In this document: positions 1-56,575 of the stretch, piece after piece | How the letters are laid out: each line of letters starts with the position of its first letter | How positions within the stretch are numbered: the stretch's first letter is position 1 | The notes under the pieces: generated by a model | Databases searched by the model: none | Told to the model about the DNA's origin: nothing | What the model saw: the letters and a program-made list of their open reading frames with translations, nothing else | Translations under genes and position numbers: made by a program | Origin: a virus | DNA: 56,575 nucleotides | Virus record (IMG/VR): IMGVR_UViG_3300050821_005734 | Span: 1 to 56,575 of that record | Strand: one strand, 5' to 3'

Positions 1-112
1 GATGCGCGGCGTCGAGGAGCCCCAGGTCACGATGCGCGGCGTCGAGGAGTCCCTGGTCTCGATGCGCGGCGTCGAGGAGCCCCAGGTCACGATGCGCGGC
101 GTCGAGGAGTCC
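1..112. repeat. 30-bp direct repeats, left end of window
   Basis: Three full 30-bp units and most of a fourth, each beginning GATGCGCGGCGTCGAGGAG. Two variants alternate, one ending in CCCCAGGTCAC and one in TCCCTGGTCTC. The unit is exactly ten codons on the minus strand, so copy number can change without breaking the frame. Confidence 0.95.
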
Positions 113-249
113 GAGATTTTGATGATGTGCCCTCGCGGGCAGCTCGCCGGGATCTCGTAGCTGCCGTTGTCCGTGATGTGCGGGTAGTTGCCGGCGGCGA
201 TGGCCGCGTTGAGTTCGGCTTGGGTGGTGACGTCGACGTAGTCGTACAT
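1..249 (-). CDS. SSTPRI-repeat protein, N-terminal part (gene continues across window ends)
   Basis: Starts at the ATG at 247-249 behind a GAGAGG ribosome site and runs off position 1 with no stop. About 45 unique residues (beginning MYDYVDVTTQAEL) are followed by ten-residue repeats of the pattern DSSTPRI(V/E)T(W/R) up to the edge. The same repeat in the same frame re-enters at the right edge and leads to the C-terminal part at 55929-56575, so I read one gene cut by linearisation of a circular genome. It lies 34 bp behind the initiator gene, probably in its transcript. The short polar repeat suggests a beta-solenoid. Function unknown. Confidence 0.8.
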   Translation of the reverse strand, partial: MYDYVDVTTQAELNAAIAAGNYPHITDNGSYEIPASCPRGHIIKISDSSTPRIVTWGSSTPRIETRDSSTPRIVTWGSSTPRI

Positions 250-283
250 CGGGTTCCTCTCGGTTGTCGCAGGGTTCTGCGGG

Positions 284-1198
284 TCAGGTGGTCGGGTCGG
301 GTCGTGTGGCGATGGCGGCGGCCCGGACGATGACGAGGCGCAGCGGCGGGTCGTGGATGCCGAGGGTGGCGAGGGAGGCGAGGGCTTGGTCCCGGAATCC
401 CATGCCGAAGTCGGGGAGTTCGCGCAGGGTCGAGCGTGCGGCGGCGTATTCGTCGTCGGTGACGGTGATCGTCTCGGCTAACACCACTTCGTGATCGTTT
501 TTGGTCGCCGTCGGGGCATCAGGTGAGGTACTCGCCTGAGGTGACCCAGCGGGTTTTATTGGGTGGTCATGGTTGGTTTGGTTGGTGGGAGGAACCCCGG
601 TTCCGGTAACCGTGCTTAGTGGTTCCGGTAAGTCAGAACCGGGGTTCCGGTAAGCGTCCGCTAACCAATCCTGATTAGAGGAACCCCCGTTCCGGTAAGT
701 CGCGTCATCCACAGGAACCGTCGTTCCGGTAACCGTGTTATCCACAGGAACCCCGGTTCCGGTAAGGTCCTCGCTTTCCGGCACCGGGGTTCCGGTAACG
801 TCCTCGCCCACGGCCGGGTCCGCGGCCTTCTTCGCCCGCTTCCGAACCGGCCGCACCGGCGTCAGACGGTTCCCGTCCGGATCGAACCGCATCGGCACCG
901 GCTCGTGGCCCGCGCCCGGACACGTCAGCTGGTACTTGTCCGCGCGCCCGCGCACGGCAGTTCCGCGGTTCACGCGCTCGATCAGGCCGGCATTCCGGAG
1001 GATCTCCATGTGCTCGCGGACGCAGCGCGTCGTCAGGTCGAGCTCGCCGGCCGCGCGCTCCTCGCCTGGGCGCACCTGGCTGCCGTCCTGATCCGCGAAG
1101 ATCGCGAGGTACACGGCGATTCCCTTCGTGGTGAATGACAGTTCGGACCGGCGGATGATGCGGAGCCAGTCGTCCTTGTCCATCGGTTCGTGGTCCAT
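284..1198 (-). CDS. Winged-helix replication initiator-like protein
   Basis: A 304-residue protein. Residues of about 10-100 resemble a winged helix of phage/plasmid initiators: a conserved opening (WLRIIRRSELSFTTKGIAVYL), then a recognition-helix-like part and a wing ending near DKYQL. The middle (about 125-225) is proline/threonine rich with recurring TGTGVP peptides, because the DNA beneath is an iteron array. It is the last gene but one of the leftward early operon. An initiator that binds iterons inside its own gene is the lambda O arrangement. The role in replication is inferred from fold and iterons. A transcription factor is the alternative. The start at 1198 has no clear ribosome site, and an in-frame ATG five codons later is possible. 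Confidence 0.65.
   Translation of the reverse strand: MDHEPMDKDDWLRIIRRSELSFTTKGIAVYLAIFADQDGSQVRPGEERAAGELDLTTRCVREHMEILRNAGLIERVNRGTAVRGRADKYQLTCPGAGHEPVPMRFDPDGNRLTPVRPVRKRAKKAADPAVGEDVTGTPVPESEDLTGTGVPVDNTVTGTTVPVDDATYRNGGSSNQDWLADAYRNPGSDLPEPLSTVTGTGVPPTNQTNHDHPIKPAGSPQASTSPDAPTATKNDHEVVLAETITVTDDEYAAARSTLRELPDFGMGFRDQALASLATLGIHDPPLRLVIVRAAAIATRPDPTT
545..800. other. Candidate replication origin (iterons plus DnaA boxes)
   Basis: Seven exact TTCCGGTAA copies begin at 601, 623, 645, 690, 724, 757 and 790. Spacings of 22, 22, 45, 34, 33 and 33 bp are close to whole helical turns. Most copies extend left to GGAACC-N2/3-GTTCC, an inverted repeat. A perfect DnaA box TTATCCACA is at 738-746 and a one-mismatch box TCATCCACA at 705-713. 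Flanks at 550-590 and 660-680 are less GC rich than the genome. The array lies inside the putative initiator gene. Confidence 0.7.
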
Positions 1199-1287
1199 GT
1201 ATCAGGGCTTTGCGGGGGGACTCGGGTGGTTCACAGGGGTGCCGCCTTTCTGGTGGTTGTCGGTCTAAGTGCTAGGCGGCGGGTGGG

Positions 1288-1437
1288 TCAGAGGCCGCCT
1301 CCGGCGACGCGGAACGCGGTTCCGGGCCAGGTCTTTCGGGGCTCCGCGCCGAGGGCCAGGACGTCCGCGGTGAGCTCGCGGACCCGGCGGTCCCGGGCAG
1401 CGTCGCGCCAACGCCGCCACGAGGCGCGCGGGCTCAT
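1288..1437 (-). CDS. Small basic protein, 49 aa
   Basis: ATG at 1435-1437 overlaps the stop of the upstream gene (ATGA) and the frame ends in TGA at 1288. The product starts MSPRASWRRWRDAARDRR and is rich in Arg and Trp. It is called from the coupled start and the compact operon. No family recognised. Confidence 0.55.
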   Translation of the reverse strand: MSPRASWRRWRDAARDRRVRELTADVLALGAEPRKTWPGTAFRVAGGGL

Positions 1438-1697
1438 GCCCGGCCGCGCTTCGCGGCGTTGGCCTGCTCCACCGTTCCGAGCGGCCGCCGGGGGAACTGC
1501 TTCTGGTACAGCATCCGCAGCAGGAGCTGCTGCTCGCCGCGGCCGGCGACGACGCGGCGGACGGTCGCGGTAGCCGCGCGCTTCACCGCCGGCGTGTCGT
1601 CGACGACCGGGCCGATGGAGTCGAAGTCGGCCAGGCGCAGGTGCAGCTTGGAGTCGTTGTGGCCGTTTTCCGGCCGGTGTTCCGTGAGGCGTGTCAT
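1434..1697 (-). CDS. Conserved-looking small protein, 87 aa
   Basis: Starts at ATG 1695-1697, overlapping the TGA of the zinc-ribbon gene by four bases. The first half is acidic and polar, the C-terminal half basic (VRRVVAGRGEQQLLLRM). The longer upstream frame is low-complexity and antisense-like, so the coupled ATG is preferred. No recognised domain. Confidence 0.65.
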   Translation of the reverse strand: MTRLTEHRPENGHNDSKLHLRLADFDSIGPVVDDTPAVKRAATATVRRVVAGRGEQQLLLRMLYQKQFPRRPLGTVEQANAAKRGRA

Positions 1698-1879
1698 GGC
1701 CGGCCCGCAGCGTCGTGATCCATCACGCAGGCGGGGCACAGGTCGCGGCCGTCGAGGTCCTGCCAGCCGTTGGCGTGCATCCAGGGCTCGATGTCGTCGG
1801 GCTCCTCGATCGGGAAGCGGTTGTCGGCTTCGGAGCCGCAGCCGTTGCAGGTGAGGACCGTCAGGGCTTGCGTCGTCAT
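1694..1879 (-). CDS. Zinc-ribbon protein, 61 aa
   Basis: Starts at ATG 1877-1879. Two cysteine pairs, CNGC near residue 10 and CPAC near residue 50, should bind one zinc. The middle (ANGWQDLDG) is typical of small actinobacterial zinc ribbons. It is the first gene after the 380-bp hairpin region. Role unknown. Confidence 0.7.
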   Translation of the reverse strand: MTTQALTVLTCNGCGSEADNRFPIEEPDDIEPWMHANGWQDLDGRDLCPACVMDHDAAGRP

Positions 1880-1911
1880 GTTCGTGTCCTGTCGTCGTGT
1901 TCTGTTGGGTT

Positions 1912-2256
1912 GACCGGCGCCGGGGTGGTCCCCACCTCCACCGGCGCCGGTCCTTCGCGTTGGCGCTGTCACCTCGCCTCTGCGGTCGTGCAGGCCCGGC
2001 GGCGACCTCCGACGTCTCCGGACCCTCACCGGTCGGCCGCTGCGGTACGGCTTCCCGGCGGTTTGTGGCCCGTCTCCGCGGTCCCGGCATGGCGGGGCGG
2101 AGACGGGCTTCGTGCAGCCCTTGCGGGCGTTTGTGGGGTCCCTCCGCGTCGTAACGGCCTTAGCTCCCGCGGAGGGACCGGGCTCGCCGCCGCCTCAGGG
2201 GGTCGGCAGCGGCGAGCCGTCTAGCACCGGGCAGCGGGGTACGGTCCGCTGCCCGG
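1912..2256. other. Non-coding stretch with five strong stem-loops
   Basis: The gap 1880-2260 has no credible gene. It holds perfect inverted repeats: 1912-1921/1943-1952 (10 bp), 2068-2079/2097-2108 (12 bp), 2137-2147/2169-2179 (11 bp), 2181-2190/2209-2218 (10 bp) and 2227-2237/2246-2256 (11 bp). The last three follow one another with almost no spacing. Any one could be an actinobacterial terminator without a U tract for the gene ending at 2261. Five together is unusual. Confidence 0.7.
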
Positions 2257-2260
2257 CGGA

Positions 2261-2668
2261 TCAGGAGGCGACGAAATCAGTCGCCGGTGCCGCATGGGCC
2301 GGATGTCGCTCCGGGTCCAGGTAGCCGTCCCCGGCGTCCGCGAACGGCGACGGGAACCGCACGGTGGTCTCGGCTGGCGACGGCGCCGGGTTCGCCGGCG
2401 CGACCCAGCGGCGCGGCGACGGCCGCAGATGACGGCACTCCCCGGACCAGCCGCGGCGCAGAGCGAACTCCCGCCCTGCCTGCCAGGCCACCGCGGCCCC
2501 GTACACGAACGTCCACACCGAGCCGACAGCAGCGGCGACGCAGCCGCCGACGAACGCGGCGAGGTACGGGAGGCTGCCGGGCGCCAGGCGTACCCCGACG
2601 GTCGTGACGGCGATCGCGGCGCCTACGGCACCGTCGTAGATCGCGATGGCGGTGAGTCTGCGGCTCAC
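2261..2668 (-). CDS. Small membrane protein, 135 aa
   Basis: The GTG at 2666-2668 overlaps the stop of the HNH gene (GTGA). Two hydrophobic segments at about 8-28 and 32-55 (around AVGAAIAVTTVGV and LAAFVGGCVAAAVGS) precede a hydrophilic, proline-rich tail. It probably sits in the membrane with the tail in the cytoplasm. No family recognised. Confidence 0.65.
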   Translation of the reverse strand: MSRRLTAIAIYDGAVGAAIAVTTVGVRLAPGSLPYLAAFVGGCVAAAVGSVWTFVYGAAVAWQAGREFALRRGWSGECRHLRPSPRRWVAPANPAPSPAETTVRFPSPFADAGDGYLDPERHPAHAAPATDFVAS

Positions 2669-3384
2669 GATGCAGCTCCGTTCGTGGTCGGGGTGGGCAG
2701 GTACACGGGCAGCAGGTCGTGGCGCCGGCGAGGATCGCGGTCGCGCTTGTAGGCGGCCATTGCGGCCTTGCAGTCGGGACAGGTCTTCTCGCCGCGCTTT
2801 CGGTGCCGCTGATATCCGGCCGCAGTGCCACATGGCTGGAGCTCGCGGGTCTTAACCTTCTCCGTGTCAGGCGCGATCAGATCCGGGACGTGACTCCACC
2901 CCTTGCGTAGGTTAATTACCTTTATGGCGTTTTGCGTGACGCCATATGCCGCTGCGATGTCCCGCTGCTTGTCACCTCGCCGTAGCCGCATCCGAATTTC
3001 GGGAATGTCTTCCTCGGTAAGGACGGCTGCCGGACGCTCCGATCCGCGCTGCTGTTTCTCATAGGGCAGCGGGCGAAGGCGCCCCCTGGCTATGGCGTCG
3101 GCGGCGTTGTCCTTCGCCGTGCCAGGCCGCAGGTGGGCCGGGTTGCAGCATGGCGGGTTATCGCAGGAGTGAAGAATGAGGAGTCCCGGACCAATGCGCT
3201 CCCCGGTCGCAGTCTCGGCCGCAAAGCGATGAGCTTGGACGCTCCTGGACTGACCCGCGACGCGGCCAAGCCGGAAGCGGCCGTAGCCTGCGCTGTTGCA
3301 CTCCTTCGTCCAGGGCCAGCACTCATCGACGCCGCCACGTTGCACCTTCGACCAGAAGCGTTCTTCCACCGAGATGTGAATCAT
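2665..3384 (-). CDS. HNH endonuclease with HTH and zinc ribbon, 239 aa
   Basis: ATG at 3382-3384 has a GGAGG site seven bases upstream. The N-terminal half is an HNH_3-type nuclease: FWSKV, DECWPW, a GYG turn, then LHSCDNPPCCNPAHL with the catalytic histidine and metal-binding residues. A helix-turn-helix follows (DIAAAYGVTQNAIKV), then a C-terminal CxxC ribbon (TCPDCK). This layout fits a free-standing homing endonuclease. The gene is visibly richer in A+T than its neighbours, which fits recent insertion. It is fully in frame with both flanking genes by four-base overlaps. Confidence 0.85.
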   Translation of the reverse strand: MIHISVEERFWSKVQRGGVDECWPWTKECNSAGYGRFRLGRVAGQSRSVQAHRFAAETATGERIGPGLLILHSCDNPPCCNPAHLRPGTAKDNAADAIARGRLRPLPYEKQQRGSERPAAVLTEEDIPEIRMRLRRGDKQRDIAAAYGVTQNAIKVINLRKGWSHVPDLIAPDTEKVKTRELQPCGTAAGYQRHRKRGEKTCPDCKAAMAAYKRDRDPRRRHDLLPVYLPTPTTNGAAS

Positions 3385-3812
3385 CGATCCGCCTCCGATC
3401 TGGCCGCGAGGTAGACCGGTGGTCCCCCTCCAAAACACCGGTCGTGTTCGGGGATGCCCCCGCGGTTGTCCATGACGTCGGGTGCGGCGTACAGGGCGCC
3501 GTCGGCGAGGTGGTAGTCGTGGTCGACGCGCCAGTCCACGTTCGGGTGCCGGTCGTGGACCTCGGCGAGGATCGCAGCCTCCTGCTTCTCGTCCAGGGGG
3601 ACGCGCCAGCACTTGGGCTCGGTGGACCAGGCGGTGAGGTGCGGGATGCGGCGGCCGCCGTGGTCGAACGCGTACTCGATGCGTACGACTGCGGGGCCGT
3701 CAGCGAGGGCTGTGCCGAGGGTGCGTCGCTTGGCAGCGCGTCGGGCGTCGATGGCGGCGATCGCGTCGAGACGCTCCTGCGTCCACGACACGGCCCGCGC
3801 CACGGCGCTCAC
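3381..3812 (-). CDS. Hypothetical protein, 143 aa
   Basis: The GTG at 3810-3812 overlaps the upstream stop (GTGA). N-terminal helical part (SWTQERLDAIAAIDARRAAKR), then a mixed segment containing FDHGGRRIPHLTAWS. Soluble, acidic C-terminus. Nothing recognised. Coupled to the HNH gene behind and a cysteine-containing protein ahead. Confidence 0.65.
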   Translation of the reverse strand: MSAVARAVSWTQERLDAIAAIDARRAAKRRTLGTALADGPAVVRIEYAFDHGGRRIPHLTAWSTEPKCWRVPLDEKQEAAILAEVHDRHPNVDWRVDHDYHLADGALYAAPDVMDNRGGIPEHDRCFGGGPPVYLAARSEADR

Positions 3813-4123
3813 GCGGCACCGTCCGGGGTGGCGCCGGTCGCGCGCTGTGTCAACTGCCAGTACCCGTCGTACTCGACCTCTGGGCAATGAATGCTGGTGT
3901 CGTGGTAGGTCAGCGTCATCGGGATCTCGTCGGAGCTGACCAGCTCCGGGTCGTCCAGGAACTCCAGGGATCGGCGGCAGCCCGCGCAGATGATGTCGAT
4001 CGAGCCCGCGTCGATGGACAGCAGCACGGGCTGTCCGCTGCCTGCGGCCGGGCAGTTGCAGCTGTCGTTGTAGGTGGTGGGATTCCCGGGTGCCGGGTCG
4101 TTGACGAGCTCGAAGGCGCTCAT
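3809..4123 (-). CDS. Zinc-binding-type small protein, 104 aa
   Basis: ATG at 4121-4123 overlaps the recT-like stop. Cysteines occur as CNCP near residue 20 and CAGC near residue 48, a plausible single zinc site. The rest is acidic. It directly follows the recombination gene, so an accessory role in DNA metabolism is possible but not shown. Confidence 0.65.
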   Translation of the reverse strand: MSAFELVNDPAPGNPTTYNDSCNCPAAGSGQPVLLSIDAGSIDIICAGCRRSLEFLDDPELVSSDEIPMTLTYHDTSIHCPEVEYDGYWQLTQRATGATPDGAA

Positions 4124-5406
4124 GCGGGCACCGCTTCTCGGGCTTCGCGGATCTGCGCGGCGTGCTCGGCGTCGGTGAGCGCGCCGTTGCCCTTCGCCGT
4201 CCACGCGGCCTCGGTGACGTCGGCCAGGGCGTCGCTGGTCGGCGCGGTCTTGATGCGGTCGGATAGGAGCGCGAACGGCGTCGGGTCGGGCTGGCGCGGG
4301 ATCTCGCCCGTGTTCAGCGCGTCGATCACCCTGTGCGCCTCGGCCTTCGTCAGGTGCTCGGAAGACTCCAACGGATGTCCGATGATGCGGGCGGCGAACG
4401 CGAGCTTGTCGGCCCGGTCGGTGATGCCCTTCTCGCCGAACGTGGCATGCAACATCGTCATCTGCGGCCGGGTGATGCCGGGGTTGTCCGGCGTGAAGCG
4501 GTCCGTCGCCTTCGGGGACTGCTTGGCCTCCTGCTCGGCGCGCAGCGTGGCCAGGATCGTCTCAGCCTCGGCGGCAGTGATCTGCGAAGGGTGAGTGATC
4601 TCGCGGCCGACCATGGCGCAGACAGCGGCGGCCTTGGCAACGGAATCGGTGATGCCGCGCACCACAGTCAAGCCGCCAAGGATGTCCGCGAACTGCTCAC
4701 TGGAGGCGGACGGGGGTACAGGGGTCGTCCACTCGTCCTCGACACGCCCCTGTTGACGCTGCGCCGGACGGTCAGGCGTCTCAGCGTCGCGGTCCTGCTG
4801 CTGCGCCAGGCGCTGCGGCTCGTCCGCCGTCGCGGACTGGGCCATTTCGTCGTTGGTGTAGATCCCGCTCAGCTTGGCCGGGTAGGCCTTGCGCAGCGCA
4901 AGCGCCTCCGCAACCTTGCCGATCATCAGGGACGGCATCTTGTCCCACATGAACGTGGCGCCGCCGGCGGGGCGGTACTCGCGCAGGATTGCGGTCCCCC
5001 AGATCGGCTCCCGGTATCCGTCGACGTAGACGCCGACGCGGGCGGCATACGGCCAGTCTTTCTCCGGCGCGACCCAGATGTCGCGCCACTGCCCGTCGGT
5101 ACCGCACCACTGGACTGCGGTCTGTCCGCGATACGTCGGCTGCGTCGCGGCGACGACACGGAAGCCGTCGATGTAGGTCTCGATGCCGAAGCTGATGATG
5201 CGGCCTTGCTTGTCCTTCTTCGCCTGGATGTAGATGTGGCGGGCGAAGGGGTCGAGGCCGGTACGAACCATCTCGCGGAACAGCAGCGCGCGGGCGCCGC
5301 GATCGGGGGCGGCCCCGAGTGCGTCGAGCATGGCGTGTTCGGCCGCGGTGAACTCGGTCGCACGCGTCGGTGCGACCTGCTCCTCGGCGGGGACGGTCTC
5401 GTTCAT
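4120..5406 (-). CDS. recT: RecT/Bet-family single-strand annealing protein, 428 aa
   Basis: ATG at 5404-5406 overlaps the preceding stop. Residues of about 20-200 match phage recombination protein Bet: GLDPFARHIYIQAKK, FGIETYIDGFRVVA, the PYAARVGVY stretch and MIGKVAEALALRKAYP. The remaining 220 residues are a Gln/Pro-rich linker and a helical C-terminal region, longer than lambda Bet (261 residues). Bet proteins anneal complementary single strands exposed by an exonuclease. No YqaJ or RecE exonuclease is recognisable in the window. Part of the leftward early operon. Confidence 0.9.
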   Translation of the reverse strand: MNETVPAEEQVAPTRATEFTAAEHAMLDALGAAPDRGARALLFREMVRTGLDPFARHIYIQAKKDKQGRIISFGIETYIDGFRVVAATQPTYRGQTAVQWCGTDGQWRDIWVAPEKDWPYAARVGVYVDGYREPIWGTAILREYRPAGGATFMWDKMPSLMIGKVAEALALRKAYPAKLSGIYTNDEMAQSATADEPQRLAQQQDRDAETPDRPAQRQQGRVEDEWTTPVPPSASSEQFADILGGLTVVRGITDSVAKAAAVCAMVGREITHPSQITAAEAETILATLRAEQEAKQSPKATDRFTPDNPGITRPQMTMLHATFGEKGITDRADKLAFAARIIGHPLESSEHLTKAEAHRVIDALNTGEIPRQPDPTPFALLSDRIKTAPTSDALADVTEAAWTAKGNGALTDAEHAAQIREAREAVPA

Positions 5407-5735
5407 CGCCGTCCTCCCTTGTCTGCGGCGCACCAGATCTCGACGGTGGCGCCCATGAACTCGCCGCGTGCGCTGACGTGGGTGAAACCGCCGGGGCCGT
5501 GGCCCATGGGCTCGTCCTTCTGCGGGGTCAGGCCGAGGGCGACGGCGTAGGTGTCGACGGCGGCGCGGGCGTCGCCTGCGGGGCTCTCGCGGAGCTGGCC
5601 GTCCAGTACCGCGCCGAGGTCCTCGCGGTGGAGGTGCCAGTTGGCCTCGGGCAGTCCGGGCTTGGCGAGGATGGCCACGAGTGCGGCGGCGGCGCGGGCC
5701 TGAAGCGTGACGGTCCTGTCGGTGGTGGTGGTCAT
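5403..5735 (-). CDS. Hypothetical protein, 110 aa
   Basis: Starts at ATG 5733-5735 with a four-base overlap on both sides. Helical N-terminus (LQARAAAALVAILAKPGLP), then a DTYAVALGLTP segment that looks like an alpha/beta domain. Immediately upstream of recT, so possibly a recombination or replication accessory. No family recognised. Confidence 0.65.
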   Translation of the reverse strand: MTTTTDRTVTLQARAAAALVAILAKPGLPEANWHLHREDLGAVLDGQLRESPAGDARAAVDTYAVALGLTPQKDEPMGHGPGGFTHVSARGEFMGATVEIWCAADKGGRR

Positions 5736-6028
5736 GCTGTGGATCCCTCCGCGGCGTAGATGCGGGCGCGCTGCGCCTCGTAGTGGGCTTCGGCCTTCAG
5801 GCGTGCGCGGACGTCTGCGGCGAGGATGGCGATCACGGTGAGGTCGCCGGGGGTGGGCAGGTAGATGCCGTCGATGACGCCGACGAGGCGCAGCCAGAAC
5901 CGGTGCTGCATGGCGGAGAGCCGGGCGTCGTGGCGGATGGCGGCCTGTTCGGCGTACTGGTCGGCGCGCATGGCGGCCTCGGCGCGGACGTCGCCGCGGA
6001 TAGCAGCGTCGAGCTCGTCGGCGGTCAC
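5732..6028 (-). CDS. Hypothetical helical protein, 98 aa
   Basis: Starts at ATG 6026-6028 overlapping the next stop. Ala/Arg/Asp-rich and predicted mostly helical, with one hydrophobic patch (FWLRLVGVIDGIYLPTPGD). First of five similar-sized genes (5.7-7.5 kb) with the same composition and tight coupling. No function assigned. Confidence 0.65.
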   Translation of the reverse strand: MTADELDAAIRGDVRAEAAMRADQYAEQAAIRHDARLSAMQHRFWLRLVGVIDGIYLPTPGDLTVIAILAADVRARLKAEAHYEAQRARIYAAEGSTA

Positions 6029-6429
6029 TGGTCTGCCCCCGCCGTGTCGACGTCGGCCGCGAGGGGCGCGTCAGCCAAGAGCTCGAACGCGGTCACGGGC
6101 TCGGGGCCGAGGTCGTAGTCGGCTTCGGCCATCGCGGCCAGCAGACGCGCGGAGCCCGCGGCCCTGATCGGCGTCTCGGCGACGATGTCGGCGGCCAGAG
6201 CGCGGAGCGTCACCTCACGCTCGATGAGCTCGCCGATGTCCACGCCCATGTCGAGCAGCGTGAACAGGCCGCTGGCGGCACCGTCTGCGAGCAGCGCCCA
6301 CAGCCGGGCGACCTCGCCCCAGTGGCCGTGCTCGCTGCCCACCTTGGCCTCGGCCAGGACGCGGCAGTTCTCGACGTGCTCCCGAAGCGACCCGGTCACG
6401 TACCGGACAGCGCTGTCGTGCGTGGTCAT
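6025..6429 (-). CDS. Hypothetical protein, 134 aa
   Basis: Starts at ATG 6427-6429, coupled by ATGA. Acidic, helical, with hydrophobic heptads around LWALLADGAASGLFTLLD. No cysteine pairs or known motif. Confidence 0.65.
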   Translation of the reverse strand: MTTHDSAVRYVTGSLREHVENCRVLAEAKVGSEHGHWGEVARLWALLADGAASGLFTLLDMGVDIGELIEREVTLRALAADIVAETPIRAAGSARLLAAMAEADYDLGPEPVTAFELLADAPLAADVDTAGADQ

Positions 6430-6758
6430 GAGGTCGGCCCTTCCAGGAAGTCGTCGCGGAAGTCGGCGATCGCGGCGAGCAGGACGGCGTCGCCGTCGTC
6501 ACCCGCACGGATCTCGGCGTTCCACGCGGAGTAGGCGCCGCGTGCGGCTTCGAGGGCGGCGAACGGCGCGGCCTGCTCGATGAACAGCGCGAGGTGGTCC
6601 AGGCGCCAGGCGCGCTCGACGTGCCGGGCGGCGCGCCAGCCGTGGCCGGACAGCCGCAGCCAGAGCCGGGCCCAGCGGCGGGAGCGCGCGGCATCGGCGC
6701 GCAGCCGGGACACGATGTCCTCGCTGACGGCGATGTCGAGGTCGGAGTACGCGCCCAT
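6426..6758 (-). CDS. Hypothetical protein, 110 aa
   Basis: Starts at ATG 6756-6758, sharing one base with the upstream stop (TGATG). A central run of Trp/Arg (RRWARLWLRLSGHGWRAARH) makes a strongly amphipathic helix. An acidic tail follows. No family recognised. Confidence 0.6.
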   Translation of the reverse strand: MGAYSDLDIAVSEDIVSRLRADAARSRRWARLWLRLSGHGWRAARHVERAWRLDHLALFIEQAAPFAALEAARGAYSAWNAEIRAGDDGDAVLLAAIADFRDDFLEGPTS

Positions 6759-7180
6759 CAGGACTCACTCCCGACGAGCTGCTCGGCGATCGTCAGACAC
6801 CAGTTCATGCGGCGGGCGGTGGCTTCCGGGTGCTCGCCGTACTCCTGGCCGATCTGCTCGGCGCAGGCGGACAGGTTGCAGCGGCAGACGGCGAGCTGTG
6901 TGAACACGAGCTCGCGGGCACGGATCACCATGTCGGTGTTGGCCGGGTCGATGACCGAGCAGAACAGCAGCTCCGCGAGCGCCGCATCGGTGAGGGTGAT
7001 GTGCTGCGAGGCGACTTCGAAGTCCTCAGCCCAGCGGAAGCCCTCGTCGGGCAGCTCGGGCGCCGCGAGCCAGATGACGTTGCGGGCGTCGGGCTCGGCG
7101 ACGAGCGTGGAGTGGGCGGCGTACCACGGCCCCTCGCCGAACAACGTGGCCGCGACGTGCGGCATCGTGATCGCGTTCAC
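6758..7180 (-). CDS. Hypothetical protein, 140 aa
   Basis: Starts at ATG 7178-7180, coupled to its upstream neighbour. Contains scattered cysteines (AVCRCNLSAC) and helical segments. Same small-gene series as its neighbours. Nothing recognised. Confidence 0.6.
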   Translation of the reverse strand: MNAITMPHVAATLFGEGPWYAAHSTLVAEPDARNVIWLAAPELPDEGFRWAEDFEVASQHITLTDAALAELLFCSVIDPANTDMVIRARELVFTQLAVCRCNLSACAEQIGQEYGEHPEATARRMNWCLTIAEQLVGSES

Positions 7181-7533
7181 AGCGTCACCTCGGCGAGGAT
7201 CGCGGCGATCGCGTTGTCGACGGCCATGCGCATCAGCAGCGGCGTACAGTCGGGCAGCGCCGGGTACGTCGCGGCGATCGCGGTCAGGTTCTCCTCGACC
7301 GTGGTCCGTGCGGACGGGTGCAACGCAAGGTACGCGTCGTCGGCGTCACGGTAGGCCTGCTCGCGGCTCGCGTCGGCGGTGGGCCGGGACCAGTCCGGAT
7401 CGGGCTGGGAGCGGATGTCGTCGAAGCTGATCAGCTTCAGGCGCGGGTCGGGCAGCGCCGAGCCGACAGCGGCGCAGACGCGCGAATGCTTCGGGGGCTG
7501 CTCGGGTGGCTTGTGTCGGTGTAGGGTTTTCAT
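7177..7533 (-). CDS. Hypothetical protein, 118 aa
   Basis: ATG at 7531-7533 lies behind GAGAGGTGA. Upstream is a 103-bp gap, so a promoter or processing site for this sub-operon may lie at 7534-7636. Basic N-terminus, helical C-terminus. No family recognised. Confidence 0.65.
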   Translation of the reverse strand: MKTLHRHKPPEQPPKHSRVCAAVGSALPDPRLKLISFDDIRSQPDPDWSRPTADASREQAYRDADDAYLALHPSARTTVEENLTAIAATYPALPDCTPLLMRMAVDNAIAAILAEVTL

Positions 7534-7636
7534 GTTGGTCGATCACCTCTCGTTGAGTGACTCAGGTGGTTGATCGCGACTGCTTGCGGCGGTCGCCTTG
7601 CGCTCGTCTCGTGGTCACGGGGCGAGCGCACTTGCG

Positions 7637-7879
7637 TTAGCGCGCCGTGCTCTTGGCCATGCGGATCAGCCGAAGCTGCGACATGTGGGCCTTCATCGCC
7701 GATTCGGCGGCCTTGGCGCGGTCGGCCGGGTCCATGACGCCGTCCGGGTCGACCTGGCGTTCGAACTTGGCCATGAACCCGGCGCGTGCTGGGGCCATGC
7801 GCGCGTTGCGGTTGGGGGTGTTCGCCCATGACGTGTGGGCGCCGATACGGGACGCGAGGGACTTCTCGGCCGGGGTCAT
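7637..7879 (-). CDS. Conserved actinobacterial hypothetical protein, 80 aa
   Basis: ATG at 7877-7879 overlaps the Cro-like gene stop. The pattern SLASRIGAHTSWANT, then ARMAPARAGF, FERQVDPDGVMDPADRA and a basic end is familiar from many Streptomyces and actinophage small proteins of unknown role. It is co-transcribed with the Cro-like regulator. Confidence 0.75.
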   Translation of the reverse strand: MTPAEKSLASRIGAHTSWANTPNRNARMAPARAGFMAKFERQVDPDGVMDPADRAKAAESAMKAHMSQLRLIRMAKSTAR

Positions 7880-8082
7880 GACGACTCCGGGTCGGTTATC
7901 TCCGCGACCGGGACGTCGAGCCCCGCAGCGATCTTGTCGAGGGTTTCGGGAGTGGCTCCCTTCATGCCGCGCTCAAGGCGCGACAGGTAACTGCGATGAA
8001 CCCCCGCCAGGTCCGCGAGCTTTCGGAGACCCAGAAGCTTCGCCTCTCGGAGGTCCCGAATCCGTTGTCCGTTCGCACTCAT
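7876..8082 (-). CDS. XRE-family HTH protein, Cro-like, 68 aa
   Basis: ATG at 8080-8082. A single XRE helix-turn-helix fills the protein: RIRDLREAKLLGLRKLADLAG, then VHRSYLSRLERG as recognition helix. It is the first gene of the leftward early operon and is divergent from the larger XRE protein at 8281. By analogy with lambda it should act as Cro on the GGGCAA operators. It could instead be the lysogenic repressor. Confidence 0.8.
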   Translation of the reverse strand: MSANGQRIRDLREAKLLGLRKLADLAGVHRSYLSRLERGMKGATPETLDKIAAGLDVPVAEITDPESS

Positions 8083-8280
8083 AGGGCAACCATAGGGCAA
8101 TGGTTGCCCACTCGCAAGACATGTGGGCAATCTGCTGGTCAACTGTGTGGGCAACCACGGTCCATCTGCGGAAATGGCCCACTCGGCCGGGACTCGAACA
8201 GGTGTTCTAATCGGTCAATTTTAGGTCAACCTGCTCAGCCCGGTTGCCCATGGTTGCCCAACCTGCGGCATGATGTCCGC
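8083..8280. promoter_or_regulatory. Divergent immunity switch with seven operator half-sites
   Basis: The 198 bp between the two XRE genes hold GGGCAA at 8084, 8095, 8125 and 8149 and its complement TTGCCC at 8104, 8244 and 8254. The pair 8095-8100/8104-8109 is a perfect inverted repeat with a 3-bp spacer. The pair at 8244 and 8254 is tandem and ends 22 bp before the repressor start. A second motif, GGTCAA, recurs near 8137, 8212 and 8224. Divergent promoters must lie here. Confidence 0.75.
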
Positions 8281-8709
8281 ATGGATGCAGACTGGGACCG
8301 CCTCGCCACGGCGATCCGTGCTCGGCGGCGAGTGCTCGAAATGAGCCAGCAAGACCTTGCCACCGCCGCCGGCGTCACGCGAACGACGGTGAAGAACCTC
8401 GAAGGGGCACGACGCTTCAGCCAGCTACCAGCAAGCCTCGCAGTCATAGAACAAGCCCTCGGCTGGGCTCCCCGAAGCGCACGCGAAGTCCTCGAAGGAG
8501 GAGAGCCGCGGCTGCTCGACGACTCCGACTACGGCTTCACCCGCGAGCGCGTCAGCGACACCGTGGAACTTGTCAGCAACGTCATCCGCCGCGTATTCGT
8601 CGCCGTCGTCCCCGGCACACCCATCAGCGAAGTGCTGGAAGCCGAGAAGCTCGCCGTCGAACTCTTCCGCGAGGAAGGCCTACTCCCCCCCGCCAACGAC
8701 GCCCGCTGA
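8281..8709 (+). CDS. XRE-family repressor candidate, 142 aa
   Basis: Rightward gene starting at ATG 8281. No ribosome site precedes it, so the mRNA may be leaderless, as is common for actinobacterial phage repressors. Residues 5-60 are an XRE helix-turn-helix (MSQQDLATAAGVTRTTVKNL). The C-terminal half (VVPGTPISEVLEAEKLAVEL) is helical and lacks a LexA-type Ser/Lys protease, so induction is probably not by RecA self-cleavage. Transcription away from the lytic operon argues for the lysogenic repressor. Confidence 0.75.
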   Translation: MDADWDRLATAIRARRRVLEMSQQDLATAAGVTRTTVKNLEGARRFSQLPASLAVIEQALGWAPRSAREVLEGGEPRLLDDSDYGFTRERVSDTVELVSNVIRRVFVAVVPGTPISEVLEAEKLAVELFREEGLLPPANDAR

Positions 8710-8823
8710 TATCAGACGTCGGACCGAACGGCCCGAACCCCTAGCGCCCCAGCCCTCACAGTGGCATTGTCGGGACTTCGGAGAGGCGACCTCGATCTCG
8801 GGGATATCCCGCTGGGGGAGCCA

Positions 8824-9021
8824 ATGCACCAAAGCGCACCGCAAGCACACCTCATCATCGCCAGCCAAGGGCCGAACATACTGGCCTTCGGCTGCGACCT
8901 TCCCGATGGCACGGCGACCTGCGTGGTCCGCGAGGATGCGCTGGACGGCGACCGAGCCGCCCGAGACGGCGCCCACGCCGTCCTCGTCGCACAGATCGCC
9001 AAGCCGCCCGTCAGCAACTAG
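8824..9021 (+). CDS. Small protein downstream of the repressor, 65 aa
   Basis: ATG at 8824 follows GGGGGAG. An in-frame GTG at 8761 would add 21 residues but lacks a ribosome site. The product is acidic and compact (AHLIIASQGPNILAFGC). It lies between the repressor and a strong bidirectional terminator, so it would be expressed in the lysogen. No family recognised. Exclusion or anti-repressor roles are only possibilities. Confidence 0.5.
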   Translation: MHQSAPQAHLIIASQGPNILAFGCDLPDGTATCVVREDALDGDRAARDGAHAVLVAQIAKPPVSN

Positions 9022-9029
9022 CGTGGCGA

Positions 9030-9061
9030 AAGGGGCGCGGCCTGGTCTGGCCGCGCCCCTT
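9030..9061. terminator. Bidirectional terminator between repressor operon and integrase
   Basis: A perfect 13-bp stem, AAGGGGCGCGGCC (9030-9042) and its complement (9049-9061), with loop TGGTCT. It lies between convergent genes ending at 9021 (+) and 9072 (-). Confidence 0.85.
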
Positions 9062-9071
9062 CAACATCCCC

Positions 9072-9977
9072 CTACACGTCCCCGATCCCCAGGCGCCTGG
9101 ACTCGTCCAGCGCCCGCTGCCCCGCCCTGGCGTTCGTGTACCGGCGCACCATCGCCGGATCGACCCAGCCGGCCACCGCCATCAGCCCGGACTCCGAGCC
9201 GCCGGCGTCCAGCCACCGGTCGGACATCGTCCGCCGGAGCCGGTGCGGGTGGAAGCCGTCCACCCCGGCCGCCTTGGCGCGCTTGCCGAGGGCCTTCCAC
9301 ATCGCGCTGTAGGTGAATCCCTCGGTCGGCGCGTTCTGCCGGGCTGACAGCCACAGCCTCGGCTCGGCGGCGAGGGGGTGCTGCCGGCGCATCCTGACGT
9401 ACCGGTCCAGCGACCGCGCCGTGCGGTCGCCGAAAGCCACCATGCGCTCCCTGTCGCCCTTGCCGAGCAGTTTCGCCTCGCCCTTGCCGATGTTCAGGTC
9501 TGCGATCGGCAGGCTCACCGCCTCCTCGGCGCGCGCGCCGGTGTCCAGCAGGAACCTCATGATCGCCTCGTCGCGGCGGTCCATGAACCGCTTGCCGTCG
9601 CAGGCCTTCAGCAGAGCCTTGAGGTCGTCCTCGGAGAACGGCGGCAGCACCTTCTCGGACAGCTTGGGCGGCGAGATGCCGGCGACCTCGTTCGAGGGGA
9701 TCTCTTCCTCCTCCGCGGCCCATCGGGCGAAGGACTTCAGCGCCACCAGGTAGGCGCGCGCCGTCGTGGCTTCCCCGCGCTCCAGGGTGTCGGCCAGGAA
9801 TTCCTTCACCGTGGGCTTGTCCAGCGCCGGCGGCCGGCCGTTGGCCGCGCACCACGCGGCGAACGCGAGAAGGTTCTTGCTGTAGGTCTTCAGGGTCCCC
9901 GCGGTCTTGTGCTCGGCCCTCAGGTGGATCTGCCAGGACGGCAGGAGCACGCCCGGATCAGGCCACGATGTCGCCAT
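9072..9977 (-). CDS. int: Tyrosine site-specific recombinase (integrase), 301 aa
   Basis: ATG at 9975-9977 behind GAGGAGGAG. Residues 10-95 are a SAM-like core-binding domain. Residues 110-295 are the catalytic domain with Arg149 (DTGARAEE), Lys173, His245-xx-Arg248 (HPHRLRRT), Trp271 and the nucleophile Tyr280 (VRRYTNAR). It is XerC/D-like in length, with no long N-terminal arm-binding extension. It should recombine attP with the host attB. It is transcribed leftwards towards the repressor and followed by a shared terminator. Confidence 0.93.
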   Translation of the reverse strand: MATSWPDPGVLLPSWQIHLRAEHKTAGTLKTYSKNLLAFAAWCAANGRPPALDKPTVKEFLADTLERGEATTARAYLVALKSFARWAAEEEEIPSNEVAGISPPKLSEKVLPPFSEDDLKALLKACDGKRFMDRRDEAIMRFLLDTGARAEEAVSLPIADLNIGKGEAKLLGKGDRERMVAFGDRTARSLDRYVRMRRQHPLAAEPRLWLSARQNAPTEGFTYSAMWKALGKRAKAAGVDGFHPHRLRRTMSDRWLDAGGSESGLMAVAGWVDPAMVRRYTNARAGQRALDESRRLGIGDV

Positions 9978-10509
9978 CACTCCTCCTCGCGTCGGATGAT
10001 GGCGACGGTAGCTGATCGTCGGCGGCTCCGGGGCCGAATTCCTTCACCTCATACGGTGTAGGCCTGATCCGGAACGCCGGACGATCACCGTATACGGGGT
10101 CTGACCTGCCTAAGCCCCGAAGTCCTCGGGCGAGATCTGGTCCAGGAACTCGCGGAGTTTCCGACCGGTTAGCGGTGTAGGCCAGAAGCCCGGCCTTGGC
10201 CAGCAGCTACGCACATCATAACGGTGCTGACCTGAATTACCTCGACCTAATCCCGAACATGGAACAGCCCCCGCCTGCCGCGGAGGCCTTCCCAACCGGG
10301 GCGTTCGGAGAGGCATGGACCTCACCCCGGCGTCTCACCCATCACGACGCCCTGCGCGCCGCTCAGCCCTTACCTGGTCAATGTTCCACGCGCGTTAATT
10401 TCAACCGTCAACTAACCGACCCCAATCGAACCACTACAAGGCCCTCTCGTCTACGGGTAGCGCGAGCATTTCCCACTTTCGGACTACCCGTGCCGGGGCC
10501 GCGGAGCGG
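9978..10509. other. Gene-free 530-bp region, candidate attP with repeated motifs
   Basis: No credible gene. Four imperfect copies of a 15-16-bp motif, (A/G)CGGTG..GGCCTGA-like, lie at 10053-10067, 10094-10108, 10171-10185 and 10221-10235, all in the same orientation. An inverted pair ACGGGTAG/CTACCCGT lies at 10453-10460 and 10484-10491. The position directly upstream of int is where attP arm and core sites are usually found. The core itself cannot be read without a host sequence. Confidence 0.45.
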
Positions 10510-10911
10510 TCAGTACCCTGCCGCGGGCTCGATGCCGACCAGCACGTCATCGACGCTCACCCACGACGCCTCACCCCCGGCGTCCGGGCGCACCAGCACC
10601 ACCTCGTGGCACGACTTGCCCGGCTCGGGCTGGCACGGCTGGATCGACTCCTCGCCCTCCAGGCCCACGTGCGAGGGCAGCACGACGCGGTGGCGGATCC
10701 TGGACGGCCCGACCAGGACGAGCTGCCCCGGCGTCGACAGCTGGACCGCCCGCCAGACCCGCCACTCGTCGCGCCGGCAGCGCGGACACGGAAACTCCGG
10801 CGTGATGACCTCCCAGTCGCCGTTCGTCTCCACGATCGTGCTCCAGTCCTTGCACAGCGCGCAGTCGTATTCCAGCGCGCTGTCGGGCTCGATGACGTCC
10901 AGCTCTGACAC
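10510..10911 (-). CDS. Zinc-ribbon protein, 133 aa
   Basis: GTG at 10909-10911 with GGGAG six bases upstream. CALC near residue 17 and CPRC near residue 38 form a zinc ribbon. The rest is beta-rich (GQLVLVGPSRIRHRVVLPSH), ending with VSVDDVLVG. It lies between the attP region and the palindrome at 10935, so it may be expressed in the lysogen. Function unknown. Confidence 0.65.
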   Translation of the reverse strand: MSELDVIEPDSALEYDCALCKDWSTIVETNGDWEVITPEFPCPRCRRDEWRVWRAVQLSTPGQLVLVGPSRIRHRVVLPSHVGLEGEESIQPCQPEPGKSCHEVVLVRPDAGGEASWVSVDDVLVGIEPAAGY

Positions 10912-10934
10912 GGCAGCTCCCTGATCCGATCGGG

Positions 10935-10954
10935 TAACTTGCACATGCAAGTTA
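10935..10954. promoter_or_regulatory. 20-bp palindromic operator candidate
   Basis: TAACTTGCA-CA-TGCAAGTTA, perfect 9-bp arms with a 2-bp centre, sits 24 bp upstream of the zinc-ribbon start and downstream of the GntR-type gene. The symmetry and size suit a dimeric winged-helix regulator, most simply the neighbouring HutC protein. A related half-site (TGCAAGCTTG) occurs near 12320 in front of the lipoprotein gene. Confidence 0.6.
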
Positions 10955-11000
10955 GGCCCGATCAGTGCCTCAGCGCAACCCATAGCGCACCGAACGCAAA

Positions 11001-11029
11001 CGGTCCCCGGCAACACGCACCGGGGACCG
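11001..11029. terminator. Terminator of the GntR/PPOX unit
   Basis: 10-bp stem CGGTCCCCGG (11001-11010) with its complement at 11020-11029 and a 9-nt loop, just after the stop at 11045 on the minus strand. A short T run follows in that direction. Confidence 0.75.
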
Positions 11030-11044
11030 CAGGGAACTGCCAGG

Positions 11045-11824
11045 TCAACGCCTCGGCGGAATCGGCACCACATACCGCAGCCGATAGCGGTCGCCAGGCA
11101 GCACCGAGGCAAGCACCTCCAACACCTCACCGGAGATGTCGTACGTGGTCCGCAGCACGTATGCCACCGACACGCCCTCCGGGATACACAGCAGCTCCGC
11201 CTCATCCGGCAGCGGCGGACGCGGTATGACGATCTCGTCCATCGAGGCGATCGACCGGCGGAACGGCCCGTCGGGATCCTCCAACAGTCGCGACACGCCG
11301 CCCCGGATGAGCCTGCGCTCGGCCAGCGGCGTCCCCGCGGCCAGCCCCTGGCGGAAGTAGCAGGTCATCGTCTTCATCGGCTTGCCGTCGACCCGGTGCA
11401 GCTGCGCCCTCTCGACGACCACCGTCCCGGCCGGAACGCCCAGGAGTTCCGCCACCTCCCGCGGTGCCAGGACGTCGCCGACGCGCAGCAGCTCGTTACG
11501 GCCCTGATGCCCCTGCAGCGCGGCCTCCGCGACGTCGTTCGCCGCCGCCGACCTCCGCTGCCGGTTGCGGAAGTTCTCCCCGGTCGCCGTGTGCGTCAGA
11601 GTCGGTGCCATCCGCACCCGGGCCTGCGCACCCTGCGACGTGACGATCAGCCCCTCGCCGCGCAGCAACTCCAAGGCCTTCGCGGCAGTCGCACGGGCGT
11701 GGCCGGTCGCCCGGGCCAGGTCGTTGGCCGACGGCAGCACCGCGCCGGGACCGAGCTCCCCGCTGAGGATGCGGTCGCGCAGGCTCGTCGCGATCTGCCG
11801 ATACGGCTGGACGGTCGACGTCAT
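11045..11824 (-). CDS. GntR family, HutC-subfamily transcription regulator, 259 aa
   Basis: Starts at ATG 11822-11824. Residues 1-75 are the GntR winged helix (YRQIATSLRDRILSGELGPG, then LPSANDLARATGHARATA). Residues of about 100-255 are a UTRA ligand-binding domain, with EVAELLGVPAGTVVVER and RTTYDISGEVLEV. This subfamily binds small effectors. The gene lies 9 bp downstream of the PPOX enzyme and is co-transcribed with it, so it probably autoregulates the unit. It is a cellular-type gene, unusual inside a phage. Confidence 0.88.
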   Translation of the reverse strand: MTSTVQPYRQIATSLRDRILSGELGPGAVLPSANDLARATGHARATAAKALELLRGEGLIVTSQGAQARVRMAPTLTHTATGENFRNRQRRSAAANDVAEAALQGHQGRNELLRVGDVLAPREVAELLGVPAGTVVVERAQLHRVDGKPMKTMTCYFRQGLAAGTPLAERRLIRGGVSRLLEDPDGPFRRSIASMDEIVIPRPPLPDEAELLCIPEGVSVAYVLRTTYDISGEVLEVLASVLPGDRYRLRYVVPIPPRR

Positions 11825-11833
11825 GGGAGCACG

Positions 11834-12265
11834 CTACGCGGGCGCATCGGCGAACTGCCAACCGCTCCAGCGCTCCACCGTCACCTCGATCACCGGTCCC
11901 TGCGGGACGTCGGCGACATACTGCGGATACCGCTCCTGGAACAGCATGAGCAGCCCGGACCAGCCCTCCTCGTCGGTCAGCATCCGGGCGGAGCCGTCGG
12001 CCCGGACCCACCACAGCTTCGACCAGTCGTCGTCGTACTCATCGGCGAGCAGCGCAACGGAAGGGTTGGCCTCGATGTTGCTGATCCGCTTGAGCTTGCC
12101 CTGCCGCTTGGGCTTGGAGTCGATGGCGATGTAGACGCGGTCGGCGGAGTCAACAACGTAGGTCACCGGCACGATGTGCGGTCGGCCGTCCGCGTCGGCC
12201 GTCGCCAGCTGGGCTCGGCGAGCCGCGGTGAAGCGGTCCCGGCAGTCATCCTGATCGAGATTCAT
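11834..12265 (-). CDS. PPOX-class (F420-dependent type) oxidoreductase, 143 aa
   Basis: ATG at 12263-12265, set by GGAGG five bases upstream. An ATG four codons earlier lacks one. The split-barrel flavin/F420 fold is seen in FTAARRAQLATADADGRPH, VPVTYVVD, IAIDSKPKR and the closing VERWSGWQFA. It resembles the TIGR03668 group of actinobacteria, which use F420 or FMN. The substrate is unknown. It heads the unit with the HutC regulator and is divergent from the lipoprotein gene. A metabolic lysogenic-conversion gene is the best reading. Confidence 0.82.
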   Translation of the reverse strand: MNLDQDDCRDRFTAARRAQLATADADGRPHIVPVTYVVDSADRVYIAIDSKPKRQGKLKRISNIEANPSVALLADEYDDDWSKLWWVRADGSARMLTDEEGWSGLLMLFQERYPQYVADVPQGPVIEVTVERWSGWQFADAPA

Positions 12266-12355
12266 GTGCACCTCCATGGCGTTGGGGGGTTCGCGGTCAG
12301 TGTAGACGGACCTGCCTGTGCAAGCTTGTCGGACCGGGGTGATACCTCTCGGCAT

Positions 12356-12892
12356 ATGAGGACTCGGATATACGCGGCATCGGCCGCTCTCGCACTGACG
12401 GTCGCCCTCACCGCATGCGGCGGCATCGCCAGCAACGGGAGCTCCGGCGGCTTCACCAGCACCACGGGCGGCACGACCGGCGGTGGCGGCACCAGCGCAG
12501 GGACGACGGGAGGCGCCGGCGGCGCACCCCCGATAAGCCCGGCCGGAGGCGACAATACGTGTCTCGCCCGGTTTTTCCCACCCCCGACCGGTATCGTGCC
12601 AGGAGCGTCAGTGAAAGCGACGCTACAGACCGTCTGCTCCATCCCGCCCCGCCGCCACGACCTGACGATGGAACTCCAGCGCCTCGTCAACGGCACCTGG
12701 CAGAACCAGAACACCAAGTTCATCGACGCCATCCCGGAGACCACGATCCGGTTCAACCTCGTCACCGCCGCCTGCATCCCCGGCTCCTGGCGGCTCCACA
12801 TCCGGATCGACATCGTCAGCCCGACGAGCATCACCCAGGTCGTCGACAAGACCGGCGACGTACAGGAGGTCAAGCCCAGTGACTGCGGCTAG
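12356..12892 (+). CDS. Secreted lipoprotein, 178 aa
   Basis: Rightward gene from ATG 12356. Signal peptide of about 20 residues (IYAASAALALTVA) ends in the lipobox LTAC, so it is lipidated at Cys and held on the outer face of the membrane. A Gly/Thr/Ser linker of about 45 residues is followed by a domain with three further cysteines (DNTCLARFF, VCSIPP, AACIPGSW). Such prophage surface lipoproteins sometimes exclude other phages. No specific family is recognised here. Confidence 0.8.
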   Translation: MRTRIYAASAALALTVALTACGGIASNGSSGGFTSTTGGTTGGGGTSAGTTGGAGGAPPISPAGGDNTCLARFFPPPTGIVPGASVKATLQTVCSIPPRRHDLTMELQRLVNGTWQNQNTKFIDAIPETTIRFNLVTAACIPGSWRLHIRIDIVSPTSITQVVDKTGDVQEVKPSDCG

Positions 12893-13073
12893 GAAGCGTC
12901 TGCGGCTCGCGCTGTTCGTCACCCGCTCGGCCGTCGGCGGCGACGGCTGGTTCGGCTACTGCCCGGTAGACAGGCCCCTGACGCGGCGCGAACGGTGGCG
13001 CGGCAGCCGCGCACGCCGGATCCTGACGATCCCCGCCGCGGAACGCCGGGCGCCGCGCGAACTCGCCGACTGA
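12879..13073 (+). CDS. Small basic protein, 64 aa
   Basis: GTG at 12879 overlaps the end of the lipoprotein gene and has AGGAGG nine bases upstream. The product is Arg-rich (RPLTRRERWRGSRARR) with one short hydrophobic stretch near the start. No family recognised. Confidence 0.5.
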   Translation: MTAARKRLRLALFVTRSAVGGDGWFGYCPVDRPLTRRERWRGSRARRILTIPAAERRAPRELAD

Positions 13074-13147
13074 CGCCACCCCTGGCGATCACGGCGCCAC
13101 GGGGCGTAACCTCCCGGTGACCAGTGACAACGACACCAGGGGGAACC

Positions 13148-13378
13148 ATGGACCAAATCGCTCCGATACTCTTCGGCTGGCTGATCATCGCCATGATCTC
13201 CGCCGCCATCGGCAGCGGCAAAGGCAGCGCCGCAGGCGGCTTCACCCTCGGCCTCCTACTCGGCCCGCTCGGCCTCATCCTCACCGCATGCATGCGGCCC
13301 ACCCCGGCCGCACAGGCCGCACGCGAACTCGCCGTCGAAGCCGAACGCGCCAAGCTCCGCCAGGCCGCCGGCGAGTAG
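13148..13378 (+). CDS. Small membrane protein, 76 aa
   Basis: ATG at 13148 behind AGGGGGAA. Two membrane segments, about 6-24 (LFGWLIIAMISAAIGSG) and 33-50 (FTLGLLLGPLGLILTA), then a charged Ala/Glu/Arg tail. Similar two-segment proteins are common in actinobacteria. Here it closes the rightward cargo unit. It could be a holin by topology but is not beside the lysin in orientation. Confidence 0.7.
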   Translation: MDQIAPILFGWLIIAMISAAIGSGKGSAAGGFTLGLLLGPLGLILTACMRPTPAAQAARELAVEAERAKLRQAAGE

Positions 13379-13392
13379 CCCGGACACGACGA

Positions 13393-13436
13393 AACGGCCC
13401 CGCCTCACCCTGCCGAAGCAGGGAAGCGGGGCCGTT
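13393..13436. terminator. Bidirectional terminator at the end of late and cargo operons
   Basis: Outer 11-bp stem AACGGCCCCGC (13393-13403)/13426-13436 with an inner 6-bp stem CCCTGC/GCAGGG at 13408-13423. It lies between the gene ending at 13378 (+) and the last lysis gene ending at 13487 (-). Confidence 0.85.
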
Positions 13437-13486
13437 CCTATGACCTACGTGACCAACGCGGAGCCCAGACTACCGCGCCGACTCGC

Positions 13487-14287
13487 TCAGTTCTTACGCC
13501 ACTCCGGCAGCGCCAGCAACGACAACAGCGGCAGCGTAAGCCCCGACGGACCCGGCGACGGGCCGGGCGAGAGCGGCGTAGGCCGAGGCTTAGGCGAGAC
13601 CGTCGGCGGCGAGGCAGTACGCGGCCGCGCGAACGGCAGCGGCAACGGCGGCGAGCTGGACGTAGGAGACGGCGTCGGCGTCGGGGACGTCGCCTCGCAC
13701 AGGACCGCCTGACGCCCGTTGACCCTGTCCGGCGTCGGCGAGTACCCAGACGGGCAGGCAGGCCCCGCAGGACCGGAAGGACCCGGCGGTCCCGGAGGCC
13801 CCGTCGGACCCGGCACGCCAGGCGAACCCTGCGAGCCAGGCGGACCCGCAGCACCGGTCGCGCCATCGACACCAGCCGGACCCGCAGAGCCCTGAGGACC
13901 GGCCGAGCCGGAAGGACCCGAAGGCCCGGCGCTTCCCGGAGTACCGGGAGGCCCCGACGGACCGGCCGCACCCGAAGGACCCGGAGGACCGGCAGGACCC
14001 TGAGCGCCAGTACTACCAGGCGGACCCGCAGCACCCTGCTGAATGATCTCCTCCGGAGGCGGCTGCTGAGGCTTGATACCGTGCGCGTTCAACTGGCCCT
14101 GCGCCTGCGACAGCCCCGACGCCAGATCCGAGACCACCTTGCCCTGCGCCAACTCCTGAGCCCTGAGCGCACTGAGCTGCTCACTGCCCCGCTGATTCTG
14201 GACCATCAGATACCAGCCCAGCACCAGCACACCCAACGCGCACAACACGAACACGAACACCGCCGACCGCGGCCACCGGCCCGTCAT
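13487..14287 (-). CDS. Membrane-anchored collagen-like protein, 266 aa
   Basis: ATG at 14285-14287 shares a base with the upstream stop (TGATG). Residues 8-28 are a single membrane anchor ([16 protein letters not shown]), about 30-65 a short coiled coil, 85-177 thirty-one uninterrupted Gly-X-Y triplets, then a segment with two cysteines and a Pro/Ser/Thr-rich tail. Collagen-like repeats are common in phage fibres, but a membrane anchor and position after endolysin and holins suggest a role at the cell surface during lysis or in the lysogen. Confidence 0.8.
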
Positions 14288-14628
14288 CAGTGAATCCCCT
14301 TCGACGTGATCACAGCCGTGATCCAAGCCGCGATGATCACCGCGACAACACCGGCGACGCCGATGCCGCGCTGCCACGTCCACTCCGACCGGTGCGTGAT
14401 CCCCTGCCGCAGATCCTCCAGCGCCGTCAGGATCTCGGCATGACGCTCCTTCGACCGGGACTCGACATTCGCGATCAGATCCCTGAGATGCCCGTTCTCC
14501 AAAGTCCACACGTTGGCCATCACCGCGTCCTGAGCCAGACCCGTGAGGCGCGTCTCGATGCCGTCCATCCGGCGGCCGTGCTCGGCGAACGCCCGCTCGG
14601 CTTCCCGGCGTGACATCTGCTCATCCAC
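14287..14628 (-). CDS. XhlA-like coiled-coil membrane protein, holin accessory candidate, 113 aa
   Basis: Starts at ATG 14626-14628. Residues 1-85 are a charged coiled coil ([17 protein letters not shown]). Residues 90-108 are one membrane helix ([18 protein letters not shown]) near the C-terminus, the topology of XhlA-type lysis proteins. It sits in the lysis cassette. It could also be a spanin-like or structural anchor. Confidence 0.7.
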
Positions 14629-14666
14629 CGCGCCTCCGCTCTTGCCTCGCGCTTCCCGTCAATGCT

Positions 14667-14891
14667 CTACGAAGAGCCCGGACCGGGCGGCGTCGACGGG
14701 CTGATGCGCGGCGGCACCGGCTTCACCCGGTACACCCGCCGCACCGCGACCTCCGCGGCCGCCAGCGGATACCGCACCAGCGTCGACGACACCAACGCGG
14801 CCACGGCCGGCTGAGCCAGCAGCAGGAACGCCGCGATCCGCACCGCCCGGACGAGCTGGGCCTGGCGGTGCGCGAACTGTGCGGAAGTCAC
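14667..14891 (-). CDS. Holin candidate, 74 aa
   Basis: The GTG at 14889-14891 lies five bases after the endolysin stop with a GAGGGCG site inside that gene. One or two hydrophobic segments (IAAFLLLAQPAVAALVSS and VRYPLAAAEVAV) precede a basic, proline-rich tail. Size, topology and place after the endolysin support a holin. No sequence family is recognised. Confidence 0.65.
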   Translation of the reverse strand: MTSAQFAHRQAQLVRAVRIAAFLLLAQPAVAALVSSTLVRYPLAAAEVAVRRVYRVKPVPPRISPSTPPGPGSS

Positions 14892-14896
14892 CGCCC

Positions 14897-15895
14897 TCAG
14901 CCCTTCTGAAGGTCGGCGGCCATGCGCGCGGTCACCGCGGCCGATATCTCGTCGGCCGTCGCACCGGCGGCCAGATGCGGGATCAGCGCCGCCACGAGAG
15001 CCGGCACGTCCGTCGACGGGTGCAGCTGCGGCGCGAGCGCGGCCGCGAGCGCGTTCACGTCGACCGGCTGCGGGATCGGCGCACCGATGTGCGCGGCCAG
15101 CGCGTTGATGGCGTCGCGGCCCTGCCTGGCGAACAGCGCCGCAGCGCGCGCCCCGGCGTCGGCCCAGATCGTCGCGCCCTCGTCGGTGTACGCGCCGTTC
15201 GGCGGGAACTCGGACGCCAGCTCCGGCCACTTCTGAGCGATCGACGGAGGAATGATGGACATGCCCGGTACTCCTTGCTGGTAGAGGACCGCGGCCAGGT
15301 CGGCCTCGGCACCGCGGAAAGCGTTGTAGTCCAACGCCATGCCGCCGTCGGACGCCTGGTTCGTGTACTGATACAGCAGCGGCGTCATCCCGCCGTACGA
15401 GCCCCAGCCCGAGGCGCTGTCGCCCGGATACAGCGACGTCGGCGACCCCGCACCGCCCGGATACGACGACGAGATCAGATGCACCCCGCGCGCCGCCAGC
15501 GGCGACAGGTCGGGTGACCCGATCTGCTGCCAGTACCAGTGCGGCAGATACACCAGCCGCAGGTTCAGGCCGGCCGCGTGCGCGGCGTCGACGTACGCGA
15601 GCACCTGCGCGAGGTTGCCGGAGCTGCTCTCGACGTCGAGCATGCCGAACAGCGAGACGTCGCCCACGTTCGACTTGGTGTGCGCCACCTGCCCCGCGAC
15701 AGGCTCGGTCGACAGGTAGTGGTACCAGCCGAACAGCCTGCCCAGCGCGGCGGCCTGGCGGCGCCAGCCCTGGTAGTCGGCGTCCGTGTAGTACGTGCCC
15801 TCCGTCGTCTTCGCGATCACGAACGTCGCGTCGGACAGACGGGACAGGTCGAGGCCGTGCTGGTAGGACGAGAGGTCAGGGCCGAAGACGGTCAC
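14897..15895 (-). CDS. GH25 muramidase endolysin, 332 aa
   Basis: ATG at 15893-15895 overlaps the upstream stop. Residues 1-210 are a glycoside hydrolase 25 (Cpl-1/Chalaropsis-type) domain: Asp7 in FGPDLSSYQ, Asp87 and Glu89 in GMLDVES, and the LLYQYTN strand. It cleaves the MurNAc-GlcNAc bond of peptidoglycan. Residues 225-332 are helical and Ala-rich with PPSIAQKWPELASEFP, probably a cell-wall-binding module. No signal peptide, so it depends on a holin. Confidence 0.92.
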   Translation of the reverse strand: MTVFGPDLSSYQHGLDLSRLSDATFVIAKTTEGTYYTDADYQGWRRQAAALGRLFGWYHYLSTEPVAGQVAHTKSNVGDVSLFGMLDVESSSGNLAQVLAYVDAAHAAGLNLRLVYLPHWYWQQIGSPDLSPLAARGVHLISSSYPGGAGSPTSLYPGDSASGWGSYGGMTPLLYQYTNQASDGGMALDYNAFRGAEADLAAVLYQQGVPGMSIIPPSIAQKWPELASEFPPNGAYTDEGATIWADAGARAAALFARQGRDAINALAAHIGAPIPQPVDVNALAAALAPQLHPSTDVPALVAALIPHLAAGATADEISAAVTARMAADLQKG

Positions 15896-16149
15896 AGCAT
15901 CCCCCTCACGTCAGTGGCCGACGGAGCACCCTCCGGGTGATGCCGCGCGCACACCGTCCAGGCAGTACCCGCCACCGGATGCCGCCCCACCCGCCAACAG
16001 CCCTTGACGTGGCAGTTGTGACGCCGCGCCATGTTCACCATGCCGCCAACGATCGCGAGCTCCCCGAGATCCGCGCCCGGACCGGACCACGCCAGATACG
16101 GCATGCCGGAGCCGTTGTCCAAGCCCAGGACGTGCGCGAGCCAGTTCAC
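15892..16149 (-). CDS. Conserved actinophage small protein, 85 aa
   Basis: GTG at 16147-16149 overlaps the HNH stop. The sequence pattern NWLAHVLGLDNGSG, ADLGELAIVGG and RRHNCHVKGCWRVGRH is familiar from many actinobacterial phages near lysis or tail-end genes. Two Cys/His clusters at the C-terminal half may bind zinc. A weakly hydrophobic mid-segment may touch the membrane. Function unknown. Confidence 0.75.
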   Translation of the reverse strand: MNWLAHVLGLDNGSGMPYLAWSGPGADLGELAIVGGMVNMARRHNCHVKGCWRVGRHPVAGTAWTVCARHHPEGAPSATDVRGML

Positions 16150-16589
16150 GAGATCAGCCCCCTGACGTACTGCTCCGCGGCCCAGTCCGCGGCCGCCGCA
16201 TGATGGATGCCCCCGTGCCCGCGGTGGTGCTTCGCGCACAGGAACTCCAGGTTCGCCCCCGACTCGATCCACGCCCCGAGCTCGTCGCGCGTGGAGATAC
16301 CCGGGTAGTCGCGTTCGAACAGCGCCAGGTCCACGCCGTTCATCAGCGCGAACTCGACATGCGTGTGGTGCAGCTCCAGGCCGCCCTCGCACTCCGAGGC
16401 GTCCCCGCCGCGGGACGCGGCGAACGCGCAGACCGCGGCGTCGACGTGCTCGCGCCGGTAGTGCTCGAAGTCGACATAGTGCGGGTCGTCGGCGCGCGGG
16501 GCGTGGTCCGGGTAGTGGATGACGCAGCGGTTCGTCACCGCCTGGTCGTGTGCCGCGGTCACCGGAGCCCCCTCACCCGGGCCGGTCAT
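16146..16589 (-). CDS. HNH-fold protein, 147 aa
   Basis: ATG at 16587-16589 overlaps the tail-gene stop. The C-terminal half has an HNH/RRXRR-like core: LELHHTHVEFAL, ESGANLEFLCAKHH and GIHHAAAADW. Such proteins are frequent beside lysis genes of actinophages. Whether it cuts DNA is unknown. The N-terminal part has CVIHYPDHA and acidic spacers. Confidence 0.75.
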   Translation of the reverse strand: MTGPGEGAPVTAAHDQAVTNRCVIHYPDHAPRADDPHYVDFEHYRREHVDAAVCAFAASRGGDASECEGGLELHHTHVEFALMNGVDLALFERDYPGISTRDELGAWIESGANLEFLCAKHHRGHGGIHHAAAADWAAEQYVRGLIS

Positions 16590-17116
16590 GCGTGGATCCA
16601 CAGGGCGTTGAACGTCGGGCACAGGTCGACGTTCGGAGCCGTGTTCAGGTTCGCCCCGGAGTTCTGCCGGCCCCAGATCTCCACATAGTCGCCGACCACC
16701 ATCGGGATCTGGGCCACCGCGAGCAGCGCCCCGAAGTCCGTGGTCGGCTTCACTAGAAACTGCGGCGATCCGATGTCGATCGTGCCGTTCTTGGCGATCG
16801 CCGACTCGAACCGGCACGCCGCCCCGGCATTGGTCCACGCCGGGTCTCCCCATACCAGATAGGTTCCGGGGACCTGCGCGGTGTAGCGGGTGTTGTTGGT
16901 GACGTTGGAGTGGCCGCCGTAGGTGTCGATGACGGTGAGGTCGAGGTTCATCGGCGTCCAGGTCGCGGTGACCGTGGTCTGGAGCGTGGCCTGCCTGCCT
17001 TTGAAGTCCGGCGGGTTGAGCAGGAAGTTGACGGCGTCGCGGAGCGCGTTGAAGTACGCGCCGGTCTCGGTCTCGCCGACCGTGAACGTGCGGGGGATCG
17101 GCACTGCCAGGCCCAT
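16586..17116 (-). CDS. Tail tip/fibre protein, 176 aa
   Basis: Starts at 17116. N-terminal helix (VGETETGAYFNALRDAVNFL) followed by a beta-rich domain (TRYTAQVPGTYLVWG, VGDYVEIWGRQNSG) like the jelly-roll receptor-binding modules of actinophage tails. It follows the large tail protein, where fibre genes normally sit. Confidence 0.72.
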   Translation of the reverse strand: MGLAVPIPRTFTVGETETGAYFNALRDAVNFLLNPPDFKGRQATLQTTVTATWTPMNLDLTVIDTYGGHSNVTNNTRYTAQVPGTYLVWGDPAWTNAGAACRFESAIAKNGTIDIGSPQFLVKPTTDFGALLAVAQIPMVVGDYVEIWGRQNSGANLNTAPNVDLCPTFNALWIHA

Positions 17117-17131
17117 GTCAACACTCCATGA

Positions 17132-20100
17132 TCAATAGGCTGGGATGGTCGTCGCCAGGACCTGCGACGGGCTGGTGTCGCCTGCGGGCAGCGGCTCGCA
17201 CACGACGATGTCCCCGGCGGCGTGGTTGTGCGCCAGGTTCGCGGTCAGGGTGAGCGTCGCGGTCGCCCAGCCGGGATAGGTCACCGGCACCCCGGTCGCC
17301 GCCACGGTCACGGCCTCGAAGTTCGGCGTGCCCGGGGAGAGCCAGAACGTCCAGGACTGCGGGATCGACGCCGCGAGGGGGTTGACCTTCGCGTCCGGCA
17401 GCGCGTTGATCGTGACCGTGTTCGTGCCCGCGAACGCCCCGCCCGCGGCGACGTTGACCGTCGTCGCCGCGGCCCCCAGCACCGACAGCGAGTCGTACGC
17501 CGCCGGGTCCGTCAGCCCTGCCGGCAGCGCCTCGCACACGACCGCGTTCACCAGGTGCGTGTGCGCCAGCGTTCCGACGATGGTCAGCGTCGCGGAGGCG
17601 TACCCGACGGTCGTCGACGGGATGCCGCCGGGGGCGATCGTCACCGTCTCCGCGATCGCCGGATTTCCCGGGTCCAGGGTGAGCTGGTAGCCCGCGGGCA
17701 GGGACGACGCCAGGACGTTCGTGGCGGCGTCCGGCAGGGCGTTGATGCTGATCGTGTTGGCGCCGGCGTTCGCCTGCGCGTGCAGAGTGGTGTGCAGCGC
17801 CGCCAGGACCCAGTACTTCACCAGGTTCGCCGGCGAGCACTGCAACGTCACCCACACGTCGCCGGCGTTCGGATCCCACGACCACTCGATCTTCTCGATG
17901 AAGCCGTCGAACACCTGCGCCGGGGCGCCGACCGGCCGCTGGTTCACCCGGATCCTCATCCCGAGCTCCAGGTTCAGGCACACCGCGAACAGCCCCGGCA
18001 CCGCCGACGGGTGCAGCCGCAGCACGTCGACGCGCTGGCGCGCCACCTTGTTCTGCGACAGCAGGTAGTTCGCGGCGTCCGCGACCTCCGGCAGGCTGGT
18101 GGTGTTGACCGTCCGCTGGTAGACGCGCGGCCATGACCGGGTCCGCGACGCGGCGTCGTACGCCGTGACCGTCGGCCCGCCGTACTGCGTCACCTGCACG
18201 TCGCTCATCAGGTGCGACGGGTCGAACCCGAACTTCACATACTCGAACGGCCACTCCCCGGCCGTCTGCGAGCCGCCGAACACGTACACGGGCGTCGCCT
18301 GGTTGTACCGGGCGTTCCGGCCCTTGAACGTCAGCACCCCGGCGCTGGAGGTGTAGAAGTTCCCGTTCTCGGTGAGGGCGATGTTGTTCAGCGCGTCCAG
18401 CGCCGTCGCACCGGCGAGGTCCGTGGCTGGCCCCATACTCGCCGTCGACCCGGTGTCCACCGCGACCTGGCCGGGCCAGCCGATCCACGTCAGCACCCTG
18501 TTCACCCGGGCACCGGACGACTCCCCGGACGAGGCGAGACGCCAGGAGTTGTACAGGTTCGTCATCTGCGCGTTAGTGAGCAGCAGCGGCACCTCCGCGG
18601 CGAACGCCATGTCGCCGACGAACCCGTTGCTGTACCGGTTGCTGCCCGGCAGCACCAGGGCGCCGAGGGTGTCGACGGAGAAACCCTGGGCACTGACCAC
18701 ACCGGCCGCGGTCGCCACCGACACCCCGTCGACCCACACCGTGTTCGTGCCCGAGGCCGGGTCGAGGCCCACCGCGACGAGGTGCCAGTTCCCGTCGCAC
18801 AGGGAGCCGCCGCCGGTGTAGGCGACACCCGCGGCCCCGGTGATGTCGGTGAACTGGACGCCCAGGACGCCGGTGACCTCCAGGTGCATCTGCAGCAGCG
18901 ACGCGTTCGCGTACCACGACGCCGGGGTGCAGTACCAGAGCATGTAGTCGTGGCCGCCGGCGGGCGCGGCGGAGGCGCGGAACGCCAGCAGCCGCGTCCA
19001 GGCGCCCGTGTTGGGCGGCCCGGGAGACGTCGTCGTCTTGCCGATCGACACGAAGGTCTCGGCGAGCTGGACCGTGCCGGTCGACGTCGAGTTGTTGTTG
19101 AAGGTGGCGACCGGGCCGGCGGAGCCGACGAACGCGCCGGGCGTCGTCGCGGACGCCACCGGGTTCCCGAACGTCAGCGACCCGGCGCCGAACGGCGAGT
19201 TCTCCACCGGCGCCGGCGGACGCTTCCCCGCCGTGTCCGTGCACGCCGTCGCCCCGGCCGGCTCGGCCAGCTGGAACAGGAAGTTGGGGGCCAGCGCCAG
19301 CAGCTCGGCCACGAACGGCTGCGGCAGCGTGAACTGCGACAGCCCTATGAACGCGTCGTCGCCGACGATGTCGGACGTGCCGTAGGTGCCGTCGAGCTCG
19401 GCGAAGTCCTGCGGCCACCGCTCCACGTACGGCGTGATGATCTGGTAGGCGGTGCCGGGGTCCTGCCACGTCGACGGCGAGCTGCCGACCTCGAACTGGA
19501 CGCCGGTCACGTACACGGTGTTCGTCGCGGTCGTCGTCGCCGGGGTGGTGATGTTCAGGGACAGCACCGCGGCGATCGTCCCGGCCGGGGCGACGGCCCA
19601 CACGTTCTGCCGCCCCCACACGGAGGTGGACAGCGTCAGCGCGGCGCCTATCGTGCTCGCGACCAGGCCGGTGACGCTGTACCAGTCGATCCTCGCGGTG
19701 ACGGCCAGCGTCGCGTCGGCCGACGCCGCGCGCAGCGCGTAGAACGAGAACGTGTACGGCGTGCCCGCCAGGGCGCCGACAGCCTGCCCTGCGGTCACGG
19801 TCGCGCCGGTGGACACGGTGAGCGGGCTGCTGCTCGTCGTTCCCGCCGGGGTCGTCCACGCGCAGGCGTTGGAGTGCCCCGACGGCGCGGCGGTCAGCCC
19901 GGTGGCGTAGGCGACCGTCCCGGCCTGCGGCGCGAACCAGCCCGCGACCGCCCCGGCAGCGAGGCCGCCGGTGGCCGGATTGCGGGAGAACAGGTTCGCC
20001 GACACCGTGTTCGGCGCCTGGAACAGCGTCGGGAACGGGTTGGCCTCGAACTGGGCGCCGTCGGCCTGGAACGTCGCCGTGGACGTGGTGGTCGTCACGA

Positions 20101-20827
20101 GCCGTGCCCGCAGCGTGCAGTACACGGTCCCGGCCGGGGCGGTGGCGGTCGCGGTGAGCTGCGTCCAGGACGTCGACCCGCCCGTCACCGCGACGTTGGG
20201 CCCGAACGTGGTGGAGATGACGGCGCCGGCCGAGTTGTACCAGTCGATCGCCAGGTCCATGGTCAGGTTCTGGGCGGTGGCCAGCGTCCGCACCTGCAGC
20301 TGCGCGGCGTAGGCGACCGCCGGGAACGCGGCGGCTTGCGCGATGTTCAGCAGGGTCTTCACCGACGCGGCGCCGTTCGGCACCGCCACGTTGTAGACCT
20401 GCGTGCCCTGGAACGCCGTGCCGGAGGCGGCGAGCGTCAGCGGGTATCCGGCGCCGCACGTCACGTTCATCTGCGCGGGCACCGGGCCCGGGGCGTAGCC
20501 GGTGCCCTCGCCGGCGGTGGCCTGGTCCGGGATGAGCAGGTTCGGCCCAGGAAGGCACAGCACCCGCGCTTGGCGCAGCGGCACCACCCCGGGCGAGTAC
20601 GGCGAGGCCGCGTTGTTCGGGTCCAGGGCGCCGTCGGAGTTCGCCAGGACCGTGGTCCAGGTGGCGGTCTCGTTCTGGTCCAGCTCGTACTGCCGGCCGC
20701 GGGACGTGGCCCACGGGAACTGGACCCGGGCGGACACGTCGGAGAAGTACGGCGGCGCCGTGCCCTGGTTCGGGTCGGCGTTGAACGCGACCTGGTAGAA
20801 CGTGGGCGGGATCGTCGGAATCGCCAC
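17132..20827 (-). CDS. Large minor tail protein with LamG and repeated modules, 1231 aa
   Basis: GTG start at 20827, five bases after the tape-measure stop. An N-terminal part with DVSARVQFPW and ATWTTVLANSDG looks like the tail-hub/Dit-like proteins of actinophages. Two jelly-roll modules of about 150 residues follow, each ending in a QFE(A/V) strand (residues 130-460). Near 560-790 is a concanavalin/LamG-type domain (CDGNWHLVAVGLD, NTVWVDGVSVAT). The last 240 residues are two tandem copies of a 110-residue beta module, each starting near INALPDA and ending in CE(A/P)LPAG. Baseplate and carbohydrate-binding role inferred. Confidence 0.82.
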   Translation of the reverse strand: MAIPTIPPTFYQVAFNADPNQGTAPPYFSDVSARVQFPWATSRGRQYELDQNETATWTTVLANSDGALDPNNAASPYSPGVVPLRQARVLCLPGPNLLIPDQATAGEGTGYAPGPVPAQMNVTCGAGYPLTLAASGTAFQGTQVYNVAVPNGAASVKTLLNIAQAAAFPAVAYAAQLQVRTLATAQNLTMDLAIDWYNSAGAVISTTFGPNVAVTGGSTSWTQLTATATAPAGTVYCTLRARLVTTTTSTATFQADGAQFEANPFPTLFQAPNTVSANLFSRNPATGGLAAGAVAGWFAPQAGTVAYATGLTAAPSGHSNACAWTTPAGTTSSSPLTVSTGATVTAGQAVGALAGTPYTFSFYALRAASADATLAVTARIDWYSVTGLVASTIGAALTLSTSVWGRQNVWAVAPAGTIAAVLSLNITTPATTTATNTVYVTGVQFEVGSSPSTWQDPGTAYQIITPYVERWPQDFAELDGTYGTSDIVGDDAFIGLSQFTLPQPFVAELLALAPNFLFQLAEPAGATACTDTAGKRPPAPVENSPFGAGSLTFGNPVASATTPGAFVGSAGPVATFNNNSTSTGTVQLAETFVSIGKTTTSPGPPNTGAWTRLLAFRASAAPAGGHDYMLWYCTPASWYANASLLQMHLEVTGVLGVQFTDITGAAGVAYTGGGSLCDGNWHLVAVGLDPASGTNTVWVDGVSVATAAGVVSAQGFSVDTLGALVLPGSNRYSNGFVGDMAFAAEVPLLLTNAQMTNLYNSWRLASSGESSGARVNRVLTWIGWPGQVAVDTGSTASMGPATDLAGATALDALNNIALTENGNFYTSSAGVLTFKGRNARYNQATPVYVFGGSQTAGEWPFEYVKFGFDPSHLMSDVQVTQYGGPTVTAYDAASRTRSWPRVYQRTVNTTSLPEVADAANYLLSQNKVARQRVDVLRLHPSAVPGLFAVCLNLELGMRIRVNQRPVGAPAQVFDGFIEKIEWSWDPNAGDVWVTLQCSPANLVKYWVLAALHTTLHAQANAGANTISINALPDAATNVLASSLPAGYQLTLDPGNPAIAETVTIAPGGIPSTTVGYASATLTIVGTLAHTHLVNAVVCEALPAGLTDPAAYDSLSVLGAAATTVNVAAGGAFAGTNTVTINALPDAKVNPLAASIPQSWTFWLSPGTPNFEAVTVAATGVPVTYPGWATATLTLTANLAHNHAAGDIVVCEPLPAGDTSPSQVLATTIPAY

Positions 20828-20832
20828 GGCGC

Positions 20833-23800
20833 CTACTTCCCGTATCCGGGCAGGGACAGGTTCGGCCGGGAGTTCCGCTGGTTGTAGCGCAGGACCTCGG
20901 TGCGGGTGTTGGACGCGGTGCGCCAGGCGCCGGTGCCCGGGTCCTGCACGTACACGTTGACCGTCATGTCTCCGCCGCCACCGGCACCGCGGACGATGGA
21001 CGGCGTGCCTGCGCCTCCGGTTCCGGCGCCCAGGATCGAACGGGCCCGGTCCACGTCGCCGGCGTTCAAAGCGTCCAGCAGGGCGCGCGGCACCCGCGAC
21101 ACCCCCGCCGCGTCGATCACGAACTCCCCGGCCGACAGCATCGCCGCCACCGAATCCGACGTCGGGCCGCCGGGCCCGGTCACCAGGCCACCCCCGGCGT
21201 AAGCCTTCACCGGCGTCTGGCCGACCGAGATCGCAGTAGTCAGACTGCCCCCGACGTTCCCGATCGCCTGCTGGAGCTTGGCCAGGTTCGACATCGCCTG
21301 CCCGATGTCCGCGTTGATCGTCGAATGGACGTCCTTCGGGACCGCGTCCAGCGTGTCGATGTACTCACGCACCGCCTTGCGGGTCGCATCGGACTGCGAC
21401 GAGTTCTGAACGAGCTGGTCGACCTGCGCCTTGAACTTGTCCGTCGCAGCCTGCGTCGGCCCCGTGGACTTCGTCTGGGCGTTGTAGTTGTCGACGATCG
21501 CCTGCATCGCGGCGTTGATCGCCTCACGGTTGTTCCGCGCCGACGCCGTGTTCCCGGACATCGCCGAACCGTTGTTCTGCAACGCCTGCGACACGTTGTC
21601 GATCTGCGTCTGGAAGTCGTCCAGGGCGCGGGAGGCGGAGATTCCCGCCGTCAGGTCCTGCTGCTGCACCGTGGCGGCCGACAGGGCGTCGGAGAACGAC
21701 TGGGTCGACGCCGCGCCGCCGGCCATGGCCGCCGAGTTCGCGTCGACGGCCGTGGTGCTGTCCGTGGTCTTCAGGCCGGCCTCGCGCTGCTGGAGCGCGT
21801 ACGTCTTCACCGCGTCGGTGTACTGCGACAGCTGGTTGTTGAACCGGTCCGCGGAGCCCCCTGCGGCGGTGACCTGGCTGTCCAGGCTTGCGATGGCGTC
21901 CTTGGCCTGCTGGATGTGACCGGAGGAGACCAGCTGCGCGAGCGACCGGTCGATGGGCTCGACGAGCTGGTGCTCCAGGGTGCCGCCGAAGTGCTGCGCC
22001 GTCAGGACCATGTCCCGCATGCGGCCGTCGGACGTGTCCAGGCCGCTGGACATGTCCAGCAGCGCGTTCGTCAGCCCCGTGATCTGCGCCGTGGTGTCGT
22101 TGGCCTGCACGCCCATGTGGCCGAACACCTTGTACAGCCCGTACCCGGCCAGCGCCACAGCGCCGAGGACCGGCAGGGAGTTCCCCAGGGTCCTCACGAA
22201 CCCGCCGAAGCCCTTCGCCTCGGCAGCCACCGCTGCCTTGGCCCCAGCCGCTTCCGTCTTGCTCCCGAGGTTCCCCACCGCCTCGGCGGCGAGCATCCCC
22301 TTGAACCGGATCGTGTCGAAGATCTGCCCGGTGGCCACCGACGTCACGAAGCCCTTGTAGGCCGTCATGGCCTTGCCGATGCCGCCCACGAAGTTCACGA
22401 ACATGTCGAACATCAACAAGGTCTTCGTGTAGAGCAGCTTGGCGATCAGCCCGGCCAGCGCCACCTCGGCCAGATCCTTGATGACCGCGGAGTGCTCGCG
22501 GAAGAACCCTGAGACGGCGACCAGGGCCGGGCCGATGTCGTTCTTCAGGATGCCGCCGACGGCGGACAGTCCCAGGAAGAACGCCCCGGCGAGAAGCCCC
22601 GCGACCGGGGCCACGGCGTGTCCGAGGTTGACGGCCGCGATTGCGGCGTCCTTCAGGAACACCCTGACGTCGCGGAACACCGCCGCCAGGACGGCCTCGG
22701 CTTCGCGCGCGGCAGGGGAGGCCAGGGCGTTGTGCACGGATGTGGCGAAGTGCTCGACCTCGGGGACGACGTCGCGCTGCACGAAGCCGACGAACTCGGA
22801 CACCTTCGGAATCAGCCAGGTGCCGACCTTGACGCCCATGCCCTCGACTTCCGCACCCAGCGCATGGATCTTGAAGGCGAGGGTGTCCTGCGTCTGCGCC
22901 CAGTCCGCGCCGAAAGTCTTGCCCGACTCGGCCACCAGCTTGAACTTGTCGTTGAAGTTCGACGTGCTGCTGGACAGCGAGTCCATGAGGACGCCCAGGC
23001 CGCCGCCGGCCTTCTTGCCGAACGCCTCGGTGATCAACTGCCCGGAGTTCGTCGAGTTGTACCCGGCGGCCTTCAGGTGGTCGTTGAGGTCGTTGAGGGC
23101 GACCTTCAGCCCGCCCTTCTGAAGGTCGTCGGCGAGGCTGTTCGCCGTCAGGCCGAGCGACGCCAGGGCCTTCTGCCCGCCCCTGGCGGGCACCTCCAGG
23201 GCCTGCGCCGCCATCCGCAGGTTCGTGGCCGCCTCGGCGCCGCGGATGTTGCGGTCGCCGAACACCGCCAGGCCCGCGCCGACGTCGGTGATCGACAGGC
23301 CGTAGCCCTTGACGGTGGCCAGCATCGGGCCGCCGAGCGCGTCCGCGAGGTTCTGCATCGTCATGTCGCCCGCGCCGACCGTGGCGTTGAGCTGGCCCAT
23401 CGCGTCCTTGTAGTCGCCGGTGCCCTTGATGCCGACGGCGACGGCCGCGTCCAGGGCGTTGGTGACGTCGGTCAGGTTCGCGTGGCCGACGGTCGCGCCC
23501 TCCGCGGCGACCTTCAGCAGGTCCAGGGCCTTCGCGCCCTGCAAGCCGGACCCGTAGACGTGGATCATCGCTTCGGCGAGCTGCTCCGGGGTCTGCGCGA
23601 CCTGCCCGCCCAAGTCGATGACGGAGTTCTTCAGGTCCTTCATCTGCTTGGTGGTCAGCCCGGCGTTGTCCTGCGTGTTGATGCGGGTCATGGTCTGGTC
23701 GAACGTGGTCGCGAGCTTCAGCGACTCGTACGCCACCCCGCCGATCGCGGCCCCGACGGCGAGGAACGCGCCGGCGCCGAGCTTCCCCGCACCGGCGATC

Positions 23801-23907
23801 TTCCCGTCGGTCTCCTCGGCTTTGAGCTTCGCCTCGTCCATCTTCAGCTTGAAGTCGTCGATGTTCCCGAGAAGGAAGGCAATGGCGGGAGGGAGCAGGC
23901 CGCTCAT
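20833..23907 (-). CDS. Tape measure protein, 1024 aa
   Basis: Starts at ATG 23905-23907. The TP901-type opening is seen in FKLKMDEAKLKAEETDGKI, QTMTRINTQDNAGLTTKQM and LAEAMIHVYGSG. Hydrophobic membrane-like segments lie around residues 430-470 and 580-605, helices follow, and a Gly-rich C-terminus ends near GGGLVTGPGGPTSDSV. It scaffolds tail length. By the usual ratio 1024 residues suggests a tail of roughly 150 nm. Confidence 0.92.
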   Translation of the reverse strand: MSGLLPPAIAFLLGNIDDFKLKMDEAKLKAEETDGKIAGAGKLGAGAFLAVGAAIGGVAYESLKLATTFDQTMTRINTQDNAGLTTKQMKDLKNSVIDLGGQVAQTPEQLAEAMIHVYGSGLQGAKALDLLKVAAEGATVGHANLTDVTNALDAAVAVGIKGTGDYKDAMGQLNATVGAGDMTMQNLADALGGPMLATVKGYGLSITDVGAGLAVFGDRNIRGAEAATNLRMAAQALEVPARGGQKALASLGLTANSLADDLQKGGLKVALNDLNDHLKAAGYNSTNSGQLITEAFGKKAGGGLGVLMDSLSSSTSNFNDKFKLVAESGKTFGADWAQTQDTLAFKIHALGAEVEGMGVKVGTWLIPKVSEFVGFVQRDVVPEVEHFATSVHNALASPAAREAEAVLAAVFRDVRVFLKDAAIAAVNLGHAVAPVAGLLAGAFFLGLSAVGGILKNDIGPALVAVSGFFREHSAVIKDLAEVALAGLIAKLLYTKTLLMFDMFVNFVGGIGKAMTAYKGFVTSVATGQIFDTIRFKGMLAAEAVGNLGSKTEAAGAKAAVAAEAKGFGGFVRTLGNSLPVLGAVALAGYGLYKVFGHMGVQANDTTAQITGLTNALLDMSSGLDTSDGRMRDMVLTAQHFGGTLEHQLVEPIDRSLAQLVSSGHIQQAKDAIASLDSQVTAAGGSADRFNNQLSQYTDAVKTYALQQREAGLKTTDSTTAVDANSAAMAGGAASTQSFSDALSAATVQQQDLTAGISASRALDDFQTQIDNVSQALQNNGSAMSGNTASARNNREAINAAMQAIVDNYNAQTKSTGPTQAATDKFKAQVDQLVQNSSQSDATRKAVREYIDTLDAVPKDVHSTINADIGQAMSNLAKLQQAIGNVGGSLTTAISVGQTPVKAYAGGGLVTGPGGPTSDSVAAMLSAGEFVIDAAGVSRVPRALLDALNAGDVDRARSILGAGTGGAGTPSIVRGAGGGGDMTVNVYVQDPGTGAWRTASNTRTEVLRYNQRNSRPNLSLPGYGK

Positions 23908-24356
23908 CCGAGCCTCATCGCCTTGCGCCAGGCGTCGCTGTAGGCGCGGGCCAGACGGCCGTCAGCGACCAGTGCCTTCAGCGCGGGAGCCACGTACGGA
24001 CGCGGCGGAAGCCGGGACGCGCGGCCGCGCCCGGCCATCCCGCCGAGCTCCTGGACCCGGCTGTAGGCGGCGGTCGGCCCGATCCTGGCCTGATACATCC
24101 CGGGCCCGAGCTTGCGCGGGCCCTCGACCCTGATCGAGCGGCGCAGCTGCCCGGACACCAGCGACGGCGGCTCACCCGGCATCGACGGCGTCGGCGTTCC
24201 CTTCGGGTGCGAGGACGTCGTCAGCCGCTTCTTGATCTCGGCTTCGATCAGGTGCGCGCCCGTCGCCGTCGCGGTGCGCGTGGCGGCGTCGACGGCTTCG
24301 GCCATCGCCTTCATCCCGGCGCGCTGAGCGGCCCCGCCCGTGACGATGAACCCCAC
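23904..24356 (-). CDS. HK97 gp10-like tail component, 150 aa
   Basis: GTG start at 24354-24356. Residues resemble HK97-gp10 proteins: an N-terminal helix, LVSGQLRRSIRVEGP and the closing LPPRPYVAPALKAL. In most siphoviruses this gene lies before the tail tube. Here it follows the chaperones and precedes the tape measure, an order met in some actinophages. Confidence 0.72.
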   Translation of the reverse strand: MGFIVTGGAAQRAGMKAMAEAVDAATRTATATGAHLIEAEIKKRLTTSSHPKGTPTPSMPGEPPSLVSGQLRRSIRVEGPRKLGPGMYQARIGPTAAYSRVQELGGMAGRGRASRLPPRPYVAPALKALVADGRLARAYSDAWRKAMRLG

Positions 24357-24359
24357 GAC

Positions 24360-24626
24360 TCACCCCCGGTTCTGTGCCGCAGCCCTGACCTCGTCGAATA
24401 CGTTCGCCACCACCGGCATGCGGAAGAACAGCTCGATCGGGAGCTCATCTACTTGCTGAGGGGTCCAGCCGTACCTCTCGGCCCACCAGACGTAGCCCTG
24501 CGCTTCGTCCCAGCCGGTGCGGCGGTCTTTTTCCGGGGGGATGGTGCCGCCCTCAAGGCGAGCCCGGATTCGACTGAGGGCGCGGAAGGGGAGTCCGGGT
24601 CGGCGTGGTCGTCGGGCGTGACGCGC
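24360..24626 (-). CDS. Frameshift extension of the tail assembly chaperone (gpT-like)
   Basis: The -1 frame relative to the gene at 24449-24952 is open from a stop at 24627-24629 down to TGA at 24360-24362 and has no start codon. It encodes natural-looking protein (RTGWDEAQGYVWWAERYGW, ELPIELFFRMPVV), unlike the low-complexity tail of the zero frame. Candidate slip points are the CCCCCCGGAAAAAG run at 24527-24540, which includes AAAAAG, or a site just after 24626. A -1 programmed shift making a gpG-gpT fusion is standard at this position. The exact site is not fixed by sequence alone. Confidence 0.65.
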   Translation of the reverse strand, partial: ARHARRPRRPGLPFRALSRIRARLEGGTIPPEKDRRTGWDEAQGYVWWAERYGWTPQQVDELPIELFFRMPVVANVFDEVRAAAQNRG

Positions 24627-24952
24627 TCACCCATCAACGTGAAGATCTTCTGTTGGACCACGCCGATCCACTCGTGGTTGATCAGGATGAGGTAGTCGTC
24701 CGGGTCCATGTCGTCCAGGGATTCCAGGTCTTCGGACGGGATCGGCAGCACCTCGCCGTCGCTGCCGGTGCAGTTCCAGTCCTGGACGAGGATCGCCGCG
24801 ACGCCGTCGTTGAGGTCGACGATGTTCGCGCCGACGCGCCGTCCGTCGCCGAGGTCGGAGACGGACTTGGTCATCTGCCGGATGTGTTTGGAGCGCATCG
24901 TGTCGGGGCGTAGCAGGTCCATCCACGCCCCGGACGGGAGATCGATCTTCAT
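24449..24952 (-). CDS. Tail assembly chaperone, gpG-like, 167 aa
   Basis: ATG at 24950-24952, between tail tube and tape measure. The first 110 residues are acidic and folded-looking (MTKSVSDLGDGRRVGANIVD, DDYLILINHEWIGVVQQKI). The last 45 are Ala/Pro/Lys-rich and overlap the -1 frame extension. It keeps the tape measure soluble and recruits tail tube subunits. Confidence 0.75.
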   Translation of the reverse strand: MKIDLPSGAWMDLLRPDTMRSKHIRQMTKSVSDLGDGRRVGANIVDLNDGVAAILVQDWNCTGSDGEVLPIPSEDLESLDDMDPDDYLILINHEWIGVVQQKIFTLMGERVTPDDHADPDSPSAPSVESGLALRAAPSPRKKTAAPAGTKRRATSGGPRGTAGPLSK

Positions 24953-24974
24953 GGGTGTGGGGTTCCTTGCCTGG

Positions 24975-25988
24975 TCAGATGAACGTGCCGCTTGCTATGG
25001 CGTTCTGGAGGGTGACGGTCATCGGCCCGTAGCCGCCCGAGGCGCCGATGTTCGTGGTGTTGAGGACGCCCTTGCCGGTGATGTCGAACATGATCGCCTC
25101 GGAGCCGAAGTTCGGCGGGGCCGCGGTGAACGCGGCCTGCTGCATGTCGACCTGGAGCGACAGCAGGTTCGCCCCGGACAGGCCGTTGCTGATGAGCAGC
25201 TGCACCTGCGGCTGGGTGTTGTTCAGCATGTACGTCAGCGGCGTCTCGTCCGCCGCGACGAACGACAGCTTGAAGTCGGCGGTGAGGCCGCCGCGCTGCA
25301 TGATGTACGGGTCGCGCAGGTTCTGCGCCGTGTAGTAGGGCTTGACCGCGCGCTTGATGTTGAACTCGCCGGAGGCCACCGTGAGCACCGGGGCCCCGCC
25401 GACCGTGCCGCCCAGACCCAGCTGCACCGCCCACGACGGCTGCGGCTTGGCCGCGGTGAAGCTGGACGTGGGCTTCGACCCGGCCGTCTGCGACGCCCAC
25501 GACATGCCCTTGGCCGTGTACTTGAACAGCTCCGACTCGGCGTTGAACTGGAACCCGAGCTCCGACAGGGCCGTGCCGGAGAACTGCCGGGTCCCCGACG
25601 TCGGGGTGGGCCCGTAGAACTGGGAGAACGTGTGCGTGGTGCCCTGGCCGCCCGCACTGTTCAGCAGGCTGAACTTGTGGCTGAAAGGGGCGGCGGTGCC
25701 GGTGACGTCGTCCGCGCCGAAGATGTTGCCCAGCAGGTAGCCGAGCTCGTCGAAAAAGCCGGGACCCTCAAAGGTCAACTCGCCGAGGCGGACGCCGCCG
25801 ATGACGTTGAAGGCGTCGTCCGCCATCACCCCGCGGACGGCCTTGTCGTCCAAGAAGGTGATCTTGTCGTTCCAGTCGAATTTCGTGAACGGCAGGTACG
25901 CGACCGGGGCGACCGGGGTGCCGGGGGTGACGTCCTTGGCGACGCCGAGGAACCGTTCGAGGGACGGGTATGTGGTGGGTGCGGCCAT
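24975..25988 (-). CDS. Major tail (tube) protein, 337 aa
   Basis: Starts at ATG 25986-25988. N-terminus ERFLGVAKDVTPGTPVAPV is typical of siphovirus tail tube proteins. The rest is beta-rich with VIGGVRLGELTFEGPGFFDE and ELGFQFNAESELFKYTAKG. Position between head-tail joining genes and the chaperones agrees. Confidence 0.85.
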   Translation of the reverse strand: MAAPTTYPSLERFLGVAKDVTPGTPVAPVAYLPFTKFDWNDKITFLDDKAVRGVMADDAFNVIGGVRLGELTFEGPGFFDELGYLLGNIFGADDVTGTAAPFSHKFSLLNSAGGQGTTHTFSQFYGPTPTSGTRQFSGTALSELGFQFNAESELFKYTAKGMSWASQTAGSKPTSSFTAAKPQPSWAVQLGLGGTVGGAPVLTVASGEFNIKRAVKPYYTAQNLRDPYIMQRGGLTADFKLSFVAADETPLTYMLNNTQPQVQLLISNGLSGANLLSLQVDMQQAAFTAAPPNFGSEAIMFDITGKGVLNTTNIGASGGYGPMTVTLQNAIASGTFI

Positions 25989-25994
25989 GGCGTG

Positions 25995-26348
25995 TTACTC
26001 CTGGCTCTGTGCGGGCTCGGGCATGGCCTCGGGTGCCGGGATCGGCGCGGGCTCGGCCTGCGGCGCGTTCGCGGCGGCTTCTGCTGCGGCGTCGGCCCTG
26101 GTCTGCGCGTCGAACTCCGCGCGCGTCGCCGGGGCCAGGTCGCGGTGCGTCGGCACCCACGGCAGGGGCGCGATACGGCCCGGCGCCAGCGTCAGGCCGA
26201 CGCCTTCGCCGACCACGTCCAGCGGCGTCTCGCCGACGTTCCGCCACCAGCCCGGATCCGGCGGCACCACCGCATGCGGCGGCGGAACCTCCTCCGGCAC
26301 GGCCTCGACGGCCTCCGGGACAGTCGCAGCACTCTTCTTCACGGCCAC
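25995..26348 (-). CDS. Hypothetical virion-region protein, 117 aa
   Basis: The GTG at 26346-26348 is chosen because AGGAG lies seven bases upstream. Other in-frame GTGs at 26369 and 26363 have none. Pro/Ala/Glu-rich ends flank a short ordered part (GWWRNVGETPLDVVGEGVG). It lies between the basic repeat protein and the tail tube gene. No family recognised. Confidence 0.65.
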   Translation of the reverse strand: MAVKKSAATVPEAVEAVPEEVPPPHAVVPPDPGWWRNVGETPLDVVGEGVGLTLAPGRIAPLPWVPTHRDLAPATRAEFDAQTRADAAAEAAANAPQAEPAPIPAPEAMPEPAQSQE

Positions 26349-26359
26349 GCGCGTACTCC

Positions 26360-26983
26360 TCACTTCCACTTGCGCAGGTGCCTGCGACCGGCGCGGAACG
26401 ACTGGTGGCGGCGCTTCACGCCGTGACGGAACCTCGAAGGCAGCCGGGAGCGGCCGTGCTTGAAATGCGACGGCCGGATGCGTTCGCGAGGGGCCTTGGC
26501 GACGCGGTGCAGCCCGCGCGGCAGGTGGTGGACGGCCACCGTGCGGCGGGCGACAGCGGCCCGGCGGCGGGCGACGGTGGTGCGGTGCGCGCGCGAACCG
26601 CGGCGCCCCGGATGCCCCTTGTGGTGCCGGCCCTTGAGCCGGGCCGAGAGCTTCGCCCTGGAGGCGGCGGACATCTTGTGGCCGCGCGGATGCTTCCCGG
26701 CGCGGGCCTTCTGCATCTTCGCCTTGGTGGCGGCCGACAGCTTGTGGCCCTTGTGGTGCCGGCCCTTCTGCCGGGCGGCCTGGGCCTTCTTCTGCGCCGC
26801 GGTGCGGTGCTTGCCCCGCAGCTTCGCCGACAGCTTCGCCCGGGTCGCCTTCGACGGGTGACGGCCCTTGCCGGCCTTCGACAACTTGGCGCGGGTGGCC
26901 TTCGACGCCTTACGCCCCTTGGCGGCCTTAGACAGCTTCGCCCGGGTCGCGCTCGACACCGGACGGCGAGCGCGCTTGGCCAT
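26360..26983 (-). CDS. Highly basic NUMOD3-like repeat protein, 207 aa
   Basis: Starts at ATG 26981-26983. At least five repeats of the form (S/K)ATRAKLSKA.KGR.. fill residues 8-110. They match the NUMOD3 DNA-binding motif normally fused to homing nucleases. No GIY-YIG or HNH core is present. The C-terminal half is Arg/His-rich. Almost no acidic residues, so it should bind nucleic acid strongly, like histone H1. It stands among head-tail joining genes and may travel in the virion. Confidence 0.7.
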   Translation of the reverse strand: MAKRARRPVSSATRAKLSKAAKGRKASKATRAKLSKAGKGRHPSKATRAKLSAKLRGKHRTAAQKKAQAARQKGRHHKGHKLSAATKAKMQKARAGKHPRGHKMSAASRAKLSARLKGRHHKGHPGRRGSRAHRTTVARRRAAVARRTVAVHHLPRGLHRVAKAPRERIRPSHFKHGRSRLPSRFRHGVKRRHQSFRAGRRHLRKWK

Positions 26984-26989
26984 CTCGGC

Positions 26990-27535
26990 TCAGGCCTGGA
27001 CGACTTCGGTGACGCGGAACCCGATCTCGTGCCAGGAGATGACCTTCCCGTCCTCCAGCACCGGCTCGTCCGGGGAGATCGTCAGGCCGTTCGGGTTCTG
27101 CCCCGCCGACCAGATCACCCCGGAGCCGCCGGGGCCCGACGTGCCGCACGTCGCATCCGACTGGAGCCGGGACTTGATCCCCTGGAGGATCGCGTCCTCG
27201 GAGTCCACCCAGTCGTCCGGCATGACCGTCGGATCGGTCGACGCCGACGGCAGCAGGTACTGGTAGGCCACCATGACGGTCACGTCGTAGTGCACGCCCT
27301 TGGTGCCCGACATCCCGATCGCCGGGGTCGGTCCCGGCGTCGTCCACCGTGTCTCGTCGCTGATGGCCAGGTGCAGCCACGCGACCGCGCCCGATCCGCC
27401 GTCGGCGATCAGGTTGAACAGGGCGCCGTCGATGAGCGTCGGCATCGCCTTGAACACCTGCTGCAACCCCGGGATCGCCGGCACGCCCGCCGCCAGGAAG
27501 TCCGCGATCGCGTGCCGTACCGTGCTGCGGCTCAC
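26990..27535 (-). CDS. Tail terminator-like protein, 181 aa
   Basis: GTG at 27533-27535 overlaps the upstream adaptor stop. N-terminal helix (RHAIADFLAAGVPAIPG), then beta strands with HYDVTVMVAYQYLLPSA and a helix DSEDAILQGIKSRLQSD, a layout seen in minor tail/terminator proteins of actinophages. Located between the head-tail adaptor and the tail tube genes. Confidence 0.65.
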   Translation of the reverse strand: MSRSTVRHAIADFLAAGVPAIPGLQQVFKAMPTLIDGALFNLIADGGSGAVAWLHLAISDETRWTTPGPTPAIGMSGTKGVHYDVTVMVAYQYLLPSASTDPTVMPDDWVDSEDAILQGIKSRLQSDATCGTSGPGGSGVIWSAGQNPNGLTISPDEPVLEDGKVISWHEIGFRVTEVVQA

Positions 27536-28434
27536 CAGGTCCGCCCCAGCGGCTCCAGCAGCTCGAACGCGATGTCGATGTCCTCGCCGGCGCCCGGCAT
27601 CATCTCGGCCAGCTTCGTCTGGCGCCCGGGTCCCGGCGGCATCACGTAGGCGTCGGAGCCGCGGGTTTTGACCAGCGCCGAGGTCAGGGAGATCACGGCC
27701 TCGCGGACGAACGGCGGCATCGCGGAGACCGACACCCCGGCCGTGTGCGCGTTCGCCAGCGGCGCCGCCAGCGGGATGACGTTCCCTGAGACGTAGGTCG
27801 GGGCGACGGTGTTCTGCTCGGTGAGCAGGCCGCCCGACGCCCCGTCGTAGATCGTGACCGGCAGGCCGGGGAAGATGCCCAGCGGGTTCAGCACCGTCAC
27901 CGACGACGCGCCCGCCGCTGCGGCGAGGGTCGTCACGGTGTGCGCGTAGCCGTTGACGTAGGTGACGTCCGCGAACAGCCAGCCGCGGCGGGCGGACGAC
28001 GCGGTCACCGGAATCATCATCGACGGGGCGTTGAAGACCGGGATCCGCACGACCTTCTTGCCCAGGCGGCACCCCGACAGGTCGGTCAGCGCGGCCAGGG
28101 TTCCGGCGAACTGGCCGACGTTGACGTTCGTCACCTGGATCAGCGGCGTGTTCTCCACCGGAACCCGGATCGTGCCGTCCGTCCAGACCCGGTACTCCCC
28201 GGACTGCACGTCCGAGGTCGCGGCCAGCACCTGGTGGCAGATCCGGTCGGCCCACGACGACGCCCGCCCGATGACCCGGGTCAGCGCAGCGGTCTGCGTC
28301 GCGGGCGAGGAGTTCTTCGGTACGAGCTGGGAGACGTCGACGCCGGTCGGCTCGGCCAGGTATTCGGCCGGGGTGATGTAGTTCGTGTAGACGGCGTAGG
28401 ACGGGGCGTACGGCGCGCTGACCGGGGCAGCCAC
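27532..28434 (-). CDS. Head-tail adaptor/connector protein, 300 aa
   Basis: The GTG at 28432-28434 has AGGAGG eight bases upstream. The GTG at 28443 abuts it and is less likely. An N-terminal helical part (TPAEYLAEPTGVDVSQLVP, then ALTRVIGRASSWADRICHQV) resembles gp6-like connectors. An insertion of beta strands (DGTIRVPVENTPLIQV) follows, then a C-terminal helix. It forms the ring joining capsid to tail by position. Confidence 0.7.
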   Translation of the reverse strand: MAAPVSAPYAPSYAVYTNYITPAEYLAEPTGVDVSQLVPKNSSPATQTAALTRVIGRASSWADRICHQVLAATSDVQSGEYRVWTDGTIRVPVENTPLIQVTNVNVGQFAGTLAALTDLSGCRLGKKVVRIPVFNAPSMMIPVTASSARRGWLFADVTYVNGYAHTVTTLAAAAGASSVTVLNPLGIFPGLPVTIYDGASGGLLTEQNTVAPTYVSGNVIPLAAPLANAHTAGVSVSAMPPFVREAVISLTSALVKTRGSDAYVMPPGPGRQTKLAEMMPGAGEDIDIAFELLEPLGRTW

Positions 28435-28446
28435 GACAGGCACCTC

Positions 28447-28926
28447 CTACGTCGGGTAGCGGTGCATGTGATCTACGGGCGGGGAGTGCACGTGCCTGCG
28501 GTGCCCGAGCGCTTCCAGGCGTCCGGCGATGCGGACGTCCATGCGGCGCCAGTCGCCGGCCTTCACGCCGGAGTCGTCGATCGACGCGGCCGTGGACATC
28601 AGCCCTGGCAGGGAGGTCTTCAGGTGCGAGGTGAAGCGGGTGCAGCCGAGGCACACCAGCAGCTGGGTGCCGATCGCGTACTCGAACCCGCACCACGGCT
28701 GGCCGCAGGCGAGCAGCTCGTCGATGACGCCGGCGCGGATCCCGACGTCGTGCTCGACGATCACCAGGTCGCCCGGTTCGGCCCAGGCGTCGACGAGGAT
28801 CCGGGAGTAGGCGGTGTCATCCGCCGGGTCGATCTCCCGCCAGGTGATCTCGTCCGGGGCGTGCTCGATGAGCAGGTCTCGGGCGACAGGGTTCTGCTTG
28901 GCGACGGTGTAGGGGGCGAGGATCAC
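28447..28926 (-). CDS. GT-A-like protein, paralogue 2, 159 aa
   Basis: GTG at 28924-28926 overlaps the previous stop by four bases. The core is shared with the 161-residue protein at 39694-40179: a start near the first strand, (L/F)VIVEHD as an acidic metal-site candidate, CGQPWCGFEYA, CLGCTRF and the C-terminal HVHSPPVDH. The EHD and overall size suggest a minimal GT-A fold, but catalysis is unproved. It stands among virion genes, between the capsid-linked gene and the connector. Confidence 0.68.
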   Translation of the reverse strand: MILAPYTVAKQNPVARDLLIEHAPDEITWREIDPADDTAYSRILVDAWAEPGDLVIVEHDVGIRAGVIDELLACGQPWCGFEYAIGTQLLVCLGCTRFTSHLKTSLPGLMSTAASIDDSGVKAGDWRRMDVRIAGRLEALGHRRHVHSPPVDHMHRYPT

Positions 28927-29354
28927 GCCGGGCGGCTGGCCGGGGGCTTGTCTGCGGTCTTCCTGGCGGCGGCGGTCTTCTTCGCGGGCTTGTCGTCGGC
29001 CGCGGGTGTCTCCGTGACGGCCTCGGGAACCGGGGCCGGGACGATGACAGCCGGTGCCGGTGCGGGCGCGGGGTTGCCGCCCAAGGCGGTGACCTGCGCC
29101 TCCAGCGAGGCCACACGCTCCCGCAGCTCCGACAGCACCCTCAGGGCCACGGCCGGGTCGCGCAGCTCGTCCAGGGACTCGCGGGCCAGCTGCGCAATGT
29201 GCGCGGCCTCGGTGCGCCACGTCCCGGCGGCGGTGGTCAGAAGGTGCTCGGCGAACGGCTGCGGCAGGTCGAATATGCCGTCCGGTCCGGCGGTCGCCGT
29301 GCCGTGGACCGGGTCGCTGACGCTGGACGCGCCAGGCAGGTGGATCATGCGCAT
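28923..29354 (-). CDS. Conserved virion-region protein, 143 aa
   Basis: Starts at 29354. The opening (MIHLPGASSVSDPVHG, then AGPDGIFDLP) recurs in actinophages just after the capsid gene. A coiled-coil segment (ELRERVASLEAQVTAL) and an Ala/Pro/Lys-rich tail follow. Unknown role, probably structural. Confidence 0.7.
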   Translation of the reverse strand: MRMIHLPGASSVSDPVHGTATAGPDGIFDLPQPFAEHLLTTAAGTWRTEAAHIAQLARESLDELRDPAVALRVLSELRERVASLEAQVTALGGNPAPAPAPAVIVPAPVPEAVTETPAADDKPAKKTAAARKTADKPPASRPA

Positions 29355-29369
29355 GGGTGCTCCTTCGGG

Positions 29370-29405
29370 CCGGGGCGCCCGGAGCCGAAGCCGCAGGCGC
29401 CCCGG
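29370..29405. terminator. Hairpin after the capsid gene
   Basis: 10-bp stem CCGGGGCGCC (29370-29379)/29396-29405 with a 16-nt loop, in the 57-bp gap after the capsid stop. It may be a partial terminator or mRNA 3-prime stabiliser that raises capsid yield over downstream genes. Confidence 0.6.
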
Positions 29406-29411
29406 GGTCGG

Positions 29412-30905
29412 TTACGGGGTTGCGGCGATGCTCTGAAGAACCGCCTGGGCCACGGGCGCTTTGTTGATGAACGTCGAGACCGAGCGGGCCTCGCCGTCCT
29501 CACGCGGGCCGCCGGACGTGCGGTCCGACCCGTACACGTAGTCGTACAGGTCGTCCAGGCACCGCATCTCGAAGACGTTGCCGACGTCGGAGTTCGGGAA
29601 CGGCACCGTGTCCCGGCGGGCGACCAGCGTCCCGGGCGGGATGTTCGGGTACATCTTGATCGGCACCTGCTCGCCGGTGAGGCGGTTCACGTACGAGCCG
29701 ATCCGGCCGCCTGCGACGATCTCGCCGCGTCCCGCGGCGTCGTTCATCGTCAGGTAGGTGACCGCACCCGGCGTGTTCATGATCAGCTTGCCGAGGCTGT
29801 TCGACTCCTGCGCGGAGACCATGTAGCACGACGGGCCGAGCTGGATCGAGTTGTACAGCGCCACGTTGATCGCGTCGAGCTGCGAGATGCCGCCGCCGGA
29901 CACGGTGAACTGCGAGCCCGCCGCGTCCTGGATGATCGAGCCGGACGAGGTGCCCGCGCCGTGCTGGACGATCGGGCCGCCGGCGGTGGTGTAGTCGCCG
30001 GTGTTGGTCGCGAGCATGCCGTTGAACTCGGTGGTGCCCGCGGAGCCGTTGTCGGCGGCGGCGTTGAACGTCGGGACGGTCGTGGACAGCCCCGGCAGCG
30101 TCGCCGCCGGCGGCACCTGCGCGGCGGTGATCGTCGAGGTGATGGTCACAGACGGCACCGTCGTGGTCGTGTAGTAGAACCACGTCGCGCCGTTGGCGGA
30201 GTAGAACCAGTCGTAGGCGACGGCGCCGACGACCGAGGCGATCGACGCGGTGATCGAGTGCGTCGAGGTGGTGGTGCCGGTGGTGAGGTTGGCGCTGTTG
30301 CCCTGGCTGTTGCCGTGGCCCAGGCCGAGGTTGTCGCCGTTGCAGTAGTAGTAGCCGGATCCGGTGCGGGCGGCGACGCCGACGTACACGGTGGCGGAGG
30401 CGGCGATCGTGCCGCCGGTGGTGACGTCCGCCAGTGTGGGGGCCGCGGGGCGCTGGAGCGCGAAGGACTGCGCGCCGAACGCCAGCTTGTCCTGGCCGAT
30501 CTTCCACTGGGCGATCGCCGAGTAGATCGCGCGGGCCTTGGCGTCGGCGTAGCCCTTCGCGCGGGCGATCGAGTCGCGGGTGACGGTGTAGCCCATCGCC
30601 AGCGGCCAGTACGGGGCCGTGACCTTCATCAGCGAGTTCTTCGCCAGCGGCCCGGCGGCGTCGAACGCGACCGACGGCTTCGGCTGCTGGTTGTTGACGT
30701 TCAGCAGCGCTTCCCACTGCGCGACGTCCGAGCCCATGTTCGGGCCGGTGCGGGCGAGTTCGTCGCCCAGCGGCGTGACGACCGGGACCAGGGAGATCAG
30801 GTCCATCAGGTCGACGCCGAGGATGTTCGTGGCGCTGGTGATACCGCTGGTCACTGCCTTGAAGATCTCGAGCGTCTCCGCCGAGATGTCGTCCTGTGTA
30901 GGCAT
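29412..30905 (-). CDS. Major capsid protein with inserted Ig/Fn3-like domain, 497 aa
   Basis: ATG at 30903-30905 behind AAAGGCGGA. The first 150 residues carry the HK97-type N-arm and helix (GITSATNILGVDLMDLISLV, DSIARAKGYADAKARAIYSA). A beta-rich insert at about 150-260 (APTLADVTTGGTIAASATVY to SITASIASVVGAVAYDWF) looks like an Ig/fibronectin domain exposed on the shell. The C-terminal part returns to capsid fold (EIVAGGRIGSYVNRLTG). Position after the scaffold and the strong ribosome site agree. Confidence 0.85.
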   Translation of the reverse strand: MPTQDDISAETLEIFKAVTSGITSATNILGVDLMDLISLVPVVTPLGDELARTGPNMGSDVAQWEALLNVNNQQPKPSVAFDAAGPLAKNSLMKVTAPYWPLAMGYTVTRDSIARAKGYADAKARAIYSAIAQWKIGQDKLAFGAQSFALQRPAAPTLADVTTGGTIAASATVYVGVAARTGSGYYYCNGDNLGLGHGNSQGNSANLTTGTTTSTHSITASIASVVGAVAYDWFYSANGATWFYYTTTTVPSVTITSTITAAQVPPAATLPGLSTTVPTFNAAADNGSAGTTEFNGMLATNTGDYTTAGGPIVQHGAGTSSGSIIQDAAGSQFTVSGGGISQLDAINVALYNSIQLGPSCYMVSAQESNSLGKLIMNTPGAVTYLTMNDAAGRGEIVAGGRIGSYVNRLTGEQVPIKMYPNIPPGTLVARRDTVPFPNSDVGNVFEMRCLDDLYDYVYGSDRTSGGPREDGEARSVSTFINKAPVAQAVLQSIAATP

Positions 30906-30992
30906 TGTTCCGCCTTTCTGAAGGCATGCGGGACGGACCCGGCGGCGTGTTGCGAGGGCCGCGGGCGCCCGGGAAAGTCTTGGAAGGTGCTG

Positions 30993-32720
30993 CTAGCTGA
31001 ACCGGGCCCTGATCTTCGCCAGGGCCAGTTCCGTGCTGGCGGCGTCGCGCGCCGGCCCCTCAGGGGCGTCGGCGACGGCCTTGGCCAGCTCGGCCAGCGG
31101 GTCCGGCCCGGCGCCGTCATGCAGGGCGAGCCCCGCGCCGGCTCCGGTGGCGCCGTTCATCACTGGGGACCTGCGGTCGTCCGGGCTCCTGCCCCACTTG
31201 TCGACGCGCCCCTGTAGGCCCTTCACCACGTCCGCCAGCTGCGCGTACTGCGCGAGCCCTTCGGCGAGCGGGCTGATGGCCTCTTTGAGCGCGGCGGCGA
31301 GGTGGGCCTGCGGGTCCGTCGACTTCGCCACGTCCTCTTCGTCGCCGTCCGCGGCCGGGGCCGGTGCGGCGATCGTCTGTGTGCCCGGGATGACGGCGCC
31401 GTCGGCGGCGTCCCCGGTGTCGGCCGCGGATTCCGGGGCCGAAGTCTCGCCGGTGCCGCCCATGTCGGCGATCGGCATGATGTCGTCGGGGTCGCACACG
31501 CCGACCGGCTTGCCGGTGGCATCGCAGACCACGTACATCGGCTTCTTGTCGGCCTTGAGCAGCACTGCCGGGATGTTCGCGACCTTCGCGACCTCCGGGG
31601 CGGCCAGTACGGTCTCGCCGGCGGCCAGCGGGGCCTGAACAGTTGCGGTTGCGGACACGGCGGTCTCCTTCGTCTGCTTGGCGACCGGCTGGCCGTCATC
31701 CGTCGTCGGTGCGGGCAGGGACGCCAGCACCTTCTGAAGCGCGTCGACGGCACCGCGGATCGCGGATTCGTTGCCGGCGCTGAGCACACGGCCCGCCTTG
31801 CGGACCGGCGCGAACGCCTCGAGGACCTCCAGCGGCGCGACGTCGAATCCGGACATCGCCTTGCCGACCGCCTCGAGGGCCTCGCCGCCGAGCTCGGCCT
31901 CGGCCTGCTCGCCGACCGCGAACCCGGCCAGGGTGTCGATGACGTAGTCCAGGGCGCACTCGGCGTCCTGAAGACTCCAGGCCTCGCCGGCGTCGTCGCA
32001 GTCGCCGGTGGCGGCCTCGAGCATCTCCCGGTCGGCCATCACCGACAGGGCGTTCTTCAGGCGCACCGCGATGCCGGTCCACTTGCGGGCGGTCGCGGCG
32101 TCGATCGCCTCCCACGCCGGGGATCCGGGGGCGTTCTCGTCGCCCGGGGCGTCGCCGTCGGGCTCGGCCAGCACGGTCGTCGGGTCGAGGTCGTCTGCCA
32201 TGCCGTCCGCCTTCTTGAGGGAGCCGTCGGAGCCCCAGTTGTCGGGGATCTCGCTGGATGCGCCGAGGGCGCGGGCCCGCGACTCGATGTGGCGGCGGAT
32301 CGCGTCGTGCGAGGAGCCGCCTCGGCCGACCGCGCGGATGGCCCGGTCGAGGTCTTCGTGGTCCTCGATCGGGTAGGACTCGTCGGGCATAGCGGCGCCG
32401 GAGGAGGCCATGCGTTTCAGGTCGTCGGCGTTGTACTTGGCCTTGCGGATCGCCGCCTGGTGGATCAGAGCGGCCATGGCCGCGGGACTTCCGGTCATCG
32501 TCACCGTCTCCTGCGGCTCCGTGGCGGGTTCGGACTTGGCGATCAGGTCACGGACGAAGTCGGCGCCGAACAGGCCCGCCGAAGCGTCTGGTGCCGCCTG
32601 CTTGGCGAACAGGATCCGCGTTCCGTTCGCCGCGGCCTTGACCGCATGGACACTCTTGATGTCCGCGTCCCGGAGCTCGCCCCACTCCTCGCCGTCTTCG
32701 AGTTCGACTTCGGCGTCCAT
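30993..32720 (-). CDS. Capsid scaffold-type protein, 575 aa
   Basis: Starts at ATG 32718-32720, sharing a base with the previous stop. Residues of about 105-170 match a DUF6582-like domain (AMPDESYPIEDHEDLDRAIRA-type, then RRHIESRARALGASSEIPDN). The rest is acidic, Ala-rich, with helices and a C-terminal coiled region (LALAKIRARFS end). Low complexity and placement between protease candidate and capsid suit a scaffold. Confidence 0.7.
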   Translation of the reverse strand: MDAEVELEDGEEWGELRDADIKSVHAVKAAANGTRILFAKQAAPDASAGLFGADFVRDLIAKSEPATEPQETVTMTGSPAAMAALIHQAAIRKAKYNADDLKRMASSGAAMPDESYPIEDHEDLDRAIRAVGRGGSSHDAIRRHIESRARALGASSEIPDNWGSDGSLKKADGMADDLDPTTVLAEPDGDAPGDENAPGSPAWEAIDAATARKWTGIAVRLKNALSVMADREMLEAATGDCDDAGEAWSLQDAECALDYVIDTLAGFAVGEQAEAELGGEALEAVGKAMSGFDVAPLEVLEAFAPVRKAGRVLSAGNESAIRGAVDALQKVLASLPAPTTDDGQPVAKQTKETAVSATATVQAPLAAGETVLAAPEVAKVANIPAVLLKADKKPMYVVCDATGKPVGVCDPDDIMPIADMGGTGETSAPESAADTGDAADGAVIPGTQTIAAPAPAADGDEEDVAKSTDPQAHLAAALKEAISPLAEGLAQYAQLADVVKGLQGRVDKWGRSPDDRRSPVMNGATGAGAGLALHDGAGPDPLAELAKAVADAPEGPARDAASTELALAKIRARFS

Positions 32721-33106
32721 CAGGTCCTCCCGGCCGGGATGCGGCGGGCGTTACCCTGCGGCGACAGCCCTGTGATGAGTCCGCGCTTGTAGAGGGACCA
32801 GGCATGCGGGCTGAGATAGCCCCCGACGAGCCAATCGCCGGCCTTCACCACCGTCACCGAGCCGTCGGGGCCGGTGACGGTCCAGTCCGGTCCGAGGTGG
32901 ATCCATGAGCGGGTCGGTTCGAATTCGCCGTCGGTGCCGTCGATGTGGAACGCGCCGCCGCCCATGCCGTTGCGGGCGAAGGAGTCGGCGGCCTTCTCCA
33001 ACTGCTCTGCGGTGAAGAAGTCGCGGTGGTCGTCCAGGCCCTTCTGGATGAGGGGGTCGCGTCCGACTTGGTAGGCCAGGGCGACGATGAACCGCTGTTC
33101 GGGCAT
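32720..33106 (-). CDS. XkdF-like head maturation protease candidate, 128 aa
   Basis: ATG at 33104-33106 with GGGGAG six bases upstream and two bases after the portal-fusion stop. The end, AGDWLVGGYLSPHAWSLYKRG then GLSPQG, resembles the XkdF family of putative phage serine proteases. The middle has GGGAFHIDGTDGEF. Catalytic residues cannot be fixed here. Gene order portal-MuF, protease, scaffold, capsid supports the call. Confidence 0.6.
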   Translation of the reverse strand: MPEQRFIVALAYQVGRDPLIQKGLDDHRDFFTAEQLEKAADSFARNGMGGGAFHIDGTDGEFEPTRSWIHLGPDWTVTGPDGSVTVVKAGDWLVGGYLSPHAWSLYKRGLITGLSPQGNARRIPAGRT

Positions 33107-33108
33107 GG

Positions 33109-36100
33109 TCACTCCCCTTCGCCAGGATTCGGGGCGAACTCGGGCATAATGGCGCACCGACACCGCGGGTGCCCTGGCGGTTCCGTCTCGCCGCTGGGGA
33201 AGGCGTTGCCGAACGGGATCGCCCCGACGTCCTCGTTCTCGGAGCAGTAGGAACAGACCCGGCCGTCGTCTGCACTGGCCCAGCTGACCCACTCGATGCC
33301 GTTCGCCGCGTAGGTGTTCATCGACGCGGCCGAGACGGCGCGGGCGATCTCTGTGGTCGCGGTCAGCTCGGCCCAGTTGGCGTTGTCGAGGATGTCCGCC
33401 AGGTCGCGGGCCAGGGTGTCGGAGGAGTCGCCGCGTTCGAGGGACAGCGCGATGGCCTGGGCGAGCTCGTCGAACCGGCCCTGTCCGAGGCTGCTGATGG
33501 TGATCTGCGCGTCGGCAAGCTGCTGCGCGAGGCCTGCGCCGAGTCCGTCGTGTCCGAGGACCAGGTTCGCGGCGTCGACGTCGCCCGGTGTCCAGCCGCC
33601 CCAGATGGCCGCTCCGCCGAGGACGGACGCGATCGCCGCACGGGAGCCGAGGACGAAGCCCTCGGTGATCATGTCCTCGATGACGGGCGCCAGCGTGCCG
33701 TGGATCATCGCGAGGATGCCGTGGTCTGCCAGCCGCTGGTTCGCGGTGGTGAGGAGGTCCGGATCGGCGGCGGACGCCTTCGCGACGCTGCCGACGCCCC
33801 GGGCGATCGCCGCGGTGTCGACGGCCCCGGTCAGCGCCCGGCGGATCCGGTCGGCGTAGAGCGCGGCCAGTTCACGGTCGCGCTCCCAGCCGGCCCACTG
33901 CTTGGCCGAGCCCGGCGCTTTTGGGCTGCCGCCGTCACCCGCCTTGGCGACCGGCTCGTCCAGCTCGTCGCCCCGCGGAAGCAGCGACGCCATCACCGAG
34001 TCAAGCGAGTCGGCCAGCTCCTGACGCAGCGCCGGGTTACCCGCCCACTGCGCGGGATCCCACCAGGCGACCGCCTCCACTGCGTCCCCGTCCGGATCGT
34101 CCGGGTTGCGGACCTGGCCGCGTTCGCCCAGACAGATCAGGTCCTCGGACGGCACGTCCAGGACGAACCCCTGGTAGATGCCGTCGCCTGCGAGCCAGGA
34201 CGGCGCGCCACCAAGGTGTGCGCCGAGGAGGTCGGCCGGGAGCAGGCAGCCGGTCTCCTCCTGCCATTCCCGTGCCGCAGCCGTCGAGGGCATCTCGCCG
34301 TCCTCGACGTGACCGCCCGGGAACTCCCACGTGCCGGATGCCGGATCCTCATCGTCCAGGCCCCGCTGGAGCATCAGGACCCTGCCGGTGTCCCCGGCGC
34401 GGACCGCGAGCCCTGCGACGGCGACCTCGCCCGCAGCCTTGCGGACCGCGGCGCGTCCGCCGTCGTTGAGACGGTGCGCGGTGACCGGGTCGGTCAGGTG
34501 CGTGAACTGGAAGTCCCGCCACCGGCCCCGCGCGCGGCGGTTGTCGGCGTACTTGCGGAACCGTGCCAGCTCCGCGTCGGCCGCCTTCGTCACCGTCGCG
34601 GTCGGCAGCTGCGCGGCCGCGTCCGCCGGCACGCCCTGCTCGGTGAGCATCTGCTGACGCGCCTGCACCTGGTAGGCGTCGGTCGCGGCCAGGTCCTGCG
34701 CGGCGTCGGTGGTGCCGGCCTGCGGGATGATGCCGACCGGCCCGACGTACGGCATGTCCAGCGGCGGCTGGTCGGCCGCCGGCCCGTGGGTCTCCGGATC
34801 GGTCTTGCCGGACACGCCCTCGATCGACAGCAGCGGGATCGGGCCCAGGCGGGCGTTGTTGAAGAACCGCGGCGTCGGACGCTCGTTGTCCACCGGCAGG
34901 CCGAGGAGCTCGGAGCGCATCTCGTCCGGGGAGGCGGCGCCCGACTCGACGTAGATCTTCCAGGCTTCGGCGTCGGCCTTGCGGTCCTCCTTGTCGCGGC
35001 CCGTGTTCAGCTTGGCCTTGACCGGCAGCCCGATGTCGCGGCGCAGGTACCGGGTGAGGATGCCCTCGATCCAGTACACCCACGGCAGGGTGTTGACCCG
35101 GAACTGGATGTCGGTCTGCACTTCGCCGCTGGACCGGTTGACATCCTTGACCAGGCCAGCGTCCTGCGGGACGACGCCGAACTTCGCGCAGGTCCGGGAC
35201 ATCAGGTATTCGGGGAACGCCGAGTCGAACGACTCGGGCCGGGTGTTGGTGACCTTCGTGCCGGACGGCACCGCCAGCAGCTGGTGCAGCTTCGCCTGGT
35301 CGCCGAGGACCATGGCGTCCCAGTAGTCCTGCCACTCGGCGACCTGGTTCGGCGACGACACGTCCGGCGGCACCTCGATGAACCCCGCCGGGACGGAGCC
35401 CTCGGTGAACATCTGGAGGAAGTGCCACTGGAACCGGATGTCGGTGTTGGCCGTCAGCAGCAGGGCCTCCATCGGCGCGGTGCCGAACGGGGCGTCCTCC
35501 TGCGGCCGGAACATCTCGTAGGTGATGTCCTCGTGGGTGTACCAGTCCCAGATCTGGCCGTGGATCACCTGGTAGTACGCGGGTGCCGGGGCTTTGGGGC
35601 GGCGCCCGTGCTCGTCGATGTACGGGAGGACGGTATTGCCGCACCATGCCGGCTGGCCGTTGCGGCGCACGTACAGCGTCTCATTCGGGACGGTGACGCA
35701 GTAGACGGCGCCGTCGTACGGCACGCGCTCGACTCGGGCGACCTTCTGTGCCGCCGTGGTCCGCAGCCGGATGCAGTAGGAGGCTTGCTGGGACTCCAGT
35801 CGGATGACGCGGCCGTCGGCGAAGGTCGCCTCGCGGAGCTTGCGCTTGCGTACGGAAGCCGAGTAGCCCAGCTTCTGGGCGATCTCCTGGAGGTGGTCCG
35901 CCATCTGTCGCGACGACGTCACGATGGTTTCACGGCCGTCGGCATAGCAGCCGTCGCCGAGCATGTAGAAACGCCAGAAGATGCCGAGCTGGCGGCGGCT
36001 AGCGTCGCGGATCTCCGGCGGCACGAACTTGTCCGCCGCGTGCCCGAACTGGCGGAGGTAGTTCGCGAGGGCCTGCGACCGGAACCGCCACTTGGTGCCG

Positions 36101-37287
36101 TCATATCTGGGCTCACGGCCCAGCACGCGGCCCAGTAGGGCGCGGAACTCCTCGTAGCCCTTTGAGGATTCGCGCTGCGAGACGGCGATGGTGCCGCGCT
36201 GTCCGAGCGATCCCTCGGACAGCCACATGCCCATGAATGCCGCGAAGTCGTCCCCGTCGAGTTCGAGGAGCCGGGCGCGGACATCTGTGTCGGGAATCCG
36301 GAACGTCTGGAAATCGTCCGCTTCCCAGTCCGAGGTCGCCGGAATCTTCACCTTCTCGGAGAGGGCGCCCGCGAGCTCTTCAGCTGGAACGAACGCCTCG
36401 CCGCTGCGGTGGCGGCTGCCTCCGAGCGGTCGCGGCAGCGCGGTCACGAGCATGCGGTGGTTGCCCGTGACGAGCAGGTCAAGCGTTCGCGATGTGAAGT
36501 GGTACAGCGGCTCGCGGCCAGCCCAGTCCTGCCGGGTGAATGCGGTGGCTTGCTGCCACTCAAAGGCCTTGGTCTTCTGGTTGCGCGTCGCGAATTCGTC
36601 AGTGGCGATGTCGACGTCGGTGAACCGCTTCCAGCCCTTGCGGGTCAGAACCTCGGTGTCCTCCGAGTAGCACGTGCCGTCGAGGACCTCGAGCCCGATG
36701 ACGTCGCCGTCCAGGTTGCGACGCCGGTACAGGGCGGTGGCGTCGAACTTTAGGGCGTTCTCCATGAGCTTGGACAGCCAGCCCACGTACGGCAGTTCGC
36801 GGTCCGGGAACTCCAGGACGGCGCGGGCGACGTCGATGGCGTCGTCGACGTCTCCCCGGATCCCGTCGGCGGGCAGCAGCATCAGGTCCATCGACCGCAA
36901 CTCGTCGATCTTGTGGTCGATGCAGATGCGGGCCACGTCGTAGTTGCGGATGATCGCCCGCAGCGTCTCGTAGGACGCCAGGCCCCACGACGCCCGGGTC
37001 CGGATGGCGATGTTGACGCCGACCGGGTAGTCCATCGCCCGCGGCGGCTGGGAGTAGCCCTGGTACGGGCTGATCGGCCGACCGGGGCCCATCCCCGACG
37101 AGGAGTCCATGCCCGCCCGGTGCAGCGCTGCGTCGACGGCGGCGGGGGTGCGGGACGCGGTCGTCCAGCTCGCGGCTTTGCCGACCCGGGCTGACGGCAG
37201 GGGCGGGGGTGCGGTGTAGCTGGGGCGTTCGGCCTGGGCGCGCGGGCCGCGGCCCTTGTTGCGGTTGCGGCCGGAACGCTTCGACAT
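33109..37287 (-). CDS. Portal-Nudix-MuF fusion protein with intein, 1392 aa
   Basis: ATG at 37285-37287 shares a base with the terL stop. Residues 1-205 and 552-850 are the portal (VARICIDHKIDELRSMDL, YEMFRPQEDAPFGTAPMEA, NRSSGEVQTDIQFRVN). Residues 206-551 are an intein. About 955-1085 is a Nudix domain with the full box GGHVEDGEMPSTAAAREWQE then ETG near 989-1011. About 1140-1392 is a MuF-type minor head domain ending in DDGRVCSYC and HPRCRCAI. The spliced product would be 1046 residues. Portal-MuF fusions occur in actinophages. A Nudix hydrolase between them is unusual. No stop or start separates the parts. Confidence 0.9.
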   Translation of the reverse strand: MSKRSGRNRNKGRGPRAQAERPSYTAPPPLPSARVGKAASWTTASRTPAAVDAALHRAGMDSSSGMGPGRPISPYQGYSQPPRAMDYPVGVNIAIRTRASWGLASYETLRAIIRNYDVARICIDHKIDELRSMDLMLLPADGIRGDVDDAIDVARAVLEFPDRELPYVGWLSKLMENALKFDATALYRRRNLDGDVIGLEVLDGTCYSEDTEVLTRKGWKRFTDVDIATDEFATRNQKTKAFEWQQATAFTRQDWAGREPLYHFTSRTLDLLVTGNHRMLVTALPRPLGGSRHRSGEAFVPAEELAGALSEKVKIPATSDWEADDFQTFRIPDTDVRARLLELDGDDFAAFMGMWLSEGSLGQRGTIAVSQRESSKGYEEFRALLGRVLGREPRYDGTKWRFRSQALANYLRQFGHAADKFVPPEIRDASRRQLGIFWRFYMLGDGCYADGRETIVTSSRQMADHLQEIAQKLGYSASVRKRKLREATFADGRVIRLESQQASYCIRLRTTAAQKVARVERVPYDGAVYCVTVPNETLYVRRNGQPAWCGNTVLPYIDEHGRRPKAPAPAYYQVIHGQIWDWYTHEDITYEMFRPQEDAPFGTAPMEALLLTANTDIRFQWHFLQMFTEGSVPAGFIEVPPDVSSPNQVAEWQDYWDAMVLGDQAKLHQLLAVPSGTKVTNTRPESFDSAFPEYLMSRTCAKFGVVPQDAGLVKDVNRSSGEVQTDIQFRVNTLPWVYWIEGILTRYLRRDIGLPVKAKLNTGRDKEDRKADAEAWKIYVESGAASPDEMRSELLGLPVDNERPTPRFFNNARLGPIPLLSIEGVSGKTDPETHGPAADQPPLDMPYVGPVGIIPQAGTTDAAQDLAATDAYQVQARQQMLTEQGVPADAAAQLPTATVTKAADAELARFRKYADNRRARGRWRDFQFTHLTDPVTAHRLNDGGRAAVRKAAGEVAVAGLAVRAGDTGRVLMLQRGLDDEDPASGTWEFPGGHVEDGEMPSTAAAREWQEETGCLLPADLLGAHLGGAPSWLAGDGIYQGFVLDVPSEDLICLGERGQVRNPDDPDGDAVEAVAWWDPAQWAGNPALRQELADSLDSVMASLLPRGDELDEPVAKAGDGGSPKAPGSAKQWAGWERDRELAALYADRIRRALTGAVDTAAIARGVGSVAKASAADPDLLTTANQRLADHGILAMIHGTLAPVIEDMITEGFVLGSRAAIASVLGGAAIWGGWTPGDVDAANLVLGHDGLGAGLAQQLADAQITISSLGQGRFDELAQAIALSLERGDSSDTLARDLADILDNANWAELTATTEIARAVSAASMNTYAANGIEWVSWASADDGRVCSYCSENEDVGAIPFGNAFPSGETEPPGHPRCRCAIMPEFAPNPGEGE
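35635..36672 (-). mobile_element. Intein with LAGLIDADG homing endonuclease in the portal gene
   Basis: 346 codons. Block A starts at Cys206 (CYSEDTEVLTRKGW). Block B has LLVTGNHRML. Two LAGLIDADG-type motifs follow, FMGMWLSEGSLG and FYMLGDGCYADG. Block F (YDGAVYCVTVP) leads to the terminal WCGN before Thr. The penultimate residue is Gly instead of the usual His, and the +1 extein residue is Thr. Exteins rejoin as LDGT-TVLPYIDE, the normal portal sequence. The element is richer in A+T than the flanking portal. Confidence 0.93.
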
Positions 37288-38858
37288 CAGGCCGCCTTCC
37301 CGTTGACAGGTATCCGTGTGCGCCAGTCGCGGGCGCTCGTGGCGACGGTGAGGCCTTCGGTCTCGGCGCGGGCCTTCATCGCCGCCAGGAACGCCGCGCC
37401 CTGGCCGGCCGCGGCTTCCCACACGGCCTGCATCACCGCGTCGCCGTCGTCCGGCGACCGGCCGATGCGCTTGCGGATCTCGTCCTTGGACTCGACCTGG
37501 ATGCGGCCGCCGGACATGACCCGCCACTTCGGCGCGGTGAGGTCGCCGGTGAGCATGTCGTCCGGCGGTAGCGCGAGCTCGGCGCCGTAGGACGGGTCGA
37601 GGAGTTCGCGCAGGTTCCACCAGGCGGCGCTGCGGGTGTTGGTGAACCCGAGCTCCCCGGAGCGGTCTTTGCGCGTCGTGCCCTCGGAGGCGTTGAACGC
37701 CACGACGTCGATCTTCTTCTCGCGCAGGCGGTCGACGACGCCTGCGCCGATGCCGATGACGTCGACGATCGGAGTGCGTCCGGGGCTGGCGGTGACGATG
37801 CCCAGGGCGCGCCCGGTGGTCTGCATCGTGTCTTCCTTGGCCGTGTGCCGCAGCTCGGTGACCACGGGCGCGTCGTAGATGGCCATGACGGTCTGGTCGG
37901 TGCCGGAGCGGGCGACGTCGACGCCGACGGTGCGCTTGCCCGTCTGCGCAGGCCGGCCGTCGGCCACCCAGGTGAGGAAGCGCTCGTTGGAGGCTTCGAT
38001 CCAGGACAGCGGGATGACGCCGTCCTCGTCGGAGGAGTAGAACTCGCCCAACACCCGGTTGTGGAACACGGCGGAGTCGCGGCCCCACTGCCGTTCGCGC
38101 TGGTCGGCCCATTCGCGGCTGATGCGCCCTGCGGCGATGGCCTCGTCGCAGGTGACGTGCCGTGCGAACCAGTCCTCGAGGCCGGGGGCGCGGCGGTGGA
38201 TGTCGTAGAACCGGCCGTTGGGCTCGCCGGGCGTGGACATCGCGAGCGCATAGGCCTCGAGGTCGCCGGTTCCGTCGGCCCCGGAGAACGCGCCTTCGGC
38301 GGCGTCGAACGTCTCGGGGATGATCGCCTTGGACTCGTCGAAGACGTACAGCACGCTGTCGGCGTGGGCGCCTTCGATCAGGGCCGGGTTGTCGGACGCT
38401 GCGGCGAACGCCTGGCCGTGCCGCAGCTTGATGTTCAGGGTCAGGAGCTCGGTGCGTTCGGAGTAGGGCTCGCAGTCCAGAGCGGCGTAGTTCAGGCGCC
38501 TCGCCCACTTCTTGATCTCGGGCCACAGGTAGAACTCGAGCTGCCGCCACGCGCCTGCGGTGGTGGCGATCTTCCAGTCGCGCCCCGACAGCTCCCGGGT
38601 GATCGCGAACCACAGGACCGTCATCGCCGCGGTGGTGGTCTTGCCCAGGCCGTGCGGCCCGCGCACGGACACCTTCCGCCGAACCGGCAGAGCAGCCAGG
38701 ATCTCACGCTGGTAGGCGGCCAGGCCCTGGTCGAGCGGCCAGCGGATGCAGTGGTCTGCGAAGCCGACCGGATCGCTGTAGAAGCGGTGGCGCGGCTTGG
38801 CCGGGAGGACTTCGAACTCGCGGGCGGCACGCTCGAGCACCTCGGCCGGGATGCTCAT
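37287..38858 (-). CDS. terL: Terminase large subunit, 523 aa
   Basis: ATG at 38856-38858 overlaps the small subunit stop. The ATPase domain has Walker A GPHGLGKTT (67-75) and Walker B VLYVFDES (169-176). The RNase H-like nuclease begins at GVDVARSGTD (312-321) and includes the closing SPDDGDAVM. It packages DNA into the prohead and cuts the concatemer. Length is usual for the family. No intein is present here, although terminases are frequent hosts. Confidence 0.95.
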   Translation of the reverse strand: MSIPAEVLERAAREFEVLPAKPRHRFYSDPVGFADHCIRWPLDQGLAAYQREILAALPVRRKVSVRGPHGLGKTTTAAMTVLWFAITRELSGRDWKIATTAGAWRQLEFYLWPEIKKWARRLNYAALDCEPYSERTELLTLNIKLRHGQAFAAASDNPALIEGAHADSVLYVFDESKAIIPETFDAAEGAFSGADGTGDLEAYALAMSTPGEPNGRFYDIHRRAPGLEDWFARHVTCDEAIAAGRISREWADQRERQWGRDSAVFHNRVLGEFYSSDEDGVIPLSWIEASNERFLTWVADGRPAQTGKRTVGVDVARSGTDQTVMAIYDAPVVTELRHTAKEDTMQTTGRALGIVTASPGRTPIVDVIGIGAGVVDRLREKKIDVVAFNASEGTTRKDRSGELGFTNTRSAAWWNLRELLDPSYGAELALPPDDMLTGDLTAPKWRVMSGGRIQVESKDEIRKRIGRSPDDGDAVMQAVWEAAAGQGAAFLAAMKARAETEGLTVATSARDWRTRIPVNGKAA

Positions 38859-39523
38859 AGCGCGCGGGCCGCCAGCGCGGCGGCCTTCAGGACCCTCGGG
38901 ATCACCTCGGGGATCAGGGCTTGCTGCTCGGGCGTGAGGTTCAGGGCCGCCAGGACGGTCCGGATGAGGTCCGTGAGTTCGCCGCCCGCGTCTTCGGCTA
39001 GCCGGATGCGGCGCTCTTCGATGCCGCAGCGGATCGCCTCTGAGCAGACCTTGACGAGGTGGGCGCGTTCGGCCTGGTAGATCTTGAGCCATACGTTCAG
39101 CTCGGCGCCTTCGGTGGACTCGGACACCTTCGGGAATCCCGCGTCGACGTCGTCCTTGTCGAGGCTGTCCGTGACCTTGCGCTGCGTGGTGCCCCAGACG
39201 AGCTCTTCGGGGGCGAGTGCCTGCACCTGGCCGCGCGCGTAGGCGACGTGTCCGGCGGTCCACTTGATCTCGTCGAGGAGTGCATCGGTGCCCGTGGTCT
39301 CGATCTTCGTGCCGAAGGTGGTCATGAGGGTGCGCGCCCTCGCCTCCGCAATGACCGGTGCGGCTCTCTTCCCGATGTGCATCCTGCACTTGTCGGAGCC
39401 CGTCACGCGGACTTGTCGACATGGCGCACCGTCGCCCTTGTGATGTCCGCTGCATGACGGCTTGCCGGACTTGATCAAGTGCGGCTGCCCGCACTGGTCA
39501 CACGGGGGGTCTGGGGATCGCAT
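38855..39523 (-). CDS. terS: Terminase small subunit candidate, 222 aa
   Basis: Starts at ATG 39521-39523. The N-terminal 55 residues carry two Cys-rich motifs (CDQCGQPH and CRQVRVTGSDKCRMH) like zinc knuckles. The remainder is helical with an oligomerisation-type segment (ELTDLIRTVLAALNLTPEQQ). Immediate overlap with terL supports the assignment. It would recognise cos or pac. Confidence 0.75.
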   Translation of the reverse strand: MRSPDPPCDQCGQPHLIKSGKPSCSGHHKGDGAPCRQVRVTGSDKCRMHIGKRAAPVIAEARARTLMTTFGTKIETTGTDALLDEIKWTAGHVAYARGQVQALAPEELVWGTTQRKVTDSLDKDDVDAGFPKVSESTEGAELNVWLKIYQAERAHLVKVCSEAIRCGIEERRIRLAEDAGGELTDLIRTVLAALNLTPEQQALIPEVIPRVLKAAALAARAL

Positions 39524-39693
39524 GGGGTTGGGCCAAATCGGGGTATCGCATGGGGTCTTCCAAGGGTTGTGGGTCCCCGGACGGTGGTGACCAGTCGCCG
39601 TCCGGGGTGCGGCTCCCGCCTGGTGCCGCGTCTGAGGCGTGGCCGTGTCCGACCCGTGGCGGTACGGCGCTGCGTCTCAGTTCGTGGCGGCTG
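39524..39693. promoter_or_regulatory. 170-bp gap upstream of terS: hairpin and direct repeats, cos/pac candidate
   Basis: Holds a perfect 10-bp stem CCCCGGACGG (39575-39584)/39598-39607 with a 13-nt loop, and two direct copies of ATCGCATGGGG near 39518 and 39549. It is the only sizeable gap between the modification cassette and the packaging genes. Terminator of the former, promoter of the latter, and packaging site are all possible. Confidence 0.4.
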
Positions 39694-40179
39694 TTATCCG
39701 CAGCCGTGGGTCGGCATGGGGTTGAGGTGGCCGACTGGCGGCCCGTGGAGGTGGCGTGTCGCACCGGCGGCGACCAGCGCATTGGTGAGCCGCTGGTCGA
39801 GGTTGCACCAGTTGCCGGCCGGGTGGACGGCGGTGGTCTCGCGCCATGTCTTCGCGACGGCGTCAGGGTGCGCGGCCAGCAGCTCGGCGCGGAAGCGTGT
39901 GCATCCGAGGCCGGCGATGTGGGTGTCGCGGAACGGATAGGTGTAGGAGCACCACGGCTGGTCGCAGTCCTCGAAGGCGTCGAGGGTGTCGGGCCGGATG
40001 ACGATGTCGTGCTCGACGATGGCGAAGGTCTCGCCTTGTTCCCACAGCTCTTGGAGCAGCAGCGTGTAGGCGGTGTCGCTCGCTGAGACGTCGGCCGTTG
40101 CCCATGCCCGGCCGGTGGCGTTGAGGCCGCGGCTGACTTCGACGGCGATGGGCCCGGCGTGCGGGCAGATGACTCTCAC
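39694..40179 (-). CDS. GT-A-like protein, paralogue 1, 161 aa
   Basis: GTG at 40177-40179 overlaps the HNH stop. Core motifs are FAIVEHDIVIRPDTLDAFE, CDQPWCSYTYP, LGCTRFRAELL and HLHGPPVGHLN. EHD stands where GT-A glycosyltransferases have DxD. The same motifs recur in the 159-residue protein at 28447-28926. It lies in a run with a GT2 enzyme and two methyltransferases, which supports a sugar-transfer role on virion or DNA. Unproved. Confidence 0.7.
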   Translation of the reverse strand: MRVICPHAGPIAVEVSRGLNATGRAWATADVSASDTAYTLLLQELWEQGETFAIVEHDIVIRPDTLDAFEDCDQPWCSYTYPFRDTHIAGLGCTRFRAELLAAHPDAVAKTWRETTAVHPAGNWCNLDQRLTNALVAAGATRHLHGPPVGHLNPMPTHGCG

Positions 40180-40778
40180 GTCTGCTCGCCCGGTCCGGCT
40201 GCCCTATATGCCGCCTTGCCGCCGTGACGGGCATAGAACCGCTCAAAGCGAGCGGTCTTGCATTCACGGCACAACCGGTTTCCTCCAACGTAGTCAAAGC
40301 TATCCGGCGTCCACTCGTGACCGTTTCTACACTTTTCTCTCGCGGCAGCCATCCTGGCCATGTTCTCCAGGTTGGTCACCACTTCAAGATGCGCCGGATT
40401 TACGCAGCGTAGAACTCGGCAGAGATGGTCGAGTTGCATCCCTGTGGGGATTTCTCCGACCGTGAGAAGCCAGACGGCGCGATGAGCAACCGTGCTCTTC
40501 ACGGGTGACCAATGGAACAGCCCGTATCCCTTGCCGCCGACGCCACCGGCGCTGCCGGTCCACAGCCAACACGGCCCGAGGTCGGGCCGTGCCCGCGACA
40601 CGGGGCCGTCCTTGTTCACGAACTTCCATATCCGCACTTCAGGCTTTACGCCCTGGCGCGTCCGGGGCCGGTCTACGGTTCCATGTATGCGCATGTATTC
40701 GTAACAGGCGTTGCACATCCCCTTGGTGCGCTTCGGCTTTTCACATCCCTCGACCAAACATACCAGCAGTTCGCCCAT
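40176..40778 (-). CDS. HNH endonuclease with zinc motifs, 200 aa
   Basis: Starts at ATG 40776-40778. N-terminal zinc motif (CLVEGCEKPK then CNACYEY), HNH_3-type core (CWLWTGSAGG, GYGLFHW, HRAVWLL, LDHLCRVLRCVNPAHLEVV) and a C-terminal ribbon (CRNGHEWT, LCRECK). A+T content is visibly above the neighbourhood. Two readings: a packaging HNH, since such enzymes lie near terminases of cos phages, or a free homing nuclease. The base composition favours the second. Confidence 0.85.
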   Translation of the reverse strand: MGELLVCLVEGCEKPKRTKGMCNACYEYMRIHGTVDRPRTRQGVKPEVRIWKFVNKDGPVSRARPDLGPCWLWTGSAGGVGGKGYGLFHWSPVKSTVAHRAVWLLTVGEIPTGMQLDHLCRVLRCVNPAHLEVVTNLENMARMAAAREKCRNGHEWTPDSFDYVGGNRLCRECKTARFERFYARHGGKAAYRAAGPGEQT

Positions 40779-40788
40779 GCGGTAGATA

Positions 40789-41376
40789 TTACCAGTTTCG
40801 AGGGTCCCCTGAAGTGTTTTTTCCGTGGTGGTTCCAGATGAGCACGGTCTCCGGGATGCGGTAGAACGTGGCGCCGGCTTCGGCGAGTTTCCAGTAGAGG
40901 CCGTAGTCGTCGAGGTCCATGCCGGTGCCGGGGTCGCGGCGGTATTCGAAGCCGCCGACTTCGCGGGCGAGTCCGGTGCGCATCAGGGCTGTGACGTGGA
41001 GCCGGGATCGTTCCTGGACGTAGGCGGCGGTGAGCCATCCGGTGTCGGGGGCGATGGGTTCGGCGTGGCCCGGTATCTGCGGGATGTGGGCGGCGCCTGA
41101 GACGACATCGGCTCCGGTTCGCTGCTGGGCGTCGACGAGGAGCTGGATGGCGTCGGGCGGCAGCTCGTCGTCGTCGTCGAGCCACAGTACGAACTCGGTG
41201 GTGACGTGGGTCAGGGCGCGGTTGCGGGTGGCGGCCGAGCCCTCGCGGTCGTCGTCGTGCTGGATCAGCAGCTTGCGGCGATAGGTCTGCGCGTGGGCTG
41301 ACTGCTCGGCGCGGATGCGCATGCCGGCGCGTGGCGGGATCGTCGGGATGACGACGGTGACGTCGCCGTGGTCCAT
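40789..41376 (-). CDS. Family 2 glycosyltransferase, 195 aa
   Basis: ATG at 41374-41376 shares a base with the methyltransferase stop. GT-A fold: VTVVIPTIPPRAGM as first strand, GSAATRNRAL, the metal site FVLWLDDDDELPP, and DLDDYGLYWKLAEAG as acceptor region. Nucleotide-sugar dependent. The acceptor may be hydroxymethylated or other modified DNA, or a virion protein. Part of the cassette at 39.7-42.6 kb. Confidence 0.87.
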   Translation of the reverse strand: MDHGDVTVVIPTIPPRAGMRIRAEQSAHAQTYRRKLLIQHDDDREGSAATRNRALTHVTTEFVLWLDDDDELPPDAIQLLVDAQQRTGADVVSGAAHIPQIPGHAEPIAPDTGWLTAAYVQERSRLHVTALMRTGLAREVGGFEYRRDPGTGMDLDDYGLYWKLAEAGATFYRIPETVLIWNHHGKNTSGDPRNW

Positions 41377-41933
41377 CACAGCACCTCGGCGAACATCACG
41401 CCGCGCGGTGTCGGCAGGTAGATCGGGCGCAGCAGGCCTTCGCGGGCCAGGCGCTCGACGTGGACGCGGACGGGGTGCTGCGGGCCGCAGTCGTGGAAGC
41501 CGACGATGCAGCCTGGGGCCATGTGCGGCCGGTAGCGGCGGAACTCGGATTCGCGCAGGTGGGTGAGGCTGTCGAACCAGGCGAACCCGATGCCGTCGCG
41601 CGGGGTGTAGGTGAGGGATTCGGCGCGGACGACGGTGGCCGGCAGGTGCGCCAGGCGCTGCTGTGCCGAGTCGGCCCGGAGCGGGTCGGGTTCGAGGGTC
41701 CACAGGTGGCCGTGGCCGTTGCGGCGCAGGGCTTCGGCGATGTGGTGCGCGGTCTGCCCGAAGGCGGTGCCGGTCTCTACGACGACCTCGGGTTGCAGCG
41801 CGCGGACGAAGACGCCGACCAGCTCGGAGACTTCGAGTTCGGCGGAGTCGGCGTCGGCGGCGGTCCAGTGTTCGGGGTGGGGGCAGTCGGGCCTGGGCGG
41901 CGTGAACTCGGACTCCGGGACGTAGGCGGTCAC
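41376..41933 (-). CDS. Class I SAM-dependent methyltransferase, 185 aa
   Basis: GTG at 41931-41933 overlaps the previous stop. Motif I is VVVETGTAFGQTAHHIAEAL. LWTLEPDPLRADSAQQRL holds the acidic residue at the end of strand 2. FAWFDSLTHLRESEFRRYRP and GCIVGFHDCG follow. This is the Methyltransf_24 pattern, often acting on sugars or small molecules and paired with glycosyltransferases. Confidence 0.82.
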   Translation of the reverse strand: MTAYVPESEFTPPRPDCPHPEHWTAADADSAELEVSELVGVFVRALQPEVVVETGTAFGQTAHHIAEALRRNGHGHLWTLEPDPLRADSAQQRLAHLPATVVRAESLTYTPRDGIGFAWFDSLTHLRESEFRRYRPHMAPGCIVGFHDCGPQHPVRVHVERLAREGLLRPIYLPTPRGVMFAEVL

Positions 41934-42439
41934 GCTGTGGCCGTCATGGCGAGCTGCCAGGGGGCGTCGGTGATGACCGGTATGCCGAGGGCGGGGAAGT
42001 CGTCGAACCGGATCTCGGCGGGGTCGGTGAAGTTCGCCTGTTCGAGCAGCCACTGGACTTTGCGGGGGGTGCATTTCCAGGCGTGGATGTGGGAGACGTC
42101 GTTGCCGTCGCGGTGGCCGTGGGGGCGGATGGCGTCGATCAGGTCGGTGCCGATGGTTCCGGCCTGGGCCATGGCGGCGGCGCGGTCGGAGTCGGGGACG
42201 ACGATGACGATGCGGCCTCCGGGGCGCGTGGCTGCGCGGACGCGGGTGAGGAACGCGAGGGCTTCGGAGTAGAGCAGGTGTTCGAGGAAGTGGCCGACGT
42301 AGGCGAGTTCGATGTCGGCGGCGGTGCCGAGGCCGGCGGTGAGGTCTACGTGTTCGTCGACGCCGGGGTGGGTGTTGAGGTCGAGGTTCCGCCAGGGCGC
42401 GGGGAAGGGGTGGGTGCCGGAGGCGAAGTTGATCAGCAT
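41930..42439 (-). CDS. Class I SAM-dependent methyltransferase-like protein, 169 aa
   Basis: Starts at ATG 42437-42439. INFASGTHPFPAPWRNLDLN and HVDLTAGLG replace the usual glycine loop. VGHFLEHLLYSEALAFLTRV and RPGGRIVIVVPD are the post-strand-4 helix and strand of Methyltransf_11-like proteins. The glycine loop is short, so it may bind SAM weakly or be a partner of the next enzyme. Confidence 0.75.
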   Translation of the reverse strand: MLINFASGTHPFPAPWRNLDLNTHPGVDEHVDLTAGLGTAADIELAYVGHFLEHLLYSEALAFLTRVRAATRPGGRIVIVVPDSDRAAAMAQAGTIGTDLIDAIRPHGHRDGNDVSHIHAWKCTPRKVQWLLEQANFTDPAEIRFDDFPALGIPVITDAPWQLAMTATA

Positions 42440-42627
42440 CGGGTGCGGTGGCGCCGGTCGTAGGCGTCCTGTAGCTGCTCCAGCGGGTACAGCTTGCGCT
42501 GGCCGGGGCGCCCGATGAGGGCCGGGTCGGGCTGGCCCGGGATGTCGTCGCGGCTGATCCAGGAGCGGATGGTGGCGTCAGGGACCTGGTAGAGGCATGC
42601 GGCGTCACGGACTGCGACCAGGGGCAT
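42433..42627 (-). CDS. Small HTH protein (MerR/excisionase-like), 64 aa
   Basis: ATG at 42625-42627 behind GGGGGTG. AVRDAACLYQVPDATIRSWIS is an HTH_17-type winged helix, followed by KLYPLEQLQDAYDRR. It is the first gene of the late operon. It may be a late regulator or small-terminase-like DNA binder. Excisionase is less likely so far from int. Confidence 0.75.
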   Translation of the reverse strand: MPLVAVRDAACLYQVPDATIRSWISRDDIPGQPDPALIGRPGQRKLYPLEQLQDAYDRRHRTRC

Positions 42628-42650
42628 GCGTTCACCCCCTGATACGACGA

Positions 42651-42673
42651 AAGCCCCGTCGGGGACGGGGCTT
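42651..42673. terminator. Hairpin in front of the late operon
   Basis: 10-bp stem AAGCCCCGTC (42651-42660)/42664-42673 with a 3-nt loop, 24 bp upstream of the first late gene. It would stop read-through from the tRNA side or act as an antitermination point. Confidence 0.65.
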
Positions 42674-42906
42674 CAGGGACGCAGATCTTGCACGTTAGAG
42701 CTAATAGTGTGGCGTTCTGATCGGCTAGTCAAGCCGCCGCGTGGTGCGCCGGGCCAGGTGCGTCTCTCCTGGGCCGTCCGGACCGCTGTATCAGCGCTTC
42801 CCGGCGCACCACCGCCGCGTACCCCTGGGGAGCTTTGTCCGCCCGGCCGAGCGGTTCGGGTGTCGCGGCACACCCCTCGCTGGCATGCTACGCCGGAAAC
42901 CGAACA
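42674..42906. other. Gene-free leader stretch
   Basis: No convincing gene on either strand between the two hairpins. It must hold the late promoter if the hairpins terminate. I see no clear -35/-10 pair. Confidence 0.35.
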
Positions 42907-42934
42907 CCCCCGGTCTGCGTGCGCAGACCGGGGG
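42907..42934. terminator. Strong terminator after the tRNA-like element
   Basis: CCCCCGGTCTGCG (42907-42919) pairs perfectly with 42922-42934, leaving a 2-nt centre, so the effective loop is about 6 nt. It ends the leftward operon that passes through the tRNA-like element. Confidence 0.8.
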
Positions 42935-43019
42935 CGCTGCCGTCCTCGCGGATACGGCGCCTCGCGCAAGTACTGACCGCCACCGCACGATGGCTTGGCT
43001 TTCCCCTCGCGAGAAACGT

Positions 43020-43112
43020 GGACCCGACGGGATTCGAACCCGCATCGCCGGACAGCCACCGAGGTGACCGGGCGCCGTATCGCCGTCGCTCGACCAGTTG
43101 AGCTACGGGCCC
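43020..43112 (-). tRNA. tRNA-like element, 93 nt, isotype unclear
   Basis: Acceptor stem GGGCCCG/CGGGTCC, D arm GCTC-AACTGGTC-GAGC and T arm GCGGG-TTCGAAT-CCCGT are all intact, with discriminator A and no encoded CCA. The 44 nt between D and T arms do not fold into a regular 5-bp anticodon arm. The best hairpin is GGCG-ATACGG-CGCC, then a variable-arm-like GGTCAC-CTCG-GTGGCT. If ATACGGC were the loop the anticodon would be ACG (Arg), with two mismatches in the stem. Either a long-variable-arm tRNA or a degenerate one. Confidence 0.6.
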
Positions 43113-43118
43113 AAGTCG

Positions 43119-43373
43119 TCAGGATACGCCCGTGCCGAACGGCCGTCCCGTGAGTTCGGGGTCGTAGAACAGCCTGCTGATCGACGGCTCAGCCGCGCGC
43201 TCGGCCTGCTGGATCTTCCAGTCGAGCAGGAACGTCTCCTGATACAGCGCGACGAGCCAGTCGATGTCATCGCGGTGGATCTCGGAGTCGAGGGGTACCC
43301 AAGCACCGGTCACGGCGTTGATGATTTTGGCGAAGCGGACAAAATCGCCCGTCCGGACGTGGGCATCGCTCAC
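43119..43373 (-). CDS. Hypothetical protein, 84 aa
   Basis: GTG at 43371-43373 overlaps the previous stop by four bases. An in-frame GTG three codons earlier is possible. Mixed helical protein (FVRFAKIINAVTGAWVPL, DWLVALYQETFLLDWKIQQ). Last gene before the tRNA-like element, only six bases away. No family recognised. Confidence 0.65.
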   Translation of the reverse strand: MSDAHVRTGDFVRFAKIINAVTGAWVPLDSEIHRDDIDWLVALYQETFLLDWKIQQAERAAEPSISRLFYDPELTGRPFGTGVS

Positions 43374-43762
43374 GGCCGCCACTCGTCCTTGTAGCCGGGC
43401 AGCTCGGCGTAGGGCGCGGCGAGGTCGCGAAGGTCAGGACACGGGTCGTCTTCGTCGTACCAGGCCTGAACGCTATAGCCGACGATCTCCTTGACGCACT
43501 GATGGCCCTCGCCCGTGTGCCTGGCGAGAGTCCGCCGCTTGGCCGCGACGTCGGCGAGGGCGCGGGACGGGTCGTGGCGGGCGATGTGCTCGCCAATGGG
43601 CCATGTTTGAGCGCTGTCGGGGATCCAGCAGACGTTGTTCGTGCGGGTGCCGTCGTTGCTGACTCCATCATCGGTATCGGTCCAGGCGCGCTCGATGACG
43701 GCAGATGCAATCTGCTCGTCCTCGTCCAGCCGTGCCGTGATGAACTCGGCGATCGTGGTCAT
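43370..43762 (-). CDS. DUF6221-like protein, 130 aa
   Basis: ATG at 43760-43762 overlaps the previous stop. Typical actinobacterial DUF6221 layout: EFITARLDEDEQIAS at the start, HIARHDPSRALADVAAKRR in the middle and LAAPYAELPGYKDEWRP at the end. Found widely in Streptomyces genomes and phages. Biochemical role unknown. Confidence 0.82.
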   Translation of the reverse strand: MTTIAEFITARLDEDEQIASAVIERAWTDTDDGVSNDGTRTNNVCWIPDSAQTWPIGEHIARHDPSRALADVAAKRRTLARHTGEGHQCVKEIVGYSVQAWYDEDDPCPDLRDLAAPYAELPGYKDEWRP

Positions 43763-44646
43763 GCTGCGGTCCTTCGCTTGTCTGCTTCGATGCGTTTGCC
43801 GAGCCGTTCCCACCGTTCGCCGGTGTAGCTGGCTTCGCAGGTGTCGCAGTCGATGACGGGCGGGGTCGGGTCGGCGTCCTCCCGCATTCGCGTCCACAGC
43901 CGTCCGGTGCAGCGGATGCCGCCGGGGTATTCGATGCAGGCGGCGACGTCGATGCGCCGGGCGCGGGGAAGGTCGATCAGGGCTCGTGCTTTGCCTCGAA
44001 GTTCGGTCAGGACGCTGAGGTAGTCGTCGGCCCAGGTCTGGGCCGCGGACCAGTCGGTGTAGACCGCGAGCCACGCGGTGAGGGTCGCGGGTTCGGTGTT
44101 CGCCGGCGGTGTGGTCTTGAGCTCGGTGGCGTGTCTGCGCGCCCAGTGGTCGAGGTCGTGGCGGATCTGGGAGCGGAGTTCGGCGACGGGGTCGTTGATG
44201 GGGAGTTGCCATTCGGGTGTGCCGGTGACGTGGGCGGCTGATGTGGTGATGTGTCCGGTGAGGAATGTGGCGAGGGTGAGGTAGTCGCGAAGGAGGCCGC
44301 CGGGGCGGTAGCTGCGGGGGTCGTGCCAGGTTTCGCCGTCGCCGCAGACGATGGTGGGCGGCGTCTGGATGGCGTAGTTCGGTGCGGGTCCGATAGCGGG
44401 CCGGAAGGCTCTCGCCATGGCCCACGCGGCTGCGGCTGCGTCGCGGCTGCCGTGGATCGTGACGCCGCGGGCGGTGCGCACGCCCCAGACCGCGTCCAGC
44501 GTCGGGTCGTCGGCCGCGGACGGTCCGGTGAGGGCTTCGACGAGTGCCGCGTGGTGGCCGGCGCAGAGGCGGAGTCCGCCGAGTGCGGTGCGTGGCCGGT
44601 CGGGGTCGGTGCGGTGCGGGGCGATGCAGGTGCCTGGCGGGGTCAT
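43759..44646 (-). CDS. Conserved actinophage hypothetical protein, 295 aa
   Basis: ATG at 44644-44646 overlaps the fibre-gene stop. A start-proximal Cys/His pattern (LCAGHHAALVEAL) and a C-terminal zinc ribbon (IDCDTCEASYTGERWERLGKR) flank a helical middle with RSQIRHDLDHWARRH and WLAVYTDWSAAQTW. Similar proteins are common in actinophage early regions. Nucleic-acid binding is plausible. Confidence 0.72.
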   Translation of the reverse strand: MTPPGTCIAPHRTDPDRPRTALGGLRLCAGHHAALVEALTGPSAADDPTLDAVWGVRTARGVTIHGSRDAAAAAWAMARAFRPAIGPAPNYAIQTPPTIVCGDGETWHDPRSYRPGGLLRDYLTLATFLTGHITTSAAHVTGTPEWQLPINDPVAELRSQIRHDLDHWARRHATELKTTPPANTEPATLTAWLAVYTDWSAAQTWADDYLSVLTELRGKARALIDLPRARRIDVAACIEYPGGIRCTGRLWTRMREDADPTPPVIDCDTCEASYTGERWERLGKRIEADKRRTAA

Positions 44647-45872
44647 GATGCGACGAGCCAGAAGGAGGCGGGGGCGAGCGTTCCGGCGGCCGGGTTGAAG
44701 CTGGCGGGGATCGTGGCCTGCCCGGAGACTTCGACGCCGGCGCGGTGGCCCTTGATGGCCGGGAGGTTCGGGACCGACGGCGTGAACGCGCCGGCGATGA
44801 GCGGCGGGGTGGCCATGTGGCACAGCAGGGTGACGTAGTAGTCGGTGGCTTCTGCGGTGGTGACTGGGGTTCCGACGGCGGCCTCGACGTAGGTGCCGTT
44901 GTTGCCGGAGCTGGACAGGGCTGTCGACATGTCGCCGGTGATGGCGAGCTGGGTGGCGGTCTCGTCGAAGAGGGCCATGGCGTTGACGCCGTTGGGGGTG
45001 ATGCCTGCGGTGCCGAGCCAGAGGCCGAGGTTGTTGATGGTGCGGATGCCGGGGCGGATGAGCATGGCGATGAGGATGCCGGAGGTGGCGCCGAGGTCGA
45101 CGTGGTTGACGGCGTGCGGGGGGAAGGGCTGGGCGGCGAGGCCGAGCATGAGGGCTTCGCGGTCGGTCTGGGACGGGGTGCCGTGGGTGTGGTCGGCGCG
45201 GGCGTCGGCGGTGGCCGTCCCGGCGGCGGAGGCGAGTCCGTAGGCGAACTGTGCGGTGGGGGCGCCGTAGGCTTCGCGGCCGTGGCGGTGGTCGGCGCGG
45301 GAGACGTTGGTCGAGGTTCCGGCGGCGATGGTGTCGCCGACAGCGGAGGCGCCGGGTGAGCCGTAGGTGAGTCCGGCGCCGTGGGAGTTGAAGTATTCGA
45401 GGTTGACGGGGTCGAGCGCGTTGACGGGGTCTGCGACGGTGACTTCGGCGGCGGTGAAGTTGTTGGTGCCGGTCCAGGTGTTGGGCTGGCCCAGGACGCC
45501 GTAGAAGGTCGAGTACGCGGGGCTCGGGTTCTGTGGGACGACGGTGGCGAGGTCGACGGTGGCGCCGAGGGTGTGCGGGAGGGCGACGAGGTACGCCGGT
45601 CGGGTGGCGTGTCCGGTGATGTTCTCGGTGATCTGCCACAGCCAGCCGGACGGCGACAGCGTCGTGTTGTCGGTGCAGGGCAGCGTCACGCTGAAGTGTC
45701 CGGCGGGGTCGAGGTCGACGATGATCGGGCCGATGATGAAGTCGGCTCCGGCGGAGTCGGCGAGGGTGGGGACGTTGGGGGTGAAGGCGAGGGTGCCGGT
45801 GAGTGCGGCGCCGAGGGGTGTCTGGTAGGTGCCGGTGACGGTGATGGTGGTGATGTTGCCGGGCAGTGGCAT
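44643..45872 (-). CDS. Tail-fibre-like protein outside the tail cluster, 409 aa
   Basis: ATG at 45870-45872 behind AGGAG. Strongly beta-rich: ITTITVTGTYQTPLG at the start, PNTWTGTNNFTAAEV and the fibre-type turns GTSTNVSRADHRHGREA and DARADHTHG, then a C-terminal jelly-roll-like domain. These DHxHG turns are frequent in actinophage minor tail proteins. It is 24 kb from the tail genes in transcription order, so it may be an alternative adhesin. Confidence 0.75.
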   Translation of the reverse strand: MPLPGNITTITVTGTYQTPLGAALTGTLAFTPNVPTLADSAGADFIIGPIIVDLDPAGHFSVTLPCTDNTTLSPSGWLWQITENITGHATRPAYLVALPHTLGATVDLATVVPQNPSPAYSTFYGVLGQPNTWTGTNNFTAAEVTVADPVNALDPVNLEYFNSHGAGLTYGSPGASAVGDTIAAGTSTNVSRADHRHGREAYGAPTAQFAYGLASAAGTATADARADHTHGTPSQTDREALMLGLAAQPFPPHAVNHVDLGATSGILIAMLIRPGIRTINNLGLWLGTAGITPNGVNAMALFDETATQLAITGDMSTALSSSGNNGTYVEAAVGTPVTTAEATDYYVTLLCHMATPPLIAGAFTPSVPNLPAIKGHRAGVEVSGQATIPASFNPAAGTLAPASFWLVAS

Positions 45873-45881
45873 CGCAGGCTC

Positions 45882-46181
45882 CTACGGCTGGTCGGGTGCT
45901 GGGCTGGGTGGCGTGTAGATCCCGAGCTTGTCGGCGATGGCCAGGACGGTCGGGCATGGGTACGGCACCTGTTCGGCCTCATAGCCCGGTCCGCCCTCGT
46001 GGCATTCGCGGCAGTAGCTGTGAGCGAAGGGGCCGGTCTCCGGTTCCGGATGATGAACATCGAGGACGGCGCTCAACGCGCCAACCAGTTCCTTGACGAT
46101 CACGGCATCAAGGTCATTGGGGTCGGCACCCTCGACTCGCCATGCAAGCCGCTCGCGGATCGCACTATCGAGATCAGGCAT
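45882..46181 (-). CDS. DUF6221-like layout protein, 99 aa
   Basis: ATG at 46179-46181, overlapping the next stop by eight bases. AIRERLAWRVEGAD at the start, a CREC pair, then YPCPTVLAIADKLGI. The plan is shared with the neighbour at 46174-46716 and loosely with the DUF6221 protein at 43370. Unknown role. Confidence 0.68.
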   Translation of the reverse strand: MPDLDSAIRERLAWRVEGADPNDLDAVIVKELVGALSAVLDVHHPEPETGPFAHSYCRECHEGGPGYEAEQVPYPCPTVLAIADKLGIYTPPSPAPDQP

Positions 46182-46716
46182 CGGTCGCCTCAACGACTCG
46201 GACCGGCCCGTGGTCGCGTGCGATCGTCACCCACATTTCGGGGTCGCCGACCGCCGTGCCCTCGTCGTCGGCGCGGAGCCATCCGACCGGGCCGAGCCAC
46301 GGCACGCGGGACCAGTGGACGCCGGACTCGTTGACGACGAGGGTCCCGGCGGGGGGTTCGGGGTCGGTGGCGCCGAGCCACTGATAGATGCCCAGCTTGG
46401 CCGCGAGGTCGCGGACGTGGCGGCACGGGGTGTGCTCGGAGCAGGTGTCGCACCAGTCCGGCGGGTTGGGGGTGTCGCTGCGGACGGTGATGTAGCCGAG
46501 GTGCTTGCCGTCCTTGTCGAAGGCCTTCTCGTCGCGTTCTTCGTATTCGGCTTGGCCGCCGCAGTAGTCGGGCTTGTGCTGGTCGAGGTCGGCCTGGATG
46601 AAGTCGATGGCGAGGTCGATCCACGTGTTGAGTTCGGCCGCGCGCTGGGACTCGTTGGTGCCGACGTGGGGGTGTGCGTCGAGCTTCGCGCGGATCGCGG
46701 CGTACAGGTCGATCAT
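46174..46716 (-). CDS. Hypothetical protein related to its neighbour, 180 aa
   Basis: ATG at 46714-46716 overlaps the previous stop. AIRAKLDAHPHVGTNE, then WCDTCSEHTPCRHVRDLAAK and LGIYQWLG repeat the plan of the 99-residue protein. A further domain follows with VPWLGPVGWLRADDEG. Probably a diverged tandem duplicate with an extension. Confidence 0.7.
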   Translation of the reverse strand: MIDLYAAIRAKLDAHPHVGTNESQRAAELNTWIDLAIDFIQADLDQHKPDYCGGQAEYEERDEKAFDKDGKHLGYITVRSDTPNPPDWCDTCSEHTPCRHVRDLAAKLGIYQWLGATDPEPPAGTLVVNESGVHWSRVPWLGPVGWLRADDEGTAVGDPEMWVTIARDHGPVRVVEATDA

Positions 46717-46967
46717 CGGCGTGCCCTTCTGCGGCGGTGCTTGGTGCGGAGCCATTCAGCGGGCCGCAGCCACGCCGATGGCCGGACGGCCATTACGTCC
46801 ACGTCCCGGAGGTTGAGCGTCAGCGTGCTGCCTGGGGCGGCGCTGTGCCATCCGGGCGAGCCACGCTCAGGGCTGTTCCACCAGAGCGGGACCTGGATGC
46901 TGACAGTGCCGTCCGATTCGACGGGGACTGACTTGCGCAGCTTGCCGGGTAGGACTGGTTCGGTCAT
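46713..46967 (-). CDS. Hypothetical protein, 84 aa
   Basis: ATG at 46965-46967 with GGAGG six bases upstream, the best ribosome site in this operon. Beta-type middle (GTVSIQVPLWWNSP, STLTLNLRDVDVM), very basic end. Nothing recognised. Confidence 0.68.
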   Translation of the reverse strand: MTEPVLPGKLRKSVPVESDGTVSIQVPLWWNSPERGSPGWHSAAPGSTLTLNLRDVDVMAVRPSAWLRPAEWLRTKHRRRRARR

Positions 46968-47434
46968 CGTCTCCTCCGGTTGCGGTGCTTGGTGCGGCGG
47001 CGGTAGTCGCGGGCCGCCGGGAACGGTGCGGGACGGGAGGAGCAGGGCTCTGCGAAGCGCATGAGACTGGCCGCGATCTGCGACATGACCTCGATGAACT
47101 TGTCGATACCCTCAGCGCGGAACGTGAAGTTGACCTCGGGGAGCCTTTCGGCGAGGACTGGTCCCGGAGGCAGATTCCACGTCGCGTCCAGCTCGACGTC
47201 CGTCACCGGGATGTCGGGGCCGTCCGGTCCGATGCTGAGGACTGCGCCGGCGAAGTCGAAGGGGCTGGCCGTCAGAAGTCGAAGGGGCTGGCCGTCACTG
47301 GCCGCCTTGGCGCGTTCGGCGACGTTGGCCGTGACGGCGCCGAAGTCGCAGCCGGTGAGCTCGATGGGCGGCGGGGCGTCCGGCGAGCCGGGGCCAGGGA
47401 CGAAGCCTCCCGTGGCGTAGGGCTTGTCGCTCAT
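46964..47434 (-). CDS. Hypothetical protein with an internal 23-bp duplication, 156 aa
   Basis: ATG at 47432-47434 shares a base with the previous stop. Start SDKPYATGGFVPGPGSPD, C-terminal domain with VTDVELDATWNLPPG and GIDKFIEVMSQIAASLM. A perfect 23-bp tandem duplication at 47253-47275/47276-47298 is read in two frames, as GQPLRLL and then SPFDFAG. The count is not a multiple of three, so it has changed the frame relation between the two halves. Confidence 0.62.
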   Translation of the reverse strand: MSDKPYATGGFVPGPGSPDAPPPIELTGCDFGAVTANVAERAKAASDGQPLRLLTASPFDFAGAVLSIGPDGPDIPVTDVELDATWNLPPGPVLAERLPEVNFTFRAEGIDKFIEVMSQIAASLMRFAEPCSSRPAPFPAARDYRRRTKHRNRRRR

Positions 47435-47733
47435 CACCAGCCTCCCGGTGTGAGCCTGCGGATGTGCTCGCGCAGCCGGACGACCTCGAGCACCCAATCC
47501 TCCAGCAGATGCGTCGAGAAGTGCTCACGCAGGATCTTCTCGACCCGCGCGTAGTCGGTGAGCAGGGCCGCAAAGACGACGTCGCCACCTGCTGCGGCGA
47601 TCGCTGCCCGATCGAGCTCGGGCAGGCCGGAGAGCAGGTTCGAGTCGCGACGGTGATCCGGCTCGTCGTGGTGCCAGTCGCAGGATTCGAGCGGGCAGGC
47701 GCGGCGGACTTTCACCGGAAACTCGTCGCTCAT
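47434..47733 (-). CDS. Hypothetical protein, 99 aa
   Basis: ATG at 47731-47733 overlaps the previous stop. ACPLESCDWHHDEPDHRR is a Cys/His motif that could bind zinc. The remainder is helical, ending EVVRLREHIRRLTPGGW. No family named. Confidence 0.68.
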   Translation of the reverse strand: MSDEFPVKVRRACPLESCDWHHDEPDHRRDSNLLSGLPELDRAAIAAAGGDVVFAALLTDYARVEKILREHFSTHLLEDWVLEVVRLREHIRRLTPGGW

Positions 47734-47924
47734 CCCGGTGGCCTCGCTCCGCCGCACATCTGCACCGACACGAGGTACAGCGCCTGCGCCTCGCTGAAGC
47801 CTGCGCGCAGGTGGCACTCGTACCACTCGTGGAGCTGGCAGGACATCGCGGCCATCGGGGTGAGCATGCCCTCGGGCTGCTGCTGGGTGGGCTGGGGCGC
47901 GGTGGTGTCGTCGGGCTCATCCAT
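47730..47924 (-). CDS. Small conserved-looking protein, 64 aa
   Basis: ATG at 47922-47924, eight-base overlap with the zinc gene. After a Gln/Pro-rich start, the end HEWYECHLRAGFSEAQALYL is a pattern I have met in several actinophage small proteins. Unknown role. Confidence 0.68.
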   Translation of the reverse strand: MDEPDDTTAPQPTQQQPEGMLTPMAAMSCQLHEWYECHLRAGFSEAQALYLVSVQMCGGARPPG

Positions 47925-48114
47925 GGCTACCGCCCATCTGGCGCGGGTTGGCGGTAGTGCAGTACGCGGTGCCGTCGAGGCGCCCTCGCAGCACATGCCC
48001 GTCGGGGAGGTCGTCGTGGCCCACGCCGCAGCACGGGCACCGCCAGGCGCGTCGCTTCCTGCCTCGGCCGAGGTAGTCGCGGAGGGTCCGGGAGAGCCTC
48101 CGTCCCCTAGACAT
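47917..48114 (-). CDS. Small zinc-binding protein, 65 aa
   Basis: ATG at 48112-48114. Basic N-terminus (RRLSRTLRDYLGRGRKRR), then CPCCGVGHDDLPDGH. One CxCC/H cluster. May bind RNA or DNA. Not assigned. Confidence 0.6.
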   Translation of the reverse strand: MSRGRRLSRTLRDYLGRGRKRRAWRCPCCGVGHDDLPDGHVLRGRLDGTAYCTTANPRQMGGSHG

Positions 48115-48481
48115 CGCCGGTCTCCTCGCGCGCCTTGGCCTCCAGGTACAGCGGGTGTCCGTGGTCGTCGCAGCGGTGTTCGGCGATGGTGACGGTGTCG
48201 GTGCGGTCGGCGACGTACTCGACTGCGGGGTGGCCGTCGTTGCTGGCGCGGATGTTGCCTTCGACGGCGGTCCAGTGGGCCTCGGCCTCCAGGAGGGTGG
48301 CGTCGCGGCCGAACTGGTGCGTTGCCGTGTTGGTGCAGCCGTCGGGGTGGCCGCATGGGTGCGCCACGGCGTCGCGAGGAGCGTTGAGCGCGGCGGCGAG
48401 TACAGGCGGAAGGGTCGGCCCCGAGGTCTGGGTGAAGGATCCGTCTGACAGCTTGGCTGGGATGAGGTCTGGGTTCGTCAT
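48107..48481 (-). CDS. Hypothetical protein with Cys/His cluster, 124 aa
   Basis: ATG at 48479-48481. HPCGHPDGCTNTATHQFGRD and a late HRCDDHGHPLYLE could form one or two metal sites. DNA-binding zinc proteins of this size are frequent in the operon. Not assigned. Confidence 0.65.
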   Translation of the reverse strand: MTNPDLIPAKLSDGSFTQTSGPTLPPVLAAALNAPRDAVAHPCGHPDGCTNTATHQFGRDATLLEAEAHWTAVEGNIRASNDGHPAVEYVADRTDTVTIAEHRCDDHGHPLYLEAKAREETGDV

Positions 48482-48486
48482 GGTCC

Positions 48487-48921
48487 TTAGTCTCCTTCGA
48501 TCGGCGTGTTCAGCGCTTCCACTAGTTCGAGCGTGGCTCTCGTGGCGCTCCCGACGATCGTGGCGAGGGCTGCGGCGGACGCGGCGGCGGAGAGCATGGC
48601 CCCTTCTCGCGTGACGGTGATCTTCTCGCCGTACGCGGTCTCGGCGGCGAGCAGCCACAAGTACAGGTCGGCGGCGTCGATGCCGCCCGGGGGCTGGAGT
48701 TCGGCAAGCCACGGGCGTTGGGAGGTGACGAGCTGCCGGGCCTCGGCGGTGGCGGCCAGGAGGCGACGGCACGTCGGCTCGTCCATGAAGCGGGGGAACG
48801 GGGCGGTGCGGGTGAGCCACACGATGACGTCGCAGGTGCCTGCCATCTTCCGGCGGGACAGGAGCTTGCCGGTGGTGATGCTGAGGACGTCGGCGAGGGG
48901 AAAGGCGCGCGTCTCGGTCAT
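48487..48921 (-). CDS. DUF7736-like protein, 144 aa
   Basis: ATG at 48919-48921 overlaps the previous stop. AFPLADVLSITTGKLLSRRKM and a later DEPTCRRLLAATAEARQ follow the pattern of a protein widespread in actinophages and Burkholderia phages. C-terminal helices around LYLWLLAAETAYGEKITV. Function unknown. Confidence 0.75.
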   Translation of the reverse strand: MTETRAFPLADVLSITTGKLLSRRKMAGTCDVIVWLTRTAPFPRFMDEPTCRRLLAATAEARQLVTSQRPWLAELQPPGGIDAADLYLWLLAAETAYGEKITVTREGAMLSAAASAAALATIVGSATRATLELVEALNTPIEGD

Positions 48922-49133
48922 GGCTGATTCCACGGGATCTCAATCCCGGGGTCACCCTGGGGCAGTGCGCCGCCGGAGTTCATCACGGCAACGCCGGGCA
49001 CGCGACGGATCGCGACGTTGATGGCGCCGACCTCCTCGTGGTAGATCTCGACGTCGGGCATTCCGGCGGGGCGTGTCCAGACGTGCGGCGGGATGGCCTG
49101 GAAAGTGGGCTTGGGCTGCGTGGTCTCGGTCAT
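48918..49133 (-). CDS. Hypothetical protein, 71 aa
   Basis: ATG at 49131-49133. Short beta-type protein (FQAIPPHVWTRPAGMP, AINVAIRRVPGVAV). Seven-base gap from the membrane protein upstream. Nothing recognised. Confidence 0.62.
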   Translation of the reverse strand: MTETTQPKPTFQAIPPHVWTRPAGMPDVEIYHEEVGAINVAIRRVPGVAVMNSGGALPQGDPGIEIPWNQP

Positions 49134-49140
49134 GTGCTCA

Positions 49141-49359
49141 TCATCCTCTCGGGCTCGAGCTCCGAGCCGCCTTTCGGCGGTCGGCACTGTCGGCCCAGGT
49201 GATGCCGCACACGAAACCGACCATGACGCTGGCGGCGCCGATGACGACGCCCGCCATCACAGCCTTGGGGTCGAGCCAGTTCGCCGCGACAAACAGGCCC
49301 AGGAGTCCGCCCGTGGTGGTTCCCGCGAAGACGCGAAGCATGTGGCCGCCCATCGTCAC
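49141..49359 (-). CDS. Two-segment membrane protein, 72 aa
   Basis: GTG at 49357-49359 overlaps the NlpC/P60-like stop. Membrane segments at about 12-28 (TTGGLLGLFVAANWL) and 34-54 (AVMAGVVIGAASVMVGFV), basic tail. Coupled to a wall-hydrolase-fold gene, so a role in its export or as a second holin is possible. Confidence 0.65.
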   Translation of the reverse strand: MTMGGHMLRVFAGTTTGGLLGLFVAANWLDPKAVMAGVVIGAASVMVGFVCGITWADSADRRKAARSSSPRG

Positions 49360-49862
49360 CAAGCCCTGTTCTCGATGCGTGCCGCGAGGTCGCCCGGCAC
49401 GACCGCGGACGCGGTGGGCTTGCCGCACTGCCAGCCGGCGAGCCCTGCGGAGACTCCTGCGGCCGCGACGAGCTGGGAGCACATCACGGCCTTGCGGCCC
49501 TTGGCGAACCGCGTGAGGAATCGCCAGCGCCAGCCGAGGTGCTCCAGGCCGTCGACGAGGTCGGCATCCCAGTTGTACGGCTGGCCGAGCTGCGCGGTGG
49601 CGTAGGCCAGGACGGCGGCGCGCTGTGTGATCGTGGTCGGCTCCGCCGCGTTGCAGATCATGAGGCAGCCGTCGTACTCGGTGAGGCTCGCGAGGCGGAC
49701 GCCGCCGGGCTCGGCCTCGATGGCGAAGCCGAGTTCGGCGACGATCGCGACGTGGGTGTACCTGGACCGGGTGACCAGTGCTATGAGTGCTGCGGCGGGG
49801 CCGGTGGTGCGGACGCAGATGTATTCGCCGGGTTTGAGGTGGGCGGTGTTGGTGACGGTCAC
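49356..49862 (-). CDS. Permuted NlpC/P60-like (YiiX/YaeF-type) protein, 168 aa
   Basis: GTG at 49860-49862 overlaps the previous stop. The histidine comes first (SRYTHVAIVAELG) and the cysteine late (KAVMCSQLVAAAG), the permuted papain-like order. Between them are QLGQPYNWDADLVDGLEHLG and typical strands. Members cleave amide or ester bonds of peptides or lipids. No signal peptide. It lies in the early-type operon, far from the lysis cassette. Confidence 0.8.
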   Translation of the reverse strand: MTVTNTAHLKPGEYICVRTTGPAAALIALVTRSRYTHVAIVAELGFAIEAEPGGVRLASLTEYDGCLMICNAAEPTTITQRAAVLAYATAQLGQPYNWDADLVDGLEHLGWRWRFLTRFAKGRKAVMCSQLVAAAGVSAGLAGWQCGKPTASAVVPGDLAARIENRAW

Positions 49863-50407
49863 GTCGGCTGCCCTCCGGTCTCGGGCCCGGTGCGGATCTC
49901 GACAGCGCCGTGACGCCCGGCGAACTCTTCGTCCCAGCGGCGCCTGAACTCGGCGACCTCCTCGGGCTTCCACTCCGCCGGGACGGTGATGATGCCCTGC
50001 GGGTGGGTGTGGCGTTCCGTGTGGTGTCGGATGGCGATGGCGGTGAGTCCGCCGAGGGTGTCGGTCTCGCCGGGCTCGCCGATGTCGGGCTCTGTCAGGT
50101 TGCAGCCGTCCACGGCGTGCTGGATCAGGGTCGTGCCGCCGTCGGTGGTGAAGACGGCGTACTCGGCGAAGTCGACGCGGGCGTCCCGCTCGGCCAGCAA
50201 CGCACGCAGGTCGGAGAACGTCAGGTATAGCCGGTCGTATCCGGCTTCCGGACTCGGGTCTTCGCCGGTGGCGGTATCGACGCAAGTCCCTGCGATGACG
50301 GTGATGCTGACGGCATGTCCGTCAGGGCACGGCACGTAGCCGTCGAGGTCGTCGTAGCCGTCCCAGGCTGCGAGGAACGCGCGGATACGGTCGGCAGGAG
50401 TGTTCAT
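49859..50407 (-). CDS. Hypothetical acidic protein, 182 aa
   Basis: ATG at 50405-50407 overlaps the previous stop. Acidic, mixed alpha/beta (RIRAFLAAWDGYDDLDGYVP, RVDFAEYAVFTTDGGTT), ending with a helix rich in Glu/Arg. No recognised family. Confidence 0.65.
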   Translation of the reverse strand: MNTPADRIRAFLAAWDGYDDLDGYVPCPDGHAVSITVIAGTCVDTATGEDPSPEAGYDRLYLTFSDLRALLAERDARVDFAEYAVFTTDGGTTLIQHAVDGCNLTEPDIGEPGETDTLGGLTAIAIRHHTERHTHPQGIITVPAEWKPEEVAEFRRRWDEEFAGRHGAVEIRTGPETGGQPT

Positions 50408-50643
50408 GATCCTCCTTCGGTCGTGACGTGGCGTTGTGCGCGTTCGATGTGGTCGTAGGCGACGGCCGCGTGGACCTGGACGCCGACGCCCGCGACGGCG
50501 GGGTGTTCGCGGGAGAACTGCCACAGCTGGTAGTTGGTGACGTGGGCGGCGTTGACGAGCGCTGCGAGGGCTTCGCCGGGGGTGAGTGCGTCGGCGGGTT
50601 GCAGCGCCTGCTGGACTGCGGCCCAGTCGATGGTTGTGATCAT
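50404..50643 (-). CDS. Small helical protein, 79 aa
   Basis: ATG at 50641-50643 shares a base with the previous stop. Predicted all-helical (WAAVQQALQPADALTPGEAL, AALVNAAHVTNYQLWQFS). No family recognised. Confidence 0.62.
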   Translation of the reverse strand: MITTIDWAAVQQALQPADALTPGEALAALVNAAHVTNYQLWQFSREHPAVAGVGVQVHAAVAYDHIERAQRHVTTEGGS

Positions 50644-50855
50644 CAGCGTCCTTTCGTGCTGCCGGGGCATCGGCAGGTGCTGTAGCGGCCGAAGCAGCCG
50701 CAGTCGAGTCGGTAGCGGGCGGTGAGCGCTGGCGGGTACGTCACCGGCTCGGGTGCCCTCGGCGCCGGGATGGGTGCCGGTTCGGACGCCCGTGGCGCGG
50801 GGATGGGTGCGGGGGCGGTGCGCTGGCTGCGCAGCCAGGACATCGGGGAGGCCAT
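50643..50855 (-). CDS. Pro/Ala-repeat protein with C-terminal cysteines, 70 aa
   Basis: ATG at 50853-50855. Two tandem copies of a PAPIPAPRA(S/P)EP repeat, then DCGCFGRYSTCRCPG with four cysteines. It may be a tiny metal-binding or virion-surface peptide. Low certainty. Confidence 0.5.
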   Translation of the reverse strand: MASPMSWLRSQRTAPAPIPAPRASEPAPIPAPRAPEPVTYPPALTARYRLDCGCFGRYSTCRCPGSTKGR

Positions 50856-50856
50856 G

Positions 50857-51081
50857 TCAGTCCTTCGGTCCGCAGGACGGGCATATGCCGCCCTGGAGTG
50901 TTGTGCCGGTGTGGATGCTGCACCGCTGGGGCGCGGGCGGCCGGTGTTCGAGGGGGTAGCCGTGGCCGGCGAGGTCGATGATCACGCGTTTGGCGGCGAG
51001 TTCGGGGCCGGGTACTCCGAGGAGGCGTAGCGTGGCGGCGATGATGTCCTCGGCCGGGACGGGGCGGCTAGCCATCGTCAT
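50857..51081 (-). CDS. Small zinc-type protein, 74 aa
   Basis: ATG at 51079-51081, or 51075. Helical start (EDIIAATLRLLGVPGPELAA), then CSIHTG and CPSCG spaced as a zinc ribbon. Similar start patterns occur in many actinophage small genes. Confidence 0.6.
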   Translation of the reverse strand: MTMASRPVPAEDIIAATLRLLGVPGPELAAKRVIIDLAGHGYPLEHRPPAPQRCSIHTGTTLQGGICPSCGPKD

Positions 51082-51220
51082 GGCCTGGTTCGTCGAACGT
51101 CGCGCCGAGGCCTGCGAGGGCGACGAAGACTAGCTCGAACACCGGGTGTGATCTACGCAAGGCGATTCCGATGGTGAGGCTAGTGATCCACAGGGCGCGG
51201 ATGGTGCGGCGGCGGCTCAT
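51068..51220 (-). CDS. Small membrane protein, 50 aa
   Basis: ATG at 51218-51220 overlaps the previous stop. Two short hydrophobic stretches (ALWITSLTIGIAL and FELVFVALAGLG) and an acidic end. First of four tiny membrane proteins in this part of the operon. Confidence 0.55.
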   Translation of the reverse strand: MSRRRTIRALWITSLTIGIALRRSHPVFELVFVALAGLGATFDEPGHDDG

Positions 51221-51540
51221 TTGCCGTTCCAGGTGCTTCGTGACTTGGCCAGCCCGTAGTAGCGGCGGCGCGGCGTGCCGTCTGGCGGCGGCTGGGAAGG
51301 CACCCACCAGGAGGTGACGTGCCGGTTGGCTTCGAGGCGCGCGAGGTCGACGAAGATCGTTCCGGGCTGGTGCCCGGCCGCTTCGCTGATGGCGGTGACG
51401 GTGGCGCCGTCGGGGTTCTCGGCGAGGAAGTCGACGATGGCCGCGCGTCGTTTCTCGGCTTTCGCCCGGCTGCTCTTGGCGAGCTCGTGCAGGGCCTTGA
51501 GGCAGAGCGCGGCCGCGGCGAGGACGGCGAGGGTGTTCAT
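51217..51540 (-). CDS. Winged-helix protein with N-terminal membrane segment, 107 aa
   Basis: ATG at 51538-51540 overlaps the previous stop. Hydrophobic start (TLAVLAAAALCLKALHELA), then a basic coil and a PadR-like winged helix (GATVTAISEAAGHQPGTIFV, DLARLEANRHVTSWWV). A membrane-tethered DNA-binding protein is suggested. Confidence 0.65.
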   Translation of the reverse strand: MNTLAVLAAAALCLKALHELAKSSRAKAEKRRAAIVDFLAENPDGATVTAISEAAGHQPGTIFVDLARLEANRHVTSWWVPSQPPPDGTPRRRYYGLAKSRSTWNGK

Positions 51541-51650
51541 CGGCTGCTCCAGAGGGCGATGAGGACGGCCGCGAGGGCCGCGAGTTGGGCGAGCGCGAAC
51601 CCGCACAAGCGTCCTGCGGGGTGGCGTGGTTCGCCGTCGGGTCGGGTCAT
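51537..51650 (-). CDS. Membrane microprotein, 37 aa
   Basis: ATG at 51648-51650, TGA at 51537, coupled at both ends by ATGA. One membrane helix (FALAQLAALAAVLIALW). Supported only by coupling and hydrophobicity. Confidence 0.5.
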   Translation of the reverse strand: MTRPDGEPRHPAGRLCGFALAQLAALAAVLIALWSSR

Positions 51651-51730
51651 CGCGGGCTCCGTGTGATGCGTAGGACCAGGGCGAGGCCGCAGAGGGTCGC
51701 GCCGGAGGCGATGAGCGCGAGGGCGATCAT
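51647..51730 (-). CDS. Membrane microprotein, 27 aa
   Basis: ATG at 51728-51730, TGA at 51647, coupled at both ends. The whole product is one membrane helix with a basic end (LIASGATLCGLALVLRI). Very short, so uncertain. Confidence 0.4.
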   Translation of the reverse strand: MIALALIASGATLCGLALVLRITRSPR

Positions 51731-51843
51731 TTCGGCGCCTTCCGTCGGCGGAGGATGTAGCGGGCCAGGGCTGCGAGGGCGTACACGGCGCAGCCGGCCA
51801 TGAGGGCGACGGGGCTGAAGTCGAAGATCTCGTCAGGACTCAC
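51727..51843 (-). CDS. Membrane microprotein, 38 aa
   Basis: GTG at 51841-51843 behind GGAGCC, overlapping the upstream gene by 11 bases. Acidic start (SPDEIFDFS), one membrane helix (VALMAGCAVYALAALARYI), RRRK end. Inside-positive orientation. Confidence 0.52.
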   Translation of the reverse strand: MSPDEIFDFSPVALMAGCAVYALAALARYILRRRKAPK

Positions 51844-52582
51844 GCGGCGGCTCCGTGATGTCGTCGCAGCCGGGCGTCTTCCTCGTCGGCGATTCGGTCG
51901 GCTGCCAGTCGCCGACGGGGACGACGGGTCGCGAGACAAGCTGGTATGCCGGCGACCACTTGGCGGGATCGGTCGCCTCCCACTCGGTGATCCGGGTGAG
52001 CTCGCCGTCTTCGGCGAGCGCAGCCCACTGCGTCTCGCGTTCCACGCTGCTGATGCCGTACAGGAACGCGAGTTCGAGGCGAAGCTGGGCGGCTTCGGCT
52101 GTGCAGCTGGCCTGGAACTGCGTGGCCATCGCGGCGATATCCGTGAGGTAGGCCTCGGCCTTCTCGGCGCGGGCCCGCTGGGTATGAAGTGCGGCGCATG
52201 CCTGCTCGTAGGCCCACGCGGTGGGGAAGGGCCGCCGGTCGTGGGCGATCGCTTGGTCGCGCTCGGCGCGGAGCCGCCGGATCGCAGCCTGGATGGAGGC
52301 GGAGATCCGGTGCGCGTCGAGGTTCTCGTCGGACAGCCGCTCGTCGCTGTCGCGGTCGACCGAGATGTCGGGTGTCGGATTGGACGCTGGGGTGGCCAAC
52401 CGCTCGCGAAGGTTGGTTACTTCGCCAAGCAGGTGGCCGATGACTTGGTCGCGCTCGCGGTCGAGGTCGGTCGGGCCGCTGAAGCCGAACTTGTCGTAGT
52501 GGGCTCGGATGGCTTCGGTGCGTTCGTCGAGGGGGACGCGCATCAGGCCGGTGGTCGCGGTGTCGGATGTCGGTTCAGGCAT
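51833..52582 (-). CDS. Long coiled-coil/helical protein, 249 aa
   Basis: Starts at ATG 52580-52582. Helical with coiled-coil stretches (IQAAIRRLRAERDQAIAH, QRARAEKAEAYLTDIAAM). Largest gene of this sub-operon. No family recognised. Possibly an oligomeric scaffold or regulator. Confidence 0.68.
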   Translation of the reverse strand: MPEPTSDTATTGLMRVPLDERTEAIRAHYDKFGFSGPTDLDRERDQVIGHLLGEVTNLRERLATPASNPTPDISVDRDSDERLSDENLDAHRISASIQAAIRRLRAERDQAIAHDRRPFPTAWAYEQACAALHTQRARAEKAEAYLTDIAAMATQFQASCTAEAAQLRLELAFLYGISSVERETQWAALAEDGELTRITEWEATDPAKWSPAYQLVSRPVVPVGDWQPTESPTRKTPGCDDITEPPRES

Positions 52583-52793
52583 CGCGTCCCTCCCACCAGG
52601 CTTGCGCTGCTGCGGTGGCGTCGCGGTAGGCGTCGGTGAGGATGGCCGCGGGTCCGCCGGTGCGCCAGGCGCTGTTGATCCGGTCGCGGATCTCCTTCGG
52701 GAGTGCGAACCAGTCGGGCGTGCAGGCGTACCGGCTGCGGGGGATGCGGGCCTTGCAGGCGGGGCGGGAGCACTCGCGCGTCGTGTGCGGCAT
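52575..52793 (-). CDS. Conserved actinobacterial small zinc protein, 72 aa
   Basis: ATG at 52791-52793 shares a base with the previous stop. CSRPACKARIPRSRYACTPD followed by KEIRDRINSAWRTGG is a familiar pattern in actinobacterial chromosomes and phages, where it probably binds one zinc. Role unknown. Confidence 0.75.
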   Translation of the reverse strand: MPHTTRECSRPACKARIPRSRYACTPDWFALPKEIRDRINSAWRTGGPAAILTDAYRDATAAAQAWWEGRDA

Positions 52794-53110
52794 CAGGCGC
52801 CGTCCTGGCCAAGCACGAGCCGACCGGCGCCGATGAGCGCGGTGTAGCGCTGGCAGCTCGCGCAGCGGGTGTCGAAGGCGGACCGGTCGCGGTGCGTGCC
52901 GCACGGGATGGTGAGCTTCGCCAACTCGGCGGCGATGGCCTGGCGTACCCGCTGCTCGTGGAGCGGCAGGACGGCGGCGAGGATCCCGCGTACCTCCTCC
53001 TCGGTCTGTTCCGGCTCCCAGGCGCCCCAGAGGCCGTTTTCGCGGAGCAGTTCGGCGGCGGTCCGCGCGAGCTCGTCGGGTACGTCGGTCGGCTTCATCG
53101 GCTCGGGCAT
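52793..53110 (-). CDS. Hypothetical protein with CxxC end, 105 aa
   Basis: ATG at 53108-53110. Helical, acidic N-terminal two thirds, then CGTHRDRSAFDTRCASCQRY, a probable zinc site. Directly follows the HhH gene. Confidence 0.66.
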   Translation of the reverse strand: MPEPMKPTDVPDELARTAAELLRENGLWGAWEPEQTEEEVRGILAAVLPLHEQRVRQAIAAELAKLTIPCGTHRDRSAFDTRCASCQRYTALIGAGRLVLGQDGA

Positions 53111-53111
53111 G

Positions 53112-53549
53112 TCAGGCTCCGATCATTGCGGCGTGGTTGGTGACGAGGTTGGCGTGGTGCTGGTCGCAGGCTTGGCACGGGTCCGGTCGCGGGTCGCCGG
53201 GTTGCGCGACGGCCCGGTAGTGGCCGGCCACGTCCCTGACGACGTTGCGTGCGGCTGTGGCGCGTCGTCCTCCGCAGGCGCCGCAGTGGTCGGGCAGCCG
53301 CTTCGCGGCTTCCAGCGCTTTGGCTTTGCTCTCCTTCGCGGCGGTCGTGGCCCAGAGCCGCAGATATTCCTTGACGCGGGCGAGGCGGGTTGTGCCTATG
53401 CCGGGGATGGCCGCGAGCTGCTTGGGTGTCATCGCCGCGGCGACGGACGGGGTCACGTTGGCGCTAGCCAGTGCCTTGCGGGCCTTGGCGGCGATCGAAT
53501 CGTCGCCGAGGTGCCACTCGGCGTTGAGTTCGGCAAAGGTGAGGGTCAT
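53112..53549 (-). CDS. Helix-hairpin-helix and zinc protein, 145 aa
   Basis: ATG at 53547-53549 overlaps the previous stop. An HhH motif (PKQLAAIPGIGTTRLARVKE) as in non-sequence-specific DNA-binding proteins is followed by CGACGG and CQACDQHH as a zinc ribbon. DNA repair or recombination accessory by fold. Substrate unknown. Confidence 0.72.
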   Translation of the reverse strand: MTLTFAELNAEWHLGDDSIAAKARKALASANVTPSVAAAMTPKQLAAIPGIGTTRLARVKEYLRLWATTAAKESKAKALEAAKRLPDHCGACGGRRATAARNVVRDVAGHYRAVAQPGDPRPDPCQACDQHHANLVTNHAAMIGA

Positions 53550-54055
53550 GGTCGGTCCGTTTCGGGTCGGTCGGCGGGCTCGCGGTAGGGCTTGTCGGGT
53601 GCGGGCTGTCCGGTCGCCTGGGCCCACCAGCCGGCGCAGAGCATCGCGCCGAGCGGGAGTTCGCCGATGGTGGCGGTCGGGACGTAGGTGCCGCGGATGA
53701 GCGGCATGGCGTGGTGGCAGTAGAACGGCTCGTCGGTGGGGAGCTTGACCGAGCCGGATTCCTGCTCTGGCGAGCCGGGCCGGTAGGCGCAGTCGGCGCA
53801 GGGCCGGGTCATGAGCGCGGGTGGCCGCGGTGCGGGCTTGAGTTCGGACTCGTCCCAGCCGGCGACGTCGTTGGTGAGGCCGTTGCCTGCGCAGTGCATG
53901 CATCGGCCGTCGGACCAGGTGCCGTCGCCGTCGCAGACGGGGCAGATCCATCGCAGGATGGTGACGGTCGGGAACTTCTTGGCGGACTGGACGCCGAGCT
54001 TGTAGGCGTCGACGATGCCAGTCTCGAGGATTCCGCGTATCAGGTCGTCAGTCAT
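53546..54055 (-). CDS. Multi-zinc-finger protein, 169 aa
   Basis: ATG at 54053-54055. CPVCDGDG and CMHCAGNG are DnaJ-type CxxCxGxG pairs. CADCAYRPGSPE and YCHHAMP form a second Cys/His cluster typical of an actinobacterial family. No J domain. Role unknown. Confidence 0.74.
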   Translation of the reverse strand: MTDDLIRGILETGIVDAYKLGVQSAKKFPTVTILRWICPVCDGDGTWSDGRCMHCAGNGLTNDVAGWDESELKPAPRPPALMTRPCADCAYRPGSPEQESGSVKLPTDEPFYCHHAMPLIRGTYVPTATIGELPLGAMLCAGWWAQATGQPAPDKPYREPADRPETDRP

Positions 54056-54393
54056 CGCGGGTGCGCTCCGGTCGCTTCGGCTCCGACGTACAGGCGTACG
54101 CCTGCCAGGCCGAGCACGTTGATCAGGATGTTGGGGATCTGGTCGGCGGGGTAGCCGCGCTGTTCCAGTGCCCCGGCGAGGGCCGAGATCTCGACGGAGA
54201 CGTGGATGAGGACTTCACCGAGGGTGGCGTCGTTGATGTCCGGCGGGAGTCCTTCGCGGAGGCCGGTGATGGCGGTGGTGAGGACCTGGTCTTGCTGCTT
54301 GATGCTCGCGGCGTTGGCCCCGGCGGTGGAGGCGAGGTGGTTGTCGCGGATGCCGGTGATGTATCGCTCGGTGGTCGGGTTGGGGCTCATCAT
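54052..54393 (-). CDS. Hypothetical protein, 113 aa
   Basis: ATG at 54391-54393 overlaps the previous stop (ATGA). Helical, with HVSVEISALAGALEQRGYP and LINVLGLAGVRLYVG as hydrophobic patches. Nothing recognised. Confidence 0.65.
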   Translation of the reverse strand: MMSPNPTTERYITGIRDNHLASTAGANAASIKQQDQVLTTAITGLREGLPPDINDATLGEVLIHVSVEISALAGALEQRGYPADQIPNILINVLGLAGVRLYVGAEATGAHPR

Positions 54394-55199
54394 GGGTTGC
54401 TTTCGAGTCGGGCGGTGGCCGCGGCTGCCCTGCCGTCGCGGCATGGCTGGCAGGCGGGCAGGACACGGCGGGAGTAGTGCAGGTGGTAGCCGTATTCGGT
54501 GCCGCACTCGCCGGTCCAGTCCGGGTGCGCGGCGGGGTCGTCGATGGCGTCGTCGTCCCACATCGCCGGAAGCGGCCAGCCGTGCGCGGTGCCGTAGTTG
54601 GCGGCGCGGACGCGGCTGTGGGCGCTCACGCCGTGGTCGGTGGGGTCGGCGTTCTGGAGCCGCTGGTACAGGTCGCGGACAGCCCGTGCCTTCGCTGCGG
54701 TGACCTGGTTGAAGCCGAGCATGGTGCTGAAGTTCTGCGGCGTCATGCCCAGGCGGGCGGCGAGGTGGAGCTGCGGCCAGCCGCGGCGGATCATGGCTTG
54801 TAGGCGGCGGAGGGTTCCGGTGGCGTCGACCAGGGCGTGGCCGGCGAGCGCGTCGGGTGACGGGCCGACGGCGAGGATCTTCGCGGCGATCTCGGGTCGT
54901 ATGCGGGCGGTCGGGGCGCAGCCGGCTCCCGGACGCCCGTAGAGGATCTTCTTGAGGGTGCTGCCGGACACGCCGGTGAGCTCGGTGACGCGGCGGCGGC
55001 CGATTCCGGCTTCGCTCAGGGTTTTGAGGTGGGCGCGGACGGGTTCGGCGTCGACGAACGGCTGCCAGGTGCCGTAGGCGATGGAGCGTTCGCGCTGGTC
55101 GTTGTACTGGGAGACGGCGAAGCCGCAGACGTAGCAGCGGCAGCCGTCGAGCTTGTAGCGGGCGTAGCCGTGTGGGCGCTCGGTGGTGGTGGCGTTCAT
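54390..55199 (-). CDS. Double HTH DNA-binding protein with zinc motifs, 269 aa
   Basis: ATG at 55197-55199 overlaps the previous stop. N-terminal YKLDGCRCYVCG cluster, first HTH at GIGRRRVTELTGVSGSTLKK, second at HLAARLGMTPQNFSTMLG, and a C-terminal CGTEYGYHLHYSRRVLPACQ cluster. The plan is familiar from actinobacteriophage regulators. The second HTH seems to be a diverged copy. Confidence 0.75.
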   Translation of the reverse strand: MNATTTERPHGYARYKLDGCRCYVCGFAVSQYNDQRERSIAYGTWQPFVDAEPVRAHLKTLSEAGIGRRRVTELTGVSGSTLKKILYGRPGAGCAPTARIRPEIAAKILAVGPSPDALAGHALVDATGTLRRLQAMIRRGWPQLHLAARLGMTPQNFSTMLGFNQVTAAKARAVRDLYQRLQNADPTDHGVSAHSRVRAANYGTAHGWPLPAMWDDDAIDDPAAHPDWTGECGTEYGYHLHYSRRVLPACQPCRDGRAAAATARLESNP

Positions 55200-55498
55200 C
55201 GCGATTCGCGATTCGCGATTCGTGATTCGTCGGGTCGGACGGGTGCGATGGTGCCGTCGCGGTAGAGGCGGACGTGGCCGGCTGCGAGGGCTGCGAGTGC
55301 GGCGCGGGCCATGTTCGGGACGCCGTACTTGGCGTAGGCGCGGCGGAGGCGGTGGCGGACGGTGGCGGGTGTGAGGTTGAGGTGGCGGGCGGCTTCGGGG
55401 ATGCCGCCACGGTTGACGGCGTGGCAGAGGGTGGCGATTTCGTGGGGGGTGGGGGTGCCGTCGGGGCGCGGCGTCTTCGGGAGCGTGGCGGTCGTCAT
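55196..55498 (-). CDS. LuxR-type HTH protein, 100 aa
   Basis: ATG at 55496-55498 overlaps the previous stop. An HTH of LuxR type, IPEAARHLNLTPATVRHRLR then RAYAKYGVPN. No receiver domain. The last codons are a 7-bp tandem repeat (ATTCGCG family, 55202-55232), which also supplies the ribosome-site area of the next gene. Confidence 0.75.
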   Translation of the reverse strand: MTTATLPKTPRPDGTPTPHEIATLCHAVNRGGIPEAARHLNLTPATVRHRLRRAYAKYGVPNMARAALAALAAGHVRLYRDGTIAPVRPDESRIANRESR

Positions 55499-55857
55499 GC
55501 CGGGCTCGCAGTCGCGTCGGCCGGGGCGGCGCTGAGGCAGTTGGTGGCGTGGGCGAGGCTGACCTTGGGGCAGTTGCAGTCCGGGCAGTACGTGGCGGCG
55601 ACGTACCGTGCGGTGCGGGCCTCGGGCGTGTCGGCCGGGACGGCGGCCAGCGTCTGGTGGAGTGCCGCCGCGGCGCGGAGCCGTTGGGCTGCGGCGTGGA
55701 GGTGGTCGATGATGTCGTCGCCTTCGGCGCCGTCGTAGGCGGCGTCGGCGGTCGACACCTGCTCTGCGTCGGTGATGGCGTCGGCGATCATCGCGAGTGC
55801 GATGCTGAGGTGCCTGGTGAGGTCCTCGGCGGGGGTCGTAGTGGCCTGGTCGGTCAT
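55495..55857 (-). CDS. Hypothetical protein, first gene of the operon, 120 aa
   Basis: Starts at ATG 55855-55857 after the terminator at 55886-55922, so a promoter should lie in between or upstream. Helical Ala-rich body and CPDCNCPKVSLAHATNC near the end, a zinc candidate. Confidence 0.66.
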   Translation of the reverse strand: MTDQATTTPAEDLTRHLSIALAMIADAITDAEQVSTADAAYDGAEGDDIIDHLHAAAQRLRAAAALHQTLAAVPADTPEARTARYVAATYCPDCNCPKVSLAHATNCLSAAPADATASPA

Positions 55858-55885
55858 GAGGGTCCTGTCGTGGTGGGATTGGTGG

Positions 55886-55922
55886 GCCGGGGCCGGTCGT
55901 GTTGGGTACGGCCGGCCCCGGC
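55886..55922. terminator. Terminator after the repeat-protein gene
   Basis: 11-bp stem GCCGGGGCCGG (55886-55896)/55912-55922, loop 15 nt, seven bases downstream of the stop at 55929. It separates the early operon, which ends here across the circle, from the next one. Confidence 0.75.
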
Positions 55923-55928
55923 ATTCGG

Positions 55929-56575
55929 CTAGGGCTGGGCGTCCGTGGCGACGGCGGCGGGTGTCTCGGGTTCGGCGCCCGCGCAGATTTCCTCCACCAG
56001 CTCACGTAGCTGGTCGATGCTGTTGCTGCCGTTGAACAGCCGGTCGGCGGTCGACTCGTCCAGGCCGAGTACTGCGCGGGCACCGGCCGCGATGGCGACG
56101 TGCTCGCGGATGAACCGGGAACGCAGCCGCTCGGGCAGCGACGCCACCTCGACCGTGGACGCTTCGATGTTCATGCGGGCGTCGACGGTGAGGAGCGCGT
56201 GACCGGCGGCGCAGTATTTGGTGCCGCATGCGGTCTCAACGGCCCAGGTGCTCTGGTCCCACTCCTCGGGGTGGGTCTCGATGCGTGTGAGCATGTTGCG
56301 GACGGCTGCGGGCTCGGTTGTGAGCGGCACACGTTGCGTCAGGGCGCCGCCGTTGACGACGGGCTGCGCGCCGAGTGCGCGGATGGTGACGTTTGGGCCG
56401 GCGTTGATGGTCATGGGGCCGGTGGCCAGGACGTTGACGTAGTCGTGGGCTGTGACGACGATGTCCGACTCGCCCCTGGTCACGATGCGCGGCGTCGAGG
56501 AGTCCCTGGTCTCGATGCGCGGCGTCGAGGAGTCCCTGGTCTCGATGCGCGGCGTCGAGGAGTCCCTGGTCTCGA
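55929..56575 (-). CDS. SSTPRI-repeat protein, C-terminal part
   Basis: The frame enters from the right edge through three exact ETRDSSTPRI repeats and continues without a stop. Residues after the repeats are beta-type (ESDIVVTAHDYVNVLATG, INAGPNVTIRALG). A helical module follows with WAVETACGTKYCAAGHALL, a pattern found in many actinobacterial plasmid and phage proteins, then a helical end (ADRLFNGSNSIDQLRELVEE). A start codon inside the window (GTG near 56483) gives 184 residues, but the true start is at 249 across the junction. Confidence 0.8.
   Translation of the reverse strand, partial: ETRDSSTPRIETRDSSTPRIETRDSSTPRIVTRGESDIVVTAHDYVNVLATGPMTINAGPNVTIRALGAQPVVNGGALTQRVPLTTEPAAVRNMLTRIETHPEEWDQSTWAVETACGTKYCAAGHALLTVDARMNIEASTVEVASLPERLRSRFIREHVAIAAGARAVLGLDESTADRLFNGSNSIDQLRELVEEICAGAEPETPAAVATDAQP
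56484..56575. repeat. 30-bp direct repeats, right end of window
   Basis: Three identical 30-bp units plus GA. The final GA matches the first two bases of the window, so joining the ends with this 2-bp overlap restores an exact unit and keeps the frame. The true copy number may be larger than the 6-7 seen. Confidence 0.95.

What the first reader, a model, noticed from the sequence alone, without database searches (positions are those of the whole stretch)
545..800. Phased iterons and a DnaA box inside the initiator gene: a lambda-like origin in an actinophage
Seven exact TTCCGGTAA copies at spacings of 22, 22, 45, 34, 33 and 33 bp lie on one face of the helix. They carry GGAACC/GTTCC symmetry and flank a perfect TTATCCACA. 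They fall within a gene whose product starts with a winged helix. Origins inside the initiator gene are known for lambda O (established). Here the combination is read directly from sequence and the function is inferred.
Basis: partly seen in the sequence, partly recalled or inferred. Interest (0 to 1): 0.8.

Follow-up and report, generated by a model that had tools for sequence, protein, structure and literature searches.

The report
Replication origin inside phage initiator gene
This actinobacterial virus appears to carry the start site for copying its DNA inside the gene for the protein that recognises that site, and the same arrangement recurs in dozens of related viral and prophage genes, often with a docking site for the host's own replication starter DnaA.

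Summary
Seven exact TTCCGGTAA copies lie at 601-798 with spacings 22,22,45,34,33,33. They sit inside a minus-strand gene (284-1198, 304 aa) whose product is predicted to be a winged helix, a disordered linker and a C-terminal helical domain; the repeats fall in the linker. The copies occupy all three reading frames, and no synonymous shuffle reproduces them, so selection is on DNA. The stated refuter fails: all 35 distinct close-family genes (mostly Mycobacterium prophages) have an array there. In Micromonosporaceae 20 of 30 homologues do too, with many different repeat sequences but spacings near 22/23, 33/34 and 45/46; in four relatives the array lies wholly or mostly outside the reading frame. 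Exact DnaA boxes occur 8 times in 14 kb of array regions and never in 95 kb of flanking DNA. Best reading: an iteron origin embedded in its initiator gene, using host DnaA and replisome. It works like lambda O, pSK41 Rep and pPR9 Rep, but is not a tested member of the lambda O or RepA_N families; no helicase loader was found. Qualifications: the period is 11.15 bp, so 'one face' is not literal, and GC skew is uninformative. Function is inferred, not shown.

The parts
284..1198 (-). initiator gene, 304 aa, contains the origin
   Evidence: ORF; PHROG_26991 E 1.7e-18, phrog_270 replication initiation 4.7e-9
914..1180 (-). predicted winged-helix DNA-binding domain (residues 7-95)
   Evidence: AlphaFold pLDDT mostly 70-90
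470..913 (-). predicted disordered linker (residues 96-243), encoded by the iteron DNA
   Evidence: pLDDT below 50 over 96-106, 109-112 and 114-243
305..457 (-). predicted C-terminal three-helix domain (residues 248-298)
   Evidence: replaced by a Cys-rich C-terminus in most mycobacterial relatives
591..609 (+). iteron 1, perfect left arm (GGAACCCCGGTTCCGGTAA)
613..631 (+). iteron 2, left arm degenerate
635..653 (+). iteron 3, left arm with one mismatch
680..698 (+). iteron 4
714..732 (+). iteron 5
747..765 (+). iteron 6
780..798 (+). iteron 7, left arm with one mismatch
738..746 (+). perfect DnaA box TTATCCACA (extended GTTATCCACAGG 737-748)
705..713 (+). near DnaA box TCATCCACA, 33 bp from the perfect one; conserved in L159
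584..591 (-). CTCCCACC element directly after the last iteron (gene orientation), conserved in two reading frames
450..740 (.). array and 3' flank, mostly 36-46% AT in 50-bp windows against 30% genome mean; possible weak unwinding region

Best explanation
An origin of (presumably theta) replication embedded in its own initiator gene. The N-terminal winged helix binds the iterons, probably as a dimer on each roughly 19-bp dyad. Repeats set at multiples of about 11.15 bp would let the bound proteins form one ordered nucleoprotein complex. Host DnaA docks at the TTATCCACA box between iterons and helps open the adjacent AT-richer DNA. The host helicase, primase and polymerase are then recruited, perhaps through the C-terminal domain. 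Because the origin codes for a disordered linker, its DNA can vary freely while the protein keeps working, and initiator and origin travel as one cassette. Shown here: DNA-level repeats, phasing, conservation across relatives, DnaA-box enrichment, and (by prediction) domain architecture. Inferred: binding, opening, and replication from this site.
For: Repeats in all three frames, unattainable by synonymous shuffling. Metagenomic relative L159/L113 (64% aa identity) keeps all seven copies and every spacing; iteron cores are 92% identical against 68% between them, and both DnaA-like boxes are kept. The rest of that contig shares almost nothing with the window, so gene plus array is a cassette. 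Mycobacterium (pro)phage homologues carry arrays of 33,33,(33),34,22/23. In 31 Micromonosporaceae-type loci, 21 have at least 4 copies of an 8-mer after the winged-helix domain against 1 of 146 other segments; 73 of 94 spacings across 25 arrays are 22, 23, 33, 34, 44, 45 or 46, about 15 expected. In L293, L301, L311 and L315 the array lies wholly or mostly outside the ORF. Exact TTATCCACA: 8 in 13,950 bp of array regions, 0 in 95,171 bp of the same loci, written with codons rare in the window genome (GAT 5.9% of Asp, CCT 3.5% of Pro). Iteron class tracks the recognition helix in the close family: GGAAC with T[TAP]Rx[VI]R, GGACA with [ND]VRTVR, CCCGAAC with GLRAVQ. PHROG replication-initiation hits. 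Two sampled Micromonosporaceae loci lie near terminase and portal genes. Experimental precedent: the pPR9 rep region, with an HTH_36 phage-type N-terminus, supports autonomous replication (PMC5703833).
Against: No replication or binding experiment. GC skew shows no turn at the array. No strong AT-rich block; the AT-richest 50-mers of the genome lie elsewhere. A DnaA box is not universal: L035, L036 and L173 have none, and in the window gene alone two boxes at <=1 mismatch are not significant against synonymous shuffles (P 0.16). Short homologues L295, L298 and L300 lack linker and repeats. Helix-iteron covariation rests on few independent switches. The fold is generic winged helix. No helicase, primase or loader was identified in the window's predicted genes.
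Confidence: 0.83

Rival explanations
1. The array is an operator or silencer: the winged-helix protein binds inside its own gene to regulate transcription, not to start replication.
For: The fold resembles MarR-type regulators as much as initiators; phased dyads also suit repressors.
Against: PHROG hits are replication-initiation families; DnaA boxes are enriched within the arrays; arrays lie far from the gene start and in some relatives beyond its end.
Confidence: 0.09
2. The repeats are a centromere-like or packaging site bound by the protein (for example TubR-type partition).
For: TubR winged helices are among the fold matches; wHTH proteins with iterons occur in partition systems (own knowledge).
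Against: No TubZ, ParA or ParB was identified in the window gene set, which encodes an integrase; DnaA boxes are unexplained.
Confidence: 0.04
3. The repeats are protein repeats (TGTGVPV linker units) without DNA function.
For: Some copies are in frame and 33 bp apart (11 codons); many in-frame ACCGGAAC repeats exist in unrelated proteins.
Against: Copies occur in three frames; synonymous shuffles fail; arrays persist in non-coding DNA; iterons are more conserved than the spacers between them.
Confidence: 0.02
4. It is an iteron origin, but the TTATCCACA boxes are part of the initiator's own site or coding coincidence and host DnaA is not used (a variant of the best explanation, so its probability overlaps with it).
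For: Some arrays lack the box; a DnaA box is not reported among ori-lambda elements in the papers read.
Against: The same box recurs with unrelated iteron sequences, including non-coding arrays (L293, L315), and in both orientations in L293.
Confidence: 0.25

Closest known systems
pPR9 Rep (staphylococcal plasmid, HTH_36-type N-terminus; PMC5703833)
   Same: Phage-type HTH_36 N-terminal domain; its N-terminal-domain-plus-origin segment is exchanged as a module relative to pSK41; autonomous replication shown.
   Different: Low-GC Gram-positive host; carries the pSK41 C-terminal domain; [quoted passage not shown]
pSK41 Rep / RepA_N plasmid initiators
   Same: 319-aa protein with winged-helix N-terminus, central linker encoded by the origin DNA, separate C-terminal domain; four Rep boxes centrally within the gene. 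Fold matches 4pql, 5kbj, 4pt7.
   Different: No RepA_N Pfam hit; seven dyad iterons; DnaA box present; different C-terminus.
Phage lambda O and ori-lambda (also Stx phages)
   Same: Origin in the middle of the initiator gene; 4-6 iterons each an 18-bp inverted repeat.
   Different: No P-type loader found; DnaA box between iterons; no compact AT-rich block; different iteron sequence and spacing.
Mycobacteriophage cluster A RepA prophage replicons (PMC7157519)
   Same: Actinobacterial phage initiator with HTH; authors suggested the origin could lie inside repA.
   Different: They reported no repeated motifs in the regions examined; extrachromosomal prophage maintenance rather than an integrating phage.
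Iteron plus DnaA-box replicons (P1 oriR, RK2, pSC101; own knowledge)
   Same: Phased iterons combined with DnaA boxes.
   Different: Origins lie outside the rep gene; Rep_3-type initiators.

Membership tests
Lambda O-type initiator/origin | iteron origin inside the initiator gene | tested here: met
   array inside the gene; that it works as an origin is inferred
Lambda O-type initiator/origin | iterons with dyad symmetry | tested here: met
   six of seven copies keep most of both arms
Lambda O-type initiator/origin | compact AT-rich unwinding block beside the iterons | tested here: inconclusive
   36-46% AT over 450-740 against 30% mean, no sharp block
Lambda O-type initiator/origin | P-type helicase loader gene next to O | tested here: not met
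   none among the predicted genes scanned; a novel loader cannot be excluded
Lambda O-type initiator/origin | sequence match to O profiles | tested here: inconclusive
   window weak to O-like PHROGs (0.0093, 0.013), relatives to 1e-7 or 1e-8; no Pfam phage O hit
RepA_N plasmid initiators | RepA_N domain | tested here: not met
   no Pfam hit; fold similarity only, not specific
RepA_N plasmid initiators | DNA-binding N-terminus, origin-encoded linker, separate C-terminus | tested here: met
   (predicted model)
HTH_36 (PF13730) phage/plasmid initiators | HTH_36 domain | tested here: inconclusive
   14 of 15 aligned members match at E<=0.05, the window protein itself does not
HTH_36 (PF13730) phage/plasmid initiators | autonomous replication from the gene-origin segment | not testable with these tools
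   needs a plasmid test
Iteron plus DnaA-box replicons | phased iterons with DnaA boxes | tested here: met
Iteron plus DnaA-box replicons | Rep_3-type initiator | tested here: not met
   no Rep_3 hit in Pfam

The most novel reading that the evidence does not exclude
A widespread, apparently undescribed class of actinobacterial phage replicators in which initiator, iterons and a host DnaA box form one self-specific cassette. Iteron sequence diverges rapidly in step with the recognition helix while spacing and DnaA box stay fixed. It would give sequence-defined lytic origins for many Mycobacterium abscessus and Micromonosporaceae prophages.
Probability: 0.5. Interest if true: 0.7.

Novelty: new variant of a known kind. 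Interest (0 to 1): 0.55.

Why it matters
Replication origins of integrating actinobacteriophages are poorly defined; the one relevant paper found (PMC7157519) reported no repeats for mycobacteriophage RepA replicons. If right, the origin can be read from sequence in many prophages, including those of M. abscessus, with a testable helix-to-iteron code and a predicted dependence on host DnaA. The family is also a natural experiment in overlapping coding and cis-acting DNA: the array stays when it is out of frame or outside the gene.

Tried and rejected
GC skew as an origin marker: uninformative. Protein-repeat explanation: rejected (and non-coding arrays). Raw iteron pattern scans of viral and genome collections: most hits are in-frame low-complexity repeats in unrelated proteins; only a few are initiators. 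Peptide-pattern scans with the window protein alone found no relatives in viral or genome contigs. DnaA-box significance in the window gene alone: not significant, so the claim rests on the wider family. RepA_N as the specific fold match: top hit with the full model but only rank 20 and below with the domain alone, so not claimed. Structure of the phrog_908 neighbour: not pursued.

Full report
OBSERVATION. Seven exact TTCCGGTAA lie at 601-798 and nowhere else in the window; a perfect TTATCCACA lies at 738-746 and a one-off box at 705-713. The gene is on the minus strand, 284-1198, 304 aa. Read on the gene strand the repeat is ACCGGAACnnnGGTTCC, about 19 bp with a dyad; spacings are 33,33,34,45,22,22. 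The copies are in all three reading frames. Synonymous shuffling (5000 times) never reaches the observed repetition; the best period is 11.15 bp with coherence 0.985, unmatched in 20000 random placements. Since 11.15 is not 10.5, 'one face' is an approximation: at 10.5 bp per turn successive copies rotate slowly around the helix.

PROTEIN. The family hits PHROG_26991 (unknown function) and several replication-initiation and O-like profiles. AlphaFold gives a winged helix (7-95), a low-confidence, probably disordered stretch (96-243) and a three-helix C-terminus (248-298). The iterons fall wholly inside the linker. Fold search finds generic winged helices; RepA_N initiators rank first with the full model but not with the domain alone. 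This is the three-part plan described for pSK41 Rep, whose central part is encoded by the origin and can be deleted from the protein.

RELATIVES. Metagenomic contigs L113 and L159 carry the same gene, a 64% identical relative with identical spacing; iteron cores are 92% identical, spacers 68%, and both boxes are kept. Only this gene is well conserved between that contig and the window, so gene and array move together. Mycobacterium phages and prophages have 29-32% identical homologues with arrays of 33,33,33,34,23 or 33,33,34,22. All 35 distinct close-family genes have an array at this place; a few (L024, L025, L034) are degenerate. Iteron classes GGAAC, GGACA and CCCGAAC go with different recognition helices, and where both half-sites are recognisable they change together; independent switches are few.

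MICROMONOSPORACEAE. The Micromonospora element CP108834 has a 39% identical homologue followed by six TCTGGGGATC iterons at 46,45,45,21,22, mostly beyond its stop codon, and the only two TTATCCACA of the 50 kb read. A profile search of 301 genomes of one family (centred on Actinoplanes) gave 34 with homologues. In 30 loci plus CP108834, 21 have at least four copies of an 8-mer in the 450 bp after the winged helix against 1 of 146 other segments. Repeat sequences differ widely but spacings cluster at 22/23, 33/34 and 45/46 (73 of 94). Exact DnaA boxes: 8 inside 13,950 bp, 0 in 95,171 bp outside. Where intragenic and read as VDN they are always written CCTGTGGATAAC, with codons rare in the window genome. 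The 12-mer GTTATCCACAGG occurs in 18 of 330 fetched loci (some are overlapping copies), all initiator loci except L072. Two sampled regions, L327 and L328, lie near terminase and portal genes, so at least those are prophages. The window's own terminase is closest to Actinoplanes phage phiAsp2 (58%), which suggests a Micromonosporaceae host.

FURTHER ELEMENT. A C[TG]CCCACC (or CTCTCACC) motif begins exactly 16 bp after the start of the last iteron in 31 of 35 close-family genes, in two different reading frames, and a CCACC-type motif follows most Micromonosporaceae arrays. Its role is unknown.

MECHANISM. Shown: DNA-level, phased, conserved arrays linked to winged-helix genes and to DnaA boxes. 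Inferred: the winged helix binds the dyads; the complex plus DnaA opens DNA; the host replisome is recruited, since no helicase, primase or loader was identified among the window's predicted genes. Lambda O and pPR9 Rep make origin-in-initiator a known kind; pPR9 is direct experimental precedent for an HTH_36-type module. The actinobacterial setting, the embedded DnaA box and the constant spacing with changing iterons make this a variant I could not find described in nine literature searches of an open-access library, which is not proof of novelty.

LIMITS. No experiment. GC skew is silent; the AT-rich region is weak; boxes are absent from some relatives; short homologues without repeats exist. 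Many mycobacterial sequences are near-duplicates, so counts of loci overstate independence. The gene calls in the window are my own simple codon-score calls, which missed most of the initiator gene itself, so absence of a loader is provisional.

Noticed in passing
1-109 and 56474-56575: A 30-bp tandem repeat is shared by both ends of the record, consistent with a circular or terminally redundant map; it appears to lie in a minus-strand gene encoding repeated RIETRDSST-like peptides.
   Followed up: partly
43759-44646: A phrog_908 protein (unknown function). Its homologues lie two genes downstream of the initiator in mycobacteriophages and in L327, suggesting a functional link; the window copy is unlinked.
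   Followed up: partly
584-591: A CTCCCACC element at a fixed distance from the last iteron, conserved in two reading frames; role unknown.
   Followed up: partly
L107, L147, L174: Winged-helix proteins on metagenomic contigs, L107 and L147 matching replication-initiation profiles, carry the same ACCGGAAC repeats out of frame with spacings such as 24,33,23 and 31,22,23.
   Followed up: partly
L293/L294 (CP108834.1): A Micromonospora sp. NBC_00855 record called a plasmid carries terminase, phage head, RecT and integrase genes; it looks like a phage or phage-plasmid.
   Followed up: partly
L301, L311: Iteron-like arrays (TGAGTTCC, AACGGTTA; about 22 bp apart) lie just downstream of winged-helix ORFs, in non-coding DNA.
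   Followed up: partly
9072-9950 and 4120-5406: Tyrosine integrase and RecT-like annealing protein: a temperate phage with its own recombination gene near the initiator.
   Followed up: no
11045-12277: A GntR/UTRA regulator next to a pyridoxamine-oxidase-like (PNPOx) protein in a phage genome, possible host cargo.
   Followed up: no
43018-43112: ARAGORN calls one tRNA of undetermined type; doubtful.
   Followed up: no

Follow-up and report, generated by a model that had tools for sequence, protein, structure and literature searches.

The window analysed here, an IMG/VR virus record (IMGVR_UViG_3300050821_005734) of 56,575 bp that is classed linear and has 69.9% G+C, is well supported by sequence comparison as the genome of a tailed phage with a circular map, opened inside a repeat array by short-read assembly. 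The two ends of the linear map carry the two parts of a single minus-strand gene, the N-part at 249..1 and the C-part at 56575..55929 (Table 1). Comparison of its domains and units shows this gene to represent the decapeptide branch of a large phage family, in which an N-cap is followed by tandem 8- or 10-residue units and a C-terminal domain. We are highly confident of this anatomy and of the assembly account. The account as a whole, in which the split gene and its family are joined with a solenoid fold and a role as a remodelled intracellular binding scaffold, is in our judgement rather probable.

Table 1. Features of the window around the split array gene and in the structural gene block.
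Feature	Position	Strand	Details
N-cap domain	112..249	(-)	46 aa, MYDYVDVTTQAELNAAIAAG..., start codon at 249
N-side arm of the 30-bp/decapeptide array	1..111	(-)	3.7 units
C-side arm of the 30-bp/decapeptide array	56475..56575	(-)	3.3 units, 101 bp
C-terminal part to stop	55929..56474	(-)	181 aa, stop at 55929
phrog_889 match in C-terminal part	about 56309-55971	(-)	residues 89-201 of P0002
Replication-initiation-like gene, upstream of array gene	284..1198	(-)	phrog_270, E 4.7e-9
Gene on other side of array gene	53546..54055	(-)	conserved in relative near its array gene
Head and tail gene block	22765..37140	(-)	same order as Arthrobacter phage Mufasa8

Tandem Repeats Finder reported a period of 30 and a score of 197 for each arm, at 1-109 and 56474-56575, and translation placed both arms in one minus-strand frame. 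The initial annotation had proposed that the ends consist of the same in-frame 30-bp unit and that any linear map splits the gene between them; both proposals are borne out (arms at 1-111 and 56475-56575), and the gene of a relative is split likewise. The interval 56484-56575 that it gave for the junction lies within the array and covers only most of the right arm. At the left end, 83 aa can be read on the minus strand, namely the 46-aa N-cap and 3.7 units, before the frame runs off the end. The unit is [DG]SSTPRI[EV]T[RW], with six complete copies and three variable sites in the window. Since the 30-bp unit is stop-free and both strands are open through the repeats at both ends, the shared frame is in itself weak proof of a gene. 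That the minus-strand frame is real is indicated by three other lines of evidence. Compared with the relative, the N-cap has 81% nucleotide identity (13 synonymous and 8 nonsynonymous differences in 46 codons, locus L005) and the C-domain 76% amino acid identity (46 synonymous and 42 nonsynonymous differences in 181 codons, locus L004). A profile built on 40 distinct N-caps, none of them from the window or the relative, hit the N-part of the window at E 5.2e-12 and that of the relative at E 5.7e-9 in an hmmsearch of 1,043 ORFs. Finally, the C-part matches phrog_889 with an E-value of 3.6e-18.

The relative, IMGVR_UViG_3300021411_000014 (a viral contig of 41,882 bp), is the only close one found. 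It carries both gene halves, begins and ends inside the array, and has 30 complete units in its two arms. Genes related to the window neighbours flank its array on both sides: the product of its ORF 3311-4471 resembles the replication-initiation-like protein on the same side (34% over 102 aa), and an ORF near its array gene at the other end resembles the window gene 53546..54055 (50% over 175 aa). A neighbour of its array gene reads as a putative RusA-like gene. The two viruses share the array region and not clearly the whole genome, as the tape-measure protein of the window was not found in the relative. Scans of genome contigs with the N-part and with the C-domain gave no further relative, and a tblastn search of phages with the N-part of the window gave nothing at E<=1. 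A decapeptide array fused to phrog_889 was found only in the window and this relative.

Breakage at the array was also seen in the wider family. A C-domain profile of this family was searched against viral contigs, and the best 80 of 123 confirmed matches correspond to 79 loci. In 25 of these 79 loci, a contig end lies within 500 bp upstream of the C-domain match with the frame open up to it, where 1.4 would be expected from random placement over the 79 contigs. There were 26 such loci by coordinate, of which L105 was removed, as the start of its locus does not coincide with a contig end; the 25 include L087, whose contig begins in the N-cap and not in the array, and L046, which has almost no repeat before the end. 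The other half of the gene was found at the opposite end of 10 of the 25 contigs, with shared exact 15-mers and an N-cap in all ten. These ten are all at least 38 kb (10 of 14 long contigs and none of 11 shorter ones). It was not seen at the opposite end of the other 15, four of which are at least 38 kb. Like the window, the long contigs with two halves are classed linear in the database.

Both ends of the relative lying in the array, together with the complementary halves at the ends of ten other contigs, lead us to a circular map and to a copy number that is a floor. The initial annotation had anticipated a circular genome, an assembler break at the array and an underestimated copy number, and these points agree with what was found: the relative and family contigs also stop within arrays, and about 7 units are seen in the window for at least 30 in the relative. 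The true array of the window is probably longer than 7 units. A short-read assembler would fail to cross such an array, and the circular assembly graph would be cut open there; judging from the family contigs, the window is one instance of this general effect. Circular refers here to the map, and the virion DNA may be circularly permuted or terminally redundant. One earlier claim is not retained, namely that a 2-bp overlap reconnects the ends exactly. The longest exact overlap of the window ends is indeed 2 bp (GA) and preserves the 30-bp register and the frame. It is no evidence of adjacency, since the overlap in comparable contigs ranges from 0 to 154 bp (0-7 bp in seven of the ten contigs with two halves and 107-154 bp in three), and units are likely missing between the two ends. 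The overlap of 127 bp in L087 would be the expected product of a k=127 assembler closing the circle.

That the window ends are the true physical termini, or terminal repeats, of a linear virion DNA is very improbable. Both ends do bear the same repeat in the same orientation, but they hold two different halves of one gene, and the same split is found in the relative and in ten other contigs. Synteny with Mufasa8 also points to an end elsewhere. Eight of the 30 Mufasa8 genes given have matches in the window, in the same order (gp3, protease, capsid, adaptor, gp9, major tail, gp15 and tape measure), the series running from 37.1 kb (gp3) to 22.8 kb (tape measure). The Mufasa8 map is suggestive of a conventional left end near 39-40 kb of the window, with the contig running through it, though the large terminase subunit of Mufasa8 has no match in the window. 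Close to this predicted left end are an HNH endonuclease gene (40176-40778) and a glycosyltransferase-like gene (40789-41703).

The assignment of the array gene to the family rests on the N-cap, with a [TN]QAEL-like motif before the array that the hmmsearch profile found in the window, and on the units. Octapeptide proteins with a phrog_15773/DUF7666 C-domain include those of Mycobacterium phages (Che8 gp59, Squirty gp51, ThetaBob gp59 and Redi gp44), Spooky gp76 and the protein of ctHz2215; Mycobacterium phages, Gordonia phage Spooky and Dulem virus 38 are among the members of the family. DUF7666 scored over the cut-off in ThetaBob, Squirty, Spooky, Dulem virus 38 and bbp36 of BPP-1. These proteins have in common with the window gene the N-cap (TQAEL...), short tandem units, homologous variable positions with the alternatives G/D/E, R/H/S, E/V and W/R/Y, and few silent differences. 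They differ in having 8-residue units; the window has 10-residue units, in which TP is inserted relative to the octapeptide, and phrog_889. No Pfam match to P0001 or P0002 was obtained at E<=1, DUF7666 included. Domain comparison shows that phrog_889 stands where most relatives have DUF7666/phrog_15773, and the window gene is therefore a family variant rather than a DUF7666 protein. The N-part and repeats of the close relative matched ctHz2215 over 98% of the query (tblastn, E 1e-5). The ctHz2215 protein has 21 octapeptides [GE]SS[RS]V[EV]A[RWC] and a phrog_15773 C-domain (E 2.1e-71), with DUF7666 below the cut-off.

Octapeptide and decapeptide forms both occur in viral contigs. Window units vary at positions 1, 8 and 10 and those of the relative at 1, 6, 8 and 10. 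Other decapeptide members in viral contigs (e.g. L062, L064 and L085; units such as SSQPHVEAW and SSAPSIETW) share the 10-residue unit, with variation at 1, 6, 8 and 10 over 10 arrays, but their C-domain was picked up by a phrog_15773-type profile and the background codons of L062 differ. The L042 octapeptide array holds the stretch PSSVQHRTPSSVQHRT, which resembles a local shift of frame inside the array. The bbp36 protein of Bordetella phage BPP-1, in which the BPP-1 record annotates variable region 2 (VR2), resembles the family in its DUF7666 match (E 1.7e-10) and its 24-bp, 8-residue repeats GTATAGYR; unlike the window, it has a reversed domain order, another repeat sequence and variation at unit positions 7 and 8 in the register used. 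The C-terminal domain of the window corresponds to the phrog_889 proteins, e.g. Gordonia phage Morgana gp63. In all 10 other loci looked at, phrog_889 stands alone as a small protein, whereas it is fused in the window. One of these loci, L028, has an octapeptide array gene roughly 0.3 kb downstream of phrog_889, cut off by the contig end; the two genes span 2354-3416. This neighbourhood suggests that phrog_889 and the array protein were functionally linked and were later fused.

Several other matches were set aside as repeat look-alikes. The tblastn search with the N-part and repeats of the close relative hit repeat proteins of the tail fibre of the haloarchaeal phage PhiCh1 at E 8e-8, better than ctHz2215, and the repeat-containing tail fibre protein of phiH, also haloarchaeal, at E 8. 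These two and a Croceibacter phage match were so taken, as were Spt5 CTD in P0003 (E 1.8e-8, over the cut-off), DUF4774 in bbp36 and ALTTAQ in Squirty (both over the cut-off), the Cake designed proteins matched by P0004, and three plasmid records. A search of viral contigs with an octapeptide DNA pattern gave no match. RIIB lysis inhibitor PHROGs weakly match DUF7666-type C-domains (group A6, with L011, L012 and others): phrog_609 was found in four of the six A6 members, at best with 0.01, and phrog_3803 in one, with 0.0045. A link of DUF7666-type C-domains to exclusion genes is possible through these weak matches; the window itself has no DUF7666 domain. No papers were found on DUF7666.

The arrays vary in a very restricted manner. 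Among 36 units of the window and its relative, only four nucleotide positions vary, all nonsynonymously (D/G with one V, R/S, E/V and W/R); in the flanks, 47 of 112 fourfold sites differ between the two. The first unit of the relative, the V variant, is part of this set and was left out of a first set of 12 arrays, in all of which pN exceeded pS. Extension to the wider family gave pN>pS in 59 of 61 arrays (51 octapeptide and 10 decapeptide arrays, related phages being unthinned and so not all independent), the two others being L060 and L065. In 15 arrays pS was zero, and the median pN/pS was 3.4 where pS exceeded zero. The 61 arrays derive from the 79 loci, of which 73 remained after six without a clear array in the matched frame (L038, L045, L058, L059, L105 and L107) were put aside and 12 more had fewer than 5 units. 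Amino acid entropy is 0.92-1.18 bits at octapeptide positions 1, 6 and 8 and 0.29 at position 4. For decapeptides it is 0.48-1.04 at positions 1, 6, 8 and 10, and every other position of both forms is at or below 0.11. The four corresponding residue positions are also variable in ctHz2215, where the codons are independent and a few other changes occur, and L062 varies at three of them with still other codons.

Array length also changes within otherwise identical genes, in agreement with the variable length expected by the initial annotation. N-cap and C-domain DNA (108 and 420 nt compared) is identical in Redi, Rebel, Raymond7 and the viral contig L034, and these have about 4, 4, 3 and 7 units, respectively. 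SkinnyPete and Frankie show no difference in 573 flank nucleotides within the gene and have 12 and 14 units, with 5 unit DNAs in common of 10 and 11. Variable array length is thus directly visible in cultured relatives. Family arrays can change while their flanks remain identical, both in length and mostly at unit positions 1, 6, 8 and partly 4 (1, 6, 8 and 10 in the 10-residue form). As SkinnyPete and Frankie are unalike beyond the gene in a plain ungapped comparison, the array gene may have moved between them recently. In ctHz2215 one block of units is exactly duplicated, a sign of unequal recombination. Neighbouring units in octapeptide arrays are slightly more alike at lag 1 (z 1.1-1.6 at each of four positions), as expected from block duplication. 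Linkage between variable sites is weak, with a mean r2 of 0.124 versus 0.075 after permutation (228 site pairs) and p-values from 0.06 to 0.70 when site pairs were tested in the relative (six tests). We also rejected the idea that the units follow a positional code or alternate: in arrays of at least 8 units varying at the position (4 to 40 arrays per position), lags 1-5 at eight unit positions gave z from -1.7 to 2.1, with no alternation and an order close to random. Unequal and intra-unit recombination between near-identical units would reshuffle a small set of alleles.

Structure prediction gave a picture compatible with the proposed beta-solenoid. For the N-part of the relative, AF2 with a two-sequence alignment reached a mean pLDDT of 75, with 69-87 for the repeats by ten-residue block; four of the five models had means of 63-75 and one of 47. 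One strand per unit was predicted, at unit positions 6-9 in 17 of 17 units. The model of the C-half was poor (pLDDT 44.6), no solved homologue of P0002 was found, and a fold search with the AF2 model returned no PDB or viral match at E<=0.001. A tendency of AF2 to over-predict beta-solenoids when repeats are perfect has been reported (PMC11795689), and for this reason the pattern of variation is the better argument. Reasoning from the alternation of residues along the strand, we infer that positions 6, 8 and 10 would lie on one side of the strand, opposite the constant I and T, and the variable set would be the outward set plus one turn residue (position 1). Constant I/V and T/A would then point inward, with the variable residues outward or in the turn. 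The solenoid part of the initial annotation is thus plausible, with one strand per unit: the strand prediction and the variation pattern fit it, while the AF2 bias and the missing fold match weigh against it.

The array gene lies outside the structural block (22.7-37.1 kb) and beside the replication-initiation-like gene, whose product also matches phrog_26991 (function not assigned) at E 1.7e-18. Within 284-1198, seven copies (at most one mismatch) of GGTTCCGGTAA are found on one strand at 599-798, where 0.22 are expected in shuffles; these look like putative origin iterons inside the initiator-like gene. Elsewhere in the family, the ctHz2215 array gene is near RecT and exonuclease genes, bbp36 is near an exonuclease and an annealing-protein gene, and array genes of Mycobacterium phages are near repressor or WhiB genes; methylase genes also occur near the arrays of relatives. 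Other repeats in the window are TCGCGAT in 4.4 copies at 55199-55229, just upstream of ORF 54390-55199 (weak HTH matches) and possibly an operator; runs of 18-bp, 27-bp and 36-bp units at 13760-14000, which may encode collagen-like Gly-Pro repeats; and a perfect tandem duplication of 23 bp at 47252-47297, a frameshift if it lies inside a gene.

Which process generates the variation, and whether selection maintains it, can be weighed on the allele data. Targeted mutagenesis, for instance by a diversity-generating retroelement acting on adenines, could be invoked because 158 of the 230 variable nucleotide sites involve A on the coding strand and the window pair and ctHz2215 vary at homologous sites. 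Yet, counting alleles that occur at least twice, 210 of these sites have two and just 5 have three (64 arrays entered, of which those with at least 6 units were used), where adenine mutagenesis should give several, and no RVT_1 domain was found in the window by a search that was positive in 3 of 14 control genomes. The retroelement was accordingly rejected, and targeted mutagenesis has very little probability. A passive array deserves more attention. It would serve as a spacer or scaffold that is insensitive to length and kept homogeneous by recombination, with outward positions that tolerate almost anything and no selection for diversity. The absence of clear positional order along arrays, the range of about 3-7 units between the identical compared flanks of Redi, Rebel, Raymond7 and L034, and the two-allele sites all suit it. 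Relaxed constraint alone gives pN at or below pS, in conflict with the excess of pN in 59 of 61 arrays and with pS=0 in 15, although silent-site constraint, from codon use or from DNA homology kept for recombination, might depress pS. Given the near-random order and this possible constraint, the passive array is a serious rival, even if we hold it to be fairly unlikely.

The location of the gene bears on the other rival, a virion-exposed fibre or adhesin that varies to match receptors. Beta-helical repeats are common in phage fibres. Tail fibre repeats of PhiCh1 (E down to 8e-8) and phiH (E 8) matched by tblastn, and weak Gp5_trimer_C matches, below the cut-off, occur in two relatives. Against this, the window gene is separate from the head and tail block and adjoins the initiator-like gene, relatives lie near recombination, WhiB, repressor or methylase genes, and bbp36 of BMP-1, the counterpart of the BPP-1 family member, is remarked in PMC2884959 to be not essential and without apparent reflection of host tropism. 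We regard a virion-exposed protein as improbable. Variable-copy repeat proteins of phages are already known as a kind, VR2 and Tweety gp54 being examples. Repeat number in the BMP-1 gene is given as 9-20 by isolate (PMC2884959). In gp54 of mycobacteriophage Tweety, the best functional precedent, N and C domains likewise flank a repeat array of changing number; changes in its repeat number are described as tuning counter-defence against prophage defences (PMC9262239, PMC8549241), and it is thought non-essential. Its repeats are alanine-rich alanine-alanine-x-x tetrapeptides (PMC2884959), a pattern absent from the window unit [DG]SSTPRI[EV]T[RW], and the likeness is one of analogy. Because of the non-structural gene context and the precedents of Tweety gp54 and bbp36, we rank first, as a tentative proposal, a remodelled intracellular binding scaffold in phage conflict. 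The protein might act inside the cell as such a scaffold or as a decoy in phage-host or phage-phage conflict, which is the least certain step. It could serve in counter-defence or exclusion, its C-terminal domain being the effector and repeat number and surface tuning the target. The near-random order of units is as compatible with a mixed surface as with a specific code, and PADLOC gave no hit.

For viral genomics, the array family frequently breaks short-read assemblies, and the presence of two gene halves at the two ends of a contig is a simple mark of a near-complete genome that end-repeat tests may miss. COBRA and CheckV are presented as dealing with contig breaks and completeness in general. 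In the titles and abstract beginnings of a mostly open literature, we found no account of this array family or of its effect on assembly, the remarks on bbp36 in PMC2884959 apart. As for the biology of the phages, it is conceivable, and we would advance it only with reserve, that dozens of them, many distantly related, share a recombination-driven diversification of a protein surface without a dedicated mutator. A repeat scaffold with few outward residues per unit, shuffled almost freely, would provide a binding surface of tunable length against changing host or prophage defences, combined with interchangeable C-terminal domains. If this is true, near-fixed silent sites and inward residues together with mostly two-allele outward residues would yield a large combinatorial surface. 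With arrays that differ in length and residues inside identical flanks, and with pN above pS in 59 of 61 of them, this little-studied family is a good test bed for asking whether phages maintain fast, recombination-based change of a protein surface, and for finding what that surface binds.
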